From: Lachnospiraceae bacterium
GTDB lineage: Bacteria; Bacillota; Clostridia; Lachnospirales; Lachnospiraceae
DNA: 64,000 bases
Direction of reading: 5' to 3'
Assembly: GCA_017623295.1 (NCBI GenBank)
Contig: JAGAPK010000070.1
Location: 37,772-101,771 of the forward strand
In this document: positions 1 to 64,000 of the stretch, in pieces
Position numbering within the stretch: the first letter of the stretch is position 1
How the letters are laid out: each line of letters starts with the position of its first letter
The notes under the pieces: model-generated
What the model was told of the DNA's origin: nothing
The model's input: only the letters and a program-made list of their open reading frames with translations
Databases searched by the model: none
Position numbers and translations under genes: made by a program

Positions 1-713
1 ATGATTTGTGGCTGGAAACGGATCTGGCAAAGGATGCAAAACCGGGACAGTTTGTAGCGGTTTATCCGCAGAATGCCAGCACACTGCTTCCAAGACCAAT
101 CAGCATTTGTGAAGCAGATAAGGAGAAGGGCAGACTTCGTCTGGTATATCGAATTGCCGGTAAAGGAACGAAAGAATTTGCTTCCTATCAGCCGGGTGAC
201 AAGGTTTCTGTTCTGGGGGTACTTGGAAACGGATTTCCATTAGAGAAAGCAGAAGGAAAAAAAGTATTCCTGATGGGTGGCGGTATTGGTATTCCGCCGA
301 TGTTACAGCTAGCCAAAGAGTTAAATGCACAGAAACAGATTGTAGTAGGCTATCGTAATCAGGATTTGTTTTTACAGGAAGATTTAAGCCGTAACGGCGA
401 AGTTTATATTGCAACAGAAGATGGCAGCGTAGGCAGCAAAGGAAATGTCATGGATGCCATTCGTGAAAACGCCTTGCAGGCAGATGTGATTATGGCTTGT
501 GGACCGATGCCGATGCTTCGTGCGATTAAGAAATATGCAGAGGAAAATGGAATCGAAGCCTATATTTCTCTGGAAGAAAGAATGGCATGCGGTGTGGGAG
601 CCTGTCTTGGCTGTGTATGCAAAACAAAAGAAATGGATCATCACTCTCATGTGAACAATGCACGTATCTGTACGGATGGTCCGGTATTTGAAGCAAAAGA
701 GGTGGATATCTAA
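1..713 (+). CDS. pyrK: Dihydroorotate dehydrogenase B electron-transfer subunit PyrK (5' truncated by window)
   Basis: PyrK carries FAD and a [2Fe-2S] cluster and passes electrons from dihydroorotate oxidation, done by PyrD, to NAD+ in pyrimidine synthesis. The frame is open from the first bases of the window, so the true start lies upstream; an in-frame TTG at 6 is not a convincing start. The AKPGQFV flavin-binding segment, the GGGIGIPPM nucleotide-binding loop, and a C-terminal cluster of cysteines (CGVGACLGCVC, then C in ARICTDG) that would bind the iron-sulphur centre are visible. Its stop overlaps the pyrD start (TAATG), which implies translational coupling. Only a short N-terminal piece is missing compared with the usual 250-260 residues. 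Confidence 0.95.
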   Translation, partial: DLWLETDLAKDAKPGQFVAVYPQNASTLLPRPISICEADKEKGRLRLVYRIAGKGTKEFASYQPGDKVSVLGVLGNGFPLEKAEGKKVFLMGGGIGIPPMLQLAKELNAQKQIVVGYRNQDLFLQEDLSRNGEVYIATEDGSVGSKGNVMDAIRENALQADVIMACGPMPMLRAIKKYAEENGIEAYISLEERMACGVGACLGCVCKTKEMDHHSHVNNARICTDGPVFEAKEVDI

Positions 714-1615
714 TGAATACAAAAGTGACAATTGCAGGTGTAACATTCAAAAATCCTGTTATGACAGCATCCGGAACTTTCGGTTCCGGTATGGAATATG
801 GTGAATTTGTAGATTTGAATAAGCTTGGTGCAGTCGTAACCAAAGGTGTTGCAAATGTACCTTGGCCGGGTAATCCGACTCCGCGTGTGGCAGAAGTTTA
901 TGGCGGTATGCTAAATGCTATCGGTTTACAGAATCCGGGTATCGATGTGTTTGCCCAGAGAGATATTCCGTTTCTGAAGAAATACGATACCAAAATCATT
1001 GTTAACGTATGTGGAAAAACAGTGGAAGATTATCTGGAGGTAGTGGAAAGACTTGGTGACGAGCCGGTGGATATGTTAGAAATTAATGTGTCCTGCCCGA
1101 ATGTCAAAGAAGGTGCTATTGCTTTTGGACAGAAAGCAGATTGTCTGTATGACATTACGTCCCAGATTAAGAAAAAGGCAAAACAGCCGATTATTATGAA
1201 ACTCAGTCCGAATGTAACGGATATTACAGAGATGGCGAAAGCAGCAGAGGCAGCAGGCGCCGATGCACTTTCCATGATTAATACACTTACCGGAATGAAG
1301 ATTGATATTGACCGCAGAAAGTTTGTGCTTGCCAACAAAACCGGTGGTATGTCCGGTCCGGCGCTTAAACCGATAGCAGTCCGTATGGTATATCAGACTG
1401 CTCAGGCAGTTAATATTCCGATTATTGGTATGGGTGGTATTGCCACTGCCGAAGATGCGATTGAATTCCTCCTTGCGGGTGCAACAGCCGTAGCAGTTGG
1501 AGCTATGAACTTCGTTAATCCATATGCAACCGTAGAAGTGGTAGAAGGTATCGAAGCCTATATGAAGAAATATGGAGTAGAAGATATTAATGAATTAATC
1601 GGAGCAGTAGAATAA
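713..1615 (+). CDS. pyrD: Dihydroorotate dehydrogenase B, catalytic subunit (class 1B)
   Basis: This FMN enzyme oxidises dihydroorotate to orotate, the fourth step of pyrimidine synthesis, and works as a heterotetramer with PyrK encoded just upstream. The 300-residue length is typical of class 1B. The motif INVSCPN carries the active-site cysteine (about C128) used as base in class 1 enzymes, GTFGSG near residue 21 and the GMGGI segment near residue 240 belong to the FMN-binding barrel. The start overlaps the pyrK stop by one base. A stem-loop follows 22 bases after the stop codon, so this is probably the last gene of the pyr operon. Confidence 0.97.
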   Translation: MNTKVTIAGVTFKNPVMTASGTFGSGMEYGEFVDLNKLGAVVTKGVANVPWPGNPTPRVAEVYGGMLNAIGLQNPGIDVFAQRDIPFLKKYDTKIIVNVCGKTVEDYLEVVERLGDEPVDMLEINVSCPNVKEGAIAFGQKADCLYDITSQIKKKAKQPIIMKLSPNVTDITEMAKAAEAAGADALSMINTLTGMKIDIDRRKFVLANKTGGMSGPALKPIAVRMVYQTAQAVNIPIIGMGGIATAEDAIEFLLAGATAVAVGAMNFVNPYATVEVVEGIEAYMKKYGVEDINELIGAVE

Positions 1616-1637
1616 CAGGAAAAATGAATAGGAATAT

Positions 1638-1686
1638 AATACCTCCACGCGACATACAATACAGTAAGTATACGCATGGAGGTATT
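1638..1686 (+). promoter_or_regulatory. Stem-loop that pairs the ribosome site of the next gene; possible pyr terminator
   Basis: A perfect 10-bp inverted repeat, AATACCTCCA (1638-1647) and TGGAGGTATT (1677-1686), is followed by TTT. The right arm contains GGAGG (1678-1682), which is the only good ribosome site for the GTG start at 1690. The hairpin may therefore act both as a weak terminator for pyrD and as a lid on translation of the downstream spore gene. Confidence 0.6.
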
Positions 1687-1689
1687 TTT

Positions 1690-3246
1690 GTGGAATTAGT
1701 TAAGAAAAAAATACATATGGACCGTATTGCGAACAAAGCTGGAACCCAGATGGTGTTGGAAGAGGATGTAAATATATCGGATAACAGACCGGATGCAAGT
1801 CATCTGATAGGTGCCAAGGGGGACATTGTTCTAGAAGAAGTCCGTGTCGGTGAGGATCGTGTTAATTTAAAAGGTAAATTACAGGTGCAGATGTTATATC
1901 TGACAGAAGAGGAAGGTTTGTGTGCCAGCATGAATGCATCGATTCCATTTGAAGAAAAAATCAATATGGAAGGGATAAAAAATGGAGATACAATAATTCC
2001 ATCATGGACGATTGAAGATTTGAGTGTTGGTTTAATCAATTCCAGAAAACTCAGTGTACAGGCAATGATTTCTATTACGTTGGAATGGGAAGAAAAAATG
2101 GAGCAGGAAGCGGCAGTTGATATTTATCATGATGAACCGGTAGAATATCGCAAGCAGACTTATCCTATTTTACAGGTTGCTGTGAATATTAAAGATATTT
2201 TCCGTATCAAAGAAGAAATGGAATTGCCAAGTCATATGCCGAATGCTTTTCAGATGATTTGGAACAGCATCACATTAAATAACGTGGAGTTCAAAGCGCT
2301 GGATGAGAAAATTGTCTTACAGGGTGAAATGAAAGCTTTTTTCATATACGAAGGAGAGGGAGATAATGACAAAACACTTTGGTATGAGAATACAGTACCG
2401 TTCAGTGGTACGGTAGAATGTCATGGCTGTCGTGAAAATATGATACCGGACATTCGATACACGATATCTCAGTGTAATGTGGAAATCAGACCTGATTTAG
2501 ATGGAGAAGAAAGAGTATTCTGCGTAGAATGTGTACTGGATTTGGATATTCGATTGTATGAGGAAGAAAATCTGGAAGTGCTGTCTGATATTTATGGGGT
2601 AGCAAAAGAAATTGAAGCGGTAACTACGGAAGTACCATTAAAACGTTTGCTTTTTCATACCGGAGGAAAATGCAAGGTGGCAGACCATGCCAAAATCCAG
2701 AATACAGAGATGCATATGTATCAGTTGATTCACAGCGAAGGTGAAATTCAGATAGCAGATCAGACAATTGTGGAAAATGGTATTTCGGTAACAGGAACTT
2801 TGTGTGTAACCACGATTTATCTTTGTACAAACGGAAAGAACACATTGTATACAACAAAATCCATCCTGCCATTTCAACAAGTAATTGAGGTACCGGGAAT
2901 TAGTGAAAACGGTATTTATCGGATTCAGTGGAATCTGGAACAATTGGTTGTTACGATGTTAGATAGTGATGAATTGGATATTAAGGCGGTATTAAGTTAT
3001 CAGGTAATGGCGTTTACCTCGGATGTAGCAGATTTAATTACAGACATTAACGTCAGTGATTTGGATATGAATAAAATCAGCGAATTACCGGGAATGGTAA
3101 TTTATATTGCAAGAGCAGGTGATACCCTATGGGACATTGGCAAGCGATACTATGTGCCGATTGCACAACTGAAAGTAGTGAATGAACTAGCAGGCGAAGA
3201 GATAAAAATGGGTGATAAAATTCTTGTAATTAAGGGAATGAGTTAA
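1690..3246 (+). CDS. SPOCS (DUF3794) / LysM protein, SipL-like spore morphogenesis factor
   Basis: The protein has repeated SPOCS (DUF3794) domains over most of its length and a C-terminal LysM domain (starting near IARAGDTLWDIGKRY, about the last 45 residues). This is the architecture of SipL, which in Clostridioides difficile partners SpoIVA in building the spore coat on the forespore surface; LysM is the SpoIVA contact there. A GTG start at 1690 is preferred over an upstream ATG at 1624, because GGAGG lies 7 bases before GTG, and the 22 codons between are not domain-like. That gives 518 residues, a normal length. The ribosome site lies inside a hairpin arm. Orthology to sipL is likely but not proven, so no symbol is given. 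Confidence 0.85.
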   Translation: MELVKKKIHMDRIANKAGTQMVLEEDVNISDNRPDASHLIGAKGDIVLEEVRVGEDRVNLKGKLQVQMLYLTEEEGLCASMNASIPFEEKINMEGIKNGDTIIPSWTIEDLSVGLINSRKLSVQAMISITLEWEEKMEQEAAVDIYHDEPVEYRKQTYPILQVAVNIKDIFRIKEEMELPSHMPNAFQMIWNSITLNNVEFKALDEKIVLQGEMKAFFIYEGEGDNDKTLWYENTVPFSGTVECHGCRENMIPDIRYTISQCNVEIRPDLDGEERVFCVECVLDLDIRLYEEENLEVLSDIYGVAKEIEAVTTEVPLKRLLFHTGGKCKVADHAKIQNTEMHMYQLIHSEGEIQIADQTIVENGISVTGTLCVTTIYLCTNGKNTLYTTKSILPFQQVIEVPGISENGIYRIQWNLEQLVVTMLDSDELDIKAVLSYQVMAFTSDVADLITDINVSDLDMNKISELPGMVIYIARAGDTLWDIGKRYYVPIAQLKVVNELAGEEIKMGDKILVIKGMS

Positions 3247-3253
3247 GTTTGAG

Positions 3254-3288
3254 AAGAGATGTCGGAGTAGAAAACGGCATCTCTTTTT
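3254..3288 (+). terminator. Rho-independent terminator after the SipL-like gene
   Basis: AAGAGATGTCG (3254-3264) pairs with CGGCATCTCTT (3275-3285) with a single G-U, followed by a T-run. It ends the transcript of the spore gene before the promoter of the next gene. Confidence 0.85.
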
Positions 3289-3325
3289 GTGAATTATGTA
3301 CAATTCAAGAGAACGCTTGATGAGT

Positions 3326-3354
3326 TTCGCAAATGCCTAAGTTTATGGTATAAT
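3326..3354 (+). promoter_or_regulatory. Candidate sigma-A promoter for the C_GCAxxG_C_C gene
   Basis: A perfect -10 TATAAT (3349-3354) lies 17 bases after TTCGCA (3326-3331), a 4/6 match to the -35 consensus. It sits between a terminator and the ATG at 3385, leaving a leader of about 25 bases. Confidence 0.55.
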
Positions 3355-3384
3355 GATAAAATGAATTTTCAAAGGAGAAAAACA

Positions 3385-3801
3385 ATGGACAAAATAGAGA
3401 AACTAGTTCATAAATTTTACTGGGAAAAAGATATAAACTGTGCCAGAACCATGTTGTTATGTTTAAGTGAACAGTTTGGTATTAAATTAGAAAAGCAGAC
3501 TATTCATGCAGCAATAGGATTGCATGGAGCAGGCGGTTTTCGTGCACAATGTGGTTTGGTGGAAGGTGCATTAATGTTTATTGGGGTATATTATAATATA
3601 CTCGGAAAATCAGAAGAAGAGACAGTAGTTGCATGTTATCAATATGCAGATGCTTTTACCCAAAAGTTTAGTTCTTTAAGATACTATGATTTGAGACCGA
3701 ATGGTTTTACTGCACAAGACCCGCCTCATATGTGTGAAAAATTAACGTGCGAAGCGGTGGAATTTGCAATTCAATTTATAAAAGATAAAACAGCTCAATG
3801 A
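3385..3801 (+). CDS. C_GCAxxG_C_C family putative redox protein
   Basis: The protein is small (138 residues) with an all-helical look and conserved cysteines: NCARTMLLC near the N-terminus, then GAGGFRAQCGLVEGAL, which is the family's GCAxxG-type core with the first cysteine replaced, and C-terminal cysteines in CYQYAD, MCEKLTCE. The family (PF09719) is annotated as putative redox-active; no reaction is established. The ATG at 3385 follows AAAGGAG at good spacing; an in-frame ATG at 3289 is upstream of the promoter and rejected. The core reads GAGGFRAQCG rather than the usual GCAxxG, so one cysteine of the typical set appears to be absent, which may affect function. Confidence 0.7.
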   Translation: MDKIEKLVHKFYWEKDINCARTMLLCLSEQFGIKLEKQTIHAAIGLHGAGGFRAQCGLVEGALMFIGVYYNILGKSEEETVVACYQYADAFTQKFSSLRYYDLRPNGFTAQDPPHMCEKLTCEAVEFAIQFIKDKTAQ

Positions 3802-3835
3802 AGTTAAAGGGAATAAGTATATAATAGAGGAAAGT

Positions 3836-4459
3836 ATGAAAAAGAATACAAAAATAATTATCATTGTTATCATTGCTGTGGTTGCAGTGCTTAATGTAGC
3901 TTTATTTTTAGGAGCATTTGGATTGTTAATATGGAGCTCTATGACTGCGGAAATAGAGGTTTATGAAGATGTCAGTGATTACAACCGCTATATGGGTGAA
4001 AATGCAGACGAGGAGTATCAAAATAAATGGGGCATGGATGAAAGCATTTTCCCACAGACGATTACAGAGGATATGAATGTGTTGGAATATAAGATGGTTT
4101 ATTACAATCCGTGGGATGCTCAGTATCTAAGTTATCTTACCGTAAAGTATGACGAGGCGGATTACGAGCAGGAAATGTTGCGTTTAAGTGAATATGAGTC
4201 TACGGAGTATGAAGGCTATTATGGTGCAACGGGATTTGATGCAGACTATGAACTGGCAGCTATGCATGCGGATTCTTATCAAGGTTTCGTATATGCGTTG
4301 ACAGATGGAGAGGACACGATTACTTATGTAGAAATTATTTTCTGCAATTATTTTATGGACATAGCATATGAAGAGTATATTCCTAATGAATATTTACCGA
4401 TTGGTTTTGATGCGACGAATGGTAACCCGTATGGAGAGCGAATTCGAGAAGAAAATTAG
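3836..4459 (+). CDS. Unknown membrane-anchored protein
   Basis: I do not recognise the family. Residues 1-6 are basic (MKKNTK) and about 7-35 form one hydrophobic segment, so the protein is probably anchored in the membrane with an outside domain of about 170 residues. That domain is acidic and rich in tyrosine (repeated short EYE, YEGYYG, YDEADYE stretches) and has no lipobox. The ribosome site is AGAGGAAAG just before ATG 3836. It ends next to, and slightly runs into, a remnant of an Rpn-type nuclease gene, so its C-terminus (YGERIREEN) could have been altered by that insertion or deletion. Confidence 0.65.
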   Translation: MKKNTKIIIIVIIAVVAVLNVALFLGAFGLLIWSSMTAEIEVYEDVSDYNRYMGENADEEYQNKWGMDESIFPQTITEDMNVLEYKMVYYNPWDAQYLSYLTVKYDEADYEQEMLRLSEYESTEYEGYYGATGFDADYELAAMHADSYQGFVYALTDGEDTITYVEIIFCNYFMDIAYEEYIPNEYLPIGFDATNGNPYGERIREEN

Positions 4460-4464
4460 TAGTT

Positions 4465-4887
4465 GAAAAATATGCTCCTGGGATATATTATATCAATAAA
4501 GAGATATTTAATACACAAATTATCGTTACAAAAGAATTGCTTCCAGATGAAAATCTGTATTTACGTTGCTTAACGGATACCTTGACAGAAAGGGAGCTTG
4601 TGAACCGGTTAGCAAATGATTGTGAGCAATATCAAGGACAGGAACTTTATACAAGGTATCTGGATCAGATTATGAAAGCCAATACAAAGAAGAAAGGAGA
4701 AACAGCTATGGTATGTGAAGGACTTTTAAATTATTTCGGAACCAGTTCCGAAGAAATTATTGAACGAACCAAGAAGGAACAGGAAGAATTTTATCTTCCG
4801 AAAATTGAGAATCTGACATCGCAAGTTGCTTATTTACAAGATTTACTTATACAAAACAACATTGCATTTAACTTAGATTCTAAGTAA
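4465..4887 (+). pseudogene. C-terminal remnant of an Rpn-family recombination-promoting nuclease/transposase-like gene
   Basis: The frame is open from before 4465 and encodes EKYAPGIYYINKEIF followed by TKELLPDENLYLRCLTDTL, then a helical tail ending in a coiled-coil-like stretch. These segments match, from memory, the C-terminal part of Rpn-type (PD-(D/E)XK) proteins that are abundant in Lachnospiraceae. The N-terminal nuclease domain is absent: upstream the frame runs into the preceding membrane gene. There is no ribosome site or ATG; the first possible start is TTG 4537. I therefore call it a decayed gene fragment. A strong terminator follows directly. Confidence 0.6.
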
Positions 4888-4888
4888 A

Positions 4889-4931
4889 AAAACAACCATA
4901 CCCGAGAGTGTGTGAAGGGTATGGTTGTTTT
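4889..4931. terminator. Strong bidirectional terminator
   Basis: A perfect 15-bp stem, AAAACAACCATACCC (4889-4903) and GGGTATGGTTGTTTT (4917-4931), with A-run and T-run flanks on either strand. It separates region 1 from the convergent end of the GH31 gene at 4977. Confidence 0.93.
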
Positions 4932-4976
4932 GTGCACTTATAGTACACTTTTTAAAGGGAATATAGAGATAACATT

Positions 4977-7316
4977 TTATAACTCTACTGAAATGGTATC
5001 AGCAGAAGGAGTAAGTACTGTGTCGTTTCCGTCAATCTGCATAGCAGCACCGGAAACAGAAACAGCTTTTACATTGACAAGGCGGATTGAGAATGCCTTG
5101 TCGGCTTTTGTATTGATTATAATGTTGGAACCATTCCTGGTAGCAGAGATAGTAAGTTCTGCTTTCTGGTCCATACTGTAAACAGTAGTAGATGCTTCTT
5201 TTCCATCTACTAAAGCATAGATACGAAGTTCTGCATTATCTGCATAGTCATAATCCGGTTTGTCATCATGTGCACCGAGAGCGACAATACTGTTTTCTTT
5301 TACCATAAGCGGCAGATGCAGATAGTCGTATTCTTTTTCTACCCAGTTTGCACCTTCCATCACTTCGCCGGTAAAGAAATCTGTCCAAGTTCCTTTTGGT
5401 AAGTAGAAAATACCTTTGCTTTCATTGTTAAAGATTGGAGCAACCAGAAGATTGTCACCCAACATGTACTGTTTGTCTAAGTGAGAACAGTTTCTGTCGT
5501 CGGTAAATTCAAGTACCATACTGCGCATGGTCGGCACACCAGATTTGGATGTATCGATAGATGTTTTGTATAAGTAAGGCATTAAGGTTGCTTTCAGTCG
5601 TGTGAAGGTTCTTACGACATCAACCGCTTCATCGTCATAAACCCAAGGAACACGATAAGAACTGCTTCCATGCAAACGGCTGTGAGAGGATAACAAACCG
5701 AAGGCAACCCAACGTTTGTAAACGTCAGCAGTAGAGGTATTTTCAAAACCGCCGATATCGTGTGCCCAGAAACCAAAACCGGACATCAACAGGGATAAAC
5801 CGCCACGTAAGCTTTCTTCCATAGATTCGTAGTCGGACCAGCAATCACCGCCCCAGTGCACCGGGAATTTCTGACCGCCAACCGTAGCGGAGCGGGCAAA
5901 CAATACAGCTTCGCCTTTGCCGCGTTTTTTCTCTAACAATTCAAATACAACCTTGTTGTAAAGGTATGTATAGTAATTGTGCATCTTCTTAGGATCGGAA
6001 CCATCATGATAAACGCAGTTTACCGGAATTCTTTCGCCGAAATCTGTCTTGAAGCAGTCAACCCCCATATCCAGTAATACTTCTAATTTATCCTGGAACC
6101 ATTTGCAGGCATCCGGATTGGTAAAGTCTACCAGAGCCATGCCGGGCTGCCACATATCCCACTGCCATACATCGCCATTAGCACGTTTGATGAAGTAACC
6201 TTTTTTCATACCTTCCGCAAAAAGTGCAGATTCCTGACCGATATAAGGGTTAATCCATACGCAGATGTTTAAGCCTTTTGCCTTGATTCTCTGTAATAAG
6301 CCGGCTGGGTCCGGGAAAACATCTTCGTCCCAGATAAAGTCAGACCAGTGGAAACCTTTCATCCAGAAGCAGTCAAAGTGGAAAGTACGAAGTGGAATAC
6401 CACGCTCTAACATTCCATCAATAAAACTCATAACAGTTGCTTCATCATAGTTGGTGGTAAAGGAAGTGGATAACCACAAACCAAATGTCCAAGGCGCCGG
6501 AAGAGTAGGCTTGCCGGATAAATCCGTGTATCTGGTAAGAACTTCTTTCATGGTAGGACCATTGAAGAAGAAATAATCCAGACTGCCGCCCTCTACGCTG
6601 AATGCTGTTTTGGTAACATTTTCTGTTGCAAATTCAAAGGAAACGCGTTCCGGATGATTTACTAAAACACCATAGCCTTTGTTGGATAGAAAGAAAGGTA
6701 TGTTTTTGTAGGACTGTTCTGTGCTTGTACCGCCATCTTCGTTATAAATTTCTACGGATTGTCCATTTTTTACAAAAGGAGTAAAGCGTTCACCTGTACC
6801 ATATAAAAGTTCGCCGACGCCGATGCTTAACTGTTGGCGCATATAGGTGTTTGTAAGATCGCCGTTTAAATCATAGCAATCGCCTTTCCAGTCGGTTTTC
6901 ATCATAGCAAGGTCACGGTTTCCGCTCTGGGTAATGACTTTGCCGTCACGGATATAACGCATTGCCCAGTTTTTCTTATCAATTTCGAGAGAAAGAGATC
7001 CGCTTGTAATGGTTAACATTTCTTCGGAATCTTCTACCTGTAAGCTTTGCGGATTATCTAAATTTAATTCAAAAGATGGGCTTTTGGGAAGAACGCCCAT
7101 GTAATGGTCGGTCTGTACACGAATAACATCCGGCATCGGAGAACTGATTCGGATTGTTAAGTTTGCACCGCCGAGAGTATCTCCTCGGTGATTGATTTTG
7201 TGTGTCGGTGCACAGAGAGTAACCATTTTGTCTTCAATTTTTGTGTAATAAACTTCTTGAGGTGAGAAACATGCTGTTCCTTCTTTGAGTAACCAGCAGC
7301 CATTACTGAATTTCAT
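4977..7316 (-). CDS. GH31 alpha-xylosidase, YicI-like
   Basis: Intracellular glycoside hydrolase family 31 enzyme predicted to remove non-reducing alpha-1,6-xylose from xyloglucan oligosaccharides. The motif FKTDFGERIP has the YicI-type catalytic nucleophile (about D425) and GGDCWSDYES the acid/base (about D491); WMKGFHWSDF and FWAHDIGGF are further family signatures. The 779-residue length fits YicI (about 770). The start at 7316 (MKFSNGC) follows GGAGGATAAT; a longer frame up to 7382 lacks a ribosome site. No signal peptide is seen. It is transcribed away from the GH74 gene. An activity on other alpha-glucosides cannot be excluded, but the KTDFGERIP form is characteristic of alpha-xylosidases. 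Confidence 0.92.
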   Translation of the reverse strand: MKFSNGCWLLKEGTACFSPQEVYYTKIEDKMVTLCAPTHKINHRGDTLGGANLTIRISSPMPDVIRVQTDHYMGVLPKSPSFELNLDNPQSLQVEDSEEMLTITSGSLSLEIDKKNWAMRYIRDGKVITQSGNRDLAMMKTDWKGDCYDLNGDLTNTYMRQQLSIGVGELLYGTGERFTPFVKNGQSVEIYNEDGGTSTEQSYKNIPFFLSNKGYGVLVNHPERVSFEFATENVTKTAFSVEGGSLDYFFFNGPTMKEVLTRYTDLSGKPTLPAPWTFGLWLSTSFTTNYDEATVMSFIDGMLERGIPLRTFHFDCFWMKGFHWSDFIWDEDVFPDPAGLLQRIKAKGLNICVWINPYIGQESALFAEGMKKGYFIKRANGDVWQWDMWQPGMALVDFTNPDACKWFQDKLEVLLDMGVDCFKTDFGERIPVNCVYHDGSDPKKMHNYYTYLYNKVVFELLEKKRGKGEAVLFARSATVGGQKFPVHWGGDCWSDYESMEESLRGGLSLLMSGFGFWAHDIGGFENTSTADVYKRWVAFGLLSSHSRLHGSSSYRVPWVYDDEAVDVVRTFTRLKATLMPYLYKTSIDTSKSGVPTMRSMVLEFTDDRNCSHLDKQYMLGDNLLVAPIFNNESKGIFYLPKGTWTDFFTGEVMEGANWVEKEYDYLHLPLMVKENSIVALGAHDDKPDYDYADNAELRIYALVDGKEASTTVYSMDQKAELTISATRNGSNIIINTKADKAFSIRLVNVKAVSVSGAAMQIDGNDTVLTPSADTISVEL

Positions 7317-7549
7317 AATTATCCTCCATCCTTTTCCTAAAAAATAATAAAAAGAGTAATAAGTAACTGCATAGAAAGTCAAAAAGTTACTATATTAAAT
7401 TCCTGAATTCTATACTATTATAAAAATTAAATTTGAGAAAGTATACTGCCTTTTTTGGAGTTGAAATACTGTAATTTGTAGTGATGATAAAGTAGTGTGT
7501 AAAGAGAAAAAGATAAACAAGTTAGAAATTTTGCAGAATGGAGGATGTT

Positions 7550-9895
7550 ATGAAGCAGGAAAAGTATATCTATCGAAATCTGCCGATTCCGGGTGGCGGT
7601 TATGTGACAGGGTTTATTTTCGGTAAAAAGCAGAACACATTTTACATTAGGACTGATATTGGGGGAGCTTACCGGTTTGAGCCGGAAAGCAAACGCTGGA
7701 TTAGTCTGATTGACCATGTGACGATGGAGGATTTAAGCGAGACTTTTCCGATTGCACTGGCATTGGACGACAAATACCCTGAGAGGCTGTATATTGCCTG
7801 TGGTGTAAACAAGGAGAGGGCTGGTGTTATTGCAATATCGGACGACTATGGAACAAGTTTTTCTTATTATAAAATACCGATTCTGATTCACGGAAACTTA
7901 AACGGCAGAGGAACCGGCTATCGACTGATAGTAGATAAAAAAGACAGCAACCGATTGTTCTTTGCAAGCCAACAGGAAGGATTATGGATTAGCAAGGACA
8001 GAGGTGCGCATTGGGAGAAAAAGGATGCTTTTCCGGAAAATTATCTCACGCTGGTCGGACAGAGTGAAGATGGAAATGCCTTGTTTGTAGGATGTGCCGG
8101 TATTACAACAAAATGTGGTAATAATCTGCGTGGACATAGTATGTATGTGTCTTATGACAACGGAGAAAGTTTTGAAAAATTGTGGCAGCCGCAGGATGGT
8201 GAAATTGAAGGCGTTAAGTTAGCCGGGTTAGTGGCACAACGTTATGCACTGGATGAAAAATATTTATACGTGACTTTTTCTGTTATGGGAAGAAATGCGT
8301 ATGTTATGGAGAATGGTTACAGCTGTGATGGCGGCAGTGTAATTGGCGGAAAAGTGGTGCGCTATCCGATTGTAAAAACCGAAGTAGGAGTGCGGTTTGA
8401 AGAGGGAGAGGAAATTACGCCGGGTGGCGAGCAAAAGCGAACAGATTTGCAGGAACAGAATACAGGTATATTGGAATATGGTTTCAGTGGCATTGATACT
8501 GCCTTTTCTAAGCCGGGAATAGTTATCTGCTCCACGATTAGCAAAGAGGATGGCGACTGCATTTTCCGTTCCTTTGATTATGGACAGACATGGGAATTGA
8601 TTTTGTATGATTTGGAAGTAGGAAAACTGGATTTTCGCGCTTCTTATATGAAGCCTTGTTACAATGGCGGACATTCTTTGATTCACTGGATGACCGATTT
8701 GAAAATCAATCCGTTTGATGAAAAAGAGGCATGGTTTAATACCGGAACCGGTGTATTCCGTACAGAAAATCTTTTGGATGAAAAAGAGGTTGTTTTCAGC
8801 GATTGGTGTGATGGACTGGAAGAAACCGTGCATTTGAATTTATACAGTCCACCGAAAGGTAATGTGAAATTAATTGATATTCTAGGAGATCTGGGCGGCT
8901 TTGCTTTCCGACAACTGGATAAGCCATGCGACAATTCTTTTGATGATAAAGAAGGGAATCGTTACATAACCTGTATCAATGCGGATTATTCCGATGAAAA
9001 TCCGGATTACGTTGTGGTAACGCCGAGAGGAAACTGGAAGGGGAAGACCAAAGGCGGTTTGATTGTGTCGAAAGACCAGTGTAGCACTTTTGACAGACTG
9101 CCGATGCCATTTGGTATTAGTGCAAGACTGGATGAAGCACTGCACCGGATAGAACAACCGAATGTAAACAGTGGTTGGGTAGCTGTCTCGCCGGATTGCC
9201 AGAAAATAGTCTGGTCAGTGGCAGAAAATATCAATCTTCCGGTAGATATGGTAATTGTCAGTCAAAATGGTGGTGTCAGCTTTGAACAGGTACAGGTTTA
9301 TGACTTAAATGGAAGCAGAAAAGAGCAGGGAGGATTTAAAGTTTTTTCGGACCGCATGGACAGCAATATTTTCTATGGATTTGGAGATCATTCTGATTTC
9401 TATATCAGTTTCGATGGAGGTCAAATTTTCCGTCAGAGAGAATTGCCGTCAGAAGCGCACTTCCCGGAAGTCGAGTTTTCTTTAATTGACTGTGCCAATA
9501 AGACAGAGGTACGTGGGGAAACCGGAAAACAGGGCGTATTCTATATGGCATTAAAGGAACATGGATTATGGAAATTACATTACGATGCAATAAAAGATGA
9601 CATTTCTGTCATAAAGTTAAGCAAAGAAAATGATATTTTTTACCGGATGGGACTTGGAGTCATTCGTCCGGGTGGAAACTACTATAAAGAAGATAAAACA
9701 ATTTATACTTCGGCGGTAATTGATGGAGTCTATGGTTTTTATCGTTCGGTGGATGATGGAAAAACTTTTGTCCGGTTGAACGAAGCAAATCAGATGTACG
9801 GAGAAATTAACAGCATGGAAGGCGACAGTCAGGTGTATGGAAGATTTTATCTGGCAACAGGAAGCCGGGGCGTGCTGTATGGAGAACCTATATAG
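7550..9895 (+). CDS. GH74-type xyloglucanase (BNR/Asp-box seven-bladed propeller pair)
   Basis: The protein begins with PIPGGGYVTGF and then RTDIGGAYRF, the signature of GH74 enzymes in which this aspartate (about D36) is one catalytic acid; a second conserved aspartate lies in LGDLGGFAF (about D447). At least eight Asp-box motifs of the form S-x-D-x-G-x-S/T-F/W are visible (such as SDDYGTSF, SKDRGAHW, SYDNGESF, SFDYGQTW, SQNGGVSF, SVDDGKTF), as expected for two beta-propellers. GH74 enzymes hydrolyse xyloglucan backbones, some at chain ends. The 781 residues have no signal peptide, so it should act on imported oligosaccharides, unlike most secreted GH74. ATG 7550 has GGAGG 5 bases upstream; an ATG at 7538 does not. 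Confidence 0.85.
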   Translation: MKQEKYIYRNLPIPGGGYVTGFIFGKKQNTFYIRTDIGGAYRFEPESKRWISLIDHVTMEDLSETFPIALALDDKYPERLYIACGVNKERAGVIAISDDYGTSFSYYKIPILIHGNLNGRGTGYRLIVDKKDSNRLFFASQQEGLWISKDRGAHWEKKDAFPENYLTLVGQSEDGNALFVGCAGITTKCGNNLRGHSMYVSYDNGESFEKLWQPQDGEIEGVKLAGLVAQRYALDEKYLYVTFSVMGRNAYVMENGYSCDGGSVIGGKVVRYPIVKTEVGVRFEEGEEITPGGEQKRTDLQEQNTGILEYGFSGIDTAFSKPGIVICSTISKEDGDCIFRSFDYGQTWELILYDLEVGKLDFRASYMKPCYNGGHSLIHWMTDLKINPFDEKEAWFNTGTGVFRTENLLDEKEVVFSDWCDGLEETVHLNLYSPPKGNVKLIDILGDLGGFAFRQLDKPCDNSFDDKEGNRYITCINADYSDENPDYVVVTPRGNWKGKTKGGLIVSKDQCSTFDRLPMPFGISARLDEALHRIEQPNVNSGWVAVSPDCQKIVWSVAENINLPVDMVIVSQNGGVSFEQVQVYDLNGSRKEQGGFKVFSDRMDSNIFYGFGDHSDFYISFDGGQIFRQRELPSEAHFPEVEFSLIDCANKTEVRGETGKQGVFYMALKEHGLWKLHYDAIKDDISVIKLSKENDIFYRMGLGVIRPGGNYYKEDKTIYTSAVIDGVYGFYRSVDDGKTFVRLNEANQMYGEINSMEGDSQVYGRFYLATGSRGVLYGEPI

Positions 9896-9934
9896 TCACA
9901 TATGACATGATATTACGAATAAGGAGGATTAGCA

Positions 9935-12004
9935 ATGCATTTGGAGCAGGATGGAAAGAGATTACTGATTAAAGAGGGTATGATGCAGGTGTGGATTGAG
10001 CCTTGGGGACCAAATTCCCTCCGTGTGCGTATGACCAAAGAGGCACAGATGGATACTCATGACTGGGCGCTTACAGAGAAGATGCCGGAAACGGATGTGC
10101 AGATTTCTTTTGAGGAACTGGATGTAACAGACCCTTGGTATAAGAGTGAAGAATATACAAAATATCATCAGAAGGGTATACAGGCGACCCTTGTAAATGG
10201 TAAAATTACAGCAAAGATTTCCCATGAAGGATGGATTAGTTTCTACAACCAGAAGGGGGAACTTCTGACAGAAGAATATTGGCGAAATCGCAATCGTATT
10301 AACCGTTACTGTGTGCCGCTTCGTATAGATGCCAGAGAATTGAAACCGATTCAGGGAAGTACGGATTATGAACTGACAGCGCGTTTTGAGGCATTTGATG
10401 ATGAGAAAATCTTCGGTATGGGACAATATCAGGAGAAAAACCTGAATAAGAAGGGCGCAATTCTGGAACTGGCACATCGCAACAGTCAGGCAAGCGTACC
10501 TTTTATGGTATCCAACAGAGGCTATGGATTCCTATGGAATAATCCGGCTATCGGTACGGCGATTTTTGGTGCCAATAAGACAGAATGGTATGCAAAGAGC
10601 ACCAAGAAACTGGACTATTTCATTACAGCAGGTGATACACCGGCAGAAATTGAAGAACAGTATTCGCTTGCGACAGGAAGAACACCTATGATGCCGGAGT
10701 ATGGTATGGGTTATTGGCAGTGTAAATTGCGCTATCGTAATCAGGAAGAGCTGCTTGCAGTTGCAAGAGAGCATAAAAGAAGAGGTCTTCCGATTGATGC
10801 GATTGTAGTTGATTTCTTCCATTGGACCAGACAGGGAGATTTCAAATTCGAACCAAGAGACTGGCCGGACCCTGATGCTATGGTAAAAGAATTAAAAGAA
10901 ATGGGTATTGAAACAGTGGTTTCTGTCTGGCCTACCATTGATGAGCAGAGCGAAAATTTTGGCAAGATGGCTGAAAATGGATATCTGGTAAATTGCGATC
11001 GTGGTAATTCCAATCATATGACATGGATGGGCAATACCATTTTCTATGATGCAACACATCCGGGAGCGCAGAATTTTGTCTGGGAGCGCTGCAAAGAAAA
11101 TTATTATAAAAAAGGTATTCGCTGTTTCTGGTTAGATGAAGCAGAACCGGAGTACGGTCCTTATGATTTTGACAATTATCGTTATTATGAAGGAACGGCA
11201 CTTCAGTGTACCAACCGCTATCCGGTAGGCTATGCGAAAGGTTTTTATGAAGGCCTGAAAGCTGAGGGTGAAACAGACATTATGAGTCTGGTTCGTTGTG
11301 CATGGGCAGGCAGTCAGAAATACGGTGTGCTGACCTGGTCCGGTGACATTTATTCTTCGTTCCGTTCCATGCGTGAGCAGTTGCAGGCAGGACTGAATAT
11401 GGGAATGGCAGGAATTCCCTGGTGGACTTCCGATATTGGCGGCTTTTTGGGTGGCGATATTTCTGATGAACATTTCAAAGAATTATTGGTGCGCTGGTTT
11501 GCATGGGGGGCTTTCTGTCCGGTATTTCGTATGCATGGAGAACGTTCGCCTTGGTATGAAAGAGAACAGGAATACATAAATGGTGTCAGACAGCTTACTA
11601 GTGGACAGGACAATGAAGTATGGAGTTTCGGTGAGGATAATTATAAGATTCTGACGAAATATCTGTTTATTCGTGAAAAGCTTCGTCCATATATTCGCGA
11701 GTGTATGAAAGCAGCCAGCGAAAAAGGTGCGCCGGTGATGCGCCCGCTGTTTTATGACTTTCCGGAAGATAAGAAAGCATGGGAAATAGAAGATGCGTAT
11801 ATGTTCGGACCGGATTTACTGGTAGCACCGGTAATGGAAGAAGGACTGCGGGAACGGACGGTTTATCTGCCGGCTGGTTGTAAATGGACAGATGCTTATG
11901 CAAAGAAGGTATATGAAGGTGGACAGATGGTAACCGTTCCGGCTCCGCTTGATATTATACCGGTTATGATAAGAGAAGGAAAACAATACGAAATCTATGA
12001 ATAA
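9935..12004 (+). CDS. Second GH31 enzyme, alpha-xylosidase/alpha-glucosidase type
   Basis: A GH31 enzyme from a different branch than the one at 4977. The nucleophile is in CFWLDEAEPE (about D401) and the acid/base in TWSGDIYSSF (about D471); PWWTSDIGGF and RMHGERSPW complete the family signature. The 689-residue length and lack of signal peptide fit a cytoplasmic enzyme. Together with the YicI-like enzyme it would give two GH31 specificities, for example for xylose on different positions of xyloglucan oligosaccharides, which is inference from context. ATG 9935 has AAGGAGG before it. The stop overlaps the start of the kinase gene by 8 bases, so the two are translated together. Confidence 0.88.
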   Translation: MHLEQDGKRLLIKEGMMQVWIEPWGPNSLRVRMTKEAQMDTHDWALTEKMPETDVQISFEELDVTDPWYKSEEYTKYHQKGIQATLVNGKITAKISHEGWISFYNQKGELLTEEYWRNRNRINRYCVPLRIDARELKPIQGSTDYELTARFEAFDDEKIFGMGQYQEKNLNKKGAILELAHRNSQASVPFMVSNRGYGFLWNNPAIGTAIFGANKTEWYAKSTKKLDYFITAGDTPAEIEEQYSLATGRTPMMPEYGMGYWQCKLRYRNQEELLAVAREHKRRGLPIDAIVVDFFHWTRQGDFKFEPRDWPDPDAMVKELKEMGIETVVSVWPTIDEQSENFGKMAENGYLVNCDRGNSNHMTWMGNTIFYDATHPGAQNFVWERCKENYYKKGIRCFWLDEAEPEYGPYDFDNYRYYEGTALQCTNRYPVGYAKGFYEGLKAEGETDIMSLVRCAWAGSQKYGVLTWSGDIYSSFRSMREQLQAGLNMGMAGIPWWTSDIGGFLGGDISDEHFKELLVRWFAWGAFCPVFRMHGERSPWYEREQEYINGVRQLTSGQDNEVWSFGEDNYKILTKYLFIREKLRPYIRECMKAASEKGAPVMRPLFYDFPEDKKAWEIEDAYMFGPDLLVAPVMEEGLRERTVYLPAGCKWTDAYAKKVYEGGQMVTVPAPLDIIPVMIREGKQYEIYE

Positions 12005-13811
12005 AAGAGTAAAGCTGACGAAGATATTTAATAAGTCAACCATCAAACAACAGTTGTATACTATGTACACTGTTGTTATGGTTGTGCCAATTGCTTTGAT
12101 TGGTATGTTTCTGTTGGTAAATAACTATCGTTTGATGGTGGATTACCACAGAGACTTACTGGAATCAGATAATCTTCGTGTGCGCAATATTCTTTTCGAG
12201 ATAACAACACAGATTTATAATATTTCGGAAAATATCTCATTTGAAGATAAACTGCAGGATGTTTTAACTGAAGAATTTGAAACAAATGATGACTATCTGG
12301 AAACGGTTAATAATGATGTTACGATACTGGATGCTTTTGAAGGAAATTATACGGAAATCAGTGATATCACTATTTATACAGATAATCCAACGATTAGCAA
12401 TTATAAACAGTTTGTACAGGCAACGGACAATATAAAAAAGGAAGGCTGGTATCAGAAGGCAATCTCACAGTCCGGTGTTTTCTGGGAAGGAATGTCATGG
12501 ACGGATGACTACGAGAATCAGTATTGGAATTTGTGTCTGATTCGAAAAATCCCATTAGTCAATTCGCCGTATCATGCTGTGCTTGTAATTCGTATTAGCG
12601 ACAATTATTTGAGAACCCGTGCGGATAGTAATGAGTATGTAAATATGGCATCTGTTGACAAAGGAACGATTTTTTACAGTTCTGACAGAACCCAATATGG
12701 GGAAGAACAGATGCTTCCGATTGATTATGATGAACCTTATTATCAGTACATGGGGAATGTCAGCCGTAACGGAAATCTATGTTTTGTGAATGTTTCTACA
12801 CTACATTTGTATCAGTCGGATTCCAAAGTTTATATCTGTACATTAAATGAGCAGGGCTATAAAAGCATACAGCGTATTATGTATATATGTCTGGCAATTA
12901 TTCTTCTGGCAATTTTAATACCGGGTATTATGATTCATTTTTTTACGACCTATTTTACAGAACGAGTGAATGTACTTCGTCAGGAGATGCACAAAGCCAG
13001 CAAGCAGGATTATGAGTTGATTCCTACATTTCAGGGAAATGATGAACTTTCGGAAGCGTTTGCCGATTTACAGGTTATGGTGCAGAATATCAAAGAACAG
13101 GAAGCAAAAGTATATGAAGCACAGATTAACGAAAAAGAATTGATGATTCAGCAGCAGGATATGGAGTTTAAAATGCTGGCGAGTCAGATTAACCCACATT
13201 TCCTGTATAATACGCTTGAAACGATTCGTATGAAAGCGTTTACAGCAGGTGATAAAGAAGTGGCTACGGCAATCAAACTACTTGGAAAATCCATGCGTTA
13301 CGTGTTGGAAAATACAGGAACTACTTTTACTACGTTAGAAAAAGAATTAAATCATGTAGCCACTTACATGAACATTCAGGAACTTCGTTTTGGAGATAGA
13401 ATCCATTATGAGCAACACGTAGAAGAAGGTTTGGATTTGACCCGGTACAAAATTCTACCGCTTCTGCTTCAGCCGGTGGCAGAAAATGCCATTGTGCATG
13501 GTTTGGAAGAAGTAGCGACCGGTGGAGAGATTAAATTATCCGTTTATAAGAAGAAGCTGGATGAAAAGGAACTTCTTTTTGTTGATGTAACAGATAATGG
13601 ATGTGGTATGACGGCAGAAGTGCTTGAGAAGCTTCGAAAAGATATTGAAATTAAAGATATGAGCCGGAGTAAGAGTATCGGTATGTATAATATCAATCAG
13701 AGAATTAAACTGAATTATGGAGAGAATTATCGTATTCATGTTTATTCCGAACCACAGAAGGGTACAACAGTACGCCTGATATTCCCGGTAGATGTAATGC
13801 TGGAGCAATAA
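11997..13811 (+). CDS. YesM-type sensor histidine kinase of the carbohydrate locus
   Basis: Membrane histidine kinase with a short cytoplasmic N-terminus, a first membrane helix near residues 22-42, an extracellular sensor of about 250 residues (dCache-like position), a second helix near 293-318, a HAMP-like linker and coiled coil, then a His_kinase domain with the phospho-acceptor in SQINPHFLYNTLE (H401) and an ATPase domain with NAIVHGLEE and DNGCGM. This is the LytS/YesM class that pairs with YesN-type AraC response regulators; the likely partner is encoded on the other strand at 19910-21490. It overlaps the GH31 gene by 8 bases. The ligand is unknown; a xyloglucan oligosaccharide or a binding-protein complex is plausible. 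Confidence 0.92.
   Translation: MNKRVKLTKIFNKSTIKQQLYTMYTVVMVVPIALIGMFLLVNNYRLMVDYHRDLLESDNLRVRNILFEITTQIYNISENISFEDKLQDVLTEEFETNDDYLETVNNDVTILDAFEGNYTEISDITIYTDNPTISNYKQFVQATDNIKKEGWYQKAISQSGVFWEGMSWTDDYENQYWNLCLIRKIPLVNSPYHAVLVIRISDNYLRTRADSNEYVNMASVDKGTIFYSSDRTQYGEEQMLPIDYDEPYYQYMGNVSRNGNLCFVNVSTLHLYQSDSKVYICTLNEQGYKSIQRIMYICLAIILLAILIPGIMIHFFTTYFTERVNVLRQEMHKASKQDYELIPTFQGNDELSEAFADLQVMVQNIKEQEAKVYEAQINEKELMIQQQDMEFKMLASQINPHFLYNTLETIRMKAFTAGDKEVATAIKLLGKSMRYVLENTGTTFTTLEKELNHVATYMNIQELRFGDRIHYEQHVEEGLDLTRYKILPLLLQPVAENAIVHGLEEVATGGEIKLSVYKKKLDEKELLFVDVTDNGCGMTAEVLEKLRKDIEIKDMSRSKSIGMYNINQRIKLNYGENYRIHVYSEPQKGTTVRLIFPVDVMLEQ
13231..13244 (+). promoter_or_regulatory. Perfect match to a CcpA catabolite-response element inside the kinase gene
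   Basis: The 14 bases TGAAAGCGTTTACA fit the Bacillus cre consensus at every position. It lies within the histidine kinase coding sequence (codons for MKAFTA). Intragenic cre sites can block elongation, but a chance match within a codon context is also possible. Confidence 0.4.
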
Positions 13812-13920
13812 AAAGTACAGTTAAATTTTTACATAAATTATTAGTCTGATGGATAAAAAAATGACTGTATTTTTAATCAATTCTTTCTGGTATTTTAATT
13901 TTATTTACTAAATTATAATA

Positions 13921-13964
13921 AATACATCATAGGAAATAAGAAATTTCCTGTGGTGTATTTTTTT
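13921..13964 (+). terminator. Intercistronic terminator-like hairpin before the permease genes
   Basis: AATACATCATAGGAAAT (13921-13937) pairs with ATTTCCTGTGGTGTATT (about 13942-13958) with two non-Watson-Crick positions, followed by a run of seven T. It lies between the kinase stop (13811) and the permease start (13997). I see no good promoter in the 32 bases after it, so it may allow partial read-through. A TATAAT at 13914-13919 sits directly before it, without a clear -35 box. Confidence 0.75.
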
Positions 13965-13996
13965 CTTTCATGCAGATTAAGAAAGGATGAGAAGAT

Positions 13997-15448
13997 ATGA
14001 ATGAAAGTAAAACCTCAAGAGAAAAAGTAGCGGATAAATTATATATTGTTATCCGAATTGCCATTCTTGTATCGGTTGTGTTCCTCTTCATTCCGGGACT
14101 GAATCCGGCCAGAATCAGTGGACTGATTAACAGAAACATGTCCTTGTTTACAACAGGACTTTCTTACTCCACTTTGATAGATGGTTTTGGTCGTTCTTTC
14201 AAGAAGGGATGGGTTGATCCTTCCACAATGAAACTGGTATATGCTTCTGCACTTTGTATGTGTCTTGGTATTGCAGCACAGGCAGCAGGCGGTTGTATGT
14301 CAGTCGGAAACAGGAAATTTAAGAGACTTGGCAACTGGATTACCTTAATCGGAAGTGTTGTAGAAGTTGCTTGCATGAGTGGCATCTATATCGCATACGG
14401 ACAGATTGCACAGACTCCGAAGCCGAAAAAAGTACAGCCTATTTTCCCGGATGGTTTCTGGGTTATCATGATAATCGGTATTGTGCTGATTGTGCTTTCA
14501 CTGATACAGGTATTCTTGTTACCAAAAGCGGCAAAAGATGACGAATATGAAATGGAATCCAAATACAAATTATTCTTGATGTTTATGCCATTCTTAGCAT
14601 TGGTGGGAGTTTTCTCTTACCTTCCGTTATGGGGATGGAGATATGCTTTCTTCGATTATAAAGTAGGCGATACCTTGAGTATGGATAAGTTTGTAGGATT
14701 CAAATGGTTCCTAGAACTGGTAAAAAATCCTGCAACCGTCCGAGATATTGTCCGAGTATTAAAAAATACATTGGCAATGAGTGCGTTGGGAATCTTAACA
14801 AGCTGGCTTCCGATGGCATTTGCGATTTTCTTATCGGAAATGAAAAATTTGAAGTTCAGAAGATTTGTTCAGGTATTTACAACCGTGCCAAACTTCATCA
14901 GCTGGGTACTTGTATATGCCATTGCATTCTGTATTTTCTCTACCGATGGTTTTGTCAGCAGTATTATGGTAAATCTTGGTATCTGGGATCAAGGTGTTAA
15001 CATGTTAATGAGTGGCGAGCATACATGGATAAAAATGCTTGCATGGGGCTTATGGAAAGGAATCGGCTGGAGTGCCATTATTTACATAGCAGCGATTTCC
15101 GGTATTGACAGACAGCTTTACGAAGCAGCTACCGTAGACGGTGCAGGAAGATTTCAGAGAATGTGGCACATTACAGTGCCGGGACTTATCCCAACCTTCT
15201 GTGTATTGCTTCTTATGTCAGTTGCAAATATTTTAAGCAATGGTATGGATCAATATCTGGTATTTGAAAATGCAACCAATACAGATGCCATCATGGTACT
15301 TGATTTATATGTATACAAACTTGGTATTGGTAAAGGTTCTATTTCCTTGACAACCGTTATCAGTATGTTGAAGTCAATAGTCAGTGTTGCGTTACTGTTC
15401 CTTGCTAACGGAGTTTCTAAGTTAATTCGTGGCGAGAGTATTGTATAG
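13997..15448 (+). CDS. ABC sugar transporter permease 1 (LplB type) with N-terminal membrane extension
   Basis: The C-terminal 290 residues are a binding-protein-dependent transport permease with the EAA loop YEAATVDGAGRFQRMWHITVPG that contacts the ATPase. The family usually has about 300 residues; this one has 483, with about 185 extra N-terminal residues holding around four hydrophobic segments (near 20-40, 75-100, 112-135 and 150-172). LplB/YtcP permeases import oligosaccharides and share an ATPase (MsmX type) encoded elsewhere; indeed no ATPase gene is present in this locus. GAAAGGATGAGAAG precedes ATG 13997. The second permease follows 11 bases after the stop. Confidence 0.92.
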   Translation: MNESKTSREKVADKLYIVIRIAILVSVVFLFIPGLNPARISGLINRNMSLFTTGLSYSTLIDGFGRSFKKGWVDPSTMKLVYASALCMCLGIAAQAAGGCMSVGNRKFKRLGNWITLIGSVVEVACMSGIYIAYGQIAQTPKPKKVQPIFPDGFWVIMIIGIVLIVLSLIQVFLLPKAAKDDEYEMESKYKLFLMFMPFLALVGVFSYLPLWGWRYAFFDYKVGDTLSMDKFVGFKWFLELVKNPATVRDIVRVLKNTLAMSALGILTSWLPMAFAIFLSEMKNLKFRRFVQVFTTVPNFISWVLVYAIAFCIFSTDGFVSSIMVNLGIWDQGVNMLMSGEHTWIKMLAWGLWKGIGWSAIIYIAAISGIDRQLYEAATVDGAGRFQRMWHITVPGLIPTFCVLLLMSVANILSNGMDQYLVFENATNTDAIMVLDLYVYKLGIGKGSISLTTVISMLKSIVSVALLFLANGVSKLIRGESIV

Positions 15449-15459
15449 GAGGTGGAAGC

Positions 15460-16425
15460 ATGGCAAAGACAGCGCAGGAAAAAGCGGATTTGAAAGCAGA
15501 AAAGCTTTATCAGAAGAAGCATAAGAAAAAGTTTAAAGCGACACCGGGCGATATCGTATTTAACATCATTAACTATGCGGTGTTTGGATTATTTACTTTA
15601 GCTTGTATCTTCCCTTTCTATTACTTATTTATTAATACAATCAGTGATAATGATTTGGTAATTAAGGGTGTTATTAACTTTATACCAAGAGGCTTGAATC
15701 TGGATAACTACAAAGCATTGTTAAATGTAAGCGACCTATCTAATGCTTTTATTGTATCAATCAGCAGAACGATCCTTGGTACGGCTTTAATGGTATTAGC
15801 TTCCGGATTTGTAGGTTATCTGGTAACGAAGCAGGAAATGTGGGGCAGAAAGTTCTGGTATCGATTCTTAGTTATTACCATGTACTTTAATGCAGGTCTG
15901 ATTCCTTGGTTTATGAATATGCAGATGTTGGGATTAACCAATACGTTCTGGGCATATATCATTCCGGGTATCGTAGCACCTTATAACATTATTCTGGTAA
16001 AAACTTATATCGAATCCATTCCGGCAGAGCTGGAAGAAAGTGCTCAGATGGATGGAGCAACTTATATAACAGTATTCCGCAAAATTATCTGGCCGCTTAG
16101 TAAACCGATTCTGGCAACCATTGCTATCTTCGGTGCGGTAGGTAACTGGAACTCATTTACAGATTCCCTGATGTTGATGCAGTCAGCACCGGAACTGTAC
16201 ACCTTACAGCACAGATTGTACATTTACTTAAATCAGGCATCCAACTTAAGTGCTCTTATGGAGTCCGGCGGACAAGTAAGCGAAGCTGCTCTCAAATCAG
16301 CGCTGAGTGGTAAGGTAATCAAGTATACCATTTCAATGGTAACGGTTATTCCTATCTTAATCGTATATCCGTTCATGCAGCGGTATTTTGAAGAAGGAAT
16401 TATGCTAGGTGCAGTAAAAGGTTAA
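15460..16425 (+). CDS. ABC sugar transporter permease 2 (YtcP/LplC type)
   Basis: Second permease of the oligosaccharide ABC transporter, 321 residues, with six predicted membrane segments and the EAA loop EESAQMDGATYITVFRKIIWP. A basic N-terminal stretch of about 30 residues rich in lysine is cytoplasmic. It forms a heterodimer with the permease encoded upstream (start 11 bases after that stop, ribosome site AGGAGGTGG). The solute-binding lipoprotein gene follows after a short repeat-bearing gap. Like other members of the family, it needs a shared MsmX-type ATPase that is not in the window. Confidence 0.95.
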   Translation: MAKTAQEKADLKAEKLYQKKHKKKFKATPGDIVFNIINYAVFGLFTLACIFPFYYLFINTISDNDLVIKGVINFIPRGLNLDNYKALLNVSDLSNAFIVSISRTILGTALMVLASGFVGYLVTKQEMWGRKFWYRFLVITMYFNAGLIPWFMNMQMLGLTNTFWAYIIPGIVAPYNIILVKTYIESIPAELEESAQMDGATYITVFRKIIWPLSKPILATIAIFGAVGNWNSFTDSLMLMQSAPELYTLQHRLYIYLNQASNLSALMESGGQVSEAALKSALSGKVIKYTISMVTVIPILIVYPFMQRYFEEGIMLGAVKG

Positions 16426-16478
16426 ATTGAAAAACGGTTAAATTGGGAACCGATTAAATTAGAGAACAAATTTAAATT
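16422..16478 (+). repeat. Short tandem repeat of TTAAATT with 16-base period
   Basis: TTAAATT occurs at 16422, 16438, 16454 and 16472, that is at steps of 16, 16 and 18 bases, with related bases between (GAAAAACGG, GGGAACCGA, AGAGAACAA). The first copy includes the permease stop codon. It lies in the gap before the binding-protein gene. Confidence 0.7.
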
Positions 16479-16540
16479 CAGGTGTTTATCCGCATAGGGC
16501 GGTTTAATATAACACAATTATGAAGGAGGAAGAAAAAAGT

Positions 16541-18346
16541 ATGAAAGCAAAGAGAATTGTTGCATTGTTAATGGCAGCTACTATGGTTGCATCCTTAACA
16601 GCTTGTGGTGGCAGTGATACTGCTACAACAGCAGAAACTGCAGATACAGCAGAAGATGCTGCTGATGAAGCAGAAGACGAAGCTGACACAGAAGGTGAAG
16701 CTGAAGCAGAAGTATCCGATGAGGATTACGAGGAATTATTGGCAGAAATCATTCCGGAAGAAACAGTAACTCTGGATGTATTTGACCAGTTGGCAAACTA
16801 CTCCGGCGAGCAGATTGGATGGTTTGGTCAGGTTATGTTAGAGAAATTCAATGTTAAATTGAACATTATCCCTGATCCGGATGGTGTATATGAAACACGT
16901 ATGGAATCCGGCGACCTTGGTGATATCGTTATCTGGGGTAGTGATGGTGATGAATACCTTCAGGCAATTGAAAAAGGTATGCTTTATGACTGGAACGAAG
17001 ATGATCTTCTTGCAGAGTATGGTCCATATATTATAGAAAATATGGGTGCTGCATTAGAGAAAAATGCAGAAATCTCCGGTGGTACAACATATGGTATCGG
17101 TCATGATGTAGCTGTTGATGCAAGTGCTCGTCAGGATATTATGTACACATGGGATCTTCGTTGGGACCTTTACAAAGAATTAGGTTATCCGGAAATCAAG
17201 AATTTAGATGATATGGTAACTGTATTAGAGCAGATGAAAGAAATCTGCCCAACAGATGATAATGGTAAAACAACATACGGTGTATCCCTTTTCAATGACT
17301 GGGATGGTGATATGGTTATGTTCGTTAAATCTACAGCATCTGCTTACTATGGATATGATGAATTTGGTTTCGGTTTATATGATTCCGTAGAACAGAAATA
17401 TTATCCTTGTCTTGAAAAAGATGGTCCATACCTTGAGTGTTTGAAATTCTACAATACTTTATATCAGAAAGGTTTATTAGACCCAGACTCTCAGACACAG
17501 AAATATGATGGTATGGTAGAAGATTACCAGAATGGTACAGCTTTCTTGAATGTATTTAACTTCTTAGGTTCTGCAATGTACAATTCTGAAGCACATGCAG
17601 CAGAAGGCAAAGCTATGTACCCATGCCCACCAGCAGAAGCACAGCCAATCGCTTATGGTCAGAACATCTATGGTGGTAACAGACCTTGGACAATCGGTGC
17701 TAATACAGAATATCCGGAACTTTGTATGGCAATCATCAACTGGCTTGCAACTCCGGAAGGACGTATGACAATGGAATATGGTCCGGAAGGCGTATGCTGG
17801 TACTATGATGAAAATGGCAAAACATGTTTCACAGACCTTGGTAAGACAGTTAAACTTGACAATACAGCAGAAATGGCTGATGGTTACACAGGAACATTTG
17901 AAGATGGTTCCTTCAAGATGAACAACACAACATGGGGAATCGATGCTGAAAACCCGGATTCCAATGGTGATTCTTACAACTACAAGAAATGGGAAAGCTA
18001 CAACTCTGAAGCAGGATCTGAAATCGAAGCTGACTGGAGAGAAGTAACAGGATGCAACACAGCAGATGAACGTATCGGACAGACAAATTACAGACTGGCT
18101 CCTGGTACAACATATGCAGCAGGTGTTAAATCTGATGAATTACAGGTTGTATGGAATCAGGTTGCTGAATGTATCAAGACAAATTCATGGGCAGCTATCT
18201 ACGCTGAAACAGATGAAGAATTTGAGCAGATTGTAGACAACATGATTACAGAAGCAACAGATTATGGTTATGATCAGTGTGTTGAGTTCCAGGAGAACGA
18301 AGCTAAGATCAGAGCAGAAAAAGAAAACGAAGCTATGGGTAAATAA
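16541..18346 (+). CDS. Solute-binding lipoprotein 1 of the oligosaccharide ABC transporter
   Basis: Extracellular solute-binding protein, LplA type, 601 residues. The signal peptide ends in the lipobox LTAC (C22), followed by a low-complexity linker of Ala, Thr, Asp and Glu (about residues 25-65) that spaces the domain from the membrane. The mature domain starts near VTLDVFDQLANY. ATG 16541 is preferred to the in-frame ATG 16520 because the lipobox signal peptide begins there and AAGGAGG lies between them. It follows the two permease genes and is the natural receptor of that transporter. A paralogue is encoded at 25277-27046, with shared VDVFDSLANY-like and GWF segments. Confidence 0.95.
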   Translation: MKAKRIVALLMAATMVASLTACGGSDTATTAETADTAEDAADEAEDEADTEGEAEAEVSDEDYEELLAEIIPEETVTLDVFDQLANYSGEQIGWFGQVMLEKFNVKLNIIPDPDGVYETRMESGDLGDIVIWGSDGDEYLQAIEKGMLYDWNEDDLLAEYGPYIIENMGAALEKNAEISGGTTYGIGHDVAVDASARQDIMYTWDLRWDLYKELGYPEIKNLDDMVTVLEQMKEICPTDDNGKTTYGVSLFNDWDGDMVMFVKSTASAYYGYDEFGFGLYDSVEQKYYPCLEKDGPYLECLKFYNTLYQKGLLDPDSQTQKYDGMVEDYQNGTAFLNVFNFLGSAMYNSEAHAAEGKAMYPCPPAEAQPIAYGQNIYGGNRPWTIGANTEYPELCMAIINWLATPEGRMTMEYGPEGVCWYYDENGKTCFTDLGKTVKLDNTAEMADGYTGTFEDGSFKMNNTTWGIDAENPDSNGDSYNYKKWESYNSEAGSEIEADWREVTGCNTADERIGQTNYRLAPGTTYAAGVKSDELQVVWNQVAECIKTNSWAAIYAETDEEFEQIVDNMITEATDYGYDQCVEFQENEAKIRAEKENEAMGK

Positions 18347-18384
18347 GTTATAGCTATACGTGGGAGTAAAACTGATGTTATAAT

Positions 18385-18415
18385 AATGGGGCTGCTTGAT
18401 ATGAGCAGCCTCATT
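18385..18415 (+). terminator. Hairpin after the binding-protein gene
   Basis: AATGGGGCTGCT (18385-18396) pairs with AGCAGCCTCATT (18404-18415) with one mismatch. No clean T-run follows, so it may stabilise the abundant binding-protein mRNA or attenuate, rather than fully stop, transcription into the YesL gene. Confidence 0.65.
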
Positions 18416-18456
18416 CTAGTAATAGGCTTTTTGACTTATTTTATAGGAGGCTAAGT

Positions 18457-19110
18457 ATGAAATTTTTTAGTGTTGATAGTCCGCTCTACCGTTTTTTTAA
18501 TCGTTTATGGGATATTATACAGTTGAATTTTTTCTGGCTGATATGCTGTATACCGATTGTTACAATAGGAGCCTCGACGGCAGCGGCTTTTCATGTCTGT
18601 ATGAAAATGGTAGATGACGAAGAGGGCTATATCAGCAAAGAGTTCTTTAAGGGATTCAAAGAAAACTGGAAACAGGGAACAGTAGTAGGATTTCTGATCA
18701 TTCTGGCTTCTTACGCAGTTTATCTGGATGTGCAGATTTTTGAAGCAGTAGAGGGTAATCCGATTGGATTCCTGATTGTTGCAATGATTTCCGGCTTTCT
18801 GTTTTTCTTGTGTCTGATTTATGCGTATCCGTTGATTGCAAGATACCGTAACACCTTACTGGGAACACTGAAAAATTCCTTTACAATTGCCAGAAGACAC
18901 TTTCTTAGAACCATTTTTTTGGCTTTTATTTTAATGATAGAAATTTTAGTATGGATGTATAATTCCACAACGTTGTTTATTGGTTTTCTGATTGGACCGG
19001 CATGCATTATGTTTACGATTGCAGGCATGGCGCTTCGCATATTCCAGCAAATTGAAAAACAGCCAAATACAACTGTTATCCGGGAAGGGGAAGAAGAAAA
19101 TGATATGTAA
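18457..19110 (+). CDS. YesL family (DUF624) membrane protein
   Basis: Membrane protein of 217 residues with about five hydrophobic segments (near 22-45, 75-95, 105-128, 145-168 and 172-192). The start, with PLYRFFNRLWDIIQLNFFWLICCIPIVT split over residues 10-38, is the typical YesL/DUF624 N-terminus. YesL genes accompany YesM/YesN and LplABC-type transporters in many Firmicutes sugar loci; the molecular role is unknown. A strong TAGGAGG precedes ATG 18457. The stop codon lies 11 bases inside the following esterase gene, which indicates translational coupling. Confidence 0.88.
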   Translation: MKFFSVDSPLYRFFNRLWDIIQLNFFWLICCIPIVTIGASTAAAFHVCMKMVDDEEGYISKEFFKGFKENWKQGTVVGFLIILASYAVYLDVQIFEAVEGNPIGFLIVAMISGFLFFLCLIYAYPLIARYRNTLLGTLKNSFTIARRHFLRTIFLAFILMIEILVWMYNSTTLFIGFLIGPACIMFTIAGMALRIFQQIEKQPNTTVIREGEEENDM

Positions 19111-19915
19111 TGAATATCCAATTCGTGTAGAGGGGTCTACTGATAGAGCGAAATTAACAACTTATCTGATTTCCCATTCCGAAGAGATTGGAATAGAGGA
19201 AAGACCAATAATTATTATCTGTCCGGGCGGTGGTTATTGTTTTGTTTCTGACAGAGAAGCAGAAATGTTTGCATTGCAGTGGAATGCATACGGGTATCAT
19301 GCGGCGGTGTTACGCTATTCAGTGGAACCGGCAGTTTATCCGACAGCACTTCTCGAACTTGCAACCGTTGTAAAGATGATGAAGGAAAATGCAAAAGAGT
19401 GGCATATTGCCCCGGATAAGATTTTAGTAGAAGGTTCTTCTGCAGGAGGTCATCTGGCAGCCAGCTATGGAATGTTCTGGAAAAAGCCTTTTTTGGCAGA
19501 GAAGTTTGGTGTGGACAGTGAAATGCTTCGTCCGGCCGGTATGATTTTAAATTATCCGGTTATTAGTTCCGGTCCATATGCACATGAGGATTCTTTCCGA
19601 AAATTATTGGCAGATAATTATGATGCCATGAAAGAGGAAATGTCATTAGAGAATCAAGTCAGCGCAGATACACCACCGGCATTTATCTGGCATACGAATG
19701 AGGATGATTTGGTTCCGGCAGAGAATTCATTACTTCTGGCATTAGCCATGAGAAAGCAAAAAATTCCGGTGGAACTGCATCTGTATGCAAAAGGACCACA
19801 CGGAATTGGACTTGCTGATGAACGTACTATGGGAATGGATGGATATGGAGTTGTGCCGGAGTGCCAGTCATGGATGACACTCGCAAACACATGGATGAAG
19901 AATGTGATTTTATAA
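19100..19915 (+). CDS. Alpha/beta-hydrolase, probable carbohydrate acetyl esterase (BD-FAE/Aes-like)
   Basis: Serine hydrolase of 271 residues. The oxyanion segment CPGGGYCF (about 41-48), the nucleophile elbow GSSAGG (about S114), an acidic residue in TNEDDLVP (about D202) and the histidine in GPHGIG (about H232) make up the catalytic triad. This family de-esterifies acetylated or feruloylated oligosaccharides in many sugar loci; acetylated xyloglucan is the likely substrate here by context. There is no signal peptide. ATG 19100 overlaps the yesL stop by 11 bases and follows GGGAAGGGGAAG; a longer frame from 18992 lies inside yesL. The gene ends tail to tail with the response regulator with a 6-base overlap. 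Confidence 0.85.
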   Translation: MICNEYPIRVEGSTDRAKLTTYLISHSEEIGIEERPIIIICPGGGYCFVSDREAEMFALQWNAYGYHAAVLRYSVEPAVYPTALLELATVVKMMKENAKEWHIAPDKILVEGSSAGGHLAASYGMFWKKPFLAEKFGVDSEMLRPAGMILNYPVISSGPYAHEDSFRKLLADNYDAMKEEMSLENQVSADTPPAFIWHTNEDDLVPAENSLLLALAMRKQKIPVELHLYAKGPHGIGLADERTMGMDGYGVVPECQSWMTLANTWMKNVIL

Positions 19916-21490
19916 CTCCATACGCTTGCGGAATTCCGCAGGACTTTCACCCACATACTTCTTAAATTTTTTATGGAAATAGTCTACATTTTTATAGCCT
20001 ACCTGTTCGGCAACTTCGTAAACCTTTAACTTGTTTTCAAGCAGAAGCTGTTTCGAATGTTCGATTCTTCTATGATCGACATAGGAGTTAAAACTTTCAC
20101 CAACTGTTTTGTTAAAAATCTTGCCCAGGTAGGCACTATTATATCCAAACAGCGGAGCAATTGTTTCTAACTTGATATTATTCTTAAAATTATGGTCTAT
20201 GTAGAACAGAATATCATCCAGAATCGTATCTCTGGAAGGATTTCCTGTTGCGTTCATAATCATTTCAAACTGTTCCGAGAGAAAACGAATAATCTCGTAC
20301 AAATAATTCTGATTGTTGATAAAATCAATCACAGTAGAATTTGCTTCAAAAGGAATTTCTGCTGAAGCATAATTATGATTCATTTTCTCACGAATCTGCA
20401 AATAAACATCCGTCAGGAATAACTTAATATTATTGATATCATCTTCCACCTGCATCACGGTGTTTTCCAGTTCGGATAATGTTTCCACTACCATCTTACG
20501 ATTATAAGACTGAATATAGCCAATAAAACGGCCGGTAAAATCAGCAAGCAACTCTTCATCAAGTGATAAAAAGCCACGATAGGGGAGCGTTTGGGATATT
20601 TTAGCTAATTCTTTCGGAAGCTCTTCATAGCCTAGGGCATGCTGCTCTTGTGCACAGAAAAAGCGACGGTCAAGAAGCGTGGAAGCATCTTCATAAGAGA
20701 GATGAATATCTTCCAGAGAGGATACCGGCCTTCCGTAAGTAATAAACATGGAACCCATAGGACTTCCTTCCTGTGGGGGTTGATTTTCAAAATGCTCCAG
20801 AAACTCAGCAAGTTTATTTAAACCATGAGAACCTTTTAACAAAACAATATCTTTGTTATCAGCTTCGATATGCTCAAAAATATTATTTTCTTTGTTGGTA
20901 ACTTTCAGAAGTTCTGCAAAGGTATAAGGCGCAACGGTATCTTTTCTATTGAAATCTTCACAGATAACAATCTGATATGAATCCGAAATGAGTCGCAACT
21001 GTTCAGCATCCTGCTGTGAAAGAGGTGTAGCAAGCGTGTTGGTAACCAGTTCGTAAAGAATAACATTTTTGGCTTTAGTTTTCAGAGCATTCAGATTATT
21101 GGAGTGCTCTTTTTCAGTGGCAATCAGATTGCGAATTTCACTTACTGCCTGATAAAGTTCGTCTTCATCAAGTGGTTTGGTAAGATAGAAGCGAACCCCG
21201 CTTTTGATGGCTTCCTGAGCATATTTAAAGTCAGAGTAGCCACTCAAAATAATACATTTACCTTTATAACCGGCTTCTCTTGCCAGACGGATTACTTCGG
21301 TACCATGTAATTTGGGCATTTTCACATCCAATAAAACAAGACTGGGATTCAGAGCCAGAATCTGTGCCAGAGCATCATCACCATTTGATGCTTCTCCGCA
21401 CAGCTTAAAACCCAGAGATTCCCAGTCAATAATACATTTTAATCCTTCTCTGATTGAAAATTCATCATCTGCAATAAACAGTGTTTCCAT
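19910..21490 (-). CDS. YesN-type response regulator with AraC output domain
   Basis: Two-domain transcription regulator of 526 residues. The receiver has the acid pair at residues 8-9 (IADDE), the phospho-acceptor in LLDVKMP (D55) and the conserved lysine in YLTKPLD. The middle 270 residues have no recognised catalytic motif. The last 100 residues are an AraC double helix-turn-helix (YNSAYLGKIFNKTVGESF and VGYKNVDYFHKKFKKY). It is the probable partner of the YesM-type kinase at 11997. The start METLFIADDE is set by the receiver domain; the ribosome site (GAGGG or GGGGAT) is weak. The stop codon overlaps the convergent esterase gene. Confidence 0.93.
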   Translation of the reverse strand: METLFIADDEFSIREGLKCIIDWESLGFKLCGEASNGDDALAQILALNPSLVLLDVKMPKLHGTEVIRLAREAGYKGKCIILSGYSDFKYAQEAIKSGVRFYLTKPLDEDELYQAVSEIRNLIATEKEHSNNLNALKTKAKNVILYELVTNTLATPLSQQDAEQLRLISDSYQIVICEDFNRKDTVAPYTFAELLKVTNKENNIFEHIEADNKDIVLLKGSHGLNKLAEFLEHFENQPPQEGSPMGSMFITYGRPVSSLEDIHLSYEDASTLLDRRFFCAQEQHALGYEELPKELAKISQTLPYRGFLSLDEELLADFTGRFIGYIQSYNRKMVVETLSELENTVMQVEDDINNIKLFLTDVYLQIREKMNHNYASAEIPFEANSTVIDFINNQNYLYEIIRFLSEQFEMIMNATGNPSRDTILDDILFYIDHNFKNNIKLETIAPLFGYNSAYLGKIFNKTVGESFNSYVDHRRIEHSKQLLLENKLKVYEVAEQVGYKNVDYFHKKFKKYVGESPAEFRKRMEL

Positions 21491-21565
21491 GCCTATCCCC
21501 ATCCCTCTACATAATACAAATACTGGTTTAAAAATTGCCGATATCTTATACAAATAGAATACCAT

Positions 21566-21598
21566 AAAAACGGCGCTTTCGCAAGGAAAGCAGCCGTT
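21566..21598 (-). terminator. Minus-strand terminator after the GH29 gene
   Basis: Read on the minus strand, AACGGC-TGC-TTTCC pairs with GGAAAG-GCGCCGTT around a short loop, followed by TTTTTAT. It separates the fucosidase transcript from the response regulator gene, so the regulator probably has its own promoter within about 75 bases upstream of its start; I could not identify that promoter with confidence. Confidence 0.8.
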
Positions 21599-21630
21599 AT
21601 ATGCAGTAAGTTATGCAGCACTTTGTCCAT

Positions 21631-23115
21631 CTAATTTACGTGAACTTTTATGACAACAGGAAAGTCACTTTTTACAGATTTCGTAGTAAAGTGTAATCCG
21701 TCTTCGTCAATGGTATAGATAATTTTTTCTTCATAACCAAGAAGTTCTACATCACGAATAATGCCGTGAAAGTTTGGTTTGTTGGCATCCTTACTCTTGG
21801 ATAAGGAATGAATGGTAATTTGACCGTCTTCCGGATAACTCAGACAAATGGCATAAATGCAGCCATTGCCTGCCGTGAAACGAAAATCCTGGCTGGTATA
21901 GGAAGTAGCAGTGCCATCGCTGAACTGTCCTTCTGTTTCCAGAGTAGGACCTTCAGAAGGATAACGCCAGGATTTGCTGTTATAAATTGCTTCGCCATTG
22001 ACAGAGAGCCATTTTCCGATATCCTGAAGAATAGCAGCATCTTCTTTAGCAAAAGAGCCATCAGCTTTCGGACCTACATTTAACAGAAGATTACCATTTT
22101 TGCTTACAACATCAATCAGATAACAGAGAATTTCGTAACTGCTCTTATAATCCAGAGATGTTGTATAACACCAGGAATTACGTGCGATAGCCGTATCGGT
22201 TTGCCAATGATAAGGCTTGGTATCTGCAAATTTTCCACGTTCTACATCTACAATACCGCTTCCGAATGCCATTGCATCATGCTTATAGCATATAGCGGTA
22301 TGGAAGCCCCATTCCAGTCCACGATTATAATAGTAAGCGGCAATCTGGCGAAGGTATGGTTTATAGGCTTCGTGTTGTATCCACCAGTCGAAATAAAGAA
22401 TTTTCGGCTGATAACGGTCGATAATTTCACAGGTACGGCAAACCCAGTCTTCCAGAAATTCTTCTGATGGATAAGGTTTTGCAAATAAATCCTGCTGGTC
22501 TGGCTGCTCCTGTTCGGAAGGCCAGTAGAAATCACCGCATTTTAAAGGTTCTTTTATATCACTTTCAAAGTCCTTGCCATTTCCCATAAACCAGTGATGC
22601 TCGGCTCTATGGGAGGATGTGCAGAACACCAGTCCTTTTTGCTCCAGGGAGTGTTTCAATTCCCCGATAATATCACGTTTGGGTCCCATATTGGCAGCAT
22701 TGTAGACCGATAAATCGCTTTGATACATCTGGAAACCATCGTGGTGTTCTGCGACTGGAACAACATATTTAGCCCCTGCGCCGGCAAATGTTTCTGCCCA
22801 GAAATCCGGGTCAAATTTATCTGCCGTAAACATAGGAATAAAATCTTTGTAGCCAAAATCTTTATGAGGTCCATAAGTCTTTACATGATGCTCAAACTCC
22901 GGTGTGCCTTGAATGTACATATTACGGGAATACCATTCGTTGTTGAAGGCAGGGACACTATATAAGCCCCAGTGAACAAAAATACCAAATTTGGCTTTTT
23001 CATACCAGGAAGGCATTACAAAATCGGTCAGAGATGCCCAGTCATCATGATAAGGACCCTTTTCAATTACTTCGCGAATCTGTTTCAGATACGCCTGTTT
23101 ATCTGTTATTTTCAT
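21631..23115 (-). CDS. GH29 alpha-L-fucosidase
   Basis: Family 29 retaining alpha-L-fucosidase, 494 residues. The N-terminus has the typical WYEKAKFGIFVHWGLYSVPA barrel start; EHHDGF and the histidine-rich substrate segment (SSHRAEHHW) follow. The nucleophile is in ILYFDWW (about D243) and E292 in VERG is a candidate acid/base. LLLNVGPKADG closes the barrel. There is no signal peptide, so it should act inside the cell, removing fucose from imported oligosaccharides such as fucosylated xyloglucan fragments. The start is set by CGGAGG 5-6 bases upstream. It lies between the GH42 gene and a terminator. Confidence 0.93.
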   Translation of the reverse strand: MKITDKQAYLKQIREVIEKGPYHDDWASLTDFVMPSWYEKAKFGIFVHWGLYSVPAFNNEWYSRNMYIQGTPEFEHHVKTYGPHKDFGYKDFIPMFTADKFDPDFWAETFAGAGAKYVVPVAEHHDGFQMYQSDLSVYNAANMGPKRDIIGELKHSLEQKGLVFCTSSHRAEHHWFMGNGKDFESDIKEPLKCGDFYWPSEQEQPDQQDLFAKPYPSEEFLEDWVCRTCEIIDRYQPKILYFDWWIQHEAYKPYLRQIAAYYYNRGLEWGFHTAICYKHDAMAFGSGIVDVERGKFADTKPYHWQTDTAIARNSWCYTTSLDYKSSYEILCYLIDVVSKNGNLLLNVGPKADGSFAKEDAAILQDIGKWLSVNGEAIYNSKSWRYPSEGPTLETEGQFSDGTATSYTSQDFRFTAGNGCIYAICLSYPEDGQITIHSLSKSKDANKPNFHGIIRDVELLGYEEKIIYTIDEDGLHFTTKSVKSDFPVVIKVHVN

Positions 23116-23169
23116 GAAATCCTCCGTATGATACTTTTATAGTTTTGTATCTTATGTAACATGGATAAA

Positions 23170-25185
23170 CTATTTTACCTGCAAAATAACAACATCTTTG
23201 GCGGCTAATAAGAGGATATCTCCGGTTTTATAAGTTGTACCGGAAAGAATATCAACACCATCACAATTTAAAGTAATATTCTGGCTTTCGTCAGCGTGAT
23301 TTAAGAAGAACAGGAAAGTGCCGTTTGCGTTGGCACGTTTTGTAACTTCTATGCAATCCGGGGTATTGATAATTGGTTTGATTCCTGCTTCTTTGCAGAT
23401 TTCACCAATAAAAGTACGGTAAAATTCTGCATTGGAGCGTGTAGCAACATAGTATGCTTCACCTTTACCAAAATGATTGCGTGTTAAAACTGGCATTCCG
23501 GCATAGAAATCTTTTTCATAGCTGCAAAGGGCTTCTGCGCCTTCGGTATGCAATAAATCACAAATTAAAGTAGCCGGATAATTTGTACCATCGTAAGTAA
23601 AGCTGTTTGCAGCATCCTCTGGTAAAGCATCTTCTTCTTCTACCCAGATGCCGAGAATATCGCGGAGCTTACCCGGATAACCGCCAATAGTAACGAGGTC
23701 ATGGTCATCCACATAGCCACTGAAGAAGGTTGTTACGAAACGACCGCCCTCTTTAACAAAAGTACGGATTTTTTCATCATAGCCCGGTTTTACCATATAT
23801 AAAACAGGAGCCACAACTAAGTCATATTTGGATAAATCATCTTCCACGCTGATGAAATCAACCGGAATATTTAAGTTGTTAAATACTTTATAGTAGTTAA
23901 ATATTTCATCACAATAATGTAAATTAACGCTTGGACCTGCGGAAAAGTCTGTTGCCCACCAGTTATCCCAGTCAAAAACGATAGCAGCTTTCGACTCCGT
24001 TCTGGCACCAAGTGTCAGGGAACCGATTTTATCAAGTTCCGCGCCAAGAGCTGTTATTTCGCGGAAAACTCTGGTGTTTTCGTGTCCGGCATGGTCGATA
24101 ACTGCACCGTGATATTTTTCACAGGCACCGATGCTTCGTTTCATCTGGAAGAACATAACGGTGTCAGCACCATGAGCAACCGCCTGATAGCTCCAAAGGC
24201 GCATAACGCCCGGACGTTTCAGCGCATTGTAAGGAAGCCAGTTGGTAACGCTTGGTGTCTGTTCCATCAGAGCAAAAGGTTTTCCCTGTTTCAGACCACG
24301 CATCAAGTCGTGGCGAAGTGCGATATCTTCCAAAGGTGCATCGTTGGAAGGATAGTTATCCCAGGAAATGAAGTCCATATATTTTGCCCACATCTGATAA
24401 TCCAGAGGTTGATAAGTACCCATCAGGTTTGTGGTAATCGGAATCTCAGGGGTAATTTCATGAATTACATCATATTCCAGGCGGAAGCAGTTTAAAATGC
24501 TTTCGGAATTAAAACGTTTGTAATCCAGAGAAATGCCCTGGAAAGTTGTTCTGTTATATTCAAAATGCTCAGACAACATATTCGGTGCTACAATATCATC
24601 AAAATCATAGAAGGTGTGTCCCCAGAAAGCAGTATCCCATGCCTGATTTACAGCATCGATTGTTTTGTATTTTGCTTTCAGCCATTCCCGGAACTTTTTC
24701 TCACAGTTTTCACAGTAACATTCGCCGCCGAATTCATTAGAAATATGCCATGCAACAATGTTGTCATAATCTTTATAACGTTCTGCTAATTTGGTAGCCA
24801 GTGCTTTTGCAAATTTAAAATAAGTAGGGCTGTTTGGGCAAGAGTTATGGCGGCTTCCGAATTTACGCTTCATACCATTGAACTCGGTACGGAGAATATC
24901 CGGATATTTTCTTGCCATCCATGCCGGATGTGCGCCGGTAGCAGTAGCAAGACATACTTTCATGCCATTGTCACGTACCATGTTCATAATTTTGTCCAGT
25001 TTTTCAAAGTGGTACACGTCATCATCAGACTGTAAAGAAGCCCAACTGAAAACGTTCAAAGTAACAACATCAATATGTGCCAGTTTCAAAAGGCGCATAT
25101 CTTCTGCCCAGGTTTCTTCGGGCCATTGTTCCGGATTGTAATCTCCGCCGTATAAGATTTTTTGAACTCTGCTGTTTTCAATCAT
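23170..25185 (-). CDS. GH42 beta-galactosidase
   Basis: Family 42 beta-galactosidase, 671 residues. YGGDYNPEQWP at the N-terminus is diagnostic. The acid/base is in HISNEFGG (about E151), the nucleophile in ALMEQTPS (about E308), and GGECYCENC plus an upstream SCPN form the usual metal-binding cysteine cluster. The C-terminal half is the trimerisation domain and a small beta-domain. No signal peptide. In this locus it would remove beta-galactose from xyloglucan side chains after the fucosidase. ATG 25185 has GAGG at 7 bases; the ATG at 25191 is too close to it. An AT-rich gap of 91 bases separates it from the binding-protein gene upstream. Confidence 0.95.
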   Translation of the reverse strand: MIENSRVQKILYGGDYNPEQWPEETWAEDMRLLKLAHIDVVTLNVFSWASLQSDDDVYHFEKLDKIMNMVRDNGMKVCLATATGAHPAWMARKYPDILRTEFNGMKRKFGSRHNSCPNSPTYFKFAKALATKLAERYKDYDNIVAWHISNEFGGECYCENCEKKFREWLKAKYKTIDAVNQAWDTAFWGHTFYDFDDIVAPNMLSEHFEYNRTTFQGISLDYKRFNSESILNCFRLEYDVIHEITPEIPITTNLMGTYQPLDYQMWAKYMDFISWDNYPSNDAPLEDIALRHDLMRGLKQGKPFALMEQTPSVTNWLPYNALKRPGVMRLWSYQAVAHGADTVMFFQMKRSIGACEKYHGAVIDHAGHENTRVFREITALGAELDKIGSLTLGARTESKAAIVFDWDNWWATDFSAGPSVNLHYCDEIFNYYKVFNNLNIPVDFISVEDDLSKYDLVVAPVLYMVKPGYDEKIRTFVKEGGRFVTTFFSGYVDDHDLVTIGGYPGKLRDILGIWVEEEDALPEDAANSFTYDGTNYPATLICDLLHTEGAEALCSYEKDFYAGMPVLTRNHFGKGEAYYVATRSNAEFYRTFIGEICKEAGIKPIINTPDCIEVTKRANANGTFLFFLNHADESQNITLNCDGVDILSGTTYKTGDILLLAAKDVVILQVK

Positions 25186-25276
25186 ACTCATACCTCACTT
25201 TATGTTTATTTTAGTGTTTCTTGTTTTTTATGCTTTATTTGTTTTATTTACTTTTATATTTCATTGGTTTGACATT

Positions 25277-27046
25277 CTAATTCTGTTGTTCCGCAAGAAC
25301 GGTTTCTTCCCGTAATTGCGACTGCTTCTTTGCGTTTTCCATATCTTCGGCAATAACCTGCTCATAGCCTAAACTTAAGGCAGAAGAACGCATTTCTTCC
25401 TGCAAAGCATAGAAGGTTTCTTCATCCTTTGCAAAAATCATTTTCCAGGAATAATCCACGATGATACTGCTGCATTGATTGCGTATAGTTGCAATTTCAG
25501 AAGTTTCAGGAGCAGCCTGATAAGTAACACCCGGACAAATCATAAGCTGGTCATTTGCAATTAAATAGTCCATTGTGGTTTCGGCATTCATATTTTCTTC
25601 CCACATGATATCCAGAGAAGTATTCGCAGATTCTCGATAAGAATCCCAAAGAGTATAATAATACGGATATCCGTTGGGGTCTTCGTCAATCAAAGTCACA
25701 CTGTTAAAGTTTAAAGCAGAAGTACCAGAAGACAAGGTTCCACCACCCCATTCTTCGGGTACTTGGGTATTGGTGTCGGATAAGGCACGCAATCCAAATT
25801 CGGTTAAAGCAGGACCAGTCTCTGTCATTTCCCAAGTCAGACCTTCGGGACCGGCAGTGCCGGTTACTGGTTGTGAACTGTTAGCATAAATACCTTCCGG
25901 AGAATAGAGCCAGTCAATAAAAGCAGCCAGACGTTCCGGGTCCTCGGCATCGGAGCCGATAGCGACGATTGCTGTGGTGCTTCCCATTGGACGGCAACCG
26001 ATGGAGAGGATTTGCATATCATCAATCGGAACAAACATAAATCCTTTGCCGGATGCACTATTTTCGACAGTATTATACGCTGATTTTCCAAGCCAGGGCC
26101 AGTAGGAGAAAAGAATGTCGCCCTGGGCACATTTGTTATAAACATCATTATAGCTTTGATTCGGAGAATCCGGATCAACAAGTCCCATCTGATTTGCATC
26201 AAAATAGAACTTCAAAATACGCTGGTAAATGGAATCGCTGTCCAGAATATCCTGATAATCCGAACCATCAACCTGATAAAGCGCAAAACCGTATTCTTCA
26301 TAGCCATAGAAGCAGGCTGGCTGTTTGGCGGCATTCATCATATTACCGTCCCAGTCTTTAAAAAAGCTGAAACTGTAGGTAGGATTGCCGGATTCGCTAA
26401 CCGGGTAAGTGTCCTGCATTTGCTTCAGAACAGGAAGTAAATCTTCCAGAGTTTCCATTTCCGGTGAACCGATAGCGGTATATAAATCATAGCGAAGGTA
26501 CGGACCGTAAGTCGGTTCGGAATTTTCGCTAGGTTCTGTACAACTTTTGGAAGAAACTTCGGTTGGGATTGCATAAATGGCAGTATCAGAAACCGGATTG
26601 TTTAAGTTTCGGATAGCGTCTTCGTATTGCATGATATCTTTATCTTTCAGAAGTTCACTCATATCCATAACAAGTCCGGCAGTAACCAGATCCTGCAAAT
26701 TATTATTGTTTCCGCTGCATATAATTAAATCACCAAGATTTCCGGCAGCTGCTCTGGTTTCATACATGGCATTGCCACCACCGGCAACATTTGGAGCAAT
26801 GATGTTAAGTTCAATATTAAATTTATCTTTTACAATTTTGGCAAACCACCCCGACTGAATACCCTGATAATTGGCAAGGGAATCAAAAACGTCTACGGTT
26901 ATGGTTTCTTCATAGACCGGTTCCTTCTCCTGTGTCAGAGAAGGACCGGAACAGCCGGATAAAATACCCGTTAACAAGGTGGTACTTAGTCCAAGCGCAA
27001 TTATTTCTTTCTGTTTAGATTTTATTCTGTCATTTTTCTGAAACAC
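25277..27046 (-). CDS. Solute-binding lipoprotein 2, paralogue of the 16541 gene
   Basis: LplA-type solute-binding lipoprotein, 589 residues, with lipobox LSGC (C32) after a basic N-terminus and hydrophobic stretch. The mature part starts ITVDVFDSLANY and shares the pattern of the first binding protein (GWF, ETR, GNLGDL, a Tyr-rich middle), so the two arose by duplication. Here no permease gene follows; it probably feeds the same permease pair with a different oligosaccharide, or acts as a signal receptor for the kinase. It starts with GTG at 27046, five bases after GAGGAGGT. It is the first gene of the minus-strand GH42/GH29 block. Confidence 0.92.
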   Translation of the reverse strand: MFQKNDRIKSKQKEIIALGLSTTLLTGILSGCSGPSLTQEKEPVYEETITVDVFDSLANYQGIQSGWFAKIVKDKFNIELNIIAPNVAGGGNAMYETRAAAGNLGDLIICSGNNNNLQDLVTAGLVMDMSELLKDKDIMQYEDAIRNLNNPVSDTAIYAIPTEVSSKSCTEPSENSEPTYGPYLRYDLYTAIGSPEMETLEDLLPVLKQMQDTYPVSESGNPTYSFSFFKDWDGNMMNAAKQPACFYGYEEYGFALYQVDGSDYQDILDSDSIYQRILKFYFDANQMGLVDPDSPNQSYNDVYNKCAQGDILFSYWPWLGKSAYNTVENSASGKGFMFVPIDDMQILSIGCRPMGSTTAIVAIGSDAEDPERLAAFIDWLYSPEGIYANSSQPVTGTAGPEGLTWEMTETGPALTEFGLRALSDTNTQVPEEWGGGTLSSGTSALNFNSVTLIDEDPNGYPYYYTLWDSYRESANTSLDIMWEENMNAETTMDYLIANDQLMICPGVTYQAAPETSEIATIRNQCSSIIVDYSWKMIFAKDEETFYALQEEMRSSALSLGYEQVIAEDMENAKKQSQLREETVLAEQQN

Positions 27047-27309
27047 AAAGTACCTCCTCGTTTAGCAAGCTGTTTTGTATGATAAATATAGTTTACCATC
27101 TTACATGAAAGTATATCATTTCTGAATTAGAGTGAATACCAAACAAATTTATGATTTTTTATGGTGTTTTTTAGCGAAAATGTCAAAAGAAAAGAGCGTG
27201 AATATTTGGTTATAAAAATTTGATTCAAATTACTCTAAGTTTTTTAGGACATTGGTACGATATAATATGTAGAACTAGCAAATTTTTTTCATTCCAAGGA
27301 GGGACGAAC

Positions 27310-27933
27310 ATGAGTGTAAATGGAGTTACAACAGGTACAACCACTACTTATGATGCGTATCAGACAACACAGTCAACTGTTACTAAAGTCGAACAGGGTG
27401 CAACAGAATCTTCTGTTACAGAAACAGGCGTTGTTTATGAGCCATCGAACGAAACAACAACAGAGACAGTAAAGAAAACCTATACACAAAATACAGAACT
27501 GGTTGCAAAATTGAAAGCAGAGCAGGCAAACAGATTACAGCAGTTACAGAATATTGTACAGCAGTTATTGACAAAGCAGGGACAGACCTACAATACTGCA
27601 AACGATATCTGGAAAACATTGGCAAGTGGTGACTTTGAAGTAGATGCAGCTACCAAAGCACAGGCACAGGCAGACATTGCAGAAGATGGTTACTGGGGTG
27701 TTGAACAGACATCTGATCGTATCATTGATTTTGCAATAGCTTTAACAGGTGGTGATCCGGATAAAATCGAAGAAATGCGTGAGGCATTTAAGAAGGGTTA
27801 CAAACAGGCTGAAGAAACATGGGGCGGTGAGCTTCCGGAGATTTCTAAGAAAACATATGATGCTGTTATGGAGAAATTTGATAAACTTGCAGAAGAAGCA
27901 GGGCTTACAACATCAGAAGCAACTACAAACTAG
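27310..27933 (+). CDS. Unknown acidic protein with Thr-rich N-terminus
   Basis: I do not recognise a named family. The protein has 207 residues: a Thr/Ser-rich, probably disordered N-terminal third (about 1-60), a helical stretch with heptad-like Leu/Gln (about 62-100) and a compact C-terminal part with EDGYWGVEQTSDRI and GGDPDKIEEMREAFKKGY, a pattern I associate with proteins seen in several Clostridia, without known role. There is no signal peptide or membrane segment. AAGGAGGG precedes ATG 27310. A TATAAT at 27261-27266 lies in the right place for a promoter, but the -35 region is poor. A strong terminator follows, so it is monocistronic and perhaps well expressed. Confidence 0.7.
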   Translation: MSVNGVTTGTTTTYDAYQTTQSTVTKVEQGATESSVTETGVVYEPSNETTTETVKKTYTQNTELVAKLKAEQANRLQQLQNIVQQLLTKQGQTYNTANDIWKTLASGDFEVDAATKAQAQADIAEDGYWGVEQTSDRIIDFAIALTGGDPDKIEEMREAFKKGYKQAEETWGGELPEISKKTYDAVMEKFDKLAEEAGLTTSEATTN

Positions 27934-27970
27934 AATTGTGAAGTGAATTTATAAAAGTATTTGCGAGAAT

Positions 27971-28015
27971 AAAATACATCGGAAACAGTATATGTTCCCG
28001 ATGTATTTTTGTTTT
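27971..28015. terminator. Terminator between the convergent genes at 27933 and 28038
   Basis: AAAATACATCGG (27971-27982) pairs with CCGATGTATTTTT (27998-28010), followed by GTTTT. It can serve both converging genes. Confidence 0.88.
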
Positions 28016-28037
28016 AACAGGAAGTAAGTTTATTCCT

Positions 28038-29216
28038 TTAAGCGTCCAATGCAGAGAATAAAACGTTTCGCATTTTTCTGGTATAAGAGGTAGTGCCGGA
28101 ATCAATTTTCTGGTGCATGATTAAGAAAGTCAGGTTGTGTTTCGGGTCATTCATGAAGTAAGAACCGAGCCAGCCATCCCAACCATATTCACCTTTGCTG
28201 CTGATAGAAACGGCAGCTTCCGGGTCTTTCATAATACGAAGCAGATTCGCATAAGTATAGCCCGGCAGACTTTCCCATTGATTCACATATTCCTGCTGCT
28301 TTGGAGTTAAATGTGCACTGGTCATAAATTCTACTGTTTTTGGTGCCAGTATCGTAATTCCATCGAGAGTTCCGTTGTTTAGCAACATTTGTGCAAATCG
28401 GGCGTAATCATCGATTGTGGAAACAAGTCCGGCACCACCGGACTCAAAAGCCGGTGCAAGTTCCATTTTGTTCTGAATACCAAGATGGGAAATATGATAT
28501 TCTTCCAAATCATTTTTCACAGCCTGATATACCTTGGCAAGGCGGTTTTGCTTTTCTGCCGGAACATAAAATCCGGTATCCTTCATGCCAAGTGGTTTGA
28601 AAATTCGTTCGGATAGAAATTCACCAAAGCGCATACCGGATACCACTTCGACAATTGCTCCAAGAATATCGGCAGAGGCTCCATACTGCCATTTTTCACC
28701 CGGGAAAAAGGCGAGTGGAATTTCACCCAGGCGATTCGCAATTTCTAAAGTGGTGAATGGTTTTTCAGAAAGCAGTTTAGCCTTGATTTCTTCAAATAAT
28801 GCCTGTGTTCTGACCTCGGTAGGATTGCCTTCGCCCATATAGACCAGACCGGAAGTCATATTCAGTAAGTTTTGTATGGTAACAGGCTTGGTGACGGGAA
28901 CCGGCATGCCATTTATCATAACATATTGGCTGCTAAATCCCGGCAAAAATTTGGAAACCGGGTCGAGCAAATCGATTTTGCCTTCTTCTAATAAAATCAT
29001 AATGGCAGTGGATGTAATTGGCTTCGTCATAGAATACATTCGAAAAATGGTATCTCTTGTGATAGGAAGGTTATTCGCCATATCGCGCAGACCGGCTTCA
29101 TAATAGCATTGTTCCTTGCCGTTTTGTAAAACCATACAGCTGACACCGGAAATAAATTTTGTATCGACCATTTCCTGTAATAAAACTTGTAATTGTTCTA
29201 ATTTGTTCTGATTCAT
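28038..29216 (-). CDS. Serine hydrolase, class C beta-lactamase/PBP4* fold
   Basis: A stand-alone hydrolase of the class C beta-lactamase and D-Ala-D-Ala carboxypeptidase fold, 392 residues. The Ser-x-x-Lys motif is in RMYSMTKPITS (about S62 and K65); WQYGASADILG is the second motif with tyrosine; a typical GWDGWLGSYF segment near the C-terminus replaces the KTG box, as in esterase-like members. No signal peptide is visible, so an intracellular esterase or peptidase is as likely as a cell-wall enzyme. Two ATGs are possible (29222 and 29216); GGAGG is 9 bases before the second. It diverges from ispE. Confidence 0.85.
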   Translation of the reverse strand: MNQNKLEQLQVLLQEMVDTKFISGVSCMVLQNGKEQCYYEAGLRDMANNLPITRDTIFRMYSMTKPITSTAIMILLEEGKIDLLDPVSKFLPGFSSQYVMINGMPVPVTKPVTIQNLLNMTSGLVYMGEGNPTEVRTQALFEEIKAKLLSEKPFTTLEIANRLGEIPLAFFPGEKWQYGASADILGAIVEVVSGMRFGEFLSERIFKPLGMKDTGFYVPAEKQNRLAKVYQAVKNDLEEYHISHLGIQNKMELAPAFESGGAGLVSTIDDYARFAQMLLNNGTLDGITILAPKTVEFMTSAHLTPKQQEYVNQWESLPGYTYANLLRIMKDPEAAVSISSKGEYGWDGWLGSYFMNDPKHNLTFLIMHQKIDSGTTSYTRKMRNVLFSALDA

Positions 29217-29299
29217 TCGCATAACCCTCCATACCGCAGAACATGCGGCATCTACACATAAATACTTCTATTTCGCGTGTGATATATCCTCATTATACA

Positions 29300-29328
29300 T
29301 TGACAAAGTTTATAGGATTGTATAAAAT
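29300..29328 (+). promoter_or_regulatory. Consensus sigma-A promoter of ispE-gntR
   Basis: TTGACA (29300-29305), a 17-base spacer and TAAAAT (29323-29328). The start point would be about 29335, giving a 40-base leader to ispE. Confidence 0.85.
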
Positions 29329-29357
29329 TAAGTACAATCCTATGAATACTGTATACA
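29312..29357 (+). promoter_or_regulatory. Operator-like palindromes over the ispE promoter
   Basis: A perfect 11-bp inverted repeat, ATAGGATTGTA (29312-29322) and TACAATCCTAT (29333-29343), encloses the -10 box and start point. A second palindrome, TGTATACA (29350-29357), lies in the leader and resembles sites bound by FadR-type GntR regulators. A GntR regulator of that class is the second gene of this operon, so autoregulation is plausible. Confidence 0.6.
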
Positions 29358-29373
29358 AAAATATAGAGGAAAA

Positions 29374-30237
29374 ATGATGGAACAGATAACAAGAAACGCA
29401 TATGCGAAAATCAATTTAGGTTTGGATGTACTTCGCCGCAGAAAAGATGGTTACCATGAAGTGAAGATGATTATGCAGACGGTGGACATTTTTGATACCC
29501 TGACTTTTGTGAAAAAAGATGAGCCGGGTATCTGTTTAAAAGTAGATCATGAAGAACTTTCCGAAGATAAGAACAATTTAATTTACCGGGCAGCAGAGCT
29601 TTTAATGGAAAAAGCGGGTGTGAAGCAGGGCGTAGAGATTACTCTTACAAAAAGAATTCCGATTGCAGCCGGAATGGCAGGCGGCAGTACCGATGCGGCA
29701 GCAGCCTTTCACGGAATCAACGAACTGTTCGATTTAGGATATTCTTTGGAAGAGTTACAGGCGCTTGGAGTAACTTTAGGAGCGGATATTCCGTATTGTC
29801 TTGCCGGTGGAACTGCAATTTCCGAAGGCATCGGAGAGATTCTGACGAAGCTTCCGGCACCACCGCAATGTACGTTAGTAGTGGCGAAACCGGATATTAA
29901 CGTTTCAACGAAATTTGTATATGAAAATTTACATGCGAATACTTTGACATGCCATCCGGATATTGATGGCATGATTGAGGCAATCAAGAGTGGCAGTCTG
30001 CAGGGGATTACAGACCGACTGGGCAATGTGTTAGAAACTGTTACCGTCCGGGAATATCCTATTATAGAAGAGATAAAAAATCTGATGAAACAGGAAGGAG
30101 CAAAAAACGCTCTGATGAGCGGCAGTGGTCCTACTGTTTTCGGCATTTTTACAAAAGAAGAATTGGCGCAGGCAGCAGCGGCGCAGATTCGTGAGAAACA
30201 GTTGGCAGGACAGGTCTTTGTGACCAGATTTGCATAA
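29374..30237 (+). CDS. ispE: 4-diphosphocytidyl-2-C-methyl-D-erythritol kinase
   Basis: GHMP-family kinase that phosphorylates CDP-methylerythritol in the non-mevalonate isoprenoid pathway in the cytoplasm. YAKINLGLDVLRRRKDGYHEV at the N-terminus (substrate site), the GHMP ATP loop IAAGMAGGSTDAAA (about residues 95-108) and the C-terminal ALMSGSGPTVFG loop are all present. The 287-residue length is normal. Two consecutive ATGs (29374 and 29377) follow TAGAGGAAAA, the second being at better spacing. It shares a consensus promoter with the gntR gene, which starts 16 bases after its stop. Confidence 0.97.
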   Translation: MMEQITRNAYAKINLGLDVLRRRKDGYHEVKMIMQTVDIFDTLTFVKKDEPGICLKVDHEELSEDKNNLIYRAAELLMEKAGVKQGVEITLTKRIPIAAGMAGGSTDAAAAFHGINELFDLGYSLEELQALGVTLGADIPYCLAGGTAISEGIGEILTKLPAPPQCTLVVAKPDINVSTKFVYENLHANTLTCHPDIDGMIEAIKSGSLQGITDRLGNVLETVTVREYPIIEEIKNLMKQEGAKNALMSGSGPTVFGIFTKEELAQAAAAQIREKQLAGQVFVTRFA

Positions 30238-30252
30238 GAAGGAGAGTGTTAT

Positions 30253-30930
30253 ATGGCGAGTCAGTTTCAAGTTAATATGGATGAATTTCTTCCATTAAGA
30301 GATGTTGTTTTTAATACCCTTCGTAAAGCGATTCTGACCGGAGAATTGAAACCGGGCGAACGACTAATGGAGATTCACCTTGCCAATCAGCTAGGGGTCA
30401 GCAGAACACCGATTCGTGAAGCAATCCGTAAATTGGAATTAGAAGGGCTTGTAATTATGATTCCGAGGCGTGGAGCGGAGGTTGCCCAGATTACAGAGAA
30501 GAGTTTAAAAGATGTTCTGGAAGTCAGAAGGGCATTGGATGCGCTGTGTGCAGAGCTTGCCTGTGACAGAATTACAGAAGCGGAAAAGCAAAGTCTGAAA
30601 AAAGCCTGCGATGATTTTGAACAGGCGACGATTAGCGGTGATGCAACAATAATTGCGGCAGCAGATGTGGCATTACATGATATTATTGTAGAAGCTACCG
30701 GCAACAAACGTCTGATTCAATTGATTAACAATCTGTCTGAGCAGATGTATCGCTATCGTTTCGAGTATATTAAAGACGAACAGCAGCATAACAACCTGGT
30801 AGAAGAACATAGAATGATTTATGAAAGTATTATAAAACAGGATAAGGAAAAAGCAGCCCAAGCAGCAAAGTTACATATTGATAATCAGGAAAAATCCATT
30901 ATCCGCCAGATTCGCATGGAAAACGTATAA
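30253..30930 (+). CDS. GntR family regulator, FadR/FCD subfamily
   Basis: Transcription regulator of 225 residues. The N-terminal winged helix spans about residues 12-78 with the GntR signature LKPGERLMEIHLANQLGVSR and TPIREAIRKLELEGL. The C-terminal part is an all-helical FCD ligand domain with the usual metal-binding pattern (D and H in AADVALHDIIVEA, a later H in VEEHRMI and H in AAKLHIDNQ). The effector cannot be read from sequence. Pairing with ispE in one operon occurs in many Lachnospiraceae, as I recall. AGGAGAG precedes ATG 30253. A GntR-like palindrome lies in the ispE leader. Confidence 0.92.
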   Translation: MASQFQVNMDEFLPLRDVVFNTLRKAILTGELKPGERLMEIHLANQLGVSRTPIREAIRKLELEGLVIMIPRRGAEVAQITEKSLKDVLEVRRALDALCAELACDRITEAEKQSLKKACDDFEQATISGDATIIAAADVALHDIIVEATGNKRLIQLINNLSEQMYRYRFEYIKDEQQHNNLVEEHRMIYESIIKQDKEKAAQAAKLHIDNQEKSIIRQIRMENV

Positions 30931-30999
30931 AAAAGAATACGTCGGGAACACTCCTTATAAATCAAAGCAGGAAGACTTTGACAATGAAGGAGAAAAGAA

Positions 31000-31302
31000 A
31001 TGAATACAACAAAATTCCCGAAACTAAGATTGTTTTTAGCAGGTACATTTGCTTTTATATGGTGGTTCCTGTTTTATCCGGAGCTGTGCTTTTCCGAAGA
31101 TACATACGTTGTTGCTTATCAGGGAGAAACGTATGATGCGGCAACATGGCAAAAAGTGTATGCGGATAAGATGCAGAACGTAGAAGGCGTGGAACCGATA
31201 GAAATGTCGGAAGAATTTTGTGAACAGCTCTTGCAGGCAGACGAAGAACAGATTATAGTAAAGAGCAGACTGTTAGAATTTTGGCAACAGTCAAAAAACT
31301 AG
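31000..31302 (+). CDS. Small unknown membrane-anchored protein
   Basis: 100 residues; one hydrophobic segment (about 9-30, with FAFIWWFLFYPELCF), then an acidic outside or inside domain with a GETYDAATWQKVYADK segment and a Glu/Gln-rich C-terminus. I do not recognise a family. AATGAAGGAG precedes ATG 31000. It sits between gntR and murI with gaps of about 70 bases on each side and no clear promoter, so it may belong to the same transcript as the upstream operon. The codon use looks like that of its neighbours. Confidence 0.65.
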   Translation: MNTTKFPKLRLFLAGTFAFIWWFLFYPELCFSEDTYVVAYQGETYDAATWQKVYADKMQNVEGVEPIEMSEEFCEQLLQADEEQIIVKSRLLEFWQQSKN

Positions 31303-31370
31303 AAAAGAAAGATATTGAGATAAAAGAAGCAGAATAAGAAGAAAATCAGAATATAAGAAGGAACAGCATT

Positions 31371-32201
31371 ATGCAAAAAGAATTACTTTGCAATGCACCA
31401 ATCGGTGTTTTTGATTCCGGTGTTGGCGGACTCACAGTAGCAAGAGAAATTATGCGCCAGTTACCGAATGAAAGAATTGTGTATTTTGGCGATACAGCGA
31501 GAGTTCCCTATGGTAGCAAATCTCGTGAGACAGTCACCAGATTTTCCAGACAGATTGTACGGTTTTTGCAGACACAGCATGTAAAGGCGATAGTTGTTGC
31601 TTGTAATACAGCAAGTGCGTTTGCACTGGATGAATTAGAGAAAGAAGTAGACATTCCAATTATTGGCGTAGTAAAGCCGGGAGCTAAAACTGCATTAGAG
31701 GCGACACATAACGGTAGAATTGGTGTTATTGCAACCGAGGCAACGATAGGAAGCGGTATTTATAAAAGATACATAGAAGAAAATGACAGTAGTGTCAGTG
31801 TTATCGGTAAGGCATGTCCTTTGTTTGTGCCACTTGCGGAAGAAGGTTTGTGGGAAGATCCGGTAACGGATGAAATTGCAAGAAGATATCTGGCAGAGTT
31901 AATCGATATCGATATTGATACACTGATTCTTGGCTGTACCCATTATCCGTTGTTGCGTTCTACCGTAGCAAAAATTATGGGCGATAACGTAACATTGGTA
32001 AACCCAGCATATGAAACGGCCAGAGAATTGAAAGAATTATTGGAAAAGGAAGGGCTGGAGAGTAAAAAACGTCCCGAACTTGGAACCGAATTATATCAGT
32101 TCTTTGTCAGTGATGCAGCAGACAAATTCCAGAAATTTGCCAATTCCATTATTCCTTATGGAATACTTTCAGCAAAAGTGATTCATATTGATGAATACTA
32201 A
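31371..32201 (+). CDS. murI: Glutamate racemase
   Basis: Converts L- to D-glutamate for peptidoglycan. The two catalytic cysteines are seen in VVACNTASA (C78) and LILGCTHYPLL (C189), and the N-terminal IGVFDSGVGGLTV is the substrate loop with the essential aspartate. The 276 residues are a normal length for a cytoplasmic enzyme. AGAAGGAAC precedes ATG 31371. The DUF1934 gene starts 16 bases after the stop, so the two form an operon, a common arrangement in Clostridia. Confidence 0.97.
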   Translation: MQKELLCNAPIGVFDSGVGGLTVAREIMRQLPNERIVYFGDTARVPYGSKSRETVTRFSRQIVRFLQTQHVKAIVVACNTASAFALDELEKEVDIPIIGVVKPGAKTALEATHNGRIGVIATEATIGSGIYKRYIEENDSSVSVIGKACPLFVPLAEEGLWEDPVTDEIARRYLAELIDIDIDTLILGCTHYPLLRSTVAKIMGDNVTLVNPAYETARELKELLEKEGLESKKRPELGTELYQFFVSDAADKFQKFANSIIPYGILSAKVIHIDEY

Positions 32202-32217
32202 TGCATAGGAGGATAAG

Positions 32218-32667
32218 ATGACAAAAGACGTATTGGTTTCTCTGCGCGGCTTGCAGTTTGAACAAAGCGGTGAAGACCCGGAGCAGATTGAAACAATTAC
32301 CGTTGGGAATTATTATGAGAAAAACGGAAAACATTATGTAATATATGATGAAATAACAGAAGGTTTTGAGGAGCTTACCAAAAACAGAATGAAGTTTAAT
32401 GAGCAATTTTTAGAACTCACCAGAACCGGCCTTGTAAACGTACATATGGTATTTGAAAAAAACAGAAAAAATATGACCAGTTACCAGACACCATATGGAA
32501 ATATCATGATTGGAATTGATACAAAGCAGATTCAGATTGATGAGCAGGATGACCGGATTATGGTCACAGTTGAATATGCGCTGGATATGAACTATGAATT
32601 TCTTGCGGATTGCAAAATTGTTCTTGAGATTCGTTCCAAAGAAAAAAGAGAAGCATTTCTTTTGTAG
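32218..32667 (+). CDS. DUF1934 beta-barrel protein
   Basis: 149-residue protein of the DUF1934 family, predicted as a calycin-like beta-barrel: alternating beta-strand pattern with KDVLVSLRG at the start, TSYQTPYGNIMIGI in the middle and VTVEYALDMNYEFLADCKI near the end. The function is unknown; a role in cell-envelope or lipid handling is only a guess from the fold. TAGGAGG precedes ATG 32218, 16 bases after murI. Unusually, the stop codon and last codons lie inside the terminator hairpin. Confidence 0.85.
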   Translation: MTKDVLVSLRGLQFEQSGEDPEQIETITVGNYYEKNGKHYVIYDEITEGFEELTKNRMKFNEQFLELTRTGLVNVHMVFEKNRKNMTSYQTPYGNIMIGIDTKQIQIDEQDDRIMVTVEYALDMNYEFLADCKIVLEIRSKEKREAFLL

Positions 32668-32680
32668 AATGCTTCTCTTT
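32645..32680 (+). terminator. Terminator overlapping the end of the DUF1934 gene
   Basis: GAGAAGCATT (32648-32657) pairs with AATGCTTCTC (32668-32677), followed by TTTG. The stop codon at 32665-32667 lies in the loop, so a terminating ribosome would cover the hairpin. Confidence 0.85.
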
Positions 32681-32702
32681 GTTGTTATCATTATTTAACT
32701 CA

Positions 32703-33179
32703 TTATTTAACAGGTGTTGCACCGGCTTTTTCCTGTGCTTTTTCAAGAGCACGTTTGAAGAAACCTTTCTTTTTCTGCTCTACCGGCGCCTGCTTGCCGT
32801 GAAGACCTTTTACATCAGTAATATAAATTCCACTGACAACAGCTTTTACTTCTTTTTTCACCGGGATGGAATCAAAAATTTTTTCATCCGAAATTAATGT
32901 CATAATCTGTGGACCGACTTTTGCTTTAACAACCGGTAATTTTGAACCTCTAAGCAGCTTAGGAGTCTGGTCAATGACTGCCTGTGGCAAACCGGATTCT
33001 TTCAGTTTCATTCTTTTTTTATCAATGATTAACATGGAAACAGTCTGTTTCATGGCATCCATCTGTGCCTGCTGCGCATCCTGTTTTTTCTGCATTTTCT
33101 TTCCTAAAAAATATAAAACGACTGCAGCAATAATAAGAACTGCTAAAATGCACAATAATACAATTGATAACGTGCTCAT
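32703..33179 (-). CDS. Unknown single-span membrane protein
   Basis: 158 residues: one N-terminal membrane helix (about 2-25), then a basic, coiled-coil-like stretch with KKMQKKQDAQQAQMDAM, and a cytoplasmic domain of about 100 residues including KLLRGSKLPVVKAKVGPQIMTL, ending in a Lys-rich tail. This resembles small membrane proteins that I have seen in Lachnospiraceae genomes without an assigned role. The start at 33179 follows CGGAGGTACC at good spacing; the longer frame to 33227 has no ribosome site. It converges with the DUF1934 gene and diverges from the lipoprotein gene at 33356. Confidence 0.7.
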   Translation of the reverse strand: MSTLSIVLLCILAVLIIAAVVLYFLGKKMQKKQDAQQAQMDAMKQTVSMLIIDKKRMKLKESGLPQAVIDQTPKLLRGSKLPVVKAKVGPQIMTLISDEKIFDSIPVKKEVKAVVSGIYITDVKGLHGKQAPVEQKKKGFFKRALEKAQEKAGATPVK

Positions 33180-33276
33180 ATAGGTACCTCCGAAGTTTTC
33201 TTGATTTTGCATCAAATATTTTAACATTGATTTTCATATTAAGCAAGGGAAAGGCAAACATTTTGGAAAGAAACTC

Positions 33277-33305
33277 TTTCAAGAGGCGATAATTTGTGAT
33301 ATATT
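33277..33305 (+). promoter_or_regulatory. Candidate promoter of the trigger-factor-like lipoprotein
   Basis: TTTCAA (33277-33282), a 17-base spacer and TATATT (33300-33305), followed by a 45-base leader to ATG 33356. Confidence 0.5.
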
Positions 33306-33355
33306 CTAGTATAGTGCATAGTGTGAAAAGGGCATGCACAGAAATGGAGATTATT

Positions 33356-34507
33356 ATGAAGAAGAAAATAGCATTGCTGGCAACAACTGCATTGGTAGCG
33401 GGAATGTTGACCGGTTGTAGCAAAAATGCTACTTATGTAAGTGAAATTGATGCAGCAGATTTTGTTACTTTAGGAGAATATAAAGGCATTGAAGTGACTG
33501 TGGAAGAAGCTTCTGTGGATGAGGCAGAGGTAAATGACTATATTACTTATGTACTTTCCATGACAACTACACCAACAGAAGTTACAGATAGAGCAGTGCA
33601 GAGCGGTGATACCGTAAATATTGATTATGCCGGTTATCAGGATGGTGTGGCTTTTGATGGTGGTACGGCAGAGGGACAATCCTTAACAATTGGTTCCGGC
33701 CAGTTTATTGAAGGTTTTGAAGAAGGCTTGATTGGAGCTAATATCGGTGATGAGGTAACATTGGAGTTGAGTTTTCCGGATGATTACCGGAATGCAGAAC
33801 TGGCAGGCGCAGCGGTTACCTTTGAAGTTAAAATCAATGGTATTTCAGCTTATGAACTGACAGATGAATATGTACAGGGACTTGGCATAGAAGAAGTCAG
33901 TACCGTAGAAGAATATCGTGACTATGTACACGAACAGTTATATGCACAGGCGGTAAGCGAATATGATAGTAATTTGAAAAATGCAATCATTGATGCTGTT
34001 TTGGCAGATTGCGTATTTAAAGAAATCCCAGAGAAGATGGTTGAACGTTATTATGGTATCGTAGAAGAAAGCATGACATCTATGGCAACTAATTATTACG
34101 GTATGACTTTGGCAGATTATATGCAGAGTTATTATGGCATGGATGAAGCTACTTATCAGGAATCTTTCAAAGAGCAGGCTTCTCTTATGGCACAGCGATA
34201 CATTATGTTCCAGGCAATTGCAGATGTGGAAGATCTCAATATGACTGATGAGGAAATGGCAAAAGCATTAGAAGAGCAGGTTATTTCTTATGGATATGAA
34301 AGCGTTGAGCAGTTTAAAGAAGAGAATGATGCAGAAACCTATGAAGAATATCTGATGGGAGATGAAGTTGTGGCATTCCTCATTGATAATGCCGTAGTTA
34401 CTAATACTACTGCAACCGATACAACAGAGGACACAACAGTAGAAGAAACAACAGCAGAGGAAACAACGACAGAAGAAACCACAACAGAAGAAACAACAGC
34501 AGAATAG
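33356..34507 (+). CDS. Surface foldase: lipoprotein with FKBP-type domain and trigger-factor C-domain
   Basis: Lipoprotein of 383 residues with lipobox LTGC (C21). A domain resembling the FKBP part of trigger factor follows (about 90-180, with GDTVNIDYAGYQDG, GSGQFIEGFEEGLIG and LSFPDDY), then a helical chaperone-like C-domain with a Met/Tyr-rich segment (about 215-330). The last 30 residues are a Thr/Glu repeat built from TTEE and TAEE units. This is a surface-exposed foldase, functionally akin to PrsA but built on the trigger-factor plan. ATG 33356 is chosen because the signal peptide begins there and GGAG lies at proper distance; the longer frame has no ribosome site. A cytoplasmic trigger factor would lack the lipobox. 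Confidence 0.88.
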   Translation: MKKKIALLATTALVAGMLTGCSKNATYVSEIDAADFVTLGEYKGIEVTVEEASVDEAEVNDYITYVLSMTTTPTEVTDRAVQSGDTVNIDYAGYQDGVAFDGGTAEGQSLTIGSGQFIEGFEEGLIGANIGDEVTLELSFPDDYRNAELAGAAVTFEVKINGISAYELTDEYVQGLGIEEVSTVEEYRDYVHEQLYAQAVSEYDSNLKNAIIDAVLADCVFKEIPEKMVERYYGIVEESMTSMATNYYGMTLADYMQSYYGMDEATYQESFKEQASLMAQRYIMFQAIADVEDLNMTDEEMAKALEEQVISYGYESVEQFKEENDAETYEEYLMGDEVVAFLIDNAVVTNTTATDTTEDTTVEETTAEETTTEETTTEETTAE

Positions 34508-34555
34508 AAAATAAAATATACACAAGGGATAACTTAGAAAGGTGAGGACTTTTTT

Positions 34556-35947
34556 ATGGAATTAACAGATATTAAAGACTTATATCGTAACAGTGAAAAT
34601 TATATTGACAAAGAAGTAACCGTTGGTGGATGGGTAAGAAGCATCCGTGATTCCAAAACTTTTGGATTTATTGTAGTAAATGATGGTACTTTCTTTGAAC
34701 CACTGCAGGTTGTTTACAGTGACAGCCTTGATAACTTTGAAACAATTTCCAAATTAAATGTAGGTTCTGCAATTATTGCAAAAGGTAAAATCGTTGCAAC
34801 ACCACAGGCAAAACAGAAATTTGAAATGCAGGCAGAAGAAATCATAATTGAAGGTGCTTCTACCGCAGATTATCCATTACAGAAAAAAAGACACACCTTT
34901 GAATACTTGAGAACAATTTCTCATTTAAGACCAAGAACAAATACATTCCAGGCAACATTCCGTGTGCGCTCTCTGATTGCATATGCAATTCATTCCTTTT
35001 TCCAGGAAAGAGGATTCGTATATGTGCACACACCACTCATTACAAGCAGTGACTGTGAAGGTGCCGGAGAAATGTTCCAGGTAACAACCTTAGATTTGGA
35101 TAACATTCCGAGAAACGAAGATGGCAGCATTGATTACAGCCAGGATTTCTTTGGAAAACAGACAAACTTAACAGTAAGTGGACAGCTGAATGTAGAAACT
35201 TATGCGTTTGCATTTAAGAACGTATATACTTTTGGACCGACTTTCCGTGCAGAAAATTCCAATACAACAAGACATGCAGCAGAATTCTGGATGATTGAGC
35301 CGGAGATGGCTTTTGCTGATTTGACAGATGATATGAGAGTAGCAGAGGATATGCTGAAATACGTTATCCGCTATGTGCTGGAAAATGCACCGGAAGAAAT
35401 GAGCTTCTTCAATCAGTTTGTAGACAAAGGTCTGATTGAAAGATTAGAGCATGTATTAAATTCCGATTTCGGTCATGTAACTTATACAGAAGCAATCAAG
35501 ATTCTGGAAAAGCACAATGATGAATTTGAATACAAAGTATTCTGGGGCTGCGATTTACAGACAGAACATGAGCGTTACCTGACAGAAAAGGAATTCAAAC
35601 GTCCGGTATTCGTAACAGATTATCCAAAGGAAATCAAAGCCTTCTATATGAAACTGAATGAAGATGGTAAGACAGTAGCAGCAATGGATTGTCTTGTACC
35701 GGGAATCGGTGAAATCATCGGTGGAAGCCAGAGAGAGGATAATCTGGAAGTATTAGAGAAGAGAATGGAAGAGATGGGGCTTAATAAAGAAGATTATGAT
35801 TTCTATCTCGACCTTAGAAAATATGGTTCTGCAAGACATGCAGGATTCGGTCTTGGTTTTGAAAGATGCGTTATGTATCTGACAGGTATGGGCAATATCA
35901 GAGACGTTGTTCCATTCCCAAGAACGGTTAAGAATTGCGAACTGTAA
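34556..35947 (+). CDS. asnS: Asparaginyl-tRNA synthetase
   Basis: Class II aminoacyl-tRNA synthetase charging tRNA-Asn. It has an N-terminal OB-fold that recognises the anticodon ([19 protein letters not shown], about 22-40) and the class II core: motif 2 in [19 protein letters not shown] and motif 3 in [15 protein letters not shown]. The 463-residue length is normal. GGTGAGG precedes ATG 34556 by about 7-8 bases. Only 48 bases separate it from the previous gene, with no room for a T-box leader. Confidence 0.98.
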
Positions 35948-36013
35948 GAAATAGAGAAGCGGATAAATTGCACGTTGCAATTAGAAGCAGAATGATAAAG
36001 ATAGAGGCGCATA

Positions 36014-37300
36014 ATGGCACAAATGAAAAAAAGATTTGTAAAATTCATAAGCATAATGACAGCCTTAACGATGTTAGTTGTAGTGGTAGAACCGGTGAGT
36101 GCTACCACTATTTCTGATTTGCAAAAACAGAAAGAAGAGAACGAGAAGCAACTAGAAAATGTCAATCAGCAGATTTCGAATTATAAAGGTGCACAGGCTG
36201 ATGTGGGCAGTGAAATAGAAGAACTGGATGCAGAAATGGTAACGCTTCTGACCGACATCAATCTGATTGAAGAAGCAATCGCGGATAAAGAAGAGGAAAT
36301 TGCGCAGACACAGTTAGACTATGATGCAGCGGTGGCAACGAAGGAAGAACAGTACGAATCCATGAAAATCCGCATCAAGTTTATGTATGAACAGGGAGAT
36401 GTTTCCTATTTGCAGCTTTTCACAGAATCGTTGAATGTCAGCGATATGGTTAACAAAGCGCATTATGTAGAAGAACTTTATGAATATGACCGCAAACTGT
36501 TAGAAGAATATCAGGCAACCGTAGAGCAGGTGGCGGCACTTCAGGATGAGTTAGAGGAAGAAAAGTCAGAATTGCAGACTTCCCAGTATGAATTGGTAGA
36601 ACAACAGACTTATGTGGAAGAAGTGCTTGCCGAAAAAAAAGAAGAATATGAGAATTATACGGTTGTGCTTGCACAGGCAAAACAGGAAGCAGCTGCGTAT
36701 ACTACGAAGATTAAACAGGAAACTGCTCAGATTCGTAAGTTAGAAGAAGAGGAACGTAAGCGCAAGGAAGAGGAAGAACGGAAAAAGAAAGAGGAAGAAG
36801 AACGCAAGAAAGCGGAACAGGAAGCTTTGCTTGCTTCACAGGAAGGACAGAACAGTGAAAGTGCAAGCAGTTCGTCGGATTCATCTGAGAGTAGTTCGTC
36901 CTCGGGCAGTTCATCCAGTTCCGGTACATCATCAACGACAACATCAGGCTCCGGCAGCAGCAAGGGACAGCAGATTGCCAATTATGCCTGCCAGTTTATC
37001 GGAAATCCTTATGTGGCCGGCGGAACCAGTCTGACAAATGGTGCAGATTGTTCTGGTTTTGTTATGTCGGTGTATCAGGCATTTGGTTATTCTCTGCCAA
37101 GAAGTTCTTATGCGCAGTCCGGTGCAGGAACGGCGGTTTCTTATTCCGAGGCACAGCCCGGTGATATTATTTATTATGGTGGACATGTAGGAATTTACAT
37201 AGGAAATGGACAGATAGTACATGCAAGTACGGAACGAACCGGAATTAAAATAACGTCAGCAACCTATCGAAGCATTATTACGGTAAGAAGGATTGTGTAA
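36014..37300 (+). CDS. Secreted peptidoglycan hydrolase: coiled coil plus NlpC/P60
   Basis: Secreted cell-wall endopeptidase, 428 residues. A signal peptide (about 1-30, ending PVSA) is followed by a long coiled coil (about 32-275, with a KEEEER/KKKEEE repeat), a Ser/Thr-rich linker (about 280-317) and an NlpC/P60 domain with catalytic C346 (GADCSGF), H391 (YGGHVGIY) and H403 (IVHAS). The plan matches CwlO/PcsB-like hydrolases, which need FtsEX for activity; no FtsEX gene is in the window. It cuts peptide stems between D-Glu and meso-DAP. Two starts are possible (36014 and 36023). The coiled coil suggests membrane or FtsX docking. Confidence 0.93.
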   Translation: MAQMKKRFVKFISIMTALTMLVVVVEPVSATTISDLQKQKEENEKQLENVNQQISNYKGAQADVGSEIEELDAEMVTLLTDINLIEEAIADKEEEIAQTQLDYDAAVATKEEQYESMKIRIKFMYEQGDVSYLQLFTESLNVSDMVNKAHYVEELYEYDRKLLEEYQATVEQVAALQDELEEEKSELQTSQYELVEQQTYVEEVLAEKKEEYENYTVVLAQAKQEAAAYTTKIKQETAQIRKLEEEERKRKEEEERKKKEEEERKKAEQEALLASQEGQNSESASSSSDSSESSSSSGSSSSSGTSSTTTSGSGSSKGQQIANYACQFIGNPYVAGGTSLTNGADCSGFVMSVYQAFGYSLPRSSYAQSGAGTAVSYSEAQPGDIIYYGGHVGIYIGNGQIVHASTERTGIKITSATYRSIITVRRIV

Positions 37301-37307
37301 CATAAAG

Positions 37308-37336
37308 TCATAACCCCTTGAAATACTTCATACAAT
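37308..37336 (+). promoter_or_regulatory. Sigma-E-type promoter for spoIIID
   Basis: CATACAAT (37329-37336) is an exact match to the sigma-E -10 consensus and TCATAAC (37308-37314), 14 bases upstream, resembles its -35 box (TCATATT). In Bacillus subtilis spoIIID is transcribed by sigma-E, so position and target agree. A weak inverted repeat AAATACTT/AAGTATTT (37321-37328, 37343-37350) overlaps it. Confidence 0.8.
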
Positions 37337-37364
37337 GTAAAAAAGTATTTTGAGGGGAATTTTT

Positions 37365-37622
37365 TTGAAAGATTATATCGAGGAAAGAGCAATCGATATT
37401 GCTAATTATATTATTGAAAACAATGCCACTGTCAGACAAACGGCGAAACAGTTTGGTATTAGTAAGAGTACGGTACATAAGGACGTAACAGACCGCTTAT
37501 CACAGATTAACCCGGTACTGGCATCCGAAGCACGAAAAGTTCTGGATGTGAATAAGTCAGAAAGACATATTCGTGGCGGCCTTGCAACAAAAGAAAAATA
37601 TTTACATAAGCATGCTCTATAA
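37365..37622 (+). CDS. spoIIID: Sporulation transcription regulator SpoIIID
   Basis: Small DNA-binding protein of 85 residues that adjusts mother-cell gene expression after sigma-E. The helix-turn-helix TVRQTAKQFGISKSTVHKDV and the C-terminal basic part with RHIRGGLATKEKYLHKH are strongly conserved in SpoIIID. The start is TTG 37365 (KDYIEERAIDI follows) with GAGGGG seven bases before; the B. subtilis protein starts at the matching point. TTG 37350, five codons earlier, would include the ribosome site. It shows that the host makes spores. Confidence 0.95.
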   Translation: MKDYIEERAIDIANYIIENNATVRQTAKQFGISKSTVHKDVTDRLSQINPVLASEARKVLDVNKSERHIRGGLATKEKYLHKHAL

Positions 37623-37635
37623 ATCAATAAATATG

Positions 37636-37665
37636 TTGGCCTATAAAACGAAATTATGATATTAT
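37636..37665 (+). promoter_or_regulatory. Weak candidate promoter for the lipid kinase / hybrid kinase pair
   Basis: TTGGCC (37636-37641), an 18-base spacer and TATTAT (37660-37665) precede the start at 37725 by 60 bases. Confidence 0.4.
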
Positions 37666-37724
37666 ATTTATATATGTTTTTTTATTATGAGTAAGTGTGC
37701 AAAAGATGCGTAAGAGGGAAACCT

Positions 37725-38636
37725 ATGATACATATTTTTATTGTAAATCCTTTTGCCGGAAAGAAAACATTTGCAGATGATTTGCGAACGAAACTGGCGA
37801 AAATCGAAGGACTTAATTATTTCGTTTTTAATACAAGATGTCAGGGGTATGAAAAAGAACTCGTGAAAAAAGTGCAGACCATTTTTGAAAATGAGAAGCT
37901 GCGCTTCTATTGTTGCGGTGGTTCCGGAACCATGAGGAATATGCTCAATGGATTTGATGATTTGGAAAATGCTGAAGTTGCCTTTTTTCCGTGCGGACTG
38001 ACCAATGATTTCCTGAAAGTATTTGGCGAAGACCAAGAAAAATTTTATCAGATAGAAGAGTTGATTGATGGCGATGTTATTACCGTTGATTATATCAAAA
38101 CGAATCAGGGTATCGCCCTCAATACCTTTTCTGTCGGATGGGATTCTGCGATTGTAAATAAAGTAGAAGAGTATCGGATTTTAGGCATGTTTGGAAAACA
38201 GATACCGTATATAGGAGCGACTGTGTATGCTTTGTTCCGGGCGAAACCACAGGAGTACATTGTATATCTGGATGATCAGAGAATAGAAGGCAAATTCGCA
38301 GAAGTTTTCTGGGGGAACGGTAATGTGCTTGGCGGAAGTCTTTATTTCGCGGAACAAGCTTTCATTACGGACGGATTGGGTGAATATGTGCTGGGGCCGA
38401 ATGTAAGGGCTTTAAGAGCACTTCCGATTTTGATGGCAATAACAGGTAAAAAATATGCGAAAGTCAGAAAAACCTGTAAGTGTGGTCATTGTAGTACACT
38501 TCGTCTGAGACGGAAAGATGGTGCGCCATTTACTGTCAATTTTGACGGAGAGTTGGTAAATGATGTAAAAGAGTGGGAAGCCCAGATTGTGAAACAGGGA
38601 CTTCACCTGGTAGTACCTAAGGGGGTGAAGCTATGA
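37725..38636 (+). CDS. Diacylglycerol/lipid kinase family protein (YegS/DagK type)
   Basis: Cytoplasmic lipid kinase of 303 residues. IFIVNPFAGKK at the N-terminus and YCCGGSGTMRNMLNGF (about 63-80) form the nucleotide site; the usual GGDGT reads GGSGT here. The FPCGLTNDF segment and C-terminal VNFDGELVND are further signatures of the DAGK fold. The substrate may be diacylglycerol or another lipid. ATG 37725 has AGAGGGAAA at good spacing. The stop overlaps the start of the hybrid kinase gene (ATGA), so the two proteins are made together; why a lipid kinase should be coupled to a signalling kinase is not clear. Confidence 0.88.
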   Translation: MIHIFIVNPFAGKKTFADDLRTKLAKIEGLNYFVFNTRCQGYEKELVKKVQTIFENEKLRFYCCGGSGTMRNMLNGFDDLENAEVAFFPCGLTNDFLKVFGEDQEKFYQIEELIDGDVITVDYIKTNQGIALNTFSVGWDSAIVNKVEEYRILGMFGKQIPYIGATVYALFRAKPQEYIVYLDDQRIEGKFAEVFWGNGNVLGGSLYFAEQAFITDGLGEYVLGPNVRALRALPILMAITGKKYAKVRKTCKCGHCSTLRLRRKDGAPFTVNFDGELVNDVKEWEAQIVKQGLHLVVPKGVKL

Positions 38637-40819
38637 AAGATAGTTTTTATATCGGTCGTGTTTCCAGTCATTTCCTATATTGTGCAAGTGCAATTCTTGT
38701 AATATTAGGGGGATTTGCGCAAGGAATGGTTCCACTGAAAATACATATGTATATATCAATCTTCCTGTTGGCTAGTGTTATTATACTGAACCGTATGTGG
38801 AAGAACTATGTCATTGGAGCTTTTGAGTACAAAAGAATTCTGATGACTTTGGGCGTGGTTTTAACCGTTATTGTTAGTTATGAATTTAATAACCCGCATT
38901 TGCTTTTTTATATTTTGTTTGTGCAGTGCTTTTCCGCCTCTCTTTTTGGTGATAAAAGTTTATGCCTGTTTCAGTTAGCGATAGTCAGCGTATTTTTGTT
39001 GGTAGTGGGTGTATTAAATTATGGTAATCTGGTCGATATGTCATGGTTATTTGGCGAACCGGGAGAATTATCTTTAAATGAGTATTGCTCAGGATACTTT
39101 AATATTCTGGTAATAGAGTGGATGATGATTACACAGATACAACATATTAATTTCCAGAGCAGACAGAATCGGGAACAGGAACGAAGTCTGGATGATTTGT
39201 TGAAGGTTGTAGAGACCAAGTGTGATGAAGCAAGACAAGCTACTAAGAGTAAATCAGACTTTTTATCTAATATGTCTCATGAAATCAGAACACCTATCAA
39301 TGCAGTTCTTGGTATGAATGAGATGATTTTGCGTGAAAGTACAGAAGAACATGTGAAAGAATATGCAGTTAATGTAGAAAGTTCCGGCAAAATGTTGCTT
39401 TCACTTATTAACGATATTCTGGATTTTTCTAAAATTGAGTCCGGCAAGATGGAAATTGTTCCGGTAGAATATCAGCTTAGTTCCGTGCTGAATGATTTGC
39501 TTAATATGATACAGCCGAAAGCAACTCAGAAAGGATTGAAGCTGGAGATAGAAGTAAATGGCGATACGCCAAATTATTTATATGGTGATGAAGTGCGTAT
39601 TCGTCAGATTGTAACTAATCTGCTTACGAATGCGGTAAAATATACGGATGTTGGTACGGTTACTCTGAAAGTGGATTTCTGGATAAGAACAGAAGGTGAA
39701 ATACAGTTGTGTTTCGATATCTGTGACACCGGTAGAGGTATTAAGCCGGAAGATCAGGAGAAGCTTTTCCAATCCTTTAGACGAGTTGACCAACAGAATA
39801 ACAGAAATATTGAAGGAACAGGACTTGGACTTGCTATTACGAAGAGCTTTGTAGACATGATGTGGGGAAGCCTAAAGGTAGAGAGTACTTACGGAAAAGG
39901 TTCAACTTTTTCTGCTGCAATTCCTCAGAAAGTTGTGCGAACAGAAGTAATTGGTGATTTCAAGAAACAAGTAGAACAGAGTGTACAGGCTCGTTCCTCT
40001 TATCGGGAGAGCTTCCAGGCACCGGATGCTAAGATTCTGGTAGTGGATGATAATGGTATGAACCTAACCGTAGTAAAAGGTTTGCTCAAGCTGACAAAAG
40101 TGCAGATTGATACGGCTATGAGTGGTATGGAGTGCTTGCAGAAACTGCGTGAAAATAAATACCATGTAATTCTTCTGGATCATATGATGCCGAAGATGGA
40201 CGGTGTGGAAACACTGAACTGCATGAAAGAAGAAGGGCTGGCAAAAGAAATCCCGGTTATTGCGCTGACGGCGAATGCTGTTTCCGGTGCAAGAGAAATG
40301 TATATGGATTATGGATTCCAGGATTATCTCTCTAAACCGATTGCCGGTAAGTCATTGGAGAAAGCGCTTGTTCGCTGGCTGCCACAGGAACTGTTAATGC
40401 TGACGGATGAGGAAGAAAATCTTTCTTCGGAGCCTGATGAAGACACTGAATACACAGACACAAATACGGATGCAACCATAGCGGAACTTGATAAGGAAAC
40501 AGCCATGATGTACTGCTGTAACAGCGAAGAGATGTATCGTGAACTGTTGAATTCCTACTATGGACAGCGTGAAAAATGGATGACATCAATTCCTTCTTAT
40601 ATTGAGCAGGAAGACTGGGAGAATTACCGCATTCTGGTACATTCCATAAAGAGTAATTCCATGACAATCGGAGCGAAAAACTTTTCTGAAGAGGCAAGAA
40701 AGCATGAATTTGCCGTAAAAGAAGGCAATTATGATTTGCCAAAGAAAGAATGGAAAAAGTTTTTAACACATTATAAAAAAGTGCTCGTGCAGGTACAGGA
40801 TATTCTGGAACAGTCATAA
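38633..40819 (+). CDS. Hybrid sensor histidine kinase with receiver and HPt domains
   Basis: Multi-step phosphorelay kinase of 728 residues. About six hydrophobic segments fill residues 12-165; a coiled coil follows. The histidine kinase domain has SNMSHEIRTP (H216) and the ATP site with NAVKYTD, DTGRGI and GTGLGL. The receiver has VVDDN (about 471) and LLDHMMP (D516), and the C-terminal HPt domain has LVHSIKSNS (H670). No output DNA-binding domain is present, so phosphate should pass to an unlinked regulator. The start overlaps the lipid kinase stop. The signal is unknown. A terminator follows. Confidence 0.95.
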   Translation: MKDSFYIGRVSSHFLYCASAILVILGGFAQGMVPLKIHMYISIFLLASVIILNRMWKNYVIGAFEYKRILMTLGVVLTVIVSYEFNNPHLLFYILFVQCFSASLFGDKSLCLFQLAIVSVFLLVVGVLNYGNLVDMSWLFGEPGELSLNEYCSGYFNILVIEWMMITQIQHINFQSRQNREQERSLDDLLKVVETKCDEARQATKSKSDFLSNMSHEIRTPINAVLGMNEMILRESTEEHVKEYAVNVESSGKMLLSLINDILDFSKIESGKMEIVPVEYQLSSVLNDLLNMIQPKATQKGLKLEIEVNGDTPNYLYGDEVRIRQIVTNLLTNAVKYTDVGTVTLKVDFWIRTEGEIQLCFDICDTGRGIKPEDQEKLFQSFRRVDQQNNRNIEGTGLGLAITKSFVDMMWGSLKVESTYGKGSTFSAAIPQKVVRTEVIGDFKKQVEQSVQARSSYRESFQAPDAKILVVDDNGMNLTVVKGLLKLTKVQIDTAMSGMECLQKLRENKYHVILLDHMMPKMDGVETLNCMKEEGLAKEIPVIALTANAVSGAREMYMDYGFQDYLSKPIAGKSLEKALVRWLPQELLMLTDEEENLSSEPDEDTEYTDTNTDATIAELDKETAMMYCCNSEEMYRELLNSYYGQREKWMTSIPSYIEQEDWENYRILVHSIKSNSMTIGAKNFSEEARKHEFAVKEGNYDLPKKEWKKFLTHYKKVLVQVQDILEQS

Positions 40820-40834
40820 GGTTATGGATTAAGC

Positions 40835-40862
40835 AAAACATAAAAGATATTATGTTTTTTTG
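40835..40862 (+). terminator. Terminator of the hybrid kinase transcript
   Basis: AAAACATA (40835-40842) pairs with TATGTTTT (40851-40858), followed by further T residues. Confidence 0.75.
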
Positions 40863-40872
40863 TGTATAAGTT

Positions 40873-40901
40873 TTGACAAGATATTCGTGTATCTTTATAA
40901 T
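40873..40901 (+). promoter_or_regulatory. Consensus sigma-A promoter of guaA
   Basis: TTGACA (40873-40878), a 17-base spacer and TATAAT (40896-40901), both perfect. The leader of about 68 bases holds no guanine-riboswitch core that I can find. Confidence 0.92.
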
Positions 40902-40976
40902 GTACTGTAATTGGACATTTTGGAAGTATAAAATTGTGTATAAATGGGAAAATAAACGACAGATGAGGGAGAAGAC

Positions 40977-42518
40977 ATGGAAAGAGAAATTGTTATCGTA
41001 TTGGACTTCGGTGGGCAGTACAATCAGTTAATCGCAAGAAGAGTCAGAGAATGCAATGTTTACTGCGAAGTTCATCCGTACAACTTAAGTCTTGAAAAAA
41101 TTAAAGAAATGAACCCAAAAGGTATTATTTTTACCGGTGGTCCGAACAGTGTATATGGTGAAGAAGCTGTTCTGTGTGAAAAAGAAATTTTTGAATTGGG
41201 CATCCCGATTCTGGGCATCTGCTATGGTTCACAGTTGATGGCACATTTGCTTGGCGGAAAAGTAACAACAGCTCCTGTCAGTGAATACGGTAAGACAGAA
41301 GTTAACATTGACAATGCAACAACAATGTTTCATGGCGTATCCGACAAGACAATCTGCTGGATGAGTCATACCGATTATATTGAAAAAGCACCGGAAGGCT
41401 TCAAGATTACAGCACACACTCCGGTTTGTCCGGTTGCAGGTATGGAATGCCCGGAAAAAGGACTCTACGCGGTGCAGTTCCATCCGGAAGTTATGCACAC
41501 CGTAGAAGGTATGACAATGCTTCGTAACTTTGTTATGAATATCTGCAAATGTACCGGTGACTGGAAGATGGATTCTTTTGTAGAAACTACCATCCAGGCA
41601 ATTCGTGAAAAAGTTGGAAACGGTAAAGTGCTCTGCGCGCTTTCCGGTGGTGTAGATTCCTCCGTAGCTGCCGTTCTTCTGGCAAAAGCAGTTGGAAAAC
41701 AGCTTACCTGTGTGTTCGTAGATCACGGTCTGCTTCGTAAAAACGAAGGCGATGAAGTTGAGGCAGTATTCGGACCAAATGGTTCCTATGATTTGAACTT
41801 TATCCGTGTTAATGCACAGGAAAGATTCTACAAAAAACTTTCCGGTGTTACCGAACCGGAACAGAAACGAAAAATTATCGGCGAAGAATTTATTCGTGTA
41901 TTCGAAGATGAAGCGAAGAAAATCGGTGCCGTTGATTTCTTAGTACAGGGAACTATTTATCCGGATGTTATCGAAAGTGGACTCGGCAAGAGTGCAACAA
42001 TCAAGTCCCACCACAATGTAGGCGGACTCCCGGATTGCGTTGATTTCAAAGAAATCATTGAACCATTGCGTATGCTTTTCAAAGACGAAGTGCGTAAGGC
42101 TGGTCTGGAGCTCGGTATTCCAGAAAATCTTGTATATCGCCAGCCATTCCCTGGTCCAGGACTTGGCATCCGTATCATCGGTGAGGTAACAGAAGAAAAA
42201 GTACACATCGTTCAGGATGCGGACTATATCTATCGTGAAGAAATTGCGAAAGCAGGCGTAGATAAAGATTTAGGACAGTATTTTGCAGCACTTACTAACA
42301 TGCGTTCCGTAGGTGTCATGGGTGATGAAAGAACCTACGACTACGCAGTAGCACTTCGTGCAGTATGCACAAGTGACTTCATGACTGCGGATTGTGCGCA
42401 GATTCCTTGGGAAGTACTTTCAAAAGTGGCAAACAGAATCGTAAACGAGGTCAAAGGGGTTAACAGGGTAATGTACGATTGCACCAGTAAGCCACCGGCA
42501 ACGATTGAGTTTGAGTAG
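40977..42518 (+). CDS. guaA: GMP synthase (glutamine-hydrolysing)
   Basis: Converts XMP to GMP with glutamine and ATP. The N-terminal class I amidotransferase has C82 (GICYGSQ), H169 and E171 (QFHPEV); the ATP pyrophosphatase domain has the PP-loop ALSGGVDSS (about 221-229); the dimerisation domain ends with [17 protein letters not shown]. The 513-residue length is normal. The gene is complete and is followed by its terminator, and a mobile element lies directly after; the 3' end of guaA is a known insertion site for integrative elements in many bacteria. Confidence 0.98.
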
Positions 42519-42521
42519 ACT

Positions 42522-42565
42522 AAAAGGAGCTAGAAGCCAGTATTTACAAGGCTTCTAGCTCTTTT
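42522..42565 (+). terminator. guaA terminator
   Basis: GAGCTAGAAGCC (42527-42538) pairs perfectly with GGCTTCTAGCTC (42550-42561), with A-run before and TTTT after. The mobile element appears to begin right after it. Confidence 0.92.
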
Positions 42566-42586
42566 GGGTTACAAATGGGTTGCAAA
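42566..42586 (+). repeat. Left-end paired repeat of the element
   Basis: GGGTTACAAA (42566-42575) and GGGTTGCAAA (42577-42586) in tandem with an 11-base period, directly after the guaA terminator. The same two words occur in reversed order at 63668-63688. Such repeats may be integrase arm sites or part of the attachment site. Confidence 0.65.
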
Positions 42587-42623
42587 TTTTCTTGCCACCA
42601 TTATTTCTAATATCATGTATATC

Positions 42624-43577
42624 TTAAATATAATCTTTTATCGGGATGTTATACATCCTCAATGTATCTTCTATATCTGCCTCGTAGGTAGATTCATCAA
42701 TTATTTCAGAATCCCACTTTTCTTTTTGTGACTTGAAATGAGAAAGGAGGGTAATCATTTGGTTATTCGTAAAGCAGAAAAATACATATAGTTTGTCATC
42801 CTCCGCTTTGCAGGAGAAGGATAGACAACTCATACCGGCTTTTTGTATATCGGAAAAAGCACGTACAAATTCCATGTAGGTTTTAATTACGTCTTCTGAC
42901 GAGTTAAATAGCATATCCTGGTCGATTTGAATACGAATGTCGTCAGGAGAATTCGAATCATAAATGACAGAAATAGCAAGCCCTGTATTTGTTAATGCTA
43001 GAAAGTATTTATAAAATTCAGAGAATGTATTTACTGGATTATGATTGTCTGAAAGCAACTCATGATTTCTATCATGAAATTCTTGCAAAATCAGTTGAGA
43101 TTCTTTCATTTGCTCGCCAAAGTGGTAAGGGTAGCGTGCCTTCCAGATGATATAATCGCGTTTCTTTTTGGTAATGGTAGAACTGGAATCATTGATATCC
43201 GGTTGTAGTTCATTGCGCTTACGTATCCAGTCATTAATTCCGTTTATCAGCCAGTTGGTATCCAGCTTTTTATCATCCTGTGAGAAGGATAAAGTGTATG
43301 AATTATCAGCTTTATCGATTCGTAAACCATACTGTTCTTCAAGTTCAAAAAGTATGTGCATAATGCTGTTGGTGTTATCAAGGTCAGGTTCTGACAGTGC
43401 TAATGCATTGACACCAAGTGCATCGGCAATCTCAAATAGTTTGCCGTCCTTTGGAGTACGGACATTATTTTCATATTGTCTGATTCGATCTCCGGAGAGT
43501 CCTACCATTTTGCCAAGCTCTGCCTGTGTAAGTCCATTAAAAGTACGATATTTCTTTATTTTTTCACCAATTGTCAT
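42624..43577 (-). CDS. XRE-type regulator of the mobile element
   Basis: 317 residues. The first 60 are an XRE helix-turn-helix (IGEKIKKYRTFNGLTQAELG and SGDRIRQYENNVRTP); the remaining 250 are a helical/mixed domain that I do not recognise, with no peptidase motif. Position at the left end, divergent from the Xis-like gene and with repeats in between, suggests the repressor that keeps the element quiescent. The start at 43577 follows AAAGGAGG; the frame to 43601 has no ribosome site of its own. Its -35/-10 pair is visible upstream. Confidence 0.85.
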   Translation of the reverse strand: MTIGEKIKKYRTFNGLTQAELGKMVGLSGDRIRQYENNVRTPKDGKLFEIADALGVNALALSEPDLDNTNSIMHILFELEEQYGLRIDKADNSYTLSFSQDDKKLDTNWLINGINDWIRKRNELQPDINDSSSTITKKKRDYIIWKARYPYHFGEQMKESQLILQEFHDRNHELLSDNHNPVNTFSEFYKYFLALTNTGLAISVIYDSNSPDDIRIQIDQDMLFNSSEDVIKTYMEFVRAFSDIQKAGMSCLSFSCKAEDDKLYVFFCFTNNQMITLLSHFKSQKEKWDSEIIDESTYEADIEDTLRMYNIPIKDYI

Positions 43578-43602
43578 AGGGAAAACCTCCTTTGCAAACA
43601 TT

Positions 43603-43631
43603 ATTGTACCATATATTTATCAAAATGTGAA
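43603..43631 (-). promoter_or_regulatory. Promoter of the XRE regulator
   Basis: On the minus strand TTCACA (43631-43626), a 17-base spacer and TACAAT (43608-43603). Confidence 0.65.
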
Positions 43632-43663
43632 CAGTAATGTTTTTGAAATTGTGAAAAATAAGT

Positions 43664-43732
43664 ACAAAAATGTGCTTGACAGAAACAAAAAAGGTAGTAT
43701 AATAAAAAACAACCGTAACAAAAATGTACTTG
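43664..43732 (+). promoter_or_regulatory. Promoter of the Xis-like gene flanked by a 15-base direct repeat
   Basis: TTGACA (43676-43681), a 16-base spacer and TATAAT (43698-43703) form the promoter. ACAAAAATGTGCTTG (43664-43678) overlaps the -35 box and ACAAAAATGTACTTG (43718-43732) lies just after the start point. Two more AT-rich words related to it (AAAATGTGAAC, AAATTGTGAAA) lie nearer the XRE gene. These are likely operators for the divergent XRE regulator. Confidence 0.75.
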
Positions 43733-43783
43733 CGATGTGGTGTCGGGTGGTTTTATACATAAAAAGTGAAGGGAGGTAAGCGT

Positions 43784-43999
43784 ATGGACAAGAAAAGATT
43801 TGTAGATGCTGAGGAGATTTGCAATGACTGGGAAGTTAGTAAAGCGACAGCATATCGCATGATTCGTAACATGAATGAACAGTTGAGAAAAATGAATCCT
43901 AATTTGATTGTGATTGCAGGAAAAGTCAACCGGGAATTTTACGAAGAATGTTGCACCGTAACAAAATCGAGTAAGCTGACACCTACTCGATTACGTTAA
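43784..43999 (+). CDS. Small helix-turn-helix protein, probable excisionase/recombination directionality factor
   Basis: 71 residues with a MerR/Xis-like winged helix: FVDAEEICNDWEVSKATAYRMI followed by NLIVIAGKVNREFYEECC. Similar small proteins lie just before integrase genes in many Clostridia elements and act as, or are named, excisionases. ATG 43784 has GGGAGGTAAGC before it; an upstream ATG at 43766 would embed the ribosome site. The promoter is a good TTGACA/TATAAT pair under probable XRE control. The stop codon forms part of the first GTTAAC palindrome of the folded spacer that follows. Confidence 0.72.
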   Translation: MDKKRFVDAEEICNDWEVSKATAYRMIRNMNEQLRKMNPNLIVIAGKVNREFYEECCTVTKSSKLTPTRLR

Positions 44000-44170
44000 C
44001 ATTCACATCGCATGCAAAGCATGCTCAGTGATGTGCATTCGCCAAATGGATTTTCGTGCAAGCACAAATCCACTTGGCTCATTGTTAACACAAATAAGAG
44101 GCTCCTGAATGAACAGGAGCCACTGCGCACGATATTGGTATACCGAGCTCTAGACAAGTGTAGTATACCA
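43995..44170 (+). other. Highly folded spacer between the Xis-like and integrase genes
   Basis: At least five inverted repeats follow one another: GTTAAC (43995-44000 with 44084-44089) enclosing CACATC-GCATGC/GCATGC-GATGTG (44004-44035) and a long stem at 44041-44078 (GCCAA, TGGATTT and GTGC with a 2-base loop); then GGCTCCTG/CAGGAGCC (44100-44121) and TGGTATAC/GTATACCA (44136-44170). No T-run follows any of them, so ordinary termination is unlikely. It may be a folded RNA controlling integrase synthesis or a protein-DNA site for excision. Confidence 0.75.
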
Positions 44171-44206
44171 TATTCGGCGCTTTCTAACAATTGAAAGGAG
44201 AAAAAT

Positions 44207-45286
44207 ATGGCAGCACTAAAAGAAAAAGACAGAAAAGGATGGAGAGCCTATATCAGATATGTTGATTGGCAGGGAGTTAATCAAATTCATACTAAAAGAG
44301 GTTTTCGTACAAAGAAAGAAGCAATTGAATATGAAAGAGAATTTCTATTGATGAAAGCAAGGGATATCAATATGGGATTTGAGCAGTTTGTAAAGGTATA
44401 TCTGGCAGACGTAAAGCCCCAGATAAAATATAACACCTACCTTACGAAAGAACACAATATCAAAACGCATATTCTTCCTTATTTTGCCAATAAGACGCTT
44501 GCAAGTATTACAGCGACAGATATTATCCAATGGCAGAATGAAATGCTTTCTTCAAGAGATAAGAATGACAAGCCTTATGCACAGACATATCTTAGGACAG
44601 TTCAAAATCAGTTGAACGCGATTATGAACCATGCACATAGGTATTATGGATTGGTTGATAATCCTGTAACCAAGGTTAAGAAGATGGGAAAGGCAAAAGC
44701 AAAGGAGATGTTATTCTGGACAAAGGAAGAGTATTTGAAATTTGCAGATGTTATGAAAAGTAAGCCGATTTCATATTACGCGTTTGAGGTGTTGTATTGG
44801 ACTGGCATACGTGAAGGAGAATTACTTGCCCTTACAAGAGGCGATATTGATATCGAAAACAGAAAGCTGACAATTAACAAGTCGTTTCAAAAGCTTAAGG
44901 GAGAAGATTATGTGACGGATCCTAAAACAGAAAAGAGCAACCGAATTATTGACTTGCCTGAGTTTTTGTGTGATGAGTTGGAGGATTATTTTGGCATGAT
45001 TTATAAATGCAAAGAAGATACACGGTTATTCACATTTTCAAAGAGTTATCTTCATCATGAAATGGACAGAGGTAGCAAGGTAGCTGGTGTCAAACGTATT
45101 CGTGTTCACGATTTGCGTCACAGTCACGTGGCTCATCTCATCGAGCTTGGCTTTTCTCCGGTTGAGATAGCGGAACGAATGGGACATGAGGGGATATCGG
45201 TGACATACACGTATTCACATTTATACCCTTCCAAGCAGAAAACTATGGCGGATAAATTAAATCAGGATAGAAGGGAGGCTGAGTAA
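44207..45286 (+). CDS. Tyrosine recombinase (integrase)
   Basis: Phage-type integrase of 359 residues. The N-terminal arm-binding domain (RKGWRAYIRYVDWQG and RGFRTKKEAI) is followed by a core-binding domain and a catalytic domain with R202 (TGIREGELL), H301 and R304 (HDLRHSH), H327 (MGHEG) and nucleophile Y336 (TYSHLYP). All five catalytic positions are intact, so the enzyme should be active. AAAGGAG precedes ATG 44207. The gene is separated from the left end by the XRE and Xis-like genes, which is less usual than an integrase directly beside its attachment site. Confidence 0.95.
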   Translation: MAALKEKDRKGWRAYIRYVDWQGVNQIHTKRGFRTKKEAIEYEREFLLMKARDINMGFEQFVKVYLADVKPQIKYNTYLTKEHNIKTHILPYFANKTLASITATDIIQWQNEMLSSRDKNDKPYAQTYLRTVQNQLNAIMNHAHRYYGLVDNPVTKVKKMGKAKAKEMLFWTKEEYLKFADVMKSKPISYYAFEVLYWTGIREGELLALTRGDIDIENRKLTINKSFQKLKGEDYVTDPKTEKSNRIIDLPEFLCDELEDYFGMIYKCKEDTRLFTFSKSYLHHEMDRGSKVAGVKRIRVHDLRHSHVAHLIELGFSPVEIAERMGHEGISVTYTYSHLYPSKQKTMADKLNQDRREAE

Positions 45287-45287
45287 T

Positions 45288-45689
45288 ATGGCAAAAATAT
45301 ACAGACGAAGTACCTTGGTTTCCGGTACGAAGAAAAAGCAGCAGAAACAAAAAAGGGTTCGCAATATAATTATGAATTTTAGGGTTACGCTGGAAGAAAA
45401 AGATATTATAGAACGAAGAATTCGGTTGTCCGGTTTGGCAAAGGGTGATTTCTTTATACAGTCTTGTAAAAATCAGAAAATTATTACAACCGGCAACATT
45501 AAGACATTCGATGCTATCCGTGAATCAATGAAACGGATTGATGAGCATTTGTTGTGTGTTCATTCAGTAGAGGAGTTGGATGAAGCAGTTCTTGTAGAAC
45601 TTAGAACGATATTGGAAATGTTGGATAGTGTATATGGCGAGAATCTGATAGATGCCGGAGCAGATGAGGAAGGTGATACTGGTGAGTGA
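45288..45689 (+). CDS. Small MobC-like/ribbon-helix-helix protein
   Basis: 133 residues with a strongly basic N-terminus (KKKQQKQKRVRN) and a ribbon-helix-helix-like segment (MNFRVTLEEKDIIERRIRLSGLAKGDFF), as in plasmid mobilisation accessory proteins of the MobC type; the C-terminus is acidic. It lies directly after the integrase and overlaps TnpV by 8 bases. A second MobC-like protein sits next to the relaxase, so the role here could instead be regulation or excision. Family assignment is tentative. Confidence 0.6.
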   Translation: MAKIYRRSTLVSGTKKKQQKQKRVRNIIMNFRVTLEEKDIIERRIRLSGLAKGDFFIQSCKNQKIITTGNIKTFDAIRESMKRIDEHLLCVHSVEELDEAVLVELRTILEMLDSVYGENLIDAGADEEGDTGE

Positions 45690-46056
45690 ATCAATTGTAG
45701 AGTTACTTGGAATTGAATATAAGGAAAGAGATGACGGATTATTATATCCAGTTCTTGGTTTGCAGGAAGAAAAGCAAATTGATGTGGGAAAGTATGGATA
45801 TATCTGGATTCAGTATATGCTGGAAAATCATAATGCCGAGTATCGAAAACTTGTAAGGGAAGGAAAGGTAAATTTGACCGCGGCTAAGATTAATGAAGAA
45901 GCATATGAAATGCTTGATGTAATCGTAGAAAAGTATCTTGAGAATCACAAACCAAAGAATCCTCATTCAACAATGGAGATGTGGAAACTAAGACAACAGG
46001 TGCAGATGCAGGCAGAAGAAATTGTCCTTGCATCTGTCATTTATAACAGATATTAG
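45682..46056 (+). CDS. TnpV family transposon-encoded protein
   Basis: 124 residues of the TnpV family: YGYIWIQYMLENHNAEYRKL, then EEAYEMLDVIVEKYLENHKPKNPHSTMEMWKLRQQ, a very conserved ending. TnpV proteins are found in Tn and integrative elements of Firmicutes; the function is unknown. The start is the GTG at 45682, which overlaps the previous gene by 8 bases and follows AGGAAGGTGA; the in-frame ORF reaches further upstream, but only across the neighbour gene. Confidence 0.88.
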   Translation: MSESIVELLGIEYKERDDGLLYPVLGLQEEKQIDVGKYGYIWIQYMLENHNAEYRKLVREGKVNLTAAKINEEAYEMLDVIVEKYLENHKPKNPHSTMEMWKLRQQVQMQAEEIVLASVIYNRY

Positions 46057-46070
46057 GGAGGAAATAGCTT

Positions 46071-46781
46071 ATGTATATTAGAGAAAAAGGAATATTAATC
46101 GTAGCAATTGACCATGGATTTTGTACCATTAAAACACCACATGAGGTGTTTGACAATGGTGTGACGAAGCTGGATACCATGCCAGCATTTAAGGAAAATA
46201 CAATTAAATATGATAATAACTACTATAAGATTGGAGAGGGAAGGCTTTCTATGAAGGATACGAAAACCTCGGATGATGATTACTTTATCTTGACGCTGGC
46301 GGCAATTGCAAAAGAAATGGAACGGGAAGGAATCACGTATGCAAACAAGATTGTAATTGCGGCGGGGCTTCCCTTTGGAAGATATGGTGCTGAGAAAAAA
46401 GATTTTGCTAATTACTTGAGAAGAGGATTTGTGCTTTTTCATTACAACGACAAATCTTATAGTGGAAAAATTAGCGATGTAAAGCTGTTTCCACAGTGCT
46501 ATGCAGCAGTGGTGAACAGACTGGCAAATATGTCGCCGGAACAGTTGATAGTAGACATTGGCTCCAAGACAATTGATGTGGTTCATACCAAAAATCATAA
46601 GCCGGTGGAAACGGAATGCTTTTCGATTCCGGAGGCTCTTATTGCAGCAACAAGACAGGTGGAAAATGCCATTTATAACCGGATGAATAAGCATATCACA
46701 GAGGAACAGATTCAAAAGGTAATGATGGCGAAAAATGTGATTTGCCGGAGAAGTATATTGAAGTCTGCCGACAACAATTGA
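46071..46781 (+). pseudogene. ParM/StbA actin-like segregation ATPase, N-terminal part (frameshifted)
   Basis: Start of an actin-like plasmid segregation ATPase: IVAIDHGF (phosphate-1 loop), VIAAGLPFG and LIVDIGSKTIDVV (phosphate-2) are visible. The frame leaves the family near 46728 (QIQKVMMAK, then a non-homologous tail to 46781). The rest of the protein continues in the -1 frame from 46727 and is listed next. Together the two parts make about 304 residues, the length of an intact ParM-like protein. AGGGAGG precedes ATG 46071. A single missing base is the simplest cause. Confidence 0.8.
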
Positions 46782-46984
46782 TTGCATTTGCAAAGAAAGT
46801 GGAAGGACAGTTAAAAGAAAATGGCTATGATCCGGAGATTACACCAATCGTGTATTGTGGTGGTGGAGCCTGTGTGATGAAGGCTTTTGGAAGTATCAAA
46901 GGCTCTCATATCTGCTATATGGAAAATGTGAAAGCCAATGCAATCGGATATGAGTTCATTACTGAAAAGATGCTTCGAGGATAA
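46727..46984 (+). pseudogene. ParM/StbA, C-terminal part after the frameshift
   Basis: In this frame GEKCDLPEKYIEVCRQQLIAF continues the family directly from where the previous part leaves it, with the adenosine motif VYCGGGACVMK following. No ribosome site precedes a start here (TTG 46742 is the first candidate). If the shift is real, the cell makes a truncated N-terminal protein, which probably cannot polymerise. The stop lies just before the ParR-like gene, whose ribosome site GAGGATAA overlaps this end. Confidence 0.8.
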
Positions 46985-46988
46985 AGTC

Positions 46989-47441
46989 ATGGCAGGGAAA
47001 GATAACTACAAGATTGTGAATTTCAGGCTGAATCTGGAAAAGAAAGAAGAAAAGGAATTGTATGATTTTCTTCAAAGCATCGACGATGGAAATCTGAAAA
47101 ACTGCTATGGGAGTAAGAGTGGTTTCATCAAGGAAATATTGATTGCTCATATGCATGGTGGCGTTAATCGTGGGAGTGAGATTACTGGAGGTGCCGGTGG
47201 TTTCAGTGTTGCCGGTGTTGTTACTGCATTTACGGAGGATGCAAGAGCAGAGCTAAATAGTGTTGTAAAAGGTGCTTTGCTGGAATGCTTGGATACACTG
47301 GAAGTGTTCGTTGGAGCTGTCGCTTCTACTGACAAAGGAAATGCGACTATAATGGAACCGGATAAAGCATCTTCTATACCACAGCAGACGGATGATATTC
47401 CGGACGATGCAATGGATTATCTGAAAGAATTATATGGGTAA
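46989..47441 (+). CDS. ParR-like centromere-binding protein
   Basis: 150 residues. The start KDNYKIVNFRLNLEKKEEKELYDFL and GSKSGFIKEIL has the pattern of ParR/StbB ribbon-helix-helix adaptors that bind a centromere and the end of the ParM filament. The middle is Gly/Ala-rich (GGAGGFSVAGVV) and the C-terminus acidic (DDIPDDAMDYLKELYG), the latter fitting a ParM-binding tail. ATG 46989 has GAGG before it; the longer frame overlaps parM. Adjacent inverted repeats at 47458-47499 may be its binding site. Confidence 0.7.
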   Translation: MAGKDNYKIVNFRLNLEKKEEKELYDFLQSIDDGNLKNCYGSKSGFIKEILIAHMHGGVNRGSEITGGAGGFSVAGVVTAFTEDARAELNSVVKGALLECLDTLEVFVGAVASTDKGNATIMEPDKASSIPQQTDDIPDDAMDYLKELYG

Positions 47442-47457
47442 CAGTATAAACGGAGTC

Positions 47458-47620
47458 ATGTAGTACAAATGTTTTACAAAGAAAAATTTTGTACTACATC
47501 GGCTCTGATATTAAAGCTATTTTATATGGGTGCAGGGACTCCTGCCAAGACGAAAAATGGTAAGCGGATATACCGCTTATATATTTTTCGGGAAAAGGTC
47601 TGACCTTTTCCGCATCTTGC
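47458..47620 (+). other. oriT-like region with inverted repeats (in the 456-base gap 47442-47897)
   Basis: The gap between ParR and MobC has no gene but carries ATGTAGTACAAA/TTTGTACTACAT (47458-47469, 47488-47499), GCAGG/CCTGC (47532-47545), TAAGCGG/CCGCTTA (47561-47579) and a perfect GGAAAAGGTC/GACCTTTTCC with a 1-base loop (47591-47611). CATCTTGC (47613-47620), just 1 base after the last repeat, is one mismatch from the IncP-type nick core YATCCTGY. It lies upstream of MobC and a MOBP relaxase, the usual place for an origin of transfer. The rest of the gap, 47621-47897, shows no clear structure. Confidence 0.7.
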
Positions 47621-47897
47621 AAGAACTGTACCAACCGCGAAGAAAAAAATTAGGGGATAAAAATTGCTTCTCCAGAGTGGTTCGGTGAGATTTTTGGATG
47701 ACAAAATGAGGAAGTTGCGTTTGTGTAATACAACTATGGTGCAGACGAAAGTGATTTGTAAAAATGAAATGAAGATAGTGTCAAGTAAACTATGAAAAAA
47801 GCAGAGCAAAGAAAAAAGGGCTCAAACGAGAAATGAAGGTAGAGGTAAAAAGTATGTGGAAACAGATGAGTTACAGATGTAAGAGGAGCGTGATGAT

Positions 47898-48254
47898 GTG
47901 GCAGGAAGAAAGTATAAATCAGATATAAAGAACCGGAAAGTATCTGTCAAGTTGTCGGAGAAGGATTATGAAAAACTTTGTACGGATGCTAGGAATGTAG
48001 GCTTGAATATCAGTGAATATATGCGTGAACTGATAAGTAGTGGTGGGAAAGTAGACACTACTTATGCGGATGACAGAGCAAAACTGATAAGACAGGTGGT
48101 GGGTATTGCGACAAATGTCAATCAATTGGCGAAAAGGGCAAATGCAAATGAAAGGGTATACTATTCGGATATATTGAATATGCAGGATTATCTAAAGGAA
48201 GTTCAATATTCCATGAGCGAGGTACTGAAGGTATGGCAATTACAAAAATCCTGA
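47898..48254 (+). CDS. MobC relaxosome accessory protein
   Basis: 118 residues. A ribbon-helix-helix N-terminus (RKVSVKLSEKDYEKLCTDARNVGLNISEYMRELI) is followed by the MobC family's QVVGIATNVNQLAKRAN segment. Such proteins bind oriT and help the relaxase open the DNA. Translation begins at GTG 47898 after AGAGGAGCG. It overlaps the relaxase gene by 22 bases, a typical mobC-mobA arrangement, and lies directly after the oriT-like block. Confidence 0.9.
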   Translation: MAGRKYKSDIKNRKVSVKLSEKDYEKLCTDARNVGLNISEYMRELISSGGKVDTTYADDRAKLIRQVVGIATNVNQLAKRANANERVYYSDILNMQDYLKEVQYSMSEVLKVWQLQKS

Positions 48255-50317
48255 ATATACAGGCAGCGGATGACAGAAATCCTGCAACGCATCTAAAAAA
48301 TGCAATGGAATATATTCAAAATCCAGATAAAACCGAGGAATGTGTACTGGTGGGCAGTATTAACTGCTTGCCGGATACAGCATTTGAACAAATGATGGAA
48401 ACGAAAGAATTGTACCACAAAACAGGTAAAAGACAGGGGTATCATGTCATAATTTCATTTTCACCAGAGGAAGTGGTCACACCGGAACAGGCGTTATATG
48501 TGGTGGAGCATTTTGCAAAGGATGTATTGGGGGATGATTACGAAGCAGTATATACAGTGCATACGGATAAAGAGCATATGCATGCACATCTCATTTGGAA
48601 CAGTGTCAGCCTTGTTACCGGTAAGAAATATAATTCCCCAAAGGGTAACTGGAAGAATAAGCTTCAGCCGGTTACCAATAAATATTGCAAGGAATTGGGG
48701 CTAGAAATCTGTCCGGCGGAGTACAGTAAAAATCCTGTGAATATGACAAGGGATGAATGGCAGAAGGAACAGGATTTTAAGGAGTTTATATTTCGGGATG
48801 CTCAGTTTTGCGCGTTCAGTGCAGGAAGTGTGGAGCATTTTGAATTTCTGATGAGGAAGCTTGGATATGAATTTCAGCCAGGAAAATATCTGAGAGTAAG
48901 AATCCCGGGAAGAAAAATCTATCACAGGCTGGATAAAATGCACGAGATGTTTGAAGAAGGAAAACTGGACTGCTGGGTGGATATGCCATATATGGCAAAA
49001 CCATACTTTTATTCCAATAATCCTGAAAAAATATATCGTGCCGACATGAGTGAGTATCAGAAAAATTTCTATGCGAAGATATATCGGATGCGAGTTATCG
49101 AGCATAAGAGATTCGATTACAAATCAGCATATTATGCAGAGGAATTAAGAAAGCTCTACAAGGTGCATGACGAATATCTGTTACTTGTAAAGAATGATAT
49201 TCGGGATTTGCATGGTTTGATTCAGTTTATGGACAGTAAGGAAAGCGAGATAAAATCCATTGATGAAAGACAGCACAAGATATATAAGGAAAATCAGCGG
49301 AGAAAACGTAAGATTGTTACTACTGAGGAGATGCGTAAATATCAGAGTTGGCATTTATCAGTAGAGAAGGAACTAGCCAAACTAAAAGAGGAAAAGAAAA
49401 AGGCGAAGTATGATTACAAGCTGGCAGGAAATGTGTTGCGAGAGAATGTCTACACAGCACTATTGGTGGATGTGGAGAGGGAAGCCGTAAAGGATGTAAA
49501 TGAGGTGGTTATGCCGGAATTTGCTGGTGTGCGTGGTAATAAGGATAATTCTGTTGACAAGGAAGAAGTAGCAAAGGTTGCAGATGAAGTGGTTCCTGTA
49601 GAAGATACTGTGCAAAAGGATGAGAATGTGGAAGAGGTTGTTTCGGTAGATACGATTTCAGAAGGAATTACATCGGAAGAAGTTATATCAAAAGAAATCT
49701 TGTCGGATACGAGAGTTTCCGATGATGGTATGTCAAATGAGAGAAAGCCTGAAAATGCTATGGAGAATGTTGTAATTAGTGGTGAGGTGCCGGTTCGTAA
49801 TGATGTGGTCGGAGAAATAATAGAAGAGAAGTCTTATGATTTTCCTAAGAGATATACTGACTATTTGATGCTTGCATTAGAGAAGCGAGTGGAGTTGCAC
49901 GGACTTTTGAATGAAAGCATTGGTACCACAGTTTTTGATGTTGTTAGGCAGAGTTTTGACAAGGCTGGTTATCGCGTTGGTTATAATGATATATATAACG
50001 AAGCAACTGCGATTGAAAACTATATTTCCGGAGTAAAGCGTGCTGGCAGGGTGGAAAGGATAGCAAACCAATTCAAAGAATGTGGTTCATATGAAAATAT
50101 TCCGTCTGGTGTAAAAGCAGAAGTGTTTGGCTTTGAAATTGATGATTCAAGTGGCAATCTGAAGCTGTATATGAATGTTGTGAAAGCACTGGGATTACAA
50201 ATGAAGAAGGAGGAGATGTTTGAAGACTATCAGAAGGTGTATGAGGAGACGATTAAGAGACAGGACAGTTATGATGTGCAGAAGGATAAGATGTGGGAGC
50301 ACAGCAGGGCGAGATGA
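48233..50317 (+). CDS. MOBP-type relaxase (MobA)
   Basis: Relaxase of 694 residues that nicks oriT and leads the strand to the recipient. Y27 (NAMEYIQNPDKT) is the expected nicking tyrosine; the metal-binding histidine motif is TVHTDKEHMHAHLIWN (H110, H115, H117). Residues about 1-250 form the relaxase; the middle (about 290-420) is a basic coiled coil, and about 430-530 is an acidic, low-complexity stretch with many EE/VV and SEE words. The C-terminus is helical and unassigned. Start ATG 48233 overlaps mobC. Confidence 0.93.
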   Translation: MAITKILNIQAADDRNPATHLKNAMEYIQNPDKTEECVLVGSINCLPDTAFEQMMETKELYHKTGKRQGYHVIISFSPEEVVTPEQALYVVEHFAKDVLGDDYEAVYTVHTDKEHMHAHLIWNSVSLVTGKKYNSPKGNWKNKLQPVTNKYCKELGLEICPAEYSKNPVNMTRDEWQKEQDFKEFIFRDAQFCAFSAGSVEHFEFLMRKLGYEFQPGKYLRVRIPGRKIYHRLDKMHEMFEEGKLDCWVDMPYMAKPYFYSNNPEKIYRADMSEYQKNFYAKIYRMRVIEHKRFDYKSAYYAEELRKLYKVHDEYLLLVKNDIRDLHGLIQFMDSKESEIKSIDERQHKIYKENQRRKRKIVTTEEMRKYQSWHLSVEKELAKLKEEKKKAKYDYKLAGNVLRENVYTALLVDVEREAVKDVNEVVMPEFAGVRGNKDNSVDKEEVAKVADEVVPVEDTVQKDENVEEVVSVDTISEGITSEEVISKEILSDTRVSDDGMSNERKPENAMENVVISGEVPVRNDVVGEIIEEKSYDFPKRYTDYLMLALEKRVELHGLLNESIGTTVFDVVRQSFDKAGYRVGYNDIYNEATAIENYISGVKRAGRVERIANQFKECGSYENIPSGVKAEVFGFEIDDSSGNLKLYMNVVKALGLQMKKEEMFEDYQKVYEETIKRQDSYDVQKDKMWEHSRAR

Positions 50318-50393
50318 GCCCTGCTGGTGATGAAAAAATAATGTTTGTGGTCGGTGTTTACGTTTACGGTGAGTCTTGAGATTTTTTAATAGC

Positions 50394-50411
50394 CTCGCAT
50401 GAATTTGCGAG
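50394..50411 (+). other. Small hairpin after the relaxase gene
   Basis: CTCGCA (50394-50399) pairs with TGCGAG (50406-50411). No T-run follows, so termination is doubtful; it marks the border between the mobility genes and the defence cargo. Confidence 0.45.
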
Positions 50412-50417
50412 AAACTG

Positions 50418-50446
50418 TTGAGTATGTGATAGTTATGTGATACAAT
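50418..50446 (+). promoter_or_regulatory. Promoter of the XRE / helicase / type III R-M operon with operator-like repeat
   Basis: TTGAGT (50418-50423), a 17-base spacer and TACAAT (50441-50446). Within the spacer TATGTGATA occurs twice (50423-50431 and 50434-50442) with an 11-base step, one helical turn, as expected for a dimeric repressor such as the XRE protein encoded directly downstream. Confidence 0.75.
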
Positions 50447-50482
50447 ATAAGTTGATAATTTGAGCTTTATGGAGGAGCGATT

Positions 50483-50695
50483 ATGGCGGTATCATATAAA
50501 CGATTGTGGATAAAATTAGCCGAAAAAGAAATGAGTAGGGCAGAATTGAGAAAAAAAGCTGAAATAGCCCCCAATACTATGACAAAACTTGCTAAAAATG
50601 AATATGTTGCTATGCCAATTCTCGATAAGATATGTAAAGTTTTAGAAACAGATTATGGTGATATTATGGAGTATATACCGGAAAGCAATTGTTAA
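50483..50695 (+). CDS. Small XRE (Cro/CI) regulator, probable controller of the defence operon
   Basis: 70 residues comprising just a helix-turn-helix of the Cro/CI type found next to R-M and toxin genes: MSRAELRKKAEIAPNTMTKLAKNEYVAMPILDKICKVLETD. Such single-domain XRE proteins commonly act as controller (C) proteins of restriction-modification systems. TGGAGGAGCG precedes ATG 50483. It is the first gene after a promoter with paired repeats, and the helicase gene begins 97 bases after its stop without a terminator between. Confidence 0.85.
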   Translation: MAVSYKRLWIKLAEKEMSRAELRKKAEIAPNTMTKLAKNEYVAMPILDKICKVLETDYGDIMEYIPESNC

Positions 50696-50791
50696 TAGCA
50701 AGACAAATGTACCAATTATGGGACAGCATTTATGATAAGATGTTTTATGGGGAATCTTAATATGATTCAATATTGGAGGAGGAATACTTAT

Positions 50792-52786
50792 ATGAATATA
50801 TTTGAGGGACTTTCGGAAAAACAGCAAGAGGCAGTTGAAACAATTAATGAAGATTTGGAAATTATAGCATGTGCGGGTGCAGGGAAAACCGGTGTTGTAA
50901 CGAGAAGGATTGTAAATATTCTCAAGCAGAAAAAGGATATTACTCCAGCAAATATTGTGGCGTTTACATTTACAGAAAAGGCTGCCGGGGAGTTGAAGAG
51001 TCGTGTGTATAAATATGCAAAAGAAGAACTGGGAAGTACCATCGGCTTTGCAGAGATGTACATTGGAACAATACATGGATTCTGCTTAAAAATGTTACAA
51101 GAATATATACCGCAGTTTCAGAGTTTTTCTGTATTAGATGAGATAAAAACTAAGTTATTTATTGAAAAAAACTATTTTGATTGTGGCATGAGAGATCTTG
51201 GGTTAAAAATGTATGTTGAAACAGGTTTATTTCTTTCAACAATGAGTATGTTAAATGAAAGTTGGGAAACAAGAAATAATTGGGACAAATGTACATATGA
51301 TGCACTAGAGAAATATAGACAGTCGTTGTATTCGCAACATTATTTTGATTACTCACTTATTTTGCGTGAAATGCTGGATCAGATGCAGAATAATGACGAG
51401 TTTAGAGAAAGAATAACATCAAGAGTAAAATTTTTAACTGTAGATGAGTATCAGGATACAAATCCTATCCAAGAAAAACTTATACGCTTGATGAAGAATG
51501 GTGGATGTAATTTATGTATTGTTGGTGATGATGACCAGACGATTTATCAATTTCGTGGCAGTGATTCAGAGAATATACTAACATTCAAGGAGCGTTATGG
51601 TATCAATAAATATATCGTGCTTGATAAGGATTATCGGAGTTCGGAAGCAATAGTGGATATTGCCCAAAGAGTAATTATTAATAATAATCGCCGATTAAGT
51701 AAAAAAATGATATCGGGGGCAAATTTTAAGTATGAAGAAGGAGATACTATATATCGTGAATTTGAAGATATTGAGCAGGAATGTGATTTTATAGCAGATA
51801 GAATAAAAGCGTTGCATGAAAGTGGAGTAAAATATTCTGAAATGGCAGTTTTGCTTCGTAAGAAAAAATTTGGAGAGTTCTTTTCTGCATCATTTGATAA
51901 GTATGACATTCCGTATATCGTAGAAGGTGTCAATGAACTATTTTCTACAGCTGAATGTCAAGCTTCAAGAGGAATATTTAGGTATCTTAATGGTGAGATT
52001 AGCATGACAGAGCTTTTTAATTTGTGGAAAGGGATTAATTATAATCTGAATTTGAAGGATTTGTCGGATGCGTTGACTTACTTGAGTAGTATTGATGTAA
52101 AGAAGCTGAAATATTATGGTGAATTTATACTTCAAGAGATATATCACAATTTTCTTCGGATGATTTATATTACAGAAGAGGAAGGTAATACTGTTACAGA
52201 GGTGATTCTTTATAACTTAGGTAAATTTAGTCAGGTAATTAATGATTTTGAAACAATCAATTTTGCAACACTGCCTAAAAATAAGCTTGAACGATTCTGC
52301 AAATTCATGGAATATACAGCAAGTGGTTACTATCCAGAGGGACATTTAGATAATACATATATTCGTCCAGATGCTGTGAATATTATGACAGTGCATCAAG
52401 CGAAAGGCTTAGAGTATACAGCAGTTTTTGTTCCACAGTTGAGTAAAAACAACTTTCCGGCGGCAGGTGTAGGAGGTAAAAATGTTTGGCATGTGATAAG
52501 TAAAGATTGGGTTGAAAATTCGGAACGATTTAGTGGTGGTATTGAAGAGGAGCGAAGACTATTTTATGTGGCAATCACAAGAGCTAAAAAATATCTGTGT
52601 TTGACAAGGTGTCCGCATGGAAGAGATAAGAAGATTTCAACATTTATGATTGAAGCAAAGGATTCTCCATATATGCTATCTTACGATGACAGAATGGAGT
52701 ATTCAGGTAAGCAACTTCCCCCCCCCTATGGTAGAGGAGGAATCTGCTATCAGCTTGAATTTTTCGATTTTACAAGATTTCTTTGA
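50792..52786 (+). CDS. UvrD/Rep-type helicase, ORF shifted out of frame at C9 tract
   Basis: Superfamily 1 helicase: Walker A in ACAGAGKT (about residues 28-35), VDEYQDTN (motif II), GDDDQTIYQFRGSD (motif III), DYRSSEAI, MTVHQAKGLEYTAVFVP (motif V) and FYVAITRAKKYL (motif VI). After the C9 tract at 52718-52726 the frame gives a short non-homologous tail (YGRGGICYQLEF...) and stops at 52786. With eight C residues it would continue into the nuclease domain listed next, as one 899-residue AddA-like helicase-nuclease. The helicase motifs themselves are intact, so a helicase-only protein may still be made. ATG 50792 follows TTGGAGGAGG. Confidence 0.9.
   Translation: MNIFEGLSEKQQEAVETINEDLEIIACAGAGKTGVVTRRIVNILKQKKDITPANIVAFTFTEKAAGELKSRVYKYAKEELGSTIGFAEMYIGTIHGFCLKMLQEYIPQFQSFSVLDEIKTKLFIEKNYFDCGMRDLGLKMYVETGLFLSTMSMLNESWETRNNWDKCTYDALEKYRQSLYSQHYFDYSLILREMLDQMQNNDEFRERITSRVKFLTVDEYQDTNPIQEKLIRLMKNGGCNLCIVGDDDQTIYQFRGSDSENILTFKERYGINKYIVLDKDYRSSEAIVDIAQRVIINNNRRLSKKMISGANFKYEEGDTIYREFEDIEQECDFIADRIKALHESGVKYSEMAVLLRKKKFGEFFSASFDKYDIPYIVEGVNELFSTAECQASRGIFRYLNGEISMTELFNLWKGINYNLNLKDLSDALTYLSSIDVKKLKYYGEFILQEIYHNFLRMIYITEEEGNTVTEVILYNLGKFSQVINDFETINFATLPKNKLERFCKFMEYTASGYYPEGHLDNTYIRPDAVNIMTVHQAKGLEYTAVFVPQLSKNNFPAAGVGGKNVWHVISKDWVENSERFSGGIEEERRLFYVAITRAKKYLCLTRCPHGRDKKISTFMIEAKDSPYMLSYDDRMEYSGKQLPPPYGRGGICYQLEFFDFTRFL
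52718..52726 (+). repeat. C9 homopolymer tract (candidate phase-variation switch)
   Basis: Nine consecutive C residues lie at the exact point where the helicase and nuclease parts change frame. Loss of one C joins them as SGKQLPPPMVEEES. In DNA of this low GC content a run of nine C is exceptional, and such tracts are classical slippage switches in surface and R-M genes. Confidence 0.85.
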
Positions 52787-53492
52787 TTGTGCTTACAGAT
52801 TCAAGTTGTCAATGTTCTATGGATTTGTACAACCTATTGCGGCTGCGATGGGTTACGGAAATGCTGTACATAACATTGTACGTAACATTCATAAGAAGTA
52901 CCTTGACGGCGAGAGTCTTACGAGTGAAGAAGTTCAGTCGATAGTAGAGGAAACTTTTTTTCTACCATATGCAAATAGCAAAATGGAACAAAATATGTTA
53001 GCGAGTGCGAAGAAATCAGTTGATAGTTATTTTCAGAAGAATAAGGAAGACTTCAAAAATATCGAAATGGCAGAAGCGGATATTGAATTAGATATGGGAG
53101 ATGGTATTAAGGTTAATGGACGTATCGACCTTGTAAAACGTCGTGAAATATCAGGAGAAGAAAAAATAACAATAGTTGATTTTAAGACAGCTGACAGAGA
53201 TGTTACAGAATGTTTGGAAGCGGAACAGCTTAGAATTTATGCACTTGGATACCAAGAACTGACAGGAAAAAGTGCAGACTATTTAGAGATTCTAAATCTT
53301 GACAATGCAGAAAGTGATAGGGTTCGCGTGACGGAAGGACTCACAGAAACGATTGCACAAGATATTCGAAATGCAGCAAAGAATATCAGGGCAAATAAAT
53401 TGGATAAAAAGTGTTCAAAGGAGAAGTGTAGTACCTGTTATTTGAATTATCTCTGTTTAAGTAAGGAAGAAAAGAAAACTTATGTTGAGTAG
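52728..53492 (+). CDS. RecB/Cas4-like PD-(D/E)XK nuclease domain of the helicase-nuclease, out-of-frame part
   Basis: This frame holds the C-terminal nuclease domain: NAVHNIVRN (histidine), NGRIDLV (aspartate), ITIVDFKTA (D-x-K), LEAEQLRIYALG (motif QxxxY), and four cysteines for a [4Fe-4S] cluster (C in FDCAYRF; then C-C-C in KEKCSTCYLNYLC), as in AddB and Cas4. The first ATG (52728) has no ribosome site, so this part is poorly made unless the C tract has eight residues, or translation slips. The mod gene starts 8 bases after the stop with its own AGGAGG. Confidence 0.85.
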   Translation: MVEEESAISLNFSILQDFFDCAYRFKLSMFYGFVQPIAAAMGYGNAVHNIVRNIHKKYLDGESLTSEEVQSIVEETFFLPYANSKMEQNMLASAKKSVDSYFQKNKEDFKNIEMAEADIELDMGDGIKVNGRIDLVKRREISGEEKITIVDFKTADRDVTECLEAEQLRIYALGYQELTGKSADYLEILNLDNAESDRVRVTEGLTETIAQDIRNAAKNIRANKLDKKCSKEKCSTCYLNYLCLSKEEKKTYVE

Positions 53493-53500
53493 GAGGGCTT

Positions 53501-55144
53501 ATGGCTAATTTATCACAGATAAAAAGAGAAAAAATGTTGGAATTTCTTGAGACATTGAAGGAACAGCATAATGATGATGCGTCATTGATGGCAATCAATC
53601 AGATAGAGAAAGAACTTACAACAAAAAAATATGGTCTTGTGTGGGAAGAACACGAGGAAGAAGTAGATGTAAAAATGCATACACATATTCCTGTGTTTAC
53701 AGAAGTGAAAGATAAAGAAATTGTGGGAAATCCGGAAAGTGAGCAGTACAATTTTCTCTTGGAGGGAGATAATCTGCATTCACTTAAGTTATTGGAAAAG
53801 ACGCATAAAGGGAAGATCGATGTAATATATATTGATCCGCCGTATAATACAGGGCATAAAGATTTTATTTATGATGATGCTTTTGTAGATAGACAGGACG
53901 GTTATACACATAGTAAGTGGATATCTTTTATGGAAAAAAGATTAAGATTGGCACATGTTTTATTGAAATCATCAGGCACAATATTTATCAGTATCGATGA
54001 TAACGAGTATGCCAATTTGAAATTGCTGTGCGATGAGATTTTTGGCGAAGAGAATATGATATCTGATATTATTTGGAATTCAAGAAAATCTGTGTCTAAT
54101 GATGCAGTGGTGTCGTTGAATCATAACTATACATTGGTGTATACGAGAAACATAAATGAGTTTAGTAAAGTTAAACATACATTTAAACTAGCAGATACAG
54201 GAATGGGATTTGATAATCCAGATGATGATCCAAGAGGACCGTGGAAAGCAGATCCTTTTGATAGTCCGGGAATCCGTCCTAATTTAACGTATGGAATCAA
54301 AAATCCTAATACGGGTGAAGAATTCTGGCCACCGAAAGGAAGATGTTGGAGAACTGGAGAAAAAGAGTATTATGAATACTTGGCAGATAATAGGATTTTA
54401 TTTGGAAAAACAGGTAAGGGTAAACCGCAACTGAAACGTTTCCTTTCAGAAGCACAAAGTAAAGGGATAACGCCAAAATCACTTTGGGATGATTGTGGAA
54501 CTGCGACTGATGGAACAAAAGAACTTCAAGGAATATTTGGAGAAAAAGTGTTTGACACACCTAAACCTACAGGATTGATAAAAAAGATTATTGATTTGGC
54601 AGGCGATAAAGAGTCTTTGATTTTGGATTTCTTTGCGGGGTCTGGCACGACAGCTCAAGCAATATTAGATAAGAATAACGAGGATGGTGGAAATAGAAAA
54701 TTCATTTTATGTACTAATAATGATGGGGATATTTGTTCAGAGGTAACATATCCAAGAATTTCTACAGTTATTACAGGAAAACGGTTAGATGGTAGTGTTT
54801 ATTCTGAAGGAATAAATGCAAATCTAAAATATTATAAAACTGATTTTGTAGATAAAGAAAGTGAAGAAATTTATGAAGATCTTCTTGAACATATCAAAGA
54901 AATGATTCAACTTCAGTACGGAGTGAAGGTGGATAATCAGAAATATATTATGATTATGGATGACGAGGAAATGGATGAGTTTGAAAAACATTTCAGTAAA
55001 TATGATGATATAAAAGTGGTATTTATTAATCAAGATGTTTTGCTAACTACTGCACAAGAAAAGTTGTTGCAGAATATTGATGTTAGAATTATTCCAGATT
55101 GCTACTTTGACTTTGAATTAAGAGAGGTAGGAGAATTATGGTAA
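53501..55144 (+). CDS. Type III restriction-modification methyltransferase (Mod)
   Basis: Adenine-N6 DNA methyltransferase of the beta class, 547 residues. The catalytic motif IV is DPPYNTGHKDF (about 112-122) and the SAM motif I is LDFFAGSGTTAQAIL (about 375-389), in the beta order (IV before I). The region between (about 170-340), holding the target recognition domain, is unlike other genes here. The N-terminal helical segment (1-50) and the C-terminal part are typical for Mod, which sets the site specificity of the whole complex. AGGAGGGC precedes ATG 53501. The stop overlaps the start of res by 7 bases. Confidence 0.95.
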   Translation: MANLSQIKREKMLEFLETLKEQHNDDASLMAINQIEKELTTKKYGLVWEEHEEEVDVKMHTHIPVFTEVKDKEIVGNPESEQYNFLLEGDNLHSLKLLEKTHKGKIDVIYIDPPYNTGHKDFIYDDAFVDRQDGYTHSKWISFMEKRLRLAHVLLKSSGTIFISIDDNEYANLKLLCDEIFGEENMISDIIWNSRKSVSNDAVVSLNHNYTLVYTRNINEFSKVKHTFKLADTGMGFDNPDDDPRGPWKADPFDSPGIRPNLTYGIKNPNTGEEFWPPKGRCWRTGEKEYYEYLADNRILFGKTGKGKPQLKRFLSEAQSKGITPKSLWDDCGTATDGTKELQGIFGEKVFDTPKPTGLIKKIIDLAGDKESLILDFFAGSGTTAQAILDKNNEDGGNRKFILCTNNDGDICSEVTYPRISTVITGKRLDGSVYSEGINANLKYYKTDFVDKESEEIYEDLLEHIKEMIQLQYGVKVDNQKYIMIMDDEEMDEFEKHFSKYDDIKVVFINQDVLLTTAQEKLLQNIDVRIIPDCYFDFELREVGELW

Positions 55145-57345
55145 GTAAGATAAAAGAATATGAATTCCAAGCACAATGTGTGGAGTATCTGATAGATAAA
55201 ACAGTCGAGACTACCAGTAAGCAGGTAATTACTGTAAAGGCTCCGACTGGTGCTGGGAAAACGATTATATTGATAAAGTATGTAGATGACTTTTTAAAAA
55301 ATACTGGTAAAAATACTGCTTTTGTATGGTTATGTCCTGGAAAGGGTAATCTGGAGGAACAAAGCAAAGAGAGAATGGAGGAAATGGCTCCTCATATAGA
55401 CACAAGAAATCTAATGTATTCTATGATGGCGGGATTTGAACCGGGCAGTGTTACATTTATAAACTGGGAGCTAGTCACCAAAAAAGGAAACACAGCACTA
55501 AAAGATAGTGAACGTTCTAATCTTTTCGAAAAGATTGCGGAAGCCCACAAGGATGGAATAGAATTTGTAGTTATTATTGATGAGGAGCATTTGAACAATA
55601 CTAAGAAAGCGGATGATGTAATAAGTGCATTTGCTGCTAAGAATATTATTCGTGTTTCTGCTACGGCAAATAAAGTGCCACATCAGGAATACTATGAAAT
55701 CAGCGAAGAAGATGTTATAGGAGCTGGGCTGATTACTAGAGCGATTTATGTAAATGAAGGTGTGGATGAACGTAAAGAAATACAGAATGATTATGAGTAT
55801 TTGCTTGACTTGGCTGATGAAAAAAGAAAAGAAATAGCAGAGGCGTATCATAAATTAGAGGTTAATGTGCGCCCCCTTGTTTTGATACAGTTTCCGATGG
55901 GACAACCAGAAACGATTAAAGCGGTAGAAGAAAAACTTTCCAGTATGGGATATACTTATGAAAATGGTATGGTTAATATTTGGATGAGTGATGAAAAAGT
56001 TGTAAGCGAAGATCTTATAAACCTAGATGGTTCGCCGGCATTTCTTTTGATGAAGCAGGCAATATCTACTGGCTGGGATTGTCCGAGGGCTAAAGTTCTT
56101 GTTAAATTGCGTGAAGGAGGAAGTGAGGATTTTCAGATTCAAACAATTGGTAGAATTCGCCGAATGCCGGAAGGTAAGCATTATGGTTTGAATATTCTCG
56201 ATTACTGTTATATCTATACATTGGATACACAGTATAAGATGGGGTTATTGTCTTCTCTTGATAAAGCATATCAAGTACGTCGATTATTCCTCCGCGATGA
56301 GGCAAAAGGTTTTACGCTTACTAAAGAGCTGCGCGATTTGGATTTTGATGGTCTTGGTGAACGTGAGACGTTGGAAAAAGTATATGATTATTTCAAGAAA
56401 ACTTATAACCTCGGTTCTGATAAGAATGTTAATCGAGAAAATCTTGAAGCGGGTGGATATAATTTCAGTCATGAGATTGATAATAAAATTCTTCAGGGAG
56501 TATTTAGGACGACGGAGGCTCTTGCACAAGGTGGTTCTGATAATCGAATAAAAATAAAAACAACGGTAAACACACATACACATGGTATTTACCTGCTGCA
56601 TTCCGTTGATGAAATCAAAAAAGTTACAGGTATGCAATCTCAAAAGGTAAAGAATATTCTTAGAAGAATGTTTAGCAAAGGAAAAAAGAGAAAGTACAAA
56701 CTTATTGAATTGGAGAATGCTGATTTCTATGCGTTCGTTATCAATAATGTAAAACAGTTGAAGATGGATTTTAAGATGGTAACATCGCAAATGGGTGGTA
56801 AACAGATGTCTTTTTCGCTCAATCCTAAAACCACAGATTTTTATATTCCGGATATGGAAATCTATAAATTTAGTGAGGTTAAGAATCGTCAATTACTTCG
56901 TATGAATGCATACAAAGAATATACAAATGAGTTTATTACAGATAAGACACGAAGCCGTCCGGAAAGACTATTTGAACGCTATTGCGAAAAAAATGATTTT
57001 GTCGAATGGGTTTACAAAAATGGAGATACTGGACAGCAATATCTTTCAATTGTATATACAGATGCATTTTTGAAACAATGGTTGTTCTATCCGGATTATA
57101 TTGTTCATTTAAAAGATGGAACAGATTGGATTATTGAAACTAAGGGTGGCGAAGTATCGGGACATAGCAAAAACATAGATTTACAGATGGGGAATAAGTT
57201 CAATGCATTTAAACAGTATGCAGAGAAGTATAAGCTAAATTGGGGCTTTGTAAGAGATATAGATGATGAACTTTTTATCAATAATACTGAATTTGTTGAT
57301 GATATGTCAGATGATAGATGGAGACCGTTGGAGGAGGAACTGTAG
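55138..57345 (+). CDS. Type III restriction enzyme, helicase-nuclease subunit (Res)
   Basis: 735 residues. Superfamily 2 helicase with Walker A VKAPTGAGKT (35-42) and Walker B IIDEEH (147-151); QTIGRIRRMPEG is motif VI. The C-terminal PD-(D/E)XK nuclease has YPDYIVHL (D653) and IIETKGGE (E667, K669). It is shorter than most Res proteins (900-1000), but all motifs are there. Res translocates or switches along DNA after ATP hydrolysis and cuts near Mod sites in head-to-head orientation. It overlaps mod by 7 bases, so the two are co-translated. No terminator with a clear T-run follows. Confidence 0.95.
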   Translation: MVSKIKEYEFQAQCVEYLIDKTVETTSKQVITVKAPTGAGKTIILIKYVDDFLKNTGKNTAFVWLCPGKGNLEEQSKERMEEMAPHIDTRNLMYSMMAGFEPGSVTFINWELVTKKGNTALKDSERSNLFEKIAEAHKDGIEFVVIIDEEHLNNTKKADDVISAFAAKNIIRVSATANKVPHQEYYEISEEDVIGAGLITRAIYVNEGVDERKEIQNDYEYLLDLADEKRKEIAEAYHKLEVNVRPLVLIQFPMGQPETIKAVEEKLSSMGYTYENGMVNIWMSDEKVVSEDLINLDGSPAFLLMKQAISTGWDCPRAKVLVKLREGGSEDFQIQTIGRIRRMPEGKHYGLNILDYCYIYTLDTQYKMGLLSSLDKAYQVRRLFLRDEAKGFTLTKELRDLDFDGLGERETLEKVYDYFKKTYNLGSDKNVNRENLEAGGYNFSHEIDNKILQGVFRTTEALAQGGSDNRIKIKTTVNTHTHGIYLLHSVDEIKKVTGMQSQKVKNILRRMFSKGKKRKYKLIELENADFYAFVINNVKQLKMDFKMVTSQMGGKQMSFSLNPKTTDFYIPDMEIYKFSEVKNRQLLRMNAYKEYTNEFITDKTRSRPERLFERYCEKNDFVEWVYKNGDTGQQYLSIVYTDAFLKQWLFYPDYIVHLKDGTDWIIETKGGEVSGHSKNIDLQMGNKFNAFKQYAEKYKLNWGFVRDIDDELFINNTEFVDDMSDDRWRPLEEEL

Positions 57346-57600
57346 TTTCACACAATTACTAGTTGTGTATGATGTTTTGCTGTGAAATCAGAACTCCCAA
57401 TATAAATGTGGATAGGTGGGATTTAGGTGACCAATCCCCAAAAATTAATAAGTTCATTTTAGGGAAAATACTTTTATAAAGAACTTGTTTACTCCAAGTT
57501 AAAATTTAATTTTTGTGATGGCAAAGGTACTGATTTTGTTACTGCAGGATAATATAAATATATAGTGTTATCGAAAGTTTTGGGAAGGAGAAGTGGAAGT
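57346..57600 (+). other. Gap between the type III R-M unit and the DUF1016 gene
   Basis: 255 bases without a gene. ACACAA (57350-57355) pairs with TTGTGT (57363-57368) just after the res stop, but no T-run follows. AT-rich sequence with TATAAA words lies before the DUF1016 start and probably holds its promoter; I could not define a -35/-10 pair with confidence. Confidence 0.5.
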
Positions 57601-58698
57601 ATGAGAAACAATATAAGTACAGAAATAACAACAGTAGATGCTGAAATTATAAAATTATGTACTGACTCCGTCGAATTAATACATTATGCAAGAAATGTTG
57701 CTGTGAAACAAGTGAACGTCCTGCAGATAATGACTTATTATTCATTAGGCAGGTGGATTGTGGAAACACAGCAAATGGGGCAGAAACGTGCAAAATATGG
57801 TAGCAAAGTAATAAAAACATTATCAGAGGAATTACAGAAAGAATTTGGTAAAGGATTTTCGCAAGAAACATTAAAAAATGCAAGAAAGTTTTATTTGACA
57901 TATAAAGAACGAATTAGCGAAACAGTATTTACCCTTTTTGCTGTTGAAAAAAGCAAAACAGTGTTTGGCTTTTTTGAAGATGAACAACCATTCCTTGTAT
58001 CGTGGTCGCATTATATACAATTAATGCGTATAGAAAATGAGGATGAACGTAGTTTTTATGAAATAGAATCAGCAAAATCTGGATGGGGAGTACGTACATT
58101 ACAAAGGCAATATAATTCCAGCTTATATGAACGTTTGGCACTAAGCAGAGATAAGGAAGGTGTTTTGCGTTTAGCAAAAGAAGGAAATGTTATTACAAAG
58201 CCAGAGGATATTATAAAGCAACCAACGGTATTAGAATTTCTTGGAATGGAAGAAAAAGCAAAATATTCCGAAACAGATTTGGAAACAGCCCTTATAAACA
58301 AATTGCAGAAATTTTTATTGGAGTTAGGCAAGGGTTATCTGTTTGAGGCAAGGCAGAAACGATTCACTTATGAAGAAGACAATTATTATGTGGATTTAGT
58401 ATTTTATAATCGTTTGCTTCGTTGCTATGTATTGGTTGATTTGAAGGTGGACAAACTGACACATCAAGATATTGGTCAGATGCAAATGTATGTTAATTAT
58501 TATGATAGATATGAAAAATTGGATGATGAAAATCCTACAATAGGTATTCTATTGTGTAAAGAAAAGAATGACGCTTTGGTTGAAATTACTTTGCCCAAAG
58601 ACGCTAACATTTATGCATCAGAATATAAACTGTATTTGCCAGATAAAAAGTTACTTCAACAGAAATTGAAGGAATGGATTGCAGAGGAAGAGGAATGA
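57601..58698 (+). CDS. DUF1016 (YhcG-like) PD-(D/E)XK nuclease
   Basis: 365 residues of the YhcG/DUF1016 family. The N-terminal domain spans about 1-165 (SLGRWIVETQQMGQKRAKYG and FSQETLKNARKFYL, WSHYIQLMRI) and the C-terminal nuclease about 205-350, with D265 (YYVDLVFYN) and D280-L-K282 (VLVDLK), followed by IGQMQMYVNYYDR. YhcG proteins occur beside R-M genes and in defence islands; a nuclease role in defence or recombination is inferred. ATG 57601 has AAGGAGAAG before it. A decayed duplicate of an internal stretch lies at 63500-63580. Confidence 0.9.
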   Translation: MRNNISTEITTVDAEIIKLCTDSVELIHYARNVAVKQVNVLQIMTYYSLGRWIVETQQMGQKRAKYGSKVIKTLSEELQKEFGKGFSQETLKNARKFYLTYKERISETVFTLFAVEKSKTVFGFFEDEQPFLVSWSHYIQLMRIENEDERSFYEIESAKSGWGVRTLQRQYNSSLYERLALSRDKEGVLRLAKEGNVITKPEDIIKQPTVLEFLGMEEKAKYSETDLETALINKLQKFLLELGKGYLFEARQKRFTYEEDNYYVDLVFYNRLLRCYVLVDLKVDKLTHQDIGQMQMYVNYYDRYEKLDDENPTIGILLCKEKNDALVEITLPKDANIYASEYKLYLPDKKLLQQKLKEWIAEEEE

Positions 58699-58757
58699 TT
58701 AGGTTAAAGAGATAATGTTTGTTGTGAGATAGAAAGTAATTTGGAATGGTGGTAAAA

Positions 58758-61700
58758 ATGGGAAAAAATTTGCTTGCTGGTATAGGGGATGCATATTGGT
58801 ATGAATGGTATGTGGGATTGGAAAAGGTGCTTGATTTATTAAATCCTGATACGGATGTTGTAGGGGTTACTTTACAGGCTTCTCAGCAACAAGGTTTAGA
58901 TGATGTGGTAGTCAGATATAATGATAAAAAATTAGAGTGTATACAGGTAAAACATACTAGGAAAGATAGTACTTTATCATATTCATTTCTGTTTTGTGAG
59001 CATACAGAAAATGGAAAAAAAGCACCGGCATGTATAAAGGAATATAGCGACGATTGGAAAATGATCAAGGATAAGTACGAGCAATGTATTCCGATTATTT
59101 ATACTAATAGAAAAATTGGCGATAGAAGTTATACTCCTCCAAATGGAAAAGGTTATAAGAGACCACCATTAATGAAATTTTGGATGACTTTGAAAGAGGA
59201 ATTGGAAACTGCCGAGTCAATTTCCGATATTCAGTTTTCTGCAATGATACACCATACGTTACCGTCTGTGCGTGAAATGGGAAAAGTGTATAAGCAGGCT
59301 TTTGGTAATATTTTACAACAGATGCCGTCATTATCTGATGAAGAAAAGCTTGTGTTTTTAAAAGAATTTCAAATTTATTCTGATGAAACAAAAGATTTTG
59401 ATAATATAAAGAAATTTGTTAATGAAAAATTAGCTAATTTTCTAAATGTTGATGAACGTCAATGTACTAAATATCATAATCGGTTACTAAGAGGGCTTAC
59501 CGAGTGGACGGTTTCTACTCGTTCCGAAGAAGAAATTACAAAAGAGCAGGTTTTATCAGTATTAGGATTAAAAAAAGATGAACTTATTGGAGAACATAAT
59601 TTCGCAACAGAAGAACCTTTTTTTCAGTCGCGCGTACGATGGATAAAAATTTTGAAAGACGAAATTTTAAGCGTAAACAAAGGGGTGTTTTTTATATCTG
59701 GTGAGCCGGGTGCTGGTAAGACCAATATTATTAATTATTTGGCAAATGAAGATGATAGCATTATTACTACAAGATTTCATTCATTTAAGCCGATACAGAT
59801 AGAATATGATGTGATGCCGGCGGATGAGGGAATATATTCGGCAGAGGATTTTTGGAAAAATACCTTGATACAAATAAAAGATAAATTTGAAGGGTGCATG
59901 GAAAAATATAATGTTCCTGTAGCAGTAGAAGCTATTAAATCTGTGGATAAAAAAATTAAAGAAGTACTACGTTTAGCGAACTGTTTGTATAAAGAAACTG
60001 GGAAAATAACGGTCATTGTGGTTGATGGAATAGATCATGCAGCACGTTCAGGAAAGAAAAATACATTTTTAAAAACTTTGCCATCCCCAAATCGTTTGCC
60101 TGATGGAGTCGTTTTTTTGCTAGCAGGACAGCCGTATTCGAATAATCCGGAATATCCTTTATGGTTAGATGGTAACGATGTGATTACAAAAGCGGTGCCC
60201 ACTTTAGAGAGTGAAGACATTAAGCAGTTATTAACGGATAGTAATATATCTTTTGGAGATGCCACGGTTGAGGAAATTGCAGAATATATTTTTTCAGTAA
60301 CAAAAGGAAATACTTTGTCAGTTATGTACGCGGTTTATGATGCTAAGGGGCATGATTCTATCTGTAATTATGAAAAATATATTACAAATAGAAATCTGGC
60401 AAATGGTATAGATGCTTATTATGACTATATTTGGCAAAGTGCAATGGATAAGTGGGATGATTTATATAAGCACGTCGAGATAGTATTGTCGGGGGCTATG
60501 ACATTACTAAATAGAGGGATTACAATAGAACTGTTGCAGACATTGCTTAAGGATATTACAAAAATAACTGACATTCAGCTTGTATGCTGGATGCAGGATA
60601 TAGAACCGCTGATTATCAAAAATGATAAAGAGGCTTATTCGGTATACTCAAATGATGTCCGGTTGTTTTTAGGGAAGAAATTTGAAAGAAGTGGTGAGAA
60701 CAAGCGTATAGTAGCTGATAAAGTTTGCGAGTATATATTAAAAGAAAATACTAATATTGCACTAAGGCATGATTCTTTGTTTAATAGTTTGATTATGGCT
60801 AATCGCAGAAAAGAAATACCGCAATATTTTGATGCAAAATATGCTTATGAAGCAGTTATAGAAAATCGTCCATTAAGTGAATTGCAGGAACAAATATATG
60901 CGGTACTTGAAGTATTGGCAGAGGATGGAGAAATGGAATGTTTGGTCGGCGTATCGTGTGCAATAAGTACAATAACGCAGTATCAAAATTCGATTTTCCA
61001 AGATGAGGATTATTTTTATAATGTTGAAGAATCGCTTCCTTGTGAGAAACAGGCACTTAGCACAAAAACAATAACAGCAAGAGAATTGCTTCAAGCTTTG
61101 GTACAGATAAAGCAATTAGCGGAAGCCGGATGTGAGCATAGAGCAAAAAGTGCATTTAAGAGATGGATTGGGAATAGAACTCCTGGGCAAATTGGAAACA
61201 AGTATGCATCGGCGGAGGAAAGACAGTGCCATTATAATTTTAATGATACATTGAAGAATGTTTTGCGAATGTTTGGAAAATTATGTTTTATATTTGGAGA
61301 AAGTTCATATGAAGATAAAAGGTTAAAAAAGGGAGAAGAAGATGCCGAGGCATTTTTCGCGGAAGGAGTTTTTGAAGCTTGTGAAAATAGTATAGACATA
61401 GCCGGAATTGATAAAGCATATCGACTGATCCAATGTTATTATCCAGATGATAATGACAAGTTTATAGATAAGTTGCTCCTTACTGGAAAAAAGGAGTTAA
61501 TTGAACATTTTGCAATTCATTATACAAAAGGGTTAGAAGACAATATGCAAATTATAGTGTTGTATATATATACTTTTGTATTGGGATGTGTTGTAACGGA
61601 GTCTCCGAATTTAACAAAGATTACTAATCAGGAGAACAAATATCTTGAATTCTTGTATAAAGTATGGGTATATTCCTATTGTGATACTTACAAGTGTATG

Positions 61701-63353
61701 GATTTTGCTGCAGAAGGAATTGCTCAATGGAAAGAAAATCAAGGGAATAAGTATTTGTGGAGACTTTTAGTAAATCAGATTCTTTTCGTCAGTGATTTAA
61801 ACAAAGTAGCTTGTGGCGAAAAAATTAAAATTTCGGATGATGATTTCTGCCGATATGTATGTGATGTCCTTAATGGAGAGCCTCAGATGGATGTAGGAGT
61901 GCAATTGAAAATAAGGGAGTTTCACCAACATTTGATAGTCGTAATGTTGCTTACATTAGACAAACTGGATGAGAAATATAAAAAATTAGCATTACCTATT
62001 ATAGAGAGACGTATGGAAAATTCTTGTTGGCTCATAGAAAATTTATGGGAATATGTTTTAAGGAATGAAAAGAAGATTAATGTTTTAGAACGGATATTTG
62101 ATTTATGGATGAATCCTAAAGGCAAGGTATGGAAAATGCCGCAGGAAGAAATAAAAGAATGTGCGGCAATATTCATAAAAATGGGTAAAAGAATGAGGTG
62201 GACTGAAAAAGTTCAGGCAGCTGAAAATCTATTAAAAGCTAAAAGGATTTTAGGATATTCTGGTCATAAAGAATATGGTGGCTATAATTTGTTGAGATGG
62301 TATGAAAATATATCTTCTGATGCTCCCCAAATATGGAAATCTTTGGGAATGCGTCTGCTTAATGTATCGGGTGTGATTAGTGAAACAGGAGATAATAGAG
62401 CAGATGTTTATGTGGATGCTGCTGTTGCTTCATCTGCAGGCAGATGTGGAATAAATGATATGATTTCCTTTAGCTACATATCTAATAATGGAGAGACTCA
62501 GTGGCGTCAAACGGTTTTTGACGCAGTAATTGCATACTTGGAAAATAGTAAGGTGGACAAAAATAACCTTCTTAGTCTTTGGAAATGTGTTTGCAAGGTA
62601 TTTCCGGTATTGAAAGGAAGTTCAGAATATTCATATTATAATAATATAAATGCGGTTTATAGAGAGGATTTGAAAAAAGCTATATTAGCTAACGGTAAAA
62701 AGAACGAAATCGTAATTGAAGAAGAAATGAAAAAAATCGAACCAGATTGTTTTGGGAAAATATGTAAATTGCGTGATACATATAAGATACCAAACAGGTG
62801 GTTTGAACAGGATGATTTTATGGCTATTGAGGATTCGTTGCAAAATTGTATTGTGAAAATTTCTCAAGAAGGAAGCCTTGGTAGTAATGAGTGGAAAGTT
62901 ATTCTGCCATTGTTAAAGCAGTCAGTCAAAAAAGGAGAGAACACCTGTACAGAAGAGATTTTTTCTCTTGTTATGCAAAGACCGAGAGACTATGCAAATT
63001 GGGAGTGGGATGGTGTACAAAATTTACTTGTGGAATTGATTCCGTTATTAGAAGAGAAAGATATTCGGCGGTTGATACAGGATATTATAGACAGAAATAA
63101 AGAATATCAACAGAAGTATGACAAGCCGTTGAGTTTTTTCTATCCCAATATTGATATAGAATACCTTGCTTATGCGTATAATCGAAATACTGAGGTGGAG
63201 AAACGGATTAAGTTGTATGCAAAAATTTTAGATATGCATGAAATGTGGATAACAGCGAATGGAATGATTGAATTACCGAGTTTGTTTGAACTAAAACAAA
63301 TTACAGAAGGTAATGATATGGATGACTTAATAGAACGATTATATCAATTGTAG
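58758..63353 (+). CDS. Giant STAND NTPase with N-terminal nuclease domain (DUF4297/Cap4-like), Avs-type defence candidate
   Basis: 1531 residues in three parts. An N-terminal domain (about 1-200) carries a PD-(D/E)XK variant, LDDVVVRYN with ECIQVKH (D49 and Q63-V-K65), the QVK form of DUF4297/Cap4-type nucleases. A STAND NTPase follows with Walker A SGEPGAGKT (about 315) and Walker B IVVDGIDHA (about 420). The remaining 900 residues are helical repeats with no known domain, in the place of the sensor of Avs proteins. DUF4297-STAND is the layout of Avs3, which detects a phage protein and then degrades DNA. ATG 58758 has GGTGG before it; ATG 58746 is an alternative. Confidence 0.85.
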   Translation: MGKNLLAGIGDAYWYEWYVGLEKVLDLLNPDTDVVGVTLQASQQQGLDDVVVRYNDKKLECIQVKHTRKDSTLSYSFLFCEHTENGKKAPACIKEYSDDWKMIKDKYEQCIPIIYTNRKIGDRSYTPPNGKGYKRPPLMKFWMTLKEELETAESISDIQFSAMIHHTLPSVREMGKVYKQAFGNILQQMPSLSDEEKLVFLKEFQIYSDETKDFDNIKKFVNEKLANFLNVDERQCTKYHNRLLRGLTEWTVSTRSEEEITKEQVLSVLGLKKDELIGEHNFATEEPFFQSRVRWIKILKDEILSVNKGVFFISGEPGAGKTNIINYLANEDDSIITTRFHSFKPIQIEYDVMPADEGIYSAEDFWKNTLIQIKDKFEGCMEKYNVPVAVEAIKSVDKKIKEVLRLANCLYKETGKITVIVVDGIDHAARSGKKNTFLKTLPSPNRLPDGVVFLLAGQPYSNNPEYPLWLDGNDVITKAVPTLESEDIKQLLTDSNISFGDATVEEIAEYIFSVTKGNTLSVMYAVYDAKGHDSICNYEKYITNRNLANGIDAYYDYIWQSAMDKWDDLYKHVEIVLSGAMTLLNRGITIELLQTLLKDITKITDIQLVCWMQDIEPLIIKNDKEAYSVYSNDVRLFLGKKFERSGENKRIVADKVCEYILKENTNIALRHDSLFNSLIMANRRKEIPQYFDAKYAYEAVIENRPLSELQEQIYAVLEVLAEDGEMECLVGVSCAISTITQYQNSIFQDEDYFYNVEESLPCEKQALSTKTITARELLQALVQIKQLAEAGCEHRAKSAFKRWIGNRTPGQIGNKYASAEERQCHYNFNDTLKNVLRMFGKLCFIFGESSYEDKRLKKGEEDAEAFFAEGVFEACENSIDIAGIDKAYRLIQCYYPDDNDKFIDKLLLTGKKELIEHFAIHYTKGLEDNMQIIVLYIYTFVLGCVVTESPNLTKITNQENKYLEFLYKVWVYSYCDTYKCMDFAAEGIAQWKENQGNKYLWRLLVNQILFVSDLNKVACGEKIKISDDDFCRYVCDVLNGEPQMDVGVQLKIREFHQHLIVVMLLTLDKLDEKYKKLALPIIERRMENSCWLIENLWEYVLRNEKKINVLERIFDLWMNPKGKVWKMPQEEIKECAAIFIKMGKRMRWTEKVQAAENLLKAKRILGYSGHKEYGGYNLLRWYENISSDAPQIWKSLGMRLLNVSGVISETGDNRADVYVDAAVASSAGRCGINDMISFSYISNNGETQWRQTVFDAVIAYLENSKVDKNNLLSLWKCVCKVFPVLKGSSEYSYYNNINAVYREDLKKAILANGKKNEIVIEEEMKKIEPDCFGKICKLRDTYKIPNRWFEQDDFMAIEDSLQNCIVKISQEGSLGSNEWKVILPLLKQSVKKGENTCTEEIFSLVMQRPRDYANWEWDGVQNLLVELIPLLEEKDIRRLIQDIIDRNKEYQQKYDKPLSFFYPNIDIEYLAYAYNRNTEVEKRIKLYAKILDMHEMWITANGMIELPSLFELKQITEGNDMDDLIERLYQL

Positions 63354-63372
63354 ATAAAGAGTTTTTTATAAA

Positions 63373-63410
63373 AATACTGTCCCATTATAAATTATGAAGG
63401 AGACAGTATT
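63373..63410 (+). terminator. Terminator-like inverted repeat after the STAND gene
   Basis: AATACTGTC (63373-63381) pairs perfectly with GACAGTATT (63402-63410) around a 20-base AT-rich loop. A strong T-run is missing, so efficiency is uncertain. Confidence 0.5.
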
Positions 63411-63425
63411 AGATAATTTAAGGGA

Positions 63426-63499
63426 TTAATTAAGTTCATTCATCGCATCCACAATTCTGTAAACCATTTTCTTCAATGCAATCTTGGCATATACATCTT
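63426..63499 (-). pseudogene. Short minus-strand coding remnant
   Basis: On the minus strand this stretch reads DVYAKIALKKMVYRIVDAMN followed by three residues and a stop at 63426. A stop codon lies immediately upstream. The wording looks like the tail of a real gene, but it is too short to name and might be chance. Confidence 0.3.
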
Positions 63500-63580
63500 A
63501 AAAGGAACGAATTAGCGAAAGAGAGTTTGCTTTTTTGGTGTTGAAAAAAGCAAAACAGTGTTTGGCTTTTTGAGGCTGAG
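63500..63580 (+). pseudogene. Decayed partial copy of the DUF1016 gene
   Basis: About 80 bases match 57903-57982 of the DUF1016 gene closely: GGAACGAATTAGCGAAA and then a long identical stretch, GTTGAAAAAAGCAAAACAGT plus GTTTGGCTTTTT. The reading frame is broken. It shows that the right end of the element once held, or recombined with, another DUF1016 gene. Confidence 0.8.
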
Positions 63581-63667
63581 CATTAATTGCTGAAAACTCG
63601 GTGTTGAACGAAAAATATTGAATATTTTCAGTTGCTAAAATTATCAGCTTATTTTATAATAATGTTA

Positions 63668-63688
63668 GGGTTGCAAAAGGGTTACAAA
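63668..63688 (+). repeat. Right-end paired repeat of the element
   Basis: GGGTTGCAAA (63668-63677) and GGGTTACAAA (63679-63688) in tandem with an 11-base step: the same two words as at the left end (42566-42586) in reversed order. They are probable integrase-related end sites. Confidence 0.65.
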
Positions 63689-64000
63689 ACGCTTTGAGAA
63701 CTCTGAAATAATTGAAAATATGTAGTTTGAAGATACTAATTCTAGTGTGATTTTAACTGATTAGACACAAGATATGATGTGTATAATAGAGTTTGAATAA
63801 GGAGTAGTGTCAAAAAAGTCCAGTATTTATGCGGTTTCCAAACAAATTTGTTTAAGTGCTGGCAACGATTTGGCAACAGATTTTCCTTATTCAATGAATA
63901 AGATTACTTTATGTGCATAAGAAAACCTTACTGATTTTCAGAAATGACAACTGAAAATTGGTAAGGTTTTTTTGATGTCTATTTTTTCTTTTTGCGTTTC
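63689..64000 (+). other. Right flank without a gene: palindrome, paired GGCAAC repeat and strong terminator
   Basis: 312 bases with no convincing ORF. A perfect 14-base palindrome AAACAAATTTGTTT lies at 63840-63853. GGCAACGATT (63861-63870) followed by GGCAACAGATT (63872-63882) is a second paired repeat; the word GGCAACGATT also ends guaA (42497-42506). A very stable terminator occupies 63922-63973: 20-base arms with two mismatches, followed by a T-run. It may end a transcript coming from a neighbouring gene or element beyond the window. Confidence 0.6.

Follow-up and report, generated by a model that had tools for sequence, protein, structure and literature searches.

A UvrD-Cas4 helicase-nuclease gene, presumed to be anti-phage and carried by a gut-type Lachnospiraceae bacterium, is divided between two reading frames at a run of nine C, and this tract is real and exceptional for the genome in which it occurs. 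The system to which the gene belongs is known, its tract is not conserved in the relatives examined, and a switch operating at this position is at present a candidate. We put at about an even chance the explanation that we prefer, in which the tract is recent, prone to slippage and reversible, with the nuclease half ON at eight or eleven C and OFF at nine or ten. All positions below are those of the window, the whole stretch of 64,000 nucleotides that was analysed (contig JAGAPK010000070.1 of assembly GCA_017623295.1, forward-strand positions 37,772 to 101,771).

The split gene, its cassette and the probable carrying element

The genes and other features to which the analysis refers are as follows.

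40977-42518: guaA, beside the probable integrative element
44207-45286, plus strand: tyrosine integrase, situated downstream of guaA and assigned to the probable carrying element
46071-46781: weakly ParM-like gene, with a match below the family cut-off
48233-50317, plus strand: MobA/VirD2-type relaxase (Relaxase, 8e-38)
50483-50695, plus strand: small Cro/C1-type HTH protein (HTH_26; Pfam PF13443, 3.6e-18), a possible regulator of the cassette
50792-52786, plus strand: UvrD-type SF1 helicase half of the UvrD-Cas4 fusion, 664 aa, ending 3' of the tract in a short out-of-frame tail (Pfam)
52650-53492, plus strand: Cas4-like PD-(D/E)XK nuclease half with four conserved Cys (Pfam PF12705 and Cas_Cas4; invariant residues)
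52718-52726, plus strand: C9 homopolymer, which places the nuclease half out of frame; the sole C/G run of at least seven in the assembly
53501-55144, plus strand: type III methyltransferase mod, ORF unbroken (N6_N4_Mtase, 4.9e-36; PADLOC MTase_III, 1.3e-149)
55138-57345, plus strand: ResIII-type protein res, ORF unbroken (ResIII, 4.8e-12; weak PADLOC REase_III, best 6.8e-13)
57565-58698, plus strand: YhcG/DUF1016 PD-(D/E)XK nuclease, a defence-type neighbour (PADLOC candidate PDC-S02; Pfam)
58746-63353, plus strand: 1535-aa NTPase-like protein, a defence-type neighbour (AAA_22, 1.6e-6; N-terminal PADLOC LmuA, 1.1e-12)

The window sequence places the nine-C run exactly where the first-pass annotation had put it, and reading of the ORFs bears out the accompanying claim that the helicase and nuclease halves lie in different frames parted by the tract. 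The helicase ORF opens at ATG 50792, passes through the tract and stops at 52784-52786, whereas the nuclease frame (the listed ORF 52650-53492) is open from upstream of the tract to its end, and its part 3' of the tract, which begins at about 52728, is without any further stop or frame break. When tract lengths from 4 to 12 are translated, the fusion is in frame at 5, 8 and 11 C (898, 899 and 900 aa, respectively, including the single 899-aa protein that had been predicted for eight C) and out of frame at 4, 6, 7, 9, 10 and 12. A single-base change is enough to toggle the frame, and the downstream nuclease part is intact. The run occupies the linker between the helicase and nuclease domains, where it codes for proline and supplies three consecutive CCC codons.

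Both domains are recognized by Pfam, the first half matching UvrD-helicase (3e-60) and UvrD_C (7.5e-45) and the second PDDEXK_1 (PF12705, 2.1e-21) and Cas_Cas4 (2.5e-5). A four-row alignment with the window as row one shows no variation in the nuclease half at D134, D151-x-K153 or cysteines 21, 234, 237 and 243, in agreement with the D-x-K nuclease core and four cluster cysteines first described from the window alone. Judged by its sequence, the gene is a UvrD-Cas4 fusion within an HTH / UvrD-Cas4 / Mod / Res cassette. As assembled the two domains do not share one frame, while all 80 of the relatives returned carry both homologies in a single ORF, and the locus is therefore a broken or switched-off copy of a UvrD-Cas4 gene and not an intact member.

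The mod and res genes adjoin the fusion gene, as assigned by Pfam and PADLOC. The observation that a type III mod stands behind the helicase-nuclease gene, with the repeat located elsewhere than in mod itself, holds up against the PADLOC MTase_III match and against a TRF search (score 30 and up), which found no tandem repeat in mod and reported a sole tandem repeat in 50400-63400, at 52865-52889, outside mod; mod is also free of C/G runs of at least six. By eye, Res appears to combine a helicase-type core with a C-terminal PD-(D/E)XK-like motif, and basic restriction may for this reason be possible without the nuclease half of the fusion.

The order of genes across the region (guaA, integrase, ParM-like gene, relaxase, cassette, YhcG-type nuclease, 1535-aa gene) suggests that the cassette is probably carried by an integrative element next to guaA, and this element is probably mobilisable, given the presence of a MobA/VirD2-type relaxase. 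No drug-resistance gene was recognized by Pfam or NCBIfam in ten scanned stretches of 44207-63353, a scan that left aside about five of the short ORFs lying from 45288 to 48254.

Homopolymer tracts in the source genome and its genus

The source assembly is a draft of 2,775,454 bases (2.78 Mb). A search for seven C on both strands of the whole assembly returned three overlapping matches, all inside the C9 tract, and a search for six C returned 33 matches, which after subtraction of the 4 within the tract leaves 29 runs of exactly six. The first-pass annotation had called a nine-C run very rare in this genome, and this is confirmed: it is the only run of at least seven on either strand, far above the genome background and inside a gene. 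The same scarcity is evident in a sample of 117,760 bases of the source genome (the window plus 20 of 30 tRNA loci, with about 870 bases from two overlapping loci counted twice), in which exact C/G runs of three, four, five, six and nine bases number 876, 134, 27, one and one, respectively. By extrapolation, about 0.003 runs of at least nine are expected genome-wide if the estimated 5-to-6 decay holds, and 0.1-0.3 if gentler decays of 0.15-0.2 are assumed. Dinucleotide shuffling of the 64 kb window gave an unremarkable result for C7, 39 of 100 shuffles producing at least three matches under a model that takes no account of how scarce long C/G runs are in this genome.

Genomes of the genus commonly bear 9-11-base poly-G tracts, those sampled lying in flagellin, surface and glycan genes. 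C/G runs of at least eight occur in 76 of 77 genus genomes, the source genome included. A sample of 48 distinct tracts was assembled from the first listed tract of 29 genomes and the stretches around further tracts in four of these, with repeats of the same tract dropped; within this non-random sample there are 5 tracts of eight bases, 14 of nine, 22 of ten and 7 of eleven. The commonest length is thus ten, and the distribution is unlike chance decay. At least 40 open codons flank the tract on both sides in 31 of the 48 cases (18 in frame, 13 out of frame), and the other 17 tracts are near the end of an ORF or in no clear ORF. Twenty tract proteins were scanned, and 18 had a Pfam match at 1e-4, 17 of them above the family cut-off; they comprise three flagellins, two CotH proteins, three FkbM methyltransferases and two response regulators, together with an MBOAT acyltransferase, a PMT_2 protein and others. 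The sampled tract genes with Pfam matches are accordingly surface, flagellar, glycan or regulatory genes, and no recognised defence gene is found among the sampled tract genes.

These genus-wide tracts provide a plausible background for switching at C9. The tracts of the genus sample are, however, mostly poly-G on the coding strand, whereas the run in the UvrD-Cas4 gene, which is of defence type, has C on the coding strand, and the source genome, unlike most of the genus, has no second C/G run of at least seven and is therefore not obviously a user of homopolymer switching. A survey of titles and abstract openings among the listed papers of the open-licence literature found no description of homopolymer phase variation in the Lachnospiraceae, gut Clostridia or Firmicutes, and none of a phase-variable UvrD-Cas4 gene.

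Relatives of the gene and the origin of the tract

In the family genomes searched, a full-length DNA match to the gene is restricted to its source. Among 299 family genomes searched by DNA, 71 contain a match, full length only in the source genome, and the remaining matches span 25-67 bases, mostly over the helicase motif region. Protein searches matched 7 of 299 family genomes (best other than the source, 32 percent) and 5 of 77 genus genomes (best other, 80 percent), and a profile search matched 19 of 397 family genomes, the source being counted in each case. Plasmid records gave one weak match by DNA and phage records none, while by protein 11 plasmid and 3 phage records matched, all under 60 percent. 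Two protein searches of viral contigs returned one and two loci, with one contig common to both, and a flank pattern was found in 0 stretches of the viral contigs. No variant of tract length was seen among the genomes searched, which represent one genome per species.

With each species again represented by a single genome, the scan for relatives confirmed 152, and the best 80 of these were examined. In all 80 the ORF with nuclease homology also bears helicase homology, and this ORF is in every case free of C/G runs of at least seven and of A/T runs of at least nine. ORFs of fewer than 800 codons number eight, most of them at the ends of contigs; one of the eight (L116) has its helicase part interrupted further upstream by an in-frame stop. 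Some weaker and distant whole-genome matches (G270, G118, G409, G461 and G247) have stops inside the match. Neither the tract nor the frame break is retained in the best 80 of 152 homologues, and a switch conserved across the gene family is, on this comparison of sequences, rejected.

The linker in the eleven nearest homologues (L042-L052), measured by eye on the printed strings from a conserved S-x-Y/C motif to LNFS, with L/I-P-x between, is identical in length in all eleven. This shared length corresponds to five C in the window, eight C amounting to one extra proline, and the comparison therefore indicates that the tract has grown by a net four bases in the source lineage, either through the in-frame eight-C state or in one larger jump. 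Since no examined relative has the tract, it looks like a recent local change and not an established switch. Where the first-pass annotation had looked to homologues for variation in length, the single linker length of the eleven nearest and the lack of a comparable run in all of the best 80 of 152 lean towards its own grounds for setting the switch aside. What stands of the slipped-strand proposal is the exceptional tract, its position in the linker and its toggling by one base, together with the lack of a tandem repeat in mod and the many tracts of the genus; a switch shared by the gene family does not stand.

The cassette is recognizable around most of these nearest genes. Homology to mod lies on the same strand and 3' of the fusion in 9 of 11 loci (the mod of L049 is split by an in-frame stop), and homology to res lies 3' of mod in 8 of 11 (the res of L052 is cut by the end of the locus). 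L046 ends before res could appear, and L047 and L048 have neither mod nor res homology by this test. An HTH homologue precedes the fusion gene in L042 and L043, and a relative on a Priestia plasmid (L041) has a cytosine methyltransferase and a Vsr-type gene in its vicinity.

L049, with a linker that reads LPPM and a nuclease half that is 78 percent identical (80 percent by tblastn), allows the two halves of the gene to be compared. The pN/pS values of 0.183 for the nuclease half and 0.194 for the helicase half are a weak test of decay because synonymous sites are saturated; their similarity argues only against a long neglect of the nuclease half.

Proposed reversible switching, alternative readings and known systems

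Runs of nine C are physically prone to slip and to revert. In the explanation that we favour, a lineage-specific, proline-coding C run in the linker would have grown from the in-frame equivalent of five C to nine, which is out of frame, such that the assembled state would yield a short-tailed helicase but no nuclease. Replication slippage that removed one C or added two would bring back the fused enzyme, and for this reason the population is expected to be a mixture of lengths, dominated in this assembly by the OFF state. Slipping and reversible switching would take place in vivo. Cells in the ON state would possess a fused enzyme that unwinds and cuts DNA in the manner of RecB/AddAB, beside restriction by Mod and Res; in the OFF state the helicase with its short tail would persist, Mod and Res being unaffected. 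Alternation of the nuclease between these states may then affect defence or self-damage, with Mod and Res on throughout. A broader proposal, which we hold to be doubtful, is that a mobile defence element has gained a slippage switch acting on the UvrD-Cas4 nuclease alone, with the helicase, Mod and Res remaining expressed, and that cells could in this way hedge between strong defence at a risk of self-damage and mild defence, within a genus in which poly-G/C tracts are common.

It is also conceivable, if rather unlikely, that the tract records a one-way and recent inactivation, a frameshift within a run already lengthened by drift, in an element that is decaying or whose nuclease was costly, the tract being no more than the place of the break. 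Mobile elements often lose their accessory defence genes, and the restriction of the tract to a single lineage (0 of the best 80 of 152 relatives) and the lack of a second C/G run of at least seven in the source genome are both in keeping with such a loss. The helicase, nuclease, mod, res, YhcG and 1535-aa genes are otherwise open frames, however, the tract differs from the linker of the relatives by four bases and not by one, and a run of nine C can by its physical nature revert. If the frameshift is merely fresh, the locus amounts to a commonplace broken copy of a cassette already known.

An error in the length of the consensus, with a true tract of eight (or eleven) C and an intact gene, we judge unlikely. 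Homopolymers are a usual site of errors in length, the assembly is a draft of 74 contigs estimated by tool at 87.75 percent completeness, and eight C yields precisely the unbroken fusion, but even a run of eight would remain the longest C/G run in the assembly. Less probable still is a bypass at the level of expression, in which ribosomal +1 frameshifting on CCC, or slippage of RNA polymerase, yields some fusion protein and the tract sets the ratio of helicase to helicase-nuclease. The three consecutive CCC codons are suited to this, as are the tRNA-Pro anticodons, which are TGG and AGG with no GGG among the 37 tRNA matches examined, and proline codons have been studied as sites of +1 frameshifting, so far as the excerpts of that literature go; against it, a GGG tRNA could be missing from a genome that is incomplete (87.75 percent), and the frame is unbroken at this position in all of the best 80 of 152 relatives, which offer no conserved programmed site. 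A separate start for the nuclease is unlikely, the ATG at 52728 directly after the C run having no Shine-Dalgarno-like sequence nearby by eye, and a natural two-gene arrangement is ruled out by the fused state of the nearest relatives.

Should the tract switch as we propose, type III defence could be tuned through the arming and disarming of an accessory nuclease and not through methylation, and the chromosome would stay protected while the nuclease toggles. Matched ON and OFF cells in one culture would in that case provide a handle on the contribution of UvrD-Cas4.

The principal description of the system dates from 2017 (Hudaiberdiev et al., PMC5704561). The excerpts of that paper report a fusion of UvrD with Cas4 (pfam12705) found with type III Mod/Res and HTH proteins and propose a role for it in defence, and the placement of UvrD-Cas4 next to type III Mod/Res is, by that account, already known and not new (PMC5704561). 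The locus in the window shares with the published system the same two domains, the association with Mod/Res and, as in several of the published loci, a nearby HTH gene; it differs in that the fusion is split by C9, a tract of which the excerpts make no mention. The cytosine methyltransferase and Vsr-type context of L041 corresponds to a second context given there. The same excerpts describe unfused pairs of UvrD and Cas4-like genes, mostly in Clostridiales and in a context not indicative of defence, whereas the nearest relatives found here are fused (PMC5704561).

Parallels with other systems lie in the arrangement of genes and in the type of tract. Some type III systems possess, 5' of mod, a third gene that is helicase-like and to which the excerpted text assigns no role (PMC8259958); these likewise place an additional helicase/ATPase gene immediately 5' of mod and res; the helper described in the excerpts is SF2-like and without an endonuclease motif, whereas the gene in the window joins an SF1 UvrD-type helicase to a Cas4-like nuclease. 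The poly-G/C contingency genes of Campylobacter and Helicobacter (PMC8355987; PMC2823697), as represented in the excerpts, similarly have a homopolymer within a gene as a source of phase variation, but the present host is of Lachnospiraceae type and its tract is a candidate switch only. The phasevarions built on type III mod genes (PMC2667262; PMC3498834), again as excerpted, resemble this locus in having a simple-sequence tract in a type III locus and an ON/OFF change of frame. In phasevarions the tract is in mod, where TRF found no repeat tract in the window, whereas here it is in the accessory helicase-nuclease gene, and methylation would not be expected to switch.

Homopolymeric tracts across the genus

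Runs of C or G of at least 8 bases occur in 76 of the 77 genomes of the window's genus, its own genome included, and this distribution looks like a genus-wide contingency gene set in Lachnospiraceae-type bacteria. Tract length and gene content were assessed on stretches sampled around such runs (loci L128-L156 and L187-L198), a non-random set of 48 tracts comprising the first listed tract of 29 genomes and further tracts of four of these; the commonest length was 10, and the coding strand mostly carried poly-G. Tract genes with family matches in this sample include flagellins, CotH, FkbM methyltransferases, an acyltransferase and regulators. Among the matches listed, the titles and abstract openings of open-licence literature held no description of a contingency gene set of this genus.

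In many of the genus's species, eight-base C/G matches number in the dozens, whereas the window's whole genome has two, both from a single tract of at least 8; a few other genomes of the genus are likewise poor in them, and one has none.

Glycan and flagellin genes

Candidate phase-variable glycan genes cluster in L187 (G301:C54:210000-229999), where five poly-G tracts of 9-10 fall inside about 16 kb, two of them within or adjoining FkbM-type methyltransferase frames. Three flagellin genes, each in a different genome, carry G10 a few bases 5' of an ATG, at these positions:

L130:1501
L134:1501
L194:7227

The setting common to all three is GATTTCGTC, G10, TAAA or TAAAA, then ATG, and a change in G10 length might here alter translation initiation rather than frame.

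Surroundings of the helicase-nuclease cassette

In L049, which carries the nearest relative of the window's helicase-nuclease gene, an in-frame stop breaks the mod homology at 3769-5406 into 3769-4137 and 4141-5406. Two genes lie 3' of the cassette in the window:

57565-58698, YhcG-type nuclease
58746-63353, 1535-aa gene whose N-terminal match is LmuA-like

Together with the cassette, they may make up a larger defence island that the element carries.
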